Virus record (IMG/VR): IMGVR_UViG_3300046516_000892
Coordinates: 1-21,674 of that record
Direction: 5' to 3' (one strand)
From: a virus
DNA length: 21,674 nucleotides
Part shown: positions 1-21,674 of the stretch, piece after piece
How the letters are laid out: the number at the start of each line of letters is the position of its first letter
Position numbering within the stretch: position 1 is the first letter of the stretch
Position numbers and translations under genes: made by a program
The notes under the pieces: generated by a model
Databases searched by the model: none
Seen by the model: only the letters and a program-made list of their open reading frames with translations
Told to the model about the DNA's origin: nothing

Positions 1-386
1 ACGTAACGCAATTGCTGGATGCCGTCGCCGTAGCCCATTTCCCAGTAGAACAGCAGCCGCTTGCCACGAAGCGACTCGCCACACCACTGCGGCACCGGCT
101 GCACCCGGTAGATATCCTCGCCCAGCAAACCCCAGCGCCAGTCATACATCTTCCAGCGCCACTCAAATTCCTTGAAGCCTTCGATGTAGTCGCCCAGCGA
201 CAGCAGCGATGTCGCCTTGTTCCAGTGGATCAGTGGATCATCTGGCTGAAATTCCAGCGCCGCATTGAAGTACCCGATTGCCTCGGCAAAACAGTTGCGC
301 CGCATGGCGGCGATCCCGTGCTGGATACGGATCGTCGCCTCAAAGGAGTCTGCCAGAAAAATCCTGCCGTTGATTTTACCTGCCAC
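1..386 (-). CDS. TPR-glycosyltransferase-like protein, partial (C-terminus outside window)
   Basis: This minus-strand frame stays open from a GTG at 386 to the left edge, about 128 codons. It carries one tetratricopeptide-type helix pair (FAEAIGYFNAALEFQPDDP followed by IHWNKATSLLSLGDY), then a Trp-rich segment, then W.GESLRGKRLLFYWEMGYGDGIQQLRY. In TPR-linked GT9/GT41-like glycosyltransferases the start of the transferase domain reads roughly as E.G.GD.IQ..RY, so sugar transfer is the likely role; the catalytic half lies outside the window. An in-frame TGA at 396-398 bounds the ORF. The GTG has only a weak ribosome site; ATG at 305 is an alternative but would cut the first TPR helix. In a phage such a protein could decorate a virion or host surface (inference). 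Confidence 0.7.
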   Translation of the reverse strand, partial: MAGKINGRIFLADSFEATIRIQHGIAAMRRNCFAEAIGYFNAALEFQPDDPLIHWNKATSLLSLGDYIEGFKEFEWRWKMYDWRWGLLGEDIYRVQPVPQWCGESLRGKRLLFYWEMGYGDGIQQLRY

Positions 387-433
387 GCTCTGGCTTCATG
401 ATCTGTGGCGTGGGGCCGAGATCGACAGGATGG

Positions 434-676
434 TCATCGTATGGGGTGGGCGACGGGAAAGGGCACATGCACAAGCCCTAACAGGCTGAGCAGCCATGCC
501 ACCACGACGATGGCGCACAGCAGGCCGACCACAATACGACCCCACTTGTCGACATTCGGATCGATTGCGCCAACGGCAAAGATAATCACCCAGCGGATGG
601 CGAATGCCACCAAGATGATGATGGCGATGTAAAGCAGAACGTAGAGCAAGCCCAGCAGAATGCCGCCGATATCCAT
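434..676 (-). CDS. Small two-helix membrane protein
   Basis: This 80-aa protein has a long hydrophobic stretch at about residues 5-37 and a second at about 47-70, separated by a polar DPNVDKW linker, and it ends in a short polar tail. A strong ribosome site (AAGGAGG, five bases before the ATG) supports the start, and this site overlaps the stop region of the upstream 79-aa gene, so the two are probably translated together. The size and two-helix topology would fit a holin or another small phage membrane protein, but no family-defining motif was recognised. There is no lysozyme gene beside it in this window to support a lysis role. Confidence 0.7.
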   Translation of the reverse strand: MDIGGILLGLLYVLLYIAIIILVAFAIRWVIIFAVGAIDPNVDKWGRIVVGLLCAIVVVAWLLSLLGLVHVPFPVAHPIR

Positions 677-687
677 GCGCGCCTCCT

Positions 688-927
688 TCAGATGTAGTCG
701 TCAACGTCCGACAGGAAGTCGTCCCAGTCATTGGCTGGGCCGATGATGACTTTCCAAGGATTGGTTGGCACCAGATCGCACTCGCCATTGGCGAAATGAT
801 CCCGGATGCGCTTGCATTCTTTCTCGCTGCCGCGAAAAAACTCGGTGATCGATGTCACCCTGTCGTCTTCCCCGGCCTCGCGCGGCGACAGCCGGTAGGT
901 GACCACCCACTGATTCCTACTGGTCAT
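688..927 (-). CDS. Conserved-type small hypothetical protein
   Basis: This is a 79-aa acidic soluble protein that was not recognised. It starts at an ATG with AGGAG about nine bases upstream and ends directly on the ribosome site of the following membrane-protein gene. The composition is mixed alpha/beta (WVVTYRLSP followed by charged helices, ending DDFLSDVDDYI), with no cysteine cluster, signal peptide or membrane helix. It sits divergent to the methyltransferase gene at 958, with only 30 bp between them. A competing frame across the same bases gives an Arg-rich, low-quality translation and was discarded. Confidence 0.65.
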   Translation of the reverse strand: MTSRNQWVVTYRLSPREAGEDDRVTSITEFFRGSEKECKRIRDHFANGECDLVPTNPWKVIIGPANDWDDFLSDVDDYI

Positions 928-957
928 CCCGGCGACTCCTAGTACGATGACCCTGTC

Positions 958-1533
958 ATGCTGCCGAGAGTACCACGCTCAGAACTCACCGTACCGCGTC
1001 ATTTCCCGTCGCGACCGTATTTGCATGACGGCGAACTGGACCTTCTGGTGGGCCTGATCGCCAGTGTCAACCCGGAAACGGTGATCGAGTTCGGCGTCAA
1101 TGTCGGGCTCACCGCACAGGTGTTGCTCAAGTACGTCACCAGCATCAAGCATTACCAAGGCATAGATGTTCCGTGGGGCTTCAAAACCAGACTGACAGGC
1201 CAGCAGACAGAAGTGCCGGTCAACCCCGGATTTCTGGTGCAGGACGATGACCGCTTTGAACTGATCCTGCGCGAAGAAGGATCAACCAGCCTGAAGCTGC
1301 ACGACCTGCGCCCGTGCCAAGCCGTGTGGATCGATGGCGACCATAGCTACGATGCCGTGATGTCTGACGCGCATCTGGCCTACCACCTCATCCAGTCACC
1401 CGGCATCGTAGTTTTCCACGATTACGGAAACCCAACGGTTGAGGTTACTCAGGCGCTTGACGATCTTGCGCAATTTGACTGCCACAGCATCAGGCATATC
1501 GAGGGAACGTGGCTGGCGTTTGAGAACTTCTAG
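958..1533 (+). CDS. Class I SAM-dependent methyltransferase (Methyltransf_24-like)
   Basis: This 191-aa protein has the motif order of a Rossmann-fold methyltransferase. VIEFGVNVGLTA (about residues 42-53) matches the glycine-rich SAM-binding loop, QGID (67-70) the acidic residue after strand 2, WIDGDHSYDAVMSD (124-137) the motif typical of the Methyltransf_24 group, and VVFHDYG (151-157) the following strand. Members often act on sugars or small molecules, so a link to the nearby glycosyltransferase-like gene is plausible but inferred. It is the only plus-strand gene in the left arm. Its stop overlaps the stop of the convergent secreted-protein gene by three bases. The start has only a weak ribosome site, so the exact N-terminus is uncertain. 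Confidence 0.75.
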   Translation: MLPRVPRSELTVPRHFPSRPYLHDGELDLLVGLIASVNPETVIEFGVNVGLTAQVLLKYVTSIKHYQGIDVPWGFKTRLTGQQTEVPVNPGFLVQDDDRFELILREEGSTSLKLHDLRPCQAVWIDGDHSYDAVMSDAHLAYHLIQSPGIVVFHDYGNPTVEVTQALDDLAQFDCHSIRHIEGTWLAFENF

Positions 1534-1931
1534 AACTTGGTGAAGTAGAACACTCCAGCCAGAGCACCCTGCCCCAAAGTCTGCACACACAACGAAGCAC
1601 CGGGCTCCCCGATGGGCTGGCCGTATTCAATGCGGTTGGTCAGTGCAAAATCATTCGGCAGGCTCAGTTGCGGCGTGATCTGGATTTTATTGATCTTGCA
1701 GTCATCGCCGCCGCCAACCGTAACGATCAAATCGAGCGTGTTGCCCTTTTGCGTCACCATGAAGCCGCAGAAATAAATGCGCTTGCCCGGTTCACCCGTC
1801 ACCACCGCCACCGGACCTGTCGGAGTGGTGTGACTGAAATACGTCCCAGAATCACACGGACGCGATGTTGTTTGCGCCTGAACGCTTCCACACAGGCAAA
1901 GCAGAAACGCCAGCAAGGCTGCAAATTTCAT
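1530..1931 (-). CDS. Secreted protein with N-terminal signal peptide
   Basis: The protein begins MKFAALLAFLLCLCGSVQA followed by QTTSRPC, a clear Sec signal peptide with probable cleavage after VQA. The mature part of about 115 residues contains four cysteines and short beta-type segments (KRIYFCGFMV, LDLIVTVGGGDDC, SLCVQTLG, AGVFYFTKF). This pattern resembles exported proteins of unknown function that I recall from tail-side regions of alphaproteobacterial phages, but no enzymatic motif is visible. The start was placed at the ATG at 1931, because GGAG lies eight bases upstream. A GTG two codons earlier would sit only two bases from that ribosome site. Confidence 0.7.
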   Translation of the reverse strand: MKFAALLAFLLCLCGSVQAQTTSRPCDSGTYFSHTTPTGPVAVVTGEPGKRIYFCGFMVTQKGNTLDLIVTVGGGDDCKINKIQITPQLSLPNDFALTNRIEYGQPIGEPGASLCVQTLGQGALAGVFYFTKF

Positions 1932-1961
1932 GTCCACTTCTCCGGGGGTATGTCAAAATTA

Positions 1962-2037
1962 ATCGTGACCGGACAGAAAACGGAGTACGTGAGTCGCCGG
2001 GTGGGTTAACTCTCTCCATCATCCGCCCGGTCACGAT
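1962..2037. repeat. 11-bp perfect inverted repeat between TerL and the secreted-protein gene
   Basis: ATCGTGACCGG at 1962-1972 is the exact reverse complement of CCGGTCACGAT at 2027-2037. The 54-base loop holds a minus-strand copy of GATGGAGAGA (2011-2020) and a GTTAAC palindrome. No U-tract follows on either strand, so it is not an ordinary terminator. An operator or an RNA hairpin presenting the motif in its loop are both possible. Bases 2038-2090 hold nothing else that can be named. Confidence 0.5.
2011..2020 (-). promoter_or_regulatory. Minus-strand GATGGAGAGA motif without a start codon behind it
   Basis: The minus strand reads GATGATGGAGAGAGTTAACC here, matching the repeated plus-strand ribosome-site element. 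No ATG, GTG or TTG follows at the usual spacing, and the next gene (1931) has its own GGAG. It may be a relic or a binding site unrelated to initiation. Confidence 0.5.
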
Positions 2038-2090
2038 CTTGGCGTCCTGCCGGTGGTGATGGGTGGGACACCCTGTGATCCAGCAGAACG

Positions 2091-3644
2091 CTAGCCAATC
2101 AACGCATCGATATTCGTTACCGCATCGAGCGGCGCAACGCCGATAGCTTCTGCCAGCGCCACCAGCCCGTCAATACGCCCGGTGCTTTTGTTCTTGGATA
2201 GTTTCCTATTTGCATCATCTTTGCCTTCGACCACCGCGCAGGCCGCACACATCGCTAAAACTGGATGGTTGCCGTGGGCGATTTCCTTCTCTTTTATCTT
2301 TTGCTCCAAGTCCCTTAAAGCCGGTGACATGGATTGTGTCCCTTGTCCGAACTCCACGAAATGCTCCGTGATCGTGTACTCATCGAACCCGGCGTGAAGC
2401 AGCCACGGTTTCAAGTGTTTGAAATTCCACCGGTCAAATCCGATCTTGCGAATATTGTATTCGTTGAACAATTTGAACAGCAGCGAAGCCACGTACTCGT
2501 AGCTCACTGTCTTGCCGGGAGTGGTCTCCAGAAATCCTTTGTTGCGCCAGACATCGTAAGGCACCTTGTCCTTCTTTGCCTTTTCGACCAGTCCTACATC
2601 CGGCAGCCAGAAGGTTGGCTTGACGTGCCATGTATTGTCGATCTTGCCGATCAGTACCAGCGCAGTGAGGTCAGCAACGCTCGAAAGGTCCAGTCCGCCA
2701 TACAATGGCACTCCATGCAGATCAGCAACTGGTCCTCCGCATTCCTTCCAAGCAAATTCGGAAACGAACGGGTTAGCCGTTTCAACTCGCCGGTTGAGTA
2801 CAAGGTTCTCATACTCTGCCTGCCGTGCTGGCATCCGCCGCGCATCTTCGGCCATCGCAAGGACTTCCTTGCGGTTCATGAAGATGTCGAGTGCCGGGTT
2901 GGCCTGCATGATGGCCTCTTCCCCGAACGGGTCAAGATCCTTGTCCGCTGTGTGCAGCCGCAGCACGGTCGAAGGATCGTGCCCCGCCTTGGCATCATCG
3001 ATCAGGATCGACAATAAGTCAGCATCGGTCGGCGCTTGCGTGGAGATGATCACCGACAATGGCTCAGCCTGCGCCGCCGTGGCCGTCTCCAGCGCTTCGT
3101 ACAACGCCGAACGCGGGCCGCGCACTTGCCCCAGTTCGTCGTGGATCACCACCGCTGGCGACAGGCCGAAGTTGGTGCCAGCGTCTGCCGACAGTGCCCG
3201 GTACGTGGTGCCAAGCTTAGGGCAGACCAGCATCTTGGCCGTTTCGCGCACCATGATGACCCGGCTCAGTCGTGGATTCATCCGCACCATCTTGACCGCA
3301 AGGTTGAACACCAGCGCCGCCTGATCTCGCGACAGGGCCGTCGAGAAAATCTGGCTGTTGGGCCGGTACCCAGCCTCACGCCCGCAAAGATGCAAAAGAA
3401 GAATGCAGGCGGCTTCCATCGTCTTGGCGTTCTTGCGGCTTCTCGACAGGATCGCGCGGCGCGTGATGTGCTCGTTATTGTAGATCGCCCGGAAGTCTTC
3501 CTTCATGAACTCGGCCATCTTCAGTCGAGTGCCTACGTTCTTGCCTTCCGGGATGTAGAGAAAATCCTGACACCATTTGATGTTCAATCCGGCCCGTGTT
3601 GTGTCCTCTTCAACGGGTGCCGGTTTCTTCTTACGGCGTGGCAT
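2091..3644 (-). CDS. terL: Terminase large subunit (packaging ATPase-nuclease)
   Basis: This 517-aa protein has the two-domain layout of HK97-type large terminases. The N-terminal ATPase has a Walker A-like loop SRKNAKT (about residues 69-75) and Walker B VVIHDEL (165-171). An ISTQAP coupling-type motif follows near 200. The C-terminal RNase H-fold nuclease shows a first acidic strand YGGLDLSSVADLTALV (about 316-330), IGFDRWN (401-407) and a terminal K..STGRIDGLVALAEA block with its acid near residue 492. It would cut concatemeric DNA and drive it into the prohead. The start is the ATG at 3644, which shares its A with the TGA of the small upstream gene; a GTG one codon earlier is possible. 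TerS lies two genes upstream, as expected. Confidence 0.93.
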   Translation of the reverse strand: MPRRKKKPAPVEEDTTRAGLNIKWCQDFLYIPEGKNVGTRLKMAEFMKEDFRAIYNNEHITRRAILSRSRKNAKTMEAACILLLHLCGREAGYRPNSQIFSTALSRDQAALVFNLAVKMVRMNPRLSRVIMVRETAKMLVCPKLGTTYRALSADAGTNFGLSPAVVIHDELGQVRGPRSALYEALETATAAQAEPLSVIISTQAPTDADLLSILIDDAKAGHDPSTVLRLHTADKDLDPFGEEAIMQANPALDIFMNRKEVLAMAEDARRMPARQAEYENLVLNRRVETANPFVSEFAWKECGGPVADLHGVPLYGGLDLSSVADLTALVLIGKIDNTWHVKPTFWLPDVGLVEKAKKDKVPYDVWRNKGFLETTPGKTVSYEYVASLLFKLFNEYNIRKIGFDRWNFKHLKPWLLHAGFDEYTITEHFVEFGQGTQSMSPALRDLEQKIKEKEIAHGNHPVLAMCAACAVVEGKDDANRKLSKNKSTGRIDGLVALAEAIGVAPLDAVTNIDALIG

Positions 3645-3817
3645 CACTTGTCCTTCGCCCGCTTCCTGCGCATGTAATCGCGCTGATAGGCAACACGGTC
3701 AAACTTGCCTTCGGATTTTGCCTTTACCGGCTTTGGCTCTACCGGCACACATCGATGCACCCGCCCAACCAAGGCAATCATCGCGTTGCACTTAGGGCAT
3801 CTCTCGGTAAGGCTCAT
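3644..3817 (-). CDS. 57-aa Cys-motif protein between TerS and TerL
   Basis: This 57-aa frame starts MSLTERCPKCNAMIALVG and continues with HRCVP, giving C-x2-C and H-x-C clusters that could hold a metal ion as a small zinc ribbon. The C-terminal half is basic (KPVKAKSEGKFDRVAYQ, then YMRRKRAKDK). Its stop codon overlaps the TerL start as TGATG, so the two are probably coupled. The size, position and pattern suggest a nucleic-acid-binding accessory to packaging, which is inference. The ribosome site is weak. The overlap with TerL and the clean Cys spacing are the main reasons for believing it. Confidence 0.7.
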   Translation of the reverse strand: MSLTERCPKCNAMIALVGRVHRCVPVEPKPVKAKSEGKFDRVAYQRDYMRRKRAKDK

Positions 3818-3861
3818 GTGCGGAGTCTAACAGGCCACGGCTGGCAGAGTCTAACAGCCGC

Positions 3862-4320
3862 TCAGGCACGTTCCGCTTCATTCCAAGGTTCGTTATCGCC
3901 ACCCTGATCGTCCGCCATCGTATTGGCAGCGTGTGGCCGCCAGCGTGACTGATTGGTCAGCCGCAGCTTGGTCGCCATCACCACCGCAGCCCTCGACGCC
4001 TTATCCCGCATCTTCACCAGCCACTCATAGCGCCGCATGCCTTTTGCTTCGCTGAGTGCTTCTGGCGGAAAGGCATCGAGCAGGGCTTGAAACTCATTTA
4101 CTTCCTGCCTGTGGCGGCACAGGTCAGCCAGCATTTCCCGCGTCGTCTCTGTCCCAAAGAAATCAGCAGGCTCACCAGCCACGATCTTGCGCCAGATCAC
4201 TGCCTGCGCCTCAGTCAGCCCCTCTGGGGGCGGGGCCTTATGAGTAAACCCTCCCTCGATAACCGTGGGCGCAACCATTGAGGCCGCTATCGCCGCTGCT
4301 GTCTTTTTTCCACGCTGCAT
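3862..4320 (-). CDS. terS: Terminase small subunit (P27-like)
   Basis: This 152-aa, mainly helical protein contains a segment typical of P27-family small terminases: LTEAQAVIWRKIVAGEPADFF (about residues 35-55), then a helix with DLCRHRQEVNEF, then a C-terminal helix YEWLVKMRDKASRAAVVMATKLRLTNQSRW (about 103-132). Small terminases bind the packaging site and hand DNA to TerL. The gene lies just upstream of TerL on the same strand. The N-terminus is Lys/Ala-rich and could start instead at Met15, because neither Met has a strong ribosome site. The assignment rests on pattern and position rather than on a single catalytic residue. Confidence 0.78.
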   Translation of the reverse strand: MQRGKKTAAAIAASMVAPTVIEGGFTHKAPPPEGLTEAQAVIWRKIVAGEPADFFGTETTREMLADLCRHRQEVNEFQALLDAFPPEALSEAKGMRRYEWLVKMRDKASRAAVVMATKLRLTNQSRWRPHAANTMADDQGGDNEPWNEAERA

Positions 4321-4630
4321 TTGTACGCTCAGAAGTCCTTATCTGACGGGCATTTTGAAAGTTTTGATAAGCCCGCGTTGCCGTCGCCCATAAGGTACTT
4401 CTTTGATGTTATCCCCCCTGCCCCCGTGAAGCGAGGATGGGTACCCCATGGAAGTGTTTGCTCGCGTTCTCTCTTGTGATCTCTGTGTGTTCATTGCTTT
4501 GGTAGTACCTTGACCATGATGATGTAAGCGCGAGCACACGATCAACGCGAGGATATTGCTTTGGTTCTCATGTGCTTGAGCGAGATCAATCAACACTCAC
4601 CTATTGAACAAACAATCTCAATGGTACTCT
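4321..4630. other. About 300-bp gap upstream of TerS, no convincing gene
   Basis: No frame gives a credible protein. The longest minus-strand translation is low-complexity, Arg/Gln/Ser-rich and lacks a ribosome site. The stretch contains a C-run (CCCCCCTGCCCCCG) near 4411-4425. Packaging (cos or pac) sites often lie beside terS, so this is a reasonable place to look for one, but no defining cos symmetry was seen. Confidence 0.35.
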
Positions 4631-4720
4631 CTATTGGTACTCTGCCTGTGCCATGTAGGCGTAGGAGTGGGTAGGTAGAACAGTAGCGTTAATCCGCCTA
4701 CTTAGGGGGATGGTCCTCAT
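4631..4720 (-). CDS. 29-aa peptide, last of an overlapping chain
   Basis: This short frame (MRTIPLSRRINATV, ending MAQAEYQ) begins at an ATG that overlaps the TGA of the preceding membrane peptide as ATGA. That overlap is the main support. It has no membrane helix, no cysteine motif and no independent ribosome site. It may be a coupled peptide or a chance frame at the end of the chain. Confidence 0.35.
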   Translation of the reverse strand: MRTIPLSRRINATVLPTHSYAYMAQAEYQ

Positions 4721-4806
4721 CCCACATCCACCAAGAACAGCAGCACAAATATCGACATAGTCACTGCTAGCACAGCACCAATAACAGCAAGGCCACACAT
4801 AGTCAT
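4717..4806 (-). CDS. 29-aa single-pass membrane peptide
   Basis: The peptide MTMCGLAVIGAVLAVTMS continues with IFVLLFLVDVG and is almost wholly a hydrophobic helix. Its ATG overlaps the TGA of the 35-aa membrane peptide gene as ATGA, and its own TGA overlaps the next ATG in the same way. Such chained tiny membrane genes occur in phage lysis or membrane-modifying modules. No homologue was recognised, and a role as holin, antiholin or inner spanin component is only a possibility. Confidence 0.55.
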   Translation of the reverse strand: MTMCGLAVIGAVLAVTMSIFVLLFLVDVG

Positions 4807-4910
4807 ACGATCTGCTCAAGCAGCATCCACACCAGCAGAAACAGCAGCAACCACAGCAGTGTCCATCCCTTAAGGAGACAACGCTTTATAGAGCGCAATA
4901 TCCGCCTCAT
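4803..4910 (-). CDS. 35-aa membrane peptide overlapping the P-loop gene
   Basis: The frame reads MRRILRSIKRCLLKGW, then a Leu/Trp/Phe helix (TLLWLLLFLLVWMLL) and EQIV. A basic, amphipathic N-terminus before a single strong helix predicts a cytoplasmic N-terminus (positive-inside rule). It begins inside the 3' end of the P-loop gene in another frame, overlapping it by 41 bases, and ends with ATGA into the next membrane peptide. The ribosome site is weak; a TTG four codons downstream has GAGG six bases before it and is an alternative start. Confidence 0.5.
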   Translation of the reverse strand: MRRILRSIKRCLLKGWTLLWLLLFLLVWMLLEQIV

Positions 4911-5412
4911 CCACGTCATCACTGAACCAGCCATCAGAGGCTATGCGTCTACGTGGGGTGGGAGGATGCCATCGCTGCATTGACTTGGCTTCCCATGTCG
5001 CAACACCAGCAGCGGCAATGGGTGTGCCACGGGCATAGGCCCTGCGCTTGCATTCCTCAATTCCGGGATTGAGCAACACCAGTAGACCGCCAAGCTTGCT
5101 GCTCCACCACTCACGTTCCTGCTTGTATGGCGCAGCAACAATAAAAAACGCACTTCCTTCGGTCGCCTTGCTCAGTTGTGCCAGCATCATGTTGCGGACA
5201 CGCATCGCGCGGAGCAACAATTTCTCTTCGACGTTTCCCTGCCAAGGCTTGAAGGTTGGATCGATCTTGCGCCGGATTTGATCCAGATCAATTACCGTGT
5301 CTCCGGGAACAGCGCTGTTTCTCACATAGGTCGTTTTTCCACTGCATGGCGGGCCGCAGACGACTGTCAGGGGGATTTTCGATGGTCGCAACCACTTCGG
5401 GTGCGTGTCCAT
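4870..5412 (-). CDS. P-loop kinase-like NTPase
   Basis: This 180-aa protein has a Walker A loop GPPCSGKTT (residues 20-28) after a beta-strand PLTVVC, then VIDLDQIRRKI (40-50), in which the Asp residues fit a substrate or second-metal position. An Arg-rich lid-like segment (ECKRRAYARGT) lies near 120-130. This layout matches AAA_33/zeta-toxin-like and polynucleotide-kinase-like small kinases found in phages, which phosphorylate nucleotides, nucleic-acid ends or sugars. The substrate cannot be read from the sequence. The start was moved to the ATG at 5412, because the upstream extension overlaps two other small genes and has no ribosome site. Confidence 0.75.
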   Translation of the reverse strand: MDTHPKWLRPSKIPLTVVCGPPCSGKTTYVRNSAVPGDTVIDLDQIRRKIDPTFKPWQGNVEEKLLLRAMRVRNMMLAQLSKATEGSAFFIVAAPYKQEREWWSSKLGGLLVLLNPGIEECKRRAYARGTPIAAAGVATWEAKSMQRWHPPTPRRRIASDGWFSDDVDEADIALYKALSP

Positions 5413-5414
5413 TT

Positions 5415-5501
5415 TCAAATCCCGGACACCAGTATCAGGGACACAATGGCGAGGATAATCGCGAGCAAGATCACCAGCCAGTTTTCCCTTACGTATCGCA
5501 T
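5415..5501 (-). CDS. 28-aa membrane peptide
   Basis: MRYVRENWLVILLAIILAIV continues SLILVSGI and stops two bases before the P-loop start. It has a short charged N-terminus followed by one hydrophobic helix. It overlaps the end of the 54-aa gene by 13 bases. A purine-rich GGATGGAAGTGGA stretch lies upstream, but at poor spacing. The size and composition are like other phage membrane miniproteins; the function is unknown. Confidence 0.5.
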   Translation of the reverse strand: MRYVRENWLVILLAIILAIVSLILVSGI

Positions 5502-5653
5502 CGTGTCCACTTCCATCCCTTGCGCATGCAGTAAGCCAGCACATCGGGAACGGATTTACCGATCATCCATTTGACAATCGGCGCAGCCCTGACAACGCGA
5601 TTATTTTCGACAATGACCGCAGCATAGAAATGCGGTGCATTGATAACGATCAT
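5489..5653 (-). CDS. 54-aa hypothetical phage protein (RAAPIVKWM..KS type)
   Basis: The protein reads MIVINAPHFYAAVIVENN, then RVVRAAPIVKWMIGKS, and ends CMRKGWKWTRCDT. The combination of an R.AP.V.WM.GK core with a C-terminal C..KGW resembles short conserved proteins I recall from rhizobial phages, where the function is unknown; this is from memory and unverified. Its ATG overlaps the TGA of the Lys-rich peptide gene by four bases (ATGA), so translation is probably coupled. It overlaps the following membrane peptide at its 3' end. Confidence 0.65.
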   Translation of the reverse strand: MIVINAPHFYAAVIVENNRVVRAAPIVKWMIGKSVPDVLAYCMRKGWKWTRCDT

Positions 5654-5724
5654 TCTTTGGCTTGTTTCTTTTTGTTCTTTTTGGCTGGTTTCTTTTTGTT
5701 GTTCTTCCGTTTCTTTACGGCCAT
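5650..5724 (-). CDS. 24-aa lysine-rich peptide
   Basis: The peptide is MAVKKRKNNKKKPAKK followed by NKKKQAKE, with about half its residues lysine. It has a good ribosome site (GGAG, seven bases before the ATG) placed at the very end of the HNH gene, and it ends by ATGA overlap with the 54-aa gene. The extreme positive charge suggests nucleic-acid binding or neutralisation (inference). It may alternatively act mainly as a coupling leader for the next gene. Confidence 0.6.
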   Translation of the reverse strand: MAVKKRKNNKKKPAKKNKKKQAKE

Positions 5725-5725
5725 C

Positions 5726-6040
5726 TTACTTCTCCCTCTGCTTGTTGAACGGATGTTTTGGATCAGTAGGAAATCCGTCGATTCCTATCTCGGTATTGTA
5801 GCCACGACCCTCTTCCTCTTTTTTTGTGCTCTCATGGCAATTTCGGCAAAGCGATTGCAGATCTCCAAACCAGAACAATTCGTAACTGTCTTTGTGTGGC
5901 ACGACATGATCGGCTACTTCAGCGGGTGCGACCCAGCCTTTCTGCAAACACTTCGCACACAATGGATGCTCACGAAGCTGCTGGCGTGACCGCTTCGTCC
6001 AACGATACTGATCGTACCAACGATTGCGTTCGCGCGGCAT
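5726..6040 (-). CDS. HNH endonuclease (packaging-associated type)
   Basis: This 104-aa protein has a first zinc pair PLCAKC (C28, C31), the catalytic-type segment ADHVVPHKDSYELFWFGDLQSL (about residues 43-64), in which DH precedes the conserved His and N/D region, and a second zinc pair CRNCHE (C65, C68, H69). This is the compact HNH fold frequent near terminase genes, where some members are needed with TerL for specific end cleavage. Here it lies about 1.4 kb upstream of TerS on the same strand. The start overlaps the larger HNH gene by about 70 bases. The stop is one base from the next start. Confidence 0.85.
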   Translation of the reverse strand: MPRERNRWYDQYRWTKRSRQQLREHPLCAKCLQKGWVAPAEVADHVVPHKDSYELFWFGDLQSLCRNCHESTKKEEEGRGYNTEIGIDGFPTDPKHPFNKQREK

Positions 6041-6626
6041 TCCACGTTTTGCCTTTTTGGATACAGACGATGGTATTTCTGCTTACACCAAATCGTGCAG
6101 CGATTTTTCGCTGAGACAACGTCTCACTTAATAAACGAATTTCCAAAACATCTTTCTCGCTTAATTTACGACTGATAGTGCCGTGACCGATCTTATCAGC
6201 GTTATTTTCTTCCCAAGTGGCCCAACGAAGATGCATCGGATTAACACACTTAGGATTTCTACAGGAATGCGCTGCTTCATTTTTATCTAGTGGACATTCA
6301 CCGTGTGCAAGCATGCACATTACCCGATGCGCATTTGTTGACGCTCCATTAAACCGGACCTGTGCATACCCATCTGGCTTTATGCTAAATGGCCAAATCA
6401 AACACTCACTGCCACGGTAGCCAATATGCTGCTTGAGCCAAACAAGTGGTGTGCCACGTTCTGTTTCTTGAATACCATTGGGGTCGCCGCTTCGATGCCA
6501 CCGCTTGTAATGCTTACAGCACCAGCCTCTAGCGTAGTGCTCGCCGTTACATCCTGAAATGCTGCACATCACAAGCATCCGCTGGCGTTGCGGGTAACGC
6601 CCATACAAAATTACCCGCAAATGCAT
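5970..6626 (-). CDS. HNH homing-type endonuclease with N-terminal Cys cluster and C-terminal HTH
   Basis: This 218-aa protein shows three parts. An N-terminal Cys/His cluster runs C-x4-C..GWCCKHYKRWHRSGDP (about residues 21-49). An HNH_3-type core has NAHRVMCMLAHGE (98-110), AAHSCRNPKCVNPMHLRW (118-135) and EENNADK. A C-terminal helix-turn-helix, LSQRKIAARFGVSRNTI (170-186), is followed by the GKTW motif seen in homing endonucleases. This supports a self-propagating or site-specific nuclease. Initiation could be at Met17 or Met20 rather than Met1, because the Met1 ribosome site is too close. It follows the NusG-like gene by about ten bases and overlaps the next HNH gene. Confidence 0.82.
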   Translation of the reverse strand: MHLRVILYGRYPQRQRMLVMCSISGCNGEHYARGWCCKHYKRWHRSGDPNGIQETERGTPLVWLKQHIGYRGSECLIWPFSIKPDGYAQVRFNGASTNAHRVMCMLAHGECPLDKNEAAHSCRNPKCVNPMHLRWATWEENNADKIGHGTISRKLSEKDVLEIRLLSETLSQRKIAARFGVSRNTIVCIQKGKTWNAARTQSLVRSVSLDEAVTPAAS

Positions 6627-6635
6627 CGCCTTTCT

Positions 6636-7139
6636 TTAAGCAGCGGCGACATCATCCTCACGTACACTGGCACGTATTGTAGTGCCGAGCATCTCAATTA
6701 AAACAGCAACACGGTCTTTTGGAAGTTGACCATCATAAATACCGGTGACGCCTGCAAGCACACCTTTATTTACTTTAACGCTTTGGCCGACGATAAATTT
6801 CTTCAGGACGTAGAATCCATCTTTGTCACAACCTTCACGAATGCCGTTGATAACCTTGTCCGATAATGTCGCTGGTTTGCTGGCCGTGTCCATGATGAGC
6901 CTGCTCAATCCAAGAAGGGAGAGCAGATCGTACCACTGTTGGGAAATTCTGATGAGAACATAACGCGGGAAAAGTGGTTCGTGCCGGTAGGAAAAGTTTT
7001 GATGCTGAACGCGGCGGCGTTTGTATCTGATTTTAGGGCACCATGCCTCATAACCAAGAACCGAAGCATGCCACACCACACGATCTTCCTCGCGTGGATG
7101 CGTGTGAGCGACGGCCCAGCCATCGAGCGCGAGTGTCAT
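6636..7139 (-). CDS. NusG/RfaH-like transcription elongation factor
   Basis: This 167-aa protein has a NusG N-terminal domain (about residues 6-85): GWAVAHTHPREEDRVVW, then GYEAWCPKIRYKRRR and the PLFPRYVLIRI motif that contacts RNA polymerase. A KOW-type C-terminal domain follows (about 115-160): FIVGQSVKVNKGVLAGVTG. Family members bind polymerase and the transcription bubble and alter pausing or termination. RfaH-type paralogues act only at operons carrying a recruiting element. The start at 7139 was chosen because GGAG lies five bases upstream; the longer frame lacks a ribosome site. It is the first gene of the minus-strand arm and lies beside the control region at about 7310-7400, suitable for switching phage transcription. 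Confidence 0.88.
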   Translation of the reverse strand: MTLALDGWAVAHTHPREEDRVVWHASVLGYEAWCPKIRYKRRRVQHQNFSYRHEPLFPRYVLIRISQQWYDLLSLLGLSRLIMDTASKPATLSDKVINGIREGCDKDGFYVLKKFIVGQSVKVNKGVLAGVTGIYDGQLPKDRVAVLIEMLGTTIRASVREDDVAAA

Positions 7140-7310
7140 CGATTCTCCAAGTACTGGTGTTCGCGCGATTCGGCAGGCCCAACGTATTGTGTTTTCTGCA
7201 CCAGTTTTTGATCTCAATCAATGGTGCGTCCGGCATATGACATTGGAACCACGGGATACCGCATTCTCACCCGTACAGCCCGCACAGGCCAACGTATGAG
7301 ATGAAAAACG

Positions 7311-7400
7311 CTCCATTTTTGCTATAACTCATTGTAATCATTGACAAATGTATGTTTTGCAACCTCTTGATATGTGTACAGAACTCTATATCTATGTAGT
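7311..7400. promoter_or_regulatory. AT-rich divergent control region with promoter-like boxes
   Basis: This is the most AT-rich stretch between the two arms. On the plus strand TGCTATAAC at 7321-7328 fits an extended -10 element, and TTGACA occurs at 7341-7346 without a good partner. On the minus strand TTGTCA (7347-7342) faces TATAGC (7326-7321) at 15-base spacing. It would serve the NusG arm leftward and the structured leader and right arm rightward. The exact boxes are uncertain. Bases 7140-7310 hold only the NusG leader. Confidence 0.4.
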
Positions 7401-7980
7401 GGGACTCCCCCATGGAGACACCCCGGCTCGCGACCGCACCTACAACGCGCGATAACCACCGGGACAGCCGGTGGCCCGTCTGGCGGGGAAGCGTCTAAGT
7501 AGCCTTTGGCGAAAATCGGGCGCGAGAGTTTCCGAGTTGGAAACCGGTACTAGGCCAGAGGGAAGTAGAAACGAAGGCCCATCTGAGCGGCGCTACGTTT
7601 TGATCGACGGTCCAAGCACTAGCGGCTGAAGACCACAGATCAAAAAGACGCCGAGGGGATGCAGGAAATGCTGGCAGTGTTTGACGCCAATCCGAATGCC
7701 CATTCACACAATTTGTGGATCGATAGCGAGGCCGGTGGTTGAGCGTGTGTGACACTCCACGAATTTACAAAACACTTTGCGGTGCGCTCCATCGCGCGCC
7801 GTGACGTGTTTCGTAGTGATCCAACATCTCCTCTTCCGATTCAACGCCATCATCAAAGCCAACTCCGCAATACGCGGTAGCGCGAAACAGTGAGTCGTGA
7901 GGATCGGGGTTGTTCGGATCACCACGAAGCACGTTGTGATGTTTGCGTTACCGGGTTCGCAAATTTCATTCCTTCCTACA
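7401..7980 (+). ncRNA. Candidate large structured non-coding RNA
   Basis: No credible protein frame exists here, yet perfect complementary arms follow one another. They are CCCCG/CGGGG (7421-7425 with 7484-7488) enclosing CCACCGG-GACAG-CCGGTGG (7456-7474); GTTTCC/GGAAAC (7528-7544); TTTTGATC/GATCAAAA with inner GGTC/GACC across a 3x3 internal loop (7598-7645); AAACAC/GTGTTT enclosing a 9-bp stem GCGGTGCGC/GCGCGCCGT with two G-U pairs (7770-7811); GTGATCC/GGATCAC closing 7816-7922; and TTTGCG/CGCAAA (7942-7963). The order from a promoter-like region rightward suggests a transcribed plus-strand RNA. No known class was recognised, the strand is inferred, and ends are approximate. Confidence 0.45.
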
Positions 7981-8005
7981 TCAACCCGACTTTTGGTGAC
8001 TCACT

Positions 8006-8125
8006 ATGGCTACCAAGATCGTGAAGACACTCTTCACAAAGATCGCCGCCGAGATCGGCCTCGATCTTCTCATCCACGGTGCTGAGCATGCCCATCATTT
8101 TGTTGGCGTGTTCTTCACCATCTGA
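8006..8125 (+). CDS. 39-aa amphipathic peptide
   Basis: The frame reads MATKIVKTLFTKIAAEIG, LDLLIHGAEHAHHF and VGVFFTI. It has a basic amphipathic N-terminal helix, a His-rich middle and a hydrophobic end. GGTGA, six bases before the ATG, can pair with the 3' end of 16S rRNA. It is the first plausible plus-strand gene after the structured leader and is followed directly by a strong hairpin. Function unknown. Membrane association is possible from the composition. Confidence 0.5.
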   Translation: MATKIVKTLFTKIAAEIGLDLLIHGAEHAHHFVGVFFTI

Positions 8126-8126
8126 G

Positions 8127-8164
8127 CTTTAAGCGCGGCCCTGAGTTGGGGCCGCGTCGTAAAG
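8127..8164 (+). promoter_or_regulatory. Intergenic hairpin after the 39-aa gene
   Basis: CGCGGCCC (8134-8141) pairs with GGGCCGCG (8149-8156), and an outer CTTTA/TAAAG stem (8127-8131 with 8160-8164) extends it. No U-tract follows, so it is not a classical terminator. It has the same two-layer design as hairpins preceding other right-arm genes, but no GATGGAGAGAG follows closely. Confidence 0.6.
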
Positions 8165-8226
8165 TTCACATGAATAAAGAGACGAACGCTCTGAACAAGA
8201 AAATGCGGTTCGTCGCAGTCGGGTGA

Positions 8227-8446
8227 AAACCCTGATATCCGGCTTGGCTTCGGAGCACGGCAGCGTGTCTGCCGTGTCGCGAAGCTGTGCGGCGTAAGAG
8301 TCCAGTATCCCAGTCCCGTGAAGCGCGAATATCGGGATCGCATCGGCCCAGCCGAGTCATCCTGACGGGGGAAAGTTTACTGGAACGTAGTGTGGCAGCC
8401 TTGCCAAGCGAACGACCACTGTTGCGCACAGTTGGCCAACTCAAAC
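8227..8446 (+). other. Second structured leader stretch, no credible gene
   Basis: GCTTCG/CGAAGC (8247-8252 with 8280-8285) encloses ACGGCAG-CGTGT-CTGCCGT (8257-8275). TCCAGTA (8301-8307) pairs with TACTGGA (8378-8384) and closes a domain containing TCGGC/GCCGA (8343-8355). The stretch leads into the first ribosome-site motif at 8447. It could be a continuation of the upstream candidate RNA or a separate 5' leader. An 18-codon frame at 8170-8226 precedes it without a good ribosome site. Confidence 0.4.
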
Positions 8447-8456
8447 GATGGAGAGA
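8447..8456 (+). promoter_or_regulatory. GATGGAGAGA ribosome-site motif for the 57-aa gene
   Basis: GATGGAGAGA precedes the ATG at 8461 by four bases. Its GGAG is the Shine-Dalgarno core. This is the first plus-strand copy of the repeated element, and it decides the start: a longer frame beginning at 8287 runs through the structured leader. Confidence 0.8.
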
Positions 8457-8460
8457 AATT

Positions 8461-8634
8461 ATGACGACCTTTACGAAAGTCTGGGCACTGAAATCTGACA
8501 CGATGCACGAAACTGGCAACGTGGTTGAGGTCAGCCTCAAGTCCGGTAGCAAGAAAGAAGTTGTTATCGGCGCTTTCCTTGGCAAGCAGGGTGACAAATT
8601 CCTGTTCGCCACTGAGAAGAAAGAGACGAACTGA
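8461..8634 (+). CDS. 57-aa hypothetical protein
   Basis: The protein reads MTTFTKVWALKSDTMHE, then beta-type segments (GNVVEVSLKSGS, KEVVIGAFLG, DKFLFATEKK). Alternating strands and basic charge suggest a small beta-barrel or SH3-like fold, which is inference. No family was recognised. The start is fixed by the motif at 8447. The stop TGA sits in the left arm of the following hairpin. Confidence 0.7.
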   Translation: MTTFTKVWALKSDTMHETGNVVEVSLKSGSKKEVVIGAFLGKQGDKFLFATEKKETN

Positions 8635-8690
8635 CTTGCGGCATGCAGCCTACGGGCTGCATTGCGGAAGTCACTGAATGATGGAGAGAG
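8632..8690 (+). promoter_or_regulatory. Intergenic cassette: hairpin plus GATGGAGAGAG
   Basis: TGACTT (8632-8637), which contains the stop codon of the upstream gene, pairs with AAGTCA (8668-8673). An inner GCAGCC-TACG-GGCTGC hairpin lies between. GATGGAGAGAG (8680-8690) follows, four bases before the ATG at 8694. Because the stop codon is in the stem, a terminating ribosome would open the outer helix. Confidence 0.75.
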
Positions 8691-8693
8691 AAA

Positions 8694-8936
8694 ATGCTTA
8701 CCCGTGTTCACGGCAAGCTTCGGTTCTTTAATCGCATCCAAACGGTCAAAAGGAATCGACCCGGTCACTACTCAGTCACTGCGCCGCATGGCGAGTGGAA
8801 AATCTTCGGCGGCAAACATGCTGGCGGAAGATCAAATGAGTGGTTCTTGGAGGGCAGTTTCGTTACCGACACTGGCGAGAAGGCAATGTATTGCATCTCA
8901 CTGATGCAGACCCTTCGGGTTATCGACGGGATGTAA
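8694..8936 (+). CDS. 80-aa hypothetical protein
   Basis: This 80-aa basic protein (MLTRVHGKLRFFNRIQTVK, then HYSVTAPHGEWKIFGGKHAGG and a C-terminal ISLMQTLRVIDGM) has aromatic-rich strands and no cysteine cluster or membrane helix. No family was recognised. It starts four bases after a repeated GATGGAGAGAG. A parallel frame beginning at 8662 gives a lower-quality product and ignores the motif. Confidence 0.65.
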   Translation: MLTRVHGKLRFFNRIQTVKRNRPGHYSVTAPHGEWKIFGGKHAGGRSNEWFLEGSFVTDTGEKAMYCISLMQTLRVIDGM

Positions 8937-8950
8937 TGACAACACCGCAG

Positions 8951-9030
8951 CGCATTGGGCTGGCTCGAAAAGAGCGCAGCCCCTTGCAGTGTGGTTAATC
9001 GCTACACTTTTTCTCAAACGATGGAGAGAG
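8951..9030 (+). promoter_or_regulatory. Intergenic cassette: GGGCTG hairpin plus GATGGAGAGAG
   Basis: GGGCTG (8957-8962) pairs with CAGCCC (8977-8982), and GCTC/GAGC with a GAAAA loop forms the top. The wording GCATTGGGCTGG..CAGCCCCTTGC recurs in the cassette at 12407. GATGGAGAGAG (9020-9030) lies three bases before the ATG at 9034. Confidence 0.75.
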
Positions 9031-9033
9031 AAG

Positions 9034-10623
9034 ATGACTGATAAAGTCAGAACTAGAAGTGAAGTTGTTGCTGCTGAAGTCGTTGCGAAGCTACGTGCCC
9101 GCACCCCGGTCATGTGGATCGTGACCAAAGAGGAAGCCCGCGTCGAGCGGTACCTCTTTGAAGCGGCTGCGGCTGCCGGTTTCGTCCCTCGTTTCTGGGA
9201 CGTTGCAGCAGGCGTGACCGACATCAACGGCAAGAAAGACAGTCTCGGCGGGGCAGACCCCGTCGAAACTATCGACGCCATCCTTGCTCGCCACTTAGAG
9301 GCGAACAATGGAACGCAAGAGCGTGGCGTGTGGATTATGCGCGACCTGCCAATTTGGCTTGCCGGTCAACCCGGTGCAGCCACGTTGCGCAAGCTTCGCA
9401 ATTTCGCACGGGCATTTCCTGCGGCGCGCGAAAGCGCACAGGCAATCATCATCGTTTCACCAAACGGCGATGTGCCTGCCGAACTGGCGGATCATACAAC
9501 GGTCATCGAATGGCCAATGCCTGATCGTGAAGAGATTGCCTCGATCATCGATGTGCTGATCGAGCAATACAATCTCAAAGACCTGCTGAAGAATGGCAAT
9601 CGTGAGAAAGCCATTGATGCAGCGGTCGGTTTGAGCGGCGAGGAAGCGCAAGCTTGCTATTCCCGTTCGCTCGTTCAAACGCGCACCATTGATCCTGCGA
9701 TGGTCGCGAAAGAAAAGAAGCGCGTCATTGCACGGGAGCGCGTTCTGGAATGGTACGACCCAATTCCGGAAGGTCTGGATGCGGTCGGCGGTCTTGACAA
9801 TCTCAAGACTTGGCTGAAATCGCGGGCTGCGGCTTACACCGCTGAGGCCCGTGCTTACGGTTTGCCCCGTCCGAAAGGCACCATGCTGGTTGGTATCTCT
9901 GGTTGCGGCAAATCGCTGACAGCCAAGGCTATCGCCACGGCATGGCAATGCCCGCTCCTGCGGGTTGATCTTGGCGCTTTGAAGAGCAAGTTTGTTGGCG
10001 AAAGCGAACAGAATCTCCGCAAGGTGTTCAAGGTGATCGAAGCGCTCGGCTTCTGTGTCGTGTGGTTCGATGAAGTTGAGAAGGCGCTCCAAGGTGCTAC
10101 GTCCGGATCGGCTGACGGCGGCGTGTCGTCTGACGCAATGGGCGCGGTGCTCACTTGGATGCAGGAGCGCACAAGTGATGCGTTCGTCATGATGACGGCG
10201 AACGATGTATCGGCCTTGCCGCCTGAGTTCTTGCGGAAGGGTCGGTTCGATGAACTGTGGTGGATCGATCTGCCGAATGCCACCGAACGTGTCGCGGTAC
10301 TCAATGCCGCGTTGCGGGCGAATGGCCGAAGCAAGATAGCAGTCGATGCAGCGAAAGTTGCAAAGGCTTGCGAAGGCTTCACCGGTTCTGAGATCGCGGC
10401 GATTGTCCCGGATGCACTGTTTGCGGCATTCAGCGACGGTAAACGCGAGATCACGACAGACGATCTTGTCGAGGCGGCAAATACTGTTACGCCGCTGAGC
10501 AAGACGGCTGACAAAAAGATCGCGGCCATGCGTGAGGCTGCGAAGGGCCGCTTCCGGCCCGCAACCAAGGCCGAGGATGCAGGCAAGACTGGTCCTGCTC
10601 TCCGCGTCCTTGATATCGGCTAA
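9034..10623 (+). CDS. AAA+ ATPase, Ycf46-like
   Basis: This 529-aa protein has an N-terminal region (about residues 1-240) with a degenerate NTPase look (TPVMWIVTKEEARVERYL, SAQAIIIVSP), then a full AAA+ module. The latter shows GGLDNLKTWLKSR (252-264), Walker A GISGCGKS (287-294), VGESEQNLRKVF (321-332), Walker B VVWFDEVEK (342-350), sensor-1 TAND (388-391) and the second-region-of-homology motif LLRKGRFDE-like FLRKGRFDE (399-407). The GGLD..K.WL, PKG, G..GCGKSL and DGG..S series is characteristic of the Ycf46 group of cyanobacteria and plastids, whose biochemical role is poorly known. Start at 9034 follows the motif; a longer frame from 8989 would include it. The substrate is unknown. Confidence 0.88.
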   Translation: MTDKVRTRSEVVAAEVVAKLRARTPVMWIVTKEEARVERYLFEAAAAAGFVPRFWDVAAGVTDINGKKDSLGGADPVETIDAILARHLEANNGTQERGVWIMRDLPIWLAGQPGAATLRKLRNFARAFPAARESAQAIIIVSPNGDVPAELADHTTVIEWPMPDREEIASIIDVLIEQYNLKDLLKNGNREKAIDAAVGLSGEEAQACYSRSLVQTRTIDPAMVAKEKKRVIARERVLEWYDPIPEGLDAVGGLDNLKTWLKSRAAAYTAEARAYGLPRPKGTMLVGISGCGKSLTAKAIATAWQCPLLRVDLGALKSKFVGESEQNLRKVFKVIEALGFCVVWFDEVEKALQGATSGSADGGVSSDAMGAVLTWMQERTSDAFVMMTANDVSALPPEFLRKGRFDELWWIDLPNATERVAVLNAALRANGRSKIAVDAAKVAKACEGFTGSEIAAIVPDALFAAFSDGKREITTDDLVEAANTVTPLSKTADKKIAAMREAAKGRFRPATKAEDAGKTGPALRVLDIG

Positions 10624-10624
10624 C

Positions 10625-10715
10625 ACGGTAGCGCATTGCAGCCTCGAAAGAGGCTGCCTTGCAGTGCCGTAAAGCACTCCGGGTTAGTGTCCCGGTTCTC
10701 ATAATGATGGAGAGA
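10625..10715 (+). promoter_or_regulatory. Intergenic cassette: two hairpins plus GATGGAGAGA
   Basis: ACGG/CCGT (10625-10628 with 10667-10670) encloses an 8-bp stem GCAGCCTC-GAAA-GAGGCTGC (10638-10657) capped by a GNRA tetraloop. A second hairpin CCGGG/CCCGG spans 10679-10695. GATGGAGAGA (10706-10715) then precedes the ATG at 10720. Confidence 0.75.
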
Positions 10716-10719
10716 AAAT

Positions 10720-11436
10720 ATGATGAGACATTCAACACTACGCCCCGGACTTCTGGTTAGCTTAAAAACCTCAGTCATGGGCAACGTCTCGTATCAGAGA
10801 CGCGACATTATCAGCGAGGCTTCGCATTCCAAATGGGAAACTGACCGCATCATCGCGGACCCAGCCGAACATGAGGCTGCGTCCAAAGCCCGTAACGCTG
10901 CGCGCAGCCTGATTGCCAAGGTTTGCACGGCTTCTGCTTTCGGGCTGCTTTGCCCTGAAGCTGACTCGGACAAACTTGAAGCGGCGATCAAGGATGCGCG
11001 CAAGATCACCGAGGAGTTCAACTCCAAGGCGGCGCTGTCCCGCGTTCATGTCTACGTCATCACCGGCAAGGTTGCCTCTGACGATGTGGAAGCTGTGAAG
11101 GCGATCAACAGTGAAGTCCGCGAACTTCTGGCCGATATGGAAACCGGCCTGAAGAACATGGACCCCAAAGTGATCCGACAGGCTGCGAGCAAGGCCAAGG
11201 AAGTCGGCGGCATGCTGACGGCTGAGGCTGCTGCCCGCGTCCAGATCGCTATCGATGCAGCCCGTGCATCTGCCACCGCAATGGTTAAGGCAGGCGAGCA
11301 AGCTGCGGCTGAGGTCGATCTGTCCACGATCAGACGGATCAAGGAAATGAGAACTTCATTCCTCGATTTGGATGAAGAGAACGAAATCGCACGACCTGTT
11401 GAAAAGGCCCGTGCGGTGGACTTCGCCAAGGGCTGA
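10720..11436 (+). CDS. 238-aa helical protein paired with the AAA+ ATPase
   Basis: The protein begins MMRHSTLRPGLLVSLKTSV and contains long Ala/Glu/Lys-rich helices (for example KLEAAIKDARKITEEFNSK and AASKAKEVGGMLTAEAAA), a central hydrophobic patch KVCTASAFGLLCPEA, and a C-terminal basic-acidic tail. Coiled-coil or helical-bundle structure is likely. No family was recognised. It directly follows the AAA+ gene in the same cassette series, so the two may work together as ATPase and partner (inference from order). Two adjacent ATGs exist; the first has the usual motif spacing. Confidence 0.72.
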   Translation: MMRHSTLRPGLLVSLKTSVMGNVSYQRRDIISEASHSKWETDRIIADPAEHEAASKARNAARSLIAKVCTASAFGLLCPEADSDKLEAAIKDARKITEEFNSKAALSRVHVYVITGKVASDDVEAVKAINSEVRELLADMETGLKNMDPKVIRQAASKAKEVGGMLTAEAAARVQIAIDAARASATAMVKAGEQAAAEVDLSTIRRIKEMRTSFLDLDEENEIARPVEKARAVDFAKG

Positions 11437-11443
11437 TCGCCAC

Positions 11444-11500
11444 AAGCACTTAAGGGCGGCGCATGTAGCGCCGCCTCATAAGTGTTTAACTGATGGAGAG
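11444..11500 (+). promoter_or_regulatory. Intergenic cassette: two-layer hairpin plus GATGGAGAG
   Basis: AAGCACTTA (11444-11452) pairs with TAAGTGTTT (11479-11487), and GGCGGCGC pairs with GCGCCGCC (11455-11462 with 11468-11475) around an ATGTA loop. GATGGAGAG followed by TAAAAA lies at 11492-11500, ahead of the ATG at 11507. This copy lacks the final AG of the consensus. Confidence 0.75.
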
Positions 11501-11506
11501 TAAAAA

Positions 11507-11848
11507 ATGCCATGCGATACCAGACTACGACAAGGCCAGAGCATATCTGAGCGCAAAGTCGAAGTTAAAAAAGCAGTCAGCGTGTTGGACAAGTTGATTG
11601 CTGCCGGTCAAGTGCGCGTGAAGGTAGGCCCGCAAGGTGCCGTCGCCTTCAGTGCTTGGGCCGACAACGAACGCGCTGGCGTCACCGACGCTTGTGCGTT
11701 CAGACGATTGATGATTACCGGTAGTGCTTTGACGAAGGCAAAGATTGCCCAAGCCGAAACGATGGCCGGTAGATCAATCAACAAGCAAGTTGTTGGTTCT
11801 GGTGTCCACTCGCACGACAACGGTGCGACGTGGCACGGGAAAGGTTGA
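11507..11848 (+). CDS. 113-aa conserved phage-type hypothetical protein
   Basis: The protein begins MPCDTRLRQGQSISERK and has a central GPQGAVAFSAWADNERAGV, then TDACAFRRLMITGSALTKA and a C-terminal GVHSHDNGATWHGKG. The MPCDTRL start and the DAC.FRR..I.GS core resemble a widespread phage protein of unknown function, recognised only from general memory and unverified. No catalytic motif can be assigned. The last seven codons overlap the longest possible HNH frame. It is preceded by a full hairpin-motif cassette. Confidence 0.7.
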   Translation: MPCDTRLRQGQSISERKVEVKKAVSVLDKLIAAGQVRVKVGPQGAVAFSAWADNERAGVTDACAFRRLMITGSALTKAKIAQAETMAGRSINKQVVGSGVHSHDNGATWHGKG

Positions 11849-11850
11849 TC

Positions 11851-12264
11851 GTGATCAAACGACCAGATGTTGTTACTCGTAACTTTTTACATGGTCACAG
11901 TACACGCGACCACGAAACCACTGAGCATAAAATATGGCGTGGGATGATCGAGCGATGTGAAAACCCACGCCATGTCGGCTTCAAATACTACGGTGGACGC
12001 GGAATCAAAGTGTGCAAGCGGTGGCGCGACTCTTTCGCGGCATTTCTTGCAGACATGGGTCCGCGCCCACCGGGAAAGACTCTTGATCGCATCGACCCTA
12101 ACGGCAACTACACGCCGAAGAATTGTCGATGGACTACACCGTCGAAACAACGCCTCAACCAGCGCCCGCATGACGATCACGCACGGGTGCAAAAGTCATG
12201 GGACGGAGGTAACCGAGAAAAACAAAGACGGCGTCCCCGTGACAAGAACGGAAGATTCAAATGA
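11851..12264 (+). CDS. HNH/AP2-like homing-type protein
   Basis: From the GTG at 11851 this is 137 aa. It contains TEHKIWRGMIERCENP, then FKYYGGRGIKVCKRWRDSF, LADMGPRPPGKTLDRIDPNG and NYTPKNCRWTTPSKQRLN. That series (W..M..RC, YYGGRGI.VC.RW, DMG.RP....DR.D..G.Y...NCRW) is typical of phage HNH-type or AP2-associated proteins thought to be homing nucleases or DNA-binding regulators. The C-terminus is strongly basic. It lacks the hairpin-motif cassette of its neighbours and instead has AAAGG six bases before the GTG, close behind the previous stop, which suits later insertion of a mobile gene (inference). GTG at 11830 is an alternative start. Confidence 0.8.
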   Translation: MIKRPDVVTRNFLHGHSTRDHETTEHKIWRGMIERCENPRHVGFKYYGGRGIKVCKRWRDSFAAFLADMGPRPPGKTLDRIDPNGNYTPKNCRWTTPSKQRLNQRPHDDHARVQKSWDGGNREKQRRRPRDKNGRFK

Positions 12265-12273
12265 TGGAGAGAG
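12263..12273 (+). promoter_or_regulatory. GATGGAGAGAG motif overlapping the HNH stop
   Basis: The motif starts inside the TGA of the HNH gene and precedes the ATG at 12276 by two bases. No hairpin is present at this junction. Confidence 0.75.
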
Positions 12274-12275
12274 TC

Positions 12276-12398
12276 ATGAGAAAACTTTTACTCGCTATCC
12301 TGATCGCGTTGTTCGCAATGACCAGCGCGGCTGGTGCCCATGGCGACGGTGGCAAACATTGCCACACCCACGGCACCTACACGATGCACTGCCACTAA
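12276..12398 (+). CDS. 40-aa secreted His/Cys-rich miniprotein
   Basis: The first 20 residues, beginning MRKLLLAILIALF, form a Sec signal peptide with a probable cleavage near SAAGA. The mature peptide of about 20 residues, HGDGGKHCHTHGTYTMHCH, has six histidines and two cysteines arranged HCH-x-H and HCH, an evident metal-binding pattern. Short exported proteins with G..HCH endings exist in bacteria. Whether it binds copper, zinc or another metal cannot be told here. The start follows a repeated GATGGAGAGAG by two bases. Confidence 0.72.
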   Translation: MRKLLLAILIALFAMTSAAGAHGDGGKHCHTHGTYTMHCH

Positions 12399-12406
12399 CA
12401 CCTGAT

Positions 12407-12475
12407 CGCATCGTACAGCATTGGGCTGGGCCGAAAGGCAGCAGCCCCTTGCCGTGCGTTCAAACGATGGAGAGA
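12407..12475 (+). promoter_or_regulatory. Intergenic cassette: GGGCTG hairpin plus GATGGAGAGA
   Basis: CGCA/TGCG (12407-12410 with 12455-12458) encloses GGGCTG/CAGCCC (12423-12428 with 12442-12447) topped by GCC-GAAA-GGC, a GNRA loop. Its wording closely follows the cassette at 8951. GATGGAGAGA (12466-12475) precedes the ATG at 12480. Confidence 0.75.
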
Positions 12476-12479
12476 CCAA

Positions 12480-12584
12480 ATGACAAAACGCATATACCCG
12501 GACAGCTACGACTTGCACAGCCACGCAAGCAAGCTGGTCAATACGCTTGAAGCTTTTGTCCTCCGACTGTGGAGGAAACAATGA
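12480..12584 (+). CDS. 34-aa hypothetical peptide
   Basis: The peptide MTKRIYPDSYDLHSHASK continues LVNTLEAFVLRLWRKQ. Its ATG follows the repeated motif by four bases, and its TGA overlaps the next ATG as ATGA. The C-terminal part is an amphipathic helix. It could be a functional peptide or a leader that couples translation to the ParB-like gene. Function unknown. Confidence 0.55.
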   Translation: MTKRIYPDSYDLHSHASKLVNTLEAFVLRLWRKQ

Positions 12585-13060
12585 GCGACAAGCTCTACAA
12601 AGAAGATGGCCTGCCACACATCATGCTGATGGATCAGGTCTTCACCTACAATCGCACCGACACGGGCGAGCAACTGCACTTCAATGTCTCGCTTATGGAT
12701 CGCCTGCGCAAAGAACATCCGAACTGGTTCTGGAAGCAGGAGCTACCCCTTGATGACACGATCTACGATCTCGTAATGCGTGGGCGTGGCGTCGAGGAAT
12801 ACAAAGTTGAACGCCTCACACCAGAGCAAGTCGATGAACCGGGCTTAGGCGTCCTACTCAACGATGACATTGATGAGGTTGCACCGAATCAGTTTGTACT
12901 AGTCGATGGCAATCACCGGCTGGTCAAACGGTTTCGTGCTGGTCTTCGTGGCATGGACGTGTGGATCACACTGAAGCCGGTGTGGGAAGTATGCTTGATG
13001 CACCCGGCTGATGCTGAGGCTGAAGACTTCCTCAATAAGCTTGTGCCGCAGATGAAATGA
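12581..13060 (+). CDS. ParB-like (DGNHR) domain protein
   Basis: This 159-aa protein contains FVLVDGNHRLVKRFRAGLRG (about residues 105-124). In ParB/Srx-superfamily proteins the DG.HR motif forms the nucleotide-binding (CTP or ATP) box, preceded by a beta-strand as here. The first 100 residues (including HIMLMDQVFTYN and NVSLMDRLRKEHPNWF) were not recognised, and there is no obvious ParB helix-turn-helix, so this is a stand-alone ParB-like domain rather than a partition protein. A GGAGG five bases before the ATG at 12581 fixes the start. It overlaps the preceding peptide gene by four bases. Nucleotide hydrolysis or DNA modification are possible roles. Confidence 0.6.
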   Translation: MSDKLYKEDGLPHIMLMDQVFTYNRTDTGEQLHFNVSLMDRLRKEHPNWFWKQELPLDDTIYDLVMRGRGVEEYKVERLTPEQVDEPGLGVLLNDDIDEVAPNQFVLVDGNHRLVKRFRAGLRGMDVWITLKPVWEVCLMHPADAEAEDFLNKLVPQMK

Positions 13061-13133
13061 GCACTAAGCGCCGCCCCATGCTGGGCGGCGTCATAGTGTT
13101 CACGCATTGTGACCACTGCAACGATGGAGAGAG
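13061..13133 (+). promoter_or_regulatory. Intergenic cassette: two-layer hairpin plus GATGGAGAGAG
   Basis: CACTA/TAGTG (13062-13066 with 13094-13098) encloses CGCCGCCC/GGGCGGCG (13069-13076 with 13083-13090). Layout and outer-stem wording match the cassette at 11444. GATGGAGAGAG (13123-13133) is three bases before the ATG at 13137. Confidence 0.75.
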
Positions 13134-13136
13134 AAA

Positions 13137-13496
13137 ATGAAGCACATGCACATTCATATCCGTGAACTGAAGTGTAATGTCCCGAACCCGCGCCCTGACC
13201 GGCGCAGCAAGGATTGGAATAAGCTGCCGGAAATCAAGGCCGGGAGCCGGTTCATATTCCACGAAGACACCATCTACTCAAGCGATCACCGATACGCTTA
13301 CGAAGGCCGTCGCACTGAACTTGGTAAGTTGATCGAGGAATACGCCGATGTAGTCGGCGCGGTATCGATCAAAGAATTGAAAGCCCTCTATAGCTGCGAC
13401 TGGAGCGGCGATGAAGTTCTTCGCGTCTTGCTCAAGCTTGGCAAGATCAGCGCTGCTGACTTCCAAGCCGCTGGAGAAGCCCCGGAGGACTTCTGA
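13137..13496 (+). CDS. 119-aa hypothetical protein
   Basis: The protein begins MKHMHIHIRELKCNVPNP, has a central beta-type stretch (GSRFIFHEDTIYSSDHRY), and a helical C-terminal half (TELGKLIEEYADVVGAV, GDEVLRVLLKLGKISAADF). It was not recognised, and no metal or catalytic motif is obvious apart from the His-rich start. Complete cassettes lie on both sides, so it is a single-gene unit in the series. Confidence 0.68.
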   Translation: MKHMHIHIRELKCNVPNPRPDRRSKDWNKLPEIKAGSRFIFHEDTIYSSDHRYAYEGRRTELGKLIEEYADVVGAVSIKELKALYSCDWSGDEVLRVLLKLGKISAADFQAAGEAPEDF

Positions 13497-13503
13497 TCCG
13501 ATC

Positions 13504-13567
13504 TGCACTTCGCAGGACGGCACCCGGTTGGTGCCGTCTCACGAAATGCACTGAACGATGGAGAGAG
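13504..13567 (+). promoter_or_regulatory. Intergenic cassette: long hairpin plus GATGGAGAGAG
   Basis: TGCACTTCG (13504-13512) pairs with CGAAATGCA (13542-13550) with one mismatch, and inside it GACGGCACC pairs with GGTGCCGTC (13516-13524 with 13530-13538). GATGGAGAGAG (13557-13567) precedes the ATG at 13571 by three bases. Confidence 0.75.
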
Positions 13568-13570
13568 AGG

Positions 13571-13801
13571 ATGAAAAATATCTACCACGGAGATATCGCA
13601 AAGCGCCGATGGACGAAAGTCCATGAGTACACTTATATCCAGTGTTTTCGCAGTGAGCGTGGCACCAAGTGGATGCTGCGCCGAGACGATGGCAAGCGCG
13701 TCATCGTCAGCCGCAAGCGATTCAACCAACTGGTTGATGAGCACCGAATAATCACGAAAGGAGACAGTCATGGCCTATGTCGTGATGGAAAAACTGGATG
13801 A
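13571..13801 (+). CDS. 76-aa basic hypothetical protein
   Basis: The protein begins MKNIYHGDIAKRRWTK and continues with YTYIQCFRSERGTKWMLR and KRVIVSRKRFNQLVDEH. It is strongly basic with aromatic residues and alternating strands, which would fit a small nucleic-acid-binding protein (inference). No family was recognised. Its 3' end overlaps the next gene by about 30 bases and contains that gene's ribosome site. Confidence 0.65.
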   Translation: MKNIYHGDIAKRRWTKVHEYTYIQCFRSERGTKWMLRRDDGKRVIVSRKRFNQLVDEHRIITKGDSHGLCRDGKTG

Positions 13802-13952
13802 GATGACGCCCGCATATGCGTTGCGTGATTTCAATCACCGGCAACAGGCCCTCTGGGAAATCCTGCGGCTGGAGAAAGAACGAGACGATGATCGTTACCC
13901 GCAATGGTCAATCATCGTCGCGCGAATGGAGAAGGACTACCCACTGAGCTAG
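13770..13952 (+). CDS. 60-aa hypothetical protein
   Basis: The protein MAYVVMEKLDEMTPAYAL continues with RDFNHRQQALWEILRLEKER and ends MEKDYPLS. It is acidic and helical. AAAGGAG, six bases before the ATG, is a canonical ribosome site, so this internal gene does not use the GATGGAGAGAG element. It overlaps the preceding gene. Function unknown. Confidence 0.65.
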   Translation: MAYVVMEKLDEMTPAYALRDFNHRQQALWEILRLEKERDDDRYPQWSIIVARMEKDYPLS

Positions 13953-13978
13953 ATGAAATAATGAAGTGATGCGACACC

Positions 13979-14030
13979 CTGCGGCCTAGCAAGCCGCAGT
14001 AGCCGCACCATGCGGAGAAGATGGAGAGAG
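13979..14030 (+). promoter_or_regulatory. Intergenic cassette: tandem hairpins plus GATGGAGAGAG
   Basis: CTGCGGC/GCCGCAG (13979-13985 with 13993-13999) is followed by CCGCA-CCA-TGCGG (14003-14015). GATGGAGAGAG occupies 14020-14030, four bases before the ATG at 14035. The order GACACCCTG..CAGTAGCCGC..GCGG recurs in the cassette at 15052. Confidence 0.75.
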
Positions 14031-14034
14031 AAAG

Positions 14035-15042
14035 ATGCGAAAACTTGTCACCACGGCGGTGGCAGCGCTAGCGCTGTCCGCCGCCATAACCGCAACCGGC
14101 AAACCTGCCGTCGCGGACGCTACCAATATCGTAACGCTCGCCCAGAGCGGTTATTGGACCACCTACTCGCTGCTTTCCGACAATGGCATCAGATCGTGCC
14201 AGATGCGTAGCGGCAACCCCACCAAATCATTTTACGTCAAGTGGTTTGATGGTCGCAGCACATTCAGCGTCCAGATGTTCGATGATAGCTGGCGCTTACC
14301 CAAGGGCCAGAAATACGGGCTAACTGTCGTATTCGACCGCACCGTATTCTCCACTGAGGCTGCCGTCAGTGAAATGATGCGATACGACAACGGCACCTAC
14401 ACTGGTGTGCTGGAGTTCAAGGTCCAGTACGAAGTGCTGGACAAGTTCATTGCTGAGTTTGCCAATGCTGATGTTCTGACAATCCAGTACGCCAGCAGTT
14501 CGGACACCATCGACATGACTGGCTCGCGCGTTGCGGGCAAGGCATTCATCGATTGCATCCGAAAGACAGTCGATGAAACGCCTTTTGCTAAAACGGTGCC
14601 GCTGCCTATTGCTCGCGCAGAAGCACCGCCGAACGTCACAACCGTGCCGAAGACAACCGCCAGCCGGGATAGCATTCCGATCATCGTCAGCCCAAGCGGC
14701 AGCGCAATCCATATCGACGTGCTGCTAGGTGGGTTACCGATCCGTATGCTGGTGGACACTGGTGCAATGTCCTCACAGATACCGCAGACCTTTGCCAGCA
14801 TGTTACTGCGCAATGGCAGTGCGGTAGATGCTGGCACCACAGTCGTTCGCTACGCCAACGGCAGCAAGGCTGTTGAAAGAGTGATCCGTATTCGCGAACT
14901 GCGAGTTGGCAGTCATGTGGTTCGCGATGTCGAAGCAACGATATCTGACGGCCCACCGTTGATTGGCTTTCCTGTCATCAATGGCATTGCCCCGTTCACC
15001 ATCGACACGCGAGTCGGTGAATTGATCTGGCACAACTCTTGA
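14035..15042 (+). CDS. Secreted retropepsin-like aspartic protease
   Basis: This 335-aa protein starts with a Sec signal peptide (first ~28 residues, beginning MRKLVTTAVAALALSAA, probable cleavage near VADA). Residues 30-185 form an unrecognised exported domain. The C-terminal part (about 215-333) is a single-chain retropepsin-type domain: AIHIDVLLGGLPIRMLVDTG (225-243) with catalytic-type D241-T-G-A, a flap-like middle, then LIGFPVINGIAPFTIDTR (309-326), which corresponds to the hydrophobic-Gly segment before the final strand. Members work as homodimers. In phages such proteases are uncommon outside the prohead, and the signal peptide places this one in the periplasm, so cleavage of host envelope proteins is a possibility (inference). 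It has a full upstream cassette. Confidence 0.8.
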   Translation: MRKLVTTAVAALALSAAITATGKPAVADATNIVTLAQSGYWTTYSLLSDNGIRSCQMRSGNPTKSFYVKWFDGRSTFSVQMFDDSWRLPKGQKYGLTVVFDRTVFSTEAAVSEMMRYDNGTYTGVLEFKVQYEVLDKFIAEFANADVLTIQYASSSDTIDMTGSRVAGKAFIDCIRKTVDETPFAKTVPLPIARAEAPPNVTTVPKTTASRDSIPIIVSPSGSAIHIDVLLGGLPIRMLVDTGAMSSQIPQTFASMLLRNGSAVDAGTTVVRYANGSKAVERVIRIRELRVGSHVVRDVEATISDGPPLIGFPVINGIAPFTIDTRVGELIWHNS

Positions 15043-15051
15043 CACGACACC

Positions 15052-15103
15052 CTGCCGCCTACGGGCGGCAGTAGCCGCGTCAATGCGGAAATGATGGAGA
15101 GAG
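15052..15103 (+). promoter_or_regulatory. Intergenic cassette: tandem hairpins plus GATGGAGAGAG
   Basis: CTGCCGCC-TACG-GGCGGCAG (15052-15071) is followed by CCGC/GCGG (15075-15078 with 15085-15088). GATGGAGAGAG (15093-15103) lies three bases before the ATG at 15107. It is nearly a copy of the cassette at 13979 with compensatory changes in the stem. Confidence 0.78.
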
Positions 15104-15106
15104 CAA

Positions 15107-15277
15107 ATGCGAATCAACATAGAAGGCATCGTCGCCTATCGCGAAAAGCTTGAACGCGAACGGCGTGAACGAGAATTGGATGAGGGTAGGAGACTGCCCT
15201 TATACATCGAAGATGAACCAAGAGACGAAAAACCTGTTGATGGTGACAAAAATGAGTTCACTATCAGCTTCACATGA
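15107..15277 (+). CDS. 56-aa charged hypothetical protein
   Basis: The protein begins MRINIEGIVAYREKLERE, continues with an Arg/Glu-rich helix, and has an acidic C-terminal half (YIEDEPRDEKPVDGDKNE) ending FTISFT. It was not recognised. The ATG is three bases after the motif, and the stop overlaps the next GATGGAGAGAG. The charge pattern suggests a short coiled coil followed by a disordered tail. Confidence 0.65.
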   Translation: MRINIEGIVAYREKLERERRERELDEGRRLPLYIEDEPRDEKPVDGDKNEFTISFT

Positions 15278-15286
15278 TGGAGAGAG
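15276..15286 (+). promoter_or_regulatory. GATGGAGAGAG motif overlapping a stop codon, serving a GTG start
   Basis: The motif begins within the TGA of the 56-aa gene and ends two bases before the GTG at 15289. There is no hairpin at this junction. Confidence 0.65.
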
Positions 15287-15288
15287 AC

Positions 15289-15381
15289 GTGGTTTATGCC
15301 TTACAGCTATCGGCATACGTGGCGGCGGTCGGCATGATCGCTTCCGCGTTTATTTTCTGGCTGGGCTACCTTTTGGCCTAG
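15289..15381 (+). CDS. 30-aa single-pass membrane peptide
   Basis: From the GTG the peptide reads MVYALQLSAYVAAVGMIASA, then FIFWLGYLLA, essentially one hydrophobic helix. Motif spacing supports the non-ATG start; an ATG inside the same stretch is out of frame. Function unknown. It is one of several isolated membrane miniproteins in the window. Confidence 0.55.
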   Translation: MVYALQLSAYVAAVGMIASAFIFWLGYLLA

Positions 15382-15419
15382 CCAGACCGTCAAGGTGCCT
15401 GTACATTAAGGGGGCTAAA

Positions 15420-15614
15420 GTGGATACCGATCAAGAACTCTTTCGCGTCCAGTGCCGGGTGCTTGCACTTGGCACTGATACGCGACTGACCGCCAAGCAA
15501 CTACGAGACGAACTAATGCAACTGCGCGAGGAGATCATGCAGCGCAGGGCAAAGCTAGCAAAGAAGATGGAGAGAGAAAAATGCGACGTGGAAGTATCCT
15601 TACCGTTGAGGTGA
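15420..15614 (+). CDS. 64-aa coiled-coil hypothetical protein
   Basis: It begins at a GTG with AAGGGGG five bases upstream: VDTDQELFRVQCRVLALG, then a heptad-like helix LRDELMQLREEIMQRRAKLA with basic residues, ending CDVEVSLPLR. Its 3' end contains a GATGGAGAGAG element read in frame as part of KKMEREK, so the motif for the next gene is embedded in coding sequence. The two genes overlap by 34 bases in different frames. Function unknown. Confidence 0.6.
   Translation: MDTDQELFRVQCRVLALGTDTRLTAKQLRDELMQLREEIMQRRAKLAKKMEREKCDVEVSLPLR
15566..15576 (+). promoter_or_regulatory. GATGGAGAGAG motif embedded in a coding sequence
   Basis: The element lies inside the 64-aa gene and precedes the ATG at 15581 by four bases. 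Its survival under coding constraint argues that the full sequence matters, not just a Shine-Dalgarno core. Confidence 0.75.
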
Positions 15615-15940
15615 TGGCAACGATTCCAGCCATGGTCTATGCGGGGCTAAATGCCGTTACCATATCCGAACGAATCGGCTGCAAGGTATCGACGCTCAGG
15701 GTGCGATGCTCGCAAGAGGGCATCAGCCTGCGCCGACCGTCGATCTACCGGGACCGTAACCGCAAAATACCAAGTCTGAATGTCCAGCTAAACCGGACAG
15801 CCATGCTGTACTTCCGGGAGCTATCCCGCACCACGGGAAGCACCGAAACACGGCTGGTGAAGGAGTTGCTGGACGTTATTGCGCGCGACGATCTTTTCAA
15901 TGCCGTGATGGATAAGTCTACGACAAAGGATGCCGCGTAA
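15581..15940 (+). CDS. HTH-type DNA-binding protein
   Basis: This 119-aa protein contains a helix-turn-helix-like segment, AGLNAVTISERIGCKVSTLRV (about residues 21-41), followed by RCSQEGISLRRP. This resembles the N-terminal DNA-binding part of GcrA-like or resolvase-like regulators. The C-terminal half (NVQLNRTAMLYFRELSRTTG, then RLVKELLDVIARDDLFNAV) looks like a ribbon-helix-helix or dimerisation module. A regulatory role in this arm is plausible. The motif decides the start at 15581; MATIP, eleven codons on, is a weaker alternative. Confidence 0.68.
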   Translation: MRRGSILTVEVMATIPAMVYAGLNAVTISERIGCKVSTLRVRCSQEGISLRRPSIYRDRNRKIPSLNVQLNRTAMLYFRELSRTTGSTETRLVKELLDVIARDDLFNAVMDKSTTKDAA

Positions 15941-15953
15941 AAACTACCAACCT

Positions 15954-15963
15954 GATGGAGAGA
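15954..15963 (+). promoter_or_regulatory. GATGGAGAGA motif, no hairpin
   Basis: Only 13 bases separate the preceding stop from this motif, which stands three bases before the ATG at 15967. The ATG inside the motif is in frame with the gene, so a product four residues longer (MERK added) is possible. Confidence 0.7.
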
Positions 15964-15966
15964 AAA

Positions 15967-16227
15967 ATGAAACCACTAAAACCCGGAAACAAGATGCGTA
16001 CCGTGCAAATGGAACGCAAGATAACCAGCGTCACTGAAGAGATGATGGTGGATGCTCATCGAGGCGGCATGCAATTTTACTGGTCAGTTGCCGCTGGCAA
16101 GACCACCATTGATTCCGACGACTCGGTCGAGAAGCAGGCGATTGCACTGTACGACACATATGCTGAACGCACCGCATATGTTGCTGGCTTTCACGGAGCA
16201 AGGAGGCGAGCAGCAAAGATGAACTGA
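15967..16227 (+). CDS. 86-aa hypothetical protein
   Basis: The protein begins MKPLKPGNKMRTVQMERK and continues with EEMMVDAHRGGMQFYWSVAAG and YDTYAERTAYVAGFHGARRR. The N-terminus and C-terminus are basic and the middle is helical. It was not recognised. The TGA is followed at once by the longest structured intergenic region of the right arm. Confidence 0.65.
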   Translation: MKPLKPGNKMRTVQMERKITSVTEEMMVDAHRGGMQFYWSVAAGKTTIDSDDSVEKQAIALYDTYAERTAYVAGFHGARRRAAKMN

Positions 16228-16363
16228 GCTACCCGTGCAGGGGGTAGTCACCAGCCGGGTAGCGGATGGCTCGGTACCGAAAGGCAACCTGCGTTCCTGC
16301 ACGGGACGTAGACATAACGTCCAAGGTTGTCGACATCCGCACCTTATTCAATGATGGAGAGAG
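16228..16363 (+). promoter_or_regulatory. Complex structured leader with pseudoknot potential, ending in GATGGAGAGAG
   Basis: CCCGTGCAGG (16232-16241) pairs perfectly with CCTGCACGGG (16296-16305). GCGGATG inside that loop (16262-16268) pairs with CATCCGC outside it (16334-16340), an H-type pseudoknot topology. Competing pairings exist: GCTACCC (16228-16234) with GGGTAGC (16257-16263), and GGACGT/ACGTCC (16304-16309 with 16317-16322). The motif lies at 16353-16363 before the GTG at 16367. This differs from all the simple hairpin cassettes and has the look of a switchable RNA. Confidence 0.6.
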
Positions 16364-16366
16364 AAC

Positions 16367-17398
16367 GTGAAAAATTCACCAACACTGGCTGACGCCGCGA
16401 TCCGGGAATCGCTGCGCAACCACTCAAGAGGCGTCCCGTCCCGTATTGGCCAAAAGATTGCAGCCGCCCGTAAATTCGTGCTCGATACCGAGGCCAGCAG
16501 ATTCTTGTCAGATTTATCCCACGCCAGTTATGTCGATGGAGAAGCTATAGCTTTAACTGCGGTTGAAAAGACGCGCCAACTGGCGCGTCTTCCGCATGCC
16601 ATCACATGGATTGAGTATGACCCCAGAGCGTTCAAGGCGCGAACCGTCGAGGCGTATTCCGGCAAAGTCAATTACATCACCCCTGAGCGCGACACGGTCA
16701 CCGGCAACCTGATGATCCGGCGCGACATCGAAGGCCCGAGGATTCCACCAGAGAACATCGTCCCGAACATTGGCTGGCTGATGGAGCAATGTGGTGAGAC
16801 GTTTGTCGTCACCATCCTTGTTGGTGATGGCGAGGGATCGGTACTGACGTTGCCGTGCGCCTTTGCGTGGACATCTGACGACAGTGTCCCCAACCTTAAA
16901 AAGTCAACGCCAAAGGAAAATCCACCCGACAGCTATCTTGCCACCGGCATCCACGGTTACGACTCGCCGCATGTGGTGATCGGCACCGTACCTGAGATGA
17001 AGTGGATATCGCCTGACACTGCCACGAAAGCGCTAACGGAGTGGATGAGCGAATTGCGCTTCATCTGGGCACTGCTCGCTGCCGTCAACGACATCCCGGT
17101 TGGCATCAAGCATGTCACACCGTCCAAGGGTTACGTCGCCCGTGGACGCTATAGGAAATTCGTGGAGCACAGCGTCATCAGCATTCTGATCCCGAAGCAA
17201 CGTGACCCACAGGTATTTGCCAGAGAAATCGTCGCCGTCTCACGGCGGCGGGCGCACATGGTCAGAGGCCATTGGCGTCGAAACTGGCGAAGCCCAGACG
17301 GAAAGATATGGGTGAACGAACATCAACGCGGAGATGCTTCGCTGGGGTTCGTCCTGCATGACTATTCCGTGGAGCACAAACAGGAGCCAGCACCATGA
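16367..17398 (+). CDS. 343-aa phage protein, paralogue of the gene at 17949
   Basis: The GTG start is placed three bases after the motif. The protein has ARLPHAITWIEYD (about residues 73-85), a central region with an IPVGIKH segment, and a basic C-terminal end RAHMVRGHWRRNW (295-307) followed by WVNEHQRGD. The 17949 product has CRMPYDNMWIEYRG and RLHLVRGHFKIRR with WWCPFTRGD in the same order, so the two are distant paralogues sharing an N-terminal hydrophobic block and a C-terminal V-R-G-H-[WF] block. Function is unknown. The basic ending suggests nucleic-acid contact. The stop overlaps the next ATG by ATGA. Confidence 0.7.
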   Translation: MKNSPTLADAAIRESLRNHSRGVPSRIGQKIAAARKFVLDTEASRFLSDLSHASYVDGEAIALTAVEKTRQLARLPHAITWIEYDPRAFKARTVEAYSGKVNYITPERDTVTGNLMIRRDIEGPRIPPENIVPNIGWLMEQCGETFVVTILVGDGEGSVLTLPCAFAWTSDDSVPNLKKSTPKENPPDSYLATGIHGYDSPHVVIGTVPEMKWISPDTATKALTEWMSELRFIWALLAAVNDIPVGIKHVTPSKGYVARGRYRKFVEHSVISILIPKQRDPQVFAREIVAVSRRRAHMVRGHWRRNWRSPDGKIWVNEHQRGDASLGFVLHDYSVEHKQEPAP

Positions 17399-17607
17399 AC
17401 ATAATCCCCGTTGAAGTCCAATTGCCGTGCCAACCGAAAACCCGGCGCATCGTTGGCAAGGCCCCGGACTATTACACCGCTGGCGAGGTTGCCACGATGG
17501 TTGGAATCCCCGCTGGATTCCTCATCGATGGAAAGATCATCCGGCGTGGCGGCAAGATGCGCTGGTCGCTGGTGACCAATGTCATGAACACTGGGAGACC
17601 TGTGTGA
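17395..17607 (+). CDS. 70-aa hypothetical protein with an HTH-like segment
   Basis: The protein contains APDYYTAGEVATMVGIPAGF (about residues 23-42), which resembles a MerR/excisionase-type winged-helix start, then a basic IIRRGGKMRW. That would make it a small DNA-binding protein. The first 20 residues are Pro-rich. It starts by ATGA overlap and ends by TGATG overlap with the next frame, so it belongs to a translationally coupled run. Confidence 0.62.
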   Translation: MNIIPVEVQLPCQPKTRRIVGKAPDYYTAGEVATMVGIPAGFLIDGKIIRRGGKMRWSLVTNVMNTGRPV

Positions 17608-17810
17608 TGGAATGGTTCTTCATAATCTTGGTCATCATCTATCTGATGTCGCGAGCATCAAACAAAACCGTAACGGTGGAGAGAGCAAATGATGAAGTCA
17701 CTTACAATCTTAATATTGTTATCACTGACCGGCGCAGCGATGGCTCAGTATCAGAACCGCACATTCTACGGTCCAAATGGGAGCGTGGTCGGACAATCGA
17801 CCACCAGTAG
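17607..17810 (+). CDS. 67-aa protein with N-terminal membrane helix
   Basis: MEWFFIILVIIYLMSRASNK is a signal-anchor helix, followed by a polar tail (NDEVTYNLNIVITDRRSD and beyond). The ATG overlaps the preceding TGA. The last 122 bases overlap the following secreted-protein gene, so part of the tail may be constrained more by that frame. It also carries the variant ribosome motif GGTGGAGAGAGC for its neighbour. Function unknown. Confidence 0.5.
   Translation: MEWFFIILVIIYLMSRASNKTVTVERANDEVTYNLNIVITDRRSDGSVSEPHILRSKWERGRTIDHQ
17675..17686 (+). promoter_or_regulatory. Variant motif GGTGGAGAGAGC inside a coding sequence
   Basis: It differs from the consensus by GG for GA at the start and precedes the ATG at 17689 by two bases. 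Like the copy at 15566, it is embedded in the upstream gene. Confidence 0.6.
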
Positions 17811-17952
17811 CAGCGGCCAGACCACCTTCTACGATTCCCACGGCCAGATCGCCGGACGCACCCAGCCGCTCAGTGGCGGCACCACCGTGATCTATGACGC
17901 GCAGGGCCGTCGCACTGGTACGGTCACCACTCAAGGTCCGTTCAAAAAATGA
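17689..17952 (+). CDS. Secreted 87-aa protein with ~20-residue repeats
   Basis: The protein begins MMKSLTILILLSLTGAAMAQ, a Sec signal peptide with probable cleavage at AMA-Q. The mature part has three related units of about 20 residues: FYGPNGSVVGQSTTSSSG, FYDSHGQIAGRTQPLSGG and IYDAQGRRTGTVTTQG, each [FI]Y-x-x-x-G-x-x-x-G. This YD-repeat-like pattern is common in small exported proteins of unknown function. Its TGA overlaps the next ATG as ATGA. Confidence 0.7.
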   Translation: MMKSLTILILLSLTGAAMAQYQNRTFYGPNGSVVGQSTTSSSGQTTFYDSHGQIAGRTQPLSGGTTVIYDAQGRRTGTVTTQGPFKK

Positions 17953-19064
17953 ATCTCGCTGACCATATTCAGGCTGCGCCCGGTACCGGATACGACATCG
18001 CAGGGACGATGTCGGCTCTAGCGCATTTCATCGCCAAGGCTGAACGCTTTGAGATGAGCGAGGATGTCGTGCAGGCTTGCGTCTCGCTGGTGGACACCAA
18101 GCCGTCAGCACTCAACGCCGCAATGCCGCTCTGCCGTATGCCATACGACAATATGTGGATCGAATATCGCGGCGGCATCAACGCCCACAACAATACGCGC
18201 GACCCTCTCACTGCACCGATCCCGGAACGGCAGGGCTTTCTGATCCGGAGCACTGGTCAGGGTTGCGTGGGCTTTGCCACGGTGGTGTGGGTACACAAGA
18301 CGCTTCCCGGCCTCGATGGTGTCAATGTCAACGCGCCGTTCTCTTCACCGTTTGCGATCTATTTCGATTGGCGTCCGGACGGTGACGTGCGTGAAACCAT
18401 CCGCGCCATGCACAAATCAATGCTCCGTGATTTTCCCCGTAATGATCTAGAACGTGCCGCGCTGGCTGGCGTGATTATGTGGTTGGAAAAGATTTTCCTG
18501 AGCACCACCCCAACCGAGGAAATTAAACGCTTCTTCATGATCCGGCATGGCTGGAAGAAATTTGCCAACAATCCGATTGAGATCGAGGCAATGCGCAATG
18601 CAGAAAACCATATGCTTGCTGGCCTGTCGCCGTTTGGCGTCAAGCTGATCCTCGAAATGCTTGTGGCAACTCTTGAGAACAACAACCCGGAAGGTGCCAA
18701 ACAGATATTTTCTAATTGGCTGGGCGACATTCAGGGCGAGGGTGTGTTCATGGAGTGCTTCCTCGCCATGCTTAATTCACGCAATTGCATCGAGCGTGAA
18801 CCGGTGGACTTCTCCAAGCTAAACAAGGCGCGGCAGAAACGCGGCAAACGTCCATTGCTCAGCTACACCAAGACCAAGATCGTCTTATCAAAAACCCAAG
18901 CCCGCACCGCCAGTGCCCGTGGCATAGAGCGTGAGGCAGCACGGCTGCATCTGGTGCGTGGACATTTCAAAATCAGGCGCACTGGCGTGTACTGGTGGTG
19001 TCCATTCACGCGCGGGGATGCAAAGCGTGGCGCACTCAAACGGGAGGAATACGAAGTCAAATGA
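17949..19064 (+). CDS. 371-aa phage protein, paralogue of the gene at 16367
   Basis: The protein is mainly helical, with CRMPYDNMWIEYRGG (about residues 62-76), a hydrophobic middle including GVIMWLEKIFLS, and the C-terminal block RLHLVRGHFKIRR (332-344) followed by GVYWWCPFTRGD. These blocks match the 16367 product in order and spacing from the C-terminus, marking divergent duplicates. Its ATG overlaps the preceding stop. A ribosome-binding GGGAGGAA for the next gene lies inside its last codons. Function unknown. Confidence 0.7.
   Translation: MNLADHIQAAPGTGYDIAGTMSALAHFIAKAERFEMSEDVVQACVSLVDTKPSALNAAMPLCRMPYDNMWIEYRGGINAHNNTRDPLTAPIPERQGFLIRSTGQGCVGFATVVWVHKTLPGLDGVNVNAPFSSPFAIYFDWRPDGDVRETIRAMHKSMLRDFPRNDLERAALAGVIMWLEKIFLSTTPTEEIKRFFMIRHGWKKFANNPIEIEAMRNAENHMLAGLSPFGVKLILEMLVATLENNNPEGAKQIFSNWLGDIQGEGVFMECFLAMLNSRNCIEREPVDFSKLNKARQKRGKRPLLSYTKTKIVLSKTQARTASARGIEREAARLHLVRGHFKIRRTGVYWWCPFTRGDAKRGALKREEYEVK

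Positions 19065-21674: not shown

Follow-up and report, generated by a model that had tools for sequence, protein, structure and literature searches.

The window analysed here is a linear IMG/VR virus record of 21.7 kb (21,674 nucleotides). Its minus strand carries genes for an HK97/HK022-type large terminase, a probable small terminase, an AAA_33 protein, an HNH endonuclease and a NusG-like transcription antiterminator; the last is the outermost gene of this strand and is divergent to the rightward operon (Table 1). Close relatives of the NusG-like gene were found neither by a pattern scan nor by tblastn against phages. Across related phages (contigs L039, L078, L081, L086 and L090), as in the window (6636-7217), the NusG-like gene precedes the terminase genes, and in these five contigs it does so without a divergent leader. 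Its position ahead of the terminase, like that of lambda Q, suggests a late-operon antiterminator. A very strong minus-strand hairpin at about 1951-2100 (150-nt z-score -7.3), just downstream of the large terminase gene, is likely a transcription terminator.

The AT-rich stretch between the two divergent transcription units presumably holds their promoters, and no consensus sigma-70 promoter was recognised in it. To its right lies a gene-free leader (7401-7980), followed by a 39-aa ORF that is a possible, weakly supported first small ORF of the rightward operon and for which no relatives were found. The first gene with the usual Shine-Dalgarno sequence of this phage encodes 57 aa. A second gene-free stretch with strong hairpins (8126-8460 on the plus strand, z-score -3.35) separates these two ORFs. 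An 80-aa ORF and an AAA+ ATPase gene come next, and the rest of the operon consists mostly of unknown genes. In bacterial genomes, a scan with the ATPase retrieved AAA+ proteins that were mostly planctomycete, and a single Bradyrhizobium prophage. Among the other contents of this tailed-phage operon are a retropepsin-like aspartyl protease (Asp_protease_2, gag-asp_proteas; 14035-15042, plus strand), a Shine-Dalgarno-like motif (AACGATGGAGAGA) that recurs ahead of rightward genes (8444-8463, 8677-8696 and elsewhere up to about 16200), and the 8-mer ATGGAGAG, with 14 copies in 7801-16200 when both strands are counted.

Table 1. Genes and predicted RNA features of the window.
Feature	Position	Strand	Description or basis
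Large terminase gene		-	HK97/HK022-type
Small terminase gene (probable)		-	
AAA_33 protein gene		-	
HNH endonuclease gene		-	
NusG-like transcription antiterminator gene	6636-7217	-	Pfam NusG 1.2e-11; phrog_6386; E. coli NusG chains, E 2e-4
Divergent control region, presumed promoters	7300-7400		AT-rich; inferred from sequence
5' part of gene-free leader, fold within chance	7401-7750	+	z-score -1.01; 14 of 100 shuffles fold equally well
Over-folded rightward transcript, coding and noncoding	about 7751-16200	+	16.1% beyond shuffles (7801-16200); tiles
Stem-loop A, 9 bp	7779-7802	+	Minimum free energy fold, pair list
Stem-loop B, imperfect 39-bp stem with small bulges and 8-bp apical hairpin	7803-7935	+	Pair probability 0.98 (stem)
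Stem-loop C, 11 bp	7936-7969	+	Minimum free energy fold, pair list
39-aa ORF, possible first small ORF of rightward operon	8006-8125	+	Codon score 0.29
11-bp hairpin just past the 39-aa ORF	8133-8157	+	
57-aa ORF	8461-8634	+	First gene with usual Shine-Dalgarno
c(UACG)g post-stop hairpin after the 57-aa ORF	8643-8662	+	
80-aa ORF	starts 8694	+	
AAA+ ATPase gene, sense mRNA over-folded	8989-10623	+	phrog_8638; codon- and dinucleotide-preserving z-score -7.71
Other post-stop hairpins	10638-10657, 11454-11476, 13068-13091, 13515-13539, 15052-15071, 20626-20659, 21208-21235		

The initial annotation had noted that no frame encodes a believable protein ahead of the first plus-strand gene, and this holds for the entire interval 7218-8005, where codon scores are weak and relatives are absent. 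The best ORFs there, a 55-aa ORF on the minus strand (7765-7932) and a 52-aa ORF on the plus strand (7471-7629), score only about 0.05, and neither peptide-pattern scans nor tblastn found relatives of the ORFs of the region. An intact coding gene was rejected on these two grounds. The 55-aa ORF lies inside the long hairpin described below, starts with GTG, scores 0.06 and has no Shine-Dalgarno sequence; its product resembles a C2H2 zinc finger (YCGVGF...MLDHYETRHG). As to iterons or a replication origin, no convincing direct-repeat family was seen in 7201-8700.

Each of the stems named in the initial annotation is present in the region. The stem of 8+4 bp with a 3x3 internal loop is found at 7598-7645, the 9-bp stem at 7779-7802 (including two G.U pairs), and the 7-bp pairing across about 100 nt occurs twice, at 7676/7776 and 7816/7922. 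The impression that the region is packed with perfect stems is borne out less well, as they are only slightly more numerous than chance predicts: the region has six stems of 7 bp or more whose loops measure up to 100 nt, compared to 2.8 +/- 1.6 in shuffled sequences, and 15 of 6 bp or more, compared to 10.8 +/- 2.6. The minimum free energy z-score of the whole 580 nt is -2.9 on the plus strand and -2.1 on the minus strand. The signal comes entirely from 7751-7980, and 7401-7750 stays within chance (z-score -1.0). The segment 7751-7980 has a z-score of -6.40 on the plus strand (0 of 200 shuffles fold as well) and of -1.00 on the minus strand. This difference between the strands implies that G.U pairs matter, and thus points to an RNA of the plus strand. 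The segment has a fold of little ambiguity (minimum free energy -88.0 kcal/mol, centroid -87.5 kcal/mol), which consists of three adjacent stem-loops, A, B and C, with a mean pair probability of 0.95 in an 800-nt context.

Comparison with known RNAs and with related phages provided no family for the leader. Rfam scans, both at the gathering thresholds and at E <= 5, gave no relevant match, in agreement with the initial annotation, which had recognised no known class; a tRNA and tmRNA search was likewise negative. By blastn the region had only chance matches among 50,697 phage records, 72,556 plasmids and 103 related viral loci, and a search for its exact 18-20-mers in 2.9 million viral contigs returned nothing except one chance match without flanking similarity. 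Single-sequence covariance models of 7520-7656 (R1) and 7796-7944 (R2), run against 34-37 sources, matched the window alone, the next best E-values being 0.08 for R1 and 0.39 for R2; the R2 model also matched its own complement. The divergent layout of the NusG-like and ATPase genes is common to three contigs, L002, L013 and L025. Two of them (L013 and L025) have small genes at the divergent junction and no gene-free gap, and the gap of L002, about 490 nt long, is dissimilar to the leader and unstructured (z-score 0.04). Smith-Waterman alignments of the leader with the equivalent gaps of L002, L013, L025 and L039 did not score above shuffled sequences.

The gene-free region was also compared with the ornate RNA families. 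GOLLD, ROOL and OLE are large noncoding RNAs of phages and bacteria (PMC12286853). It is similar to them in nominal size, but it has no Rfam or covariance-model match and no tRNA island, and more than half of it is not folded beyond chance (7401-7750, z-score -1.0). As far as these tests go, it does not belong to the ornate families. The proposal of a single conserved large RNA of about 580 nt is likewise not borne out, since the 5' 350 nt cannot be told apart from shuffled sequences and no homolog was found.

The z-score of the region is not exceptional in the window. In a 580-nt tiling run with 24 shuffles the region itself has a z-score of -3.8, and eight of the tiles that follow it, mostly coding, range from -4.2 to -6.0; most of the minus-strand-coding half and the interval 17.3-20.1 kb are near zero. 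The stem density, which had been taken to suggest a conserved RNA, is common to the region and the coding genes downstream. The folding energy of 7801-16200 exceeds that of shuffled sequences by 16.1%, and 7801 is the best start for an 8.4-kb block in the window. This block was picked post hoc, and its maximum was compared with the maxima in other phages, for which the baseline is modest, with few shuffles per tile. The best 8.4-kb block averages 4.2 +/- 1.8% in 28 related contigs (range 0.7-9.3%) and by the same measure reaches 8.3% in lambda, 6.7% in Rhizobium phage 16-3 and 3.0-6.3% in four relatives. The contig with the 9.3% block, L015, and the ATPase gene of the Bradyrhizobium prophage L031 represent weaker cases of such excess folding.

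In 300-nt tiles, the mean plus-strand z-score is -3.2 in 7801-16200, compared to -0.3 in 1-7200 and -0.6 in 16201-19800. The left edge of the block is sharp, as the tiles of 7201-7800 average -0.1. The minus strand of the block is also over-folded, with a mean tile z-score of -2.0; the plus strand has the lower value in 22 of the 28 block tiles (Wilcoxon p 1.4e-4, with tiles treated as independent). Base pairs within the block are short-range, with a median span of 27 nt compared to 37-40 nt outside, which corresponds to numerous hairpins formed locally. Perfect hairpins with a stem of 7 bp or more and a loop of up to 12 nt occur at 3.4 times their shuffled number. All of this folding is predicted, for one genome. 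Strong folding is also seen on the plus strand at 20101-20700, around a 93-aa ORF (300-nt z-scores -6.4 and -4.2).

Coding constraint does not explain the excess folding of the block. With codon-aware shuffles, which change neither the protein nor its set of codons nor the dinucleotide counts, the sense z-scores of six block genes are -7.7 (ATPase), -3.9 (p238), -2.9 (p113), -2.6 (p163), -4.8 (p335) and -3.2 (p154). On the antisense strand p238 has an equal z-score, and the other five genes have weaker ones. Outside the block the corresponding sense values are -0.8 for the large terminase, -1.2 for the small terminase, -0.8 for AAA_33, -1.8 for HNH, +0.2 for NusG, -0.5 for p343 and +0.9 for p371. 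Most ATPase genes of 20 relatives fall between -2.5 and +2.5, the outliers being L031 (-6.4; Bradyrhizobium prophage, 6001-7635) and L015 (-3.5), so the excess folding is largely lineage-specific. The synteny of the block with L002 is limited to the genes for the ATPase, p238 and p113; thus the block spans genes of different ancestry.

Strong hairpins of 8-13 bp are predicted just past the stop codons of p39, p57, the ATPase gene, p238, p163, p119, p335, p93 and p183. They are GC-rich and most lack U-tracts. Some have c(UACG)g or c(GAAA)g loops, and these very stable hairpins sit 9-15 nt past the stop codons. In total, five c(UNCG)g hairpins are observed on the plus strand, compared to 0.27 expected.

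The explanation that we favour, with moderate confidence, is that the gene-free region would comprise the promoter side and the untranslated leader of an operon, heading an over-folded polycistronic mRNA and facing the divergent NusG-like antiterminator. The plus-strand transcript would fold little up to about 7750 and would then form the three stem-loops before the first small genes; behind them the mRNA would be over-folded for about 8.4 kb, with hairpins just past many of its stop codons. Computation shows the fold, how far it extends, which strand it favours and that it persists against shuffles in which protein, codons and dinucleotides are preserved; selection for folding would act at the RNA level, on the entire mRNA. 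RNA that is folded and capped by hairpins is not readily attacked by RNase E-type cleavage, 3' exonucleases, Rho loading or RNA-guided defence, which depend on single strands. The folding could keep the mRNA from the first three and possibly from RNA-targeting defence, and the likeliest use of global mRNA folding may be protection from degradation. Stem-loop B could serve as an RNase III-type processing site or a 5' stability element. Tentatively, we speculate that the mRNA of the whole operon has been selected for global folding in a GORS-like manner, and that this folding, the hairpin caps behind the cistrons and the 39-bp hairpin of the leader shield it against RNA decay by the host, Rho or RNA-targeting immunity. 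What counts against the favoured explanation is that the leader occurs in no relative and that the relatives' ATPase genes mostly have z-scores near zero. The observation made in the initial annotation is real but mis-sized: it joins an ordinary part of the leader to the hairpins that begin an operon transcript of exceptional predicted folding.

A discrete lineage-specific structured noncoding RNA of a new class, about 190 nt long (7779-7969) or longer and independent after processing, would agree with the sharply defined, strand-specific fold in a gene-free region that matches no known class. We consider it unlikely, given that no homolog was found in which covariation could be seen, that the 5' 350 nt are not structured beyond chance, and that folding runs on past the element through the coding genes. 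It is similarly doubtful that the region is an antitermination leader, at which the NusG-like protein or the RNA itself modifies RNA polymerase and thereby allows read-through of the hairpin-rich operon. The put RNA of HK022 acts on RNA polymerase in this way by itself, and the window combines an HK022-type terminase and many downstream hairpins with a NusG paralog that adjoins the leader. LoaP, which works via a leader hairpin (PMC12691694), offers a second precedent: the LoaP/dfn leader, too, pairs a NusG paralog with a gene-free hairpin leader. Unlike that leader, 7401-7980 contains no UNCG hairpin and no convincing U-tract terminator, the weak terminator-like site at 7777-7804 being no better than chance. 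Furthermore, the NusG-like gene of the relatives accompanies the terminase genes and not this leader, and two of the relatives with the divergent layout, L013 and L025, have no leader.

The over-folding of the minus strand of the block leaves some room for a DNA-level or mutational cause, that is, accumulation of quasi-palindromic hairpin DNA, e.g. by template switching in replication, without any RNA function. The excess of short perfect inverted repeats also speaks for such a cause. The significantly stronger folding of the plus strand, the almost complete plus-strand specificity of the leader element, and the fact that the block tracks the rightward operon and ends at the divergent region make it quite improbable. 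Finally, the protein-like composition of the zinc-finger-like 55-aa ORF might indicate a real or decayed minus-strand gene with an incidental hairpin, which is highly improbable for an ORF with no start signal, a poor codon score and no relatives in a region whose strong fold is on the opposite strand.

The case is a warning that stem-rich intergenic DNA of a phage can belong to an over-folded transcript and not to a separate noncoding RNA, and that a local z-score needs to be judged by comparison with the remaining genome. The parts of this transcript have partial counterparts elsewhere. Phage T4 has intercistronic C(UUCG)G hairpins, which the c(UACG)g and c(GAAA)g hairpins behind the stop codons resemble in placement; T4 is unrelated to this phage, and the loop here is UACG and not UUCG. 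The minimum target of RNase III is a duplex of about 22 nt, and control at leaders has precedents in lambda cIII and E. coli adhE (PMC5371410). As the predicted 39-bp duplex of stem-loop B exceeds this minimum, it is a candidate for such a role. Similar to the RNase III stems of lambda cIII, T7, T3 and E. coli adhE (PMC5371410), it is an extended, imperfectly paired duplex that exceeds 22 bp and precedes the first genes, but no sequence homology with them was found and the duplex here is a prediction.

For the transcript as a whole, we found no literature report of global mRNA folding in an operon of a dsDNA phage. Phage genomes have a median MFED of about 3% in 120-nt windows (PMC11409064), and RNA viruses reach 7.5-10.7% (HCV) and about 15% (SARS-CoV-2) (PMC7642675). 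Ordered RNA structure on the kilobase scale has so far been a topic of RNA virus research, where it is thought to conceal RNA from sensors of the host. A case with sharp boundaries, on the transcribed strand of one operon of a dsDNA phage, would make this idea testable in bacteria, using synonymous recoding, defined RNases, Rho and RNA-targeting defences. Like the genome-scale ordered structure of RNA viruses, the block has, along kilobases of coding RNA, a folding energy 16% above that of dinucleotide shuffles, consists of many local stem-loops and not of one conserved fold, and retains its excess under codon-aware shuffling in six genes (z-scores -2.6 to -7.7). It differs in being one predicted operon transcript of a tailed dsDNA phage. 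Since the phage bears a terminase and the folding is confined to one block of the window, the block would work like ordered RNA structure without being a member of that class.
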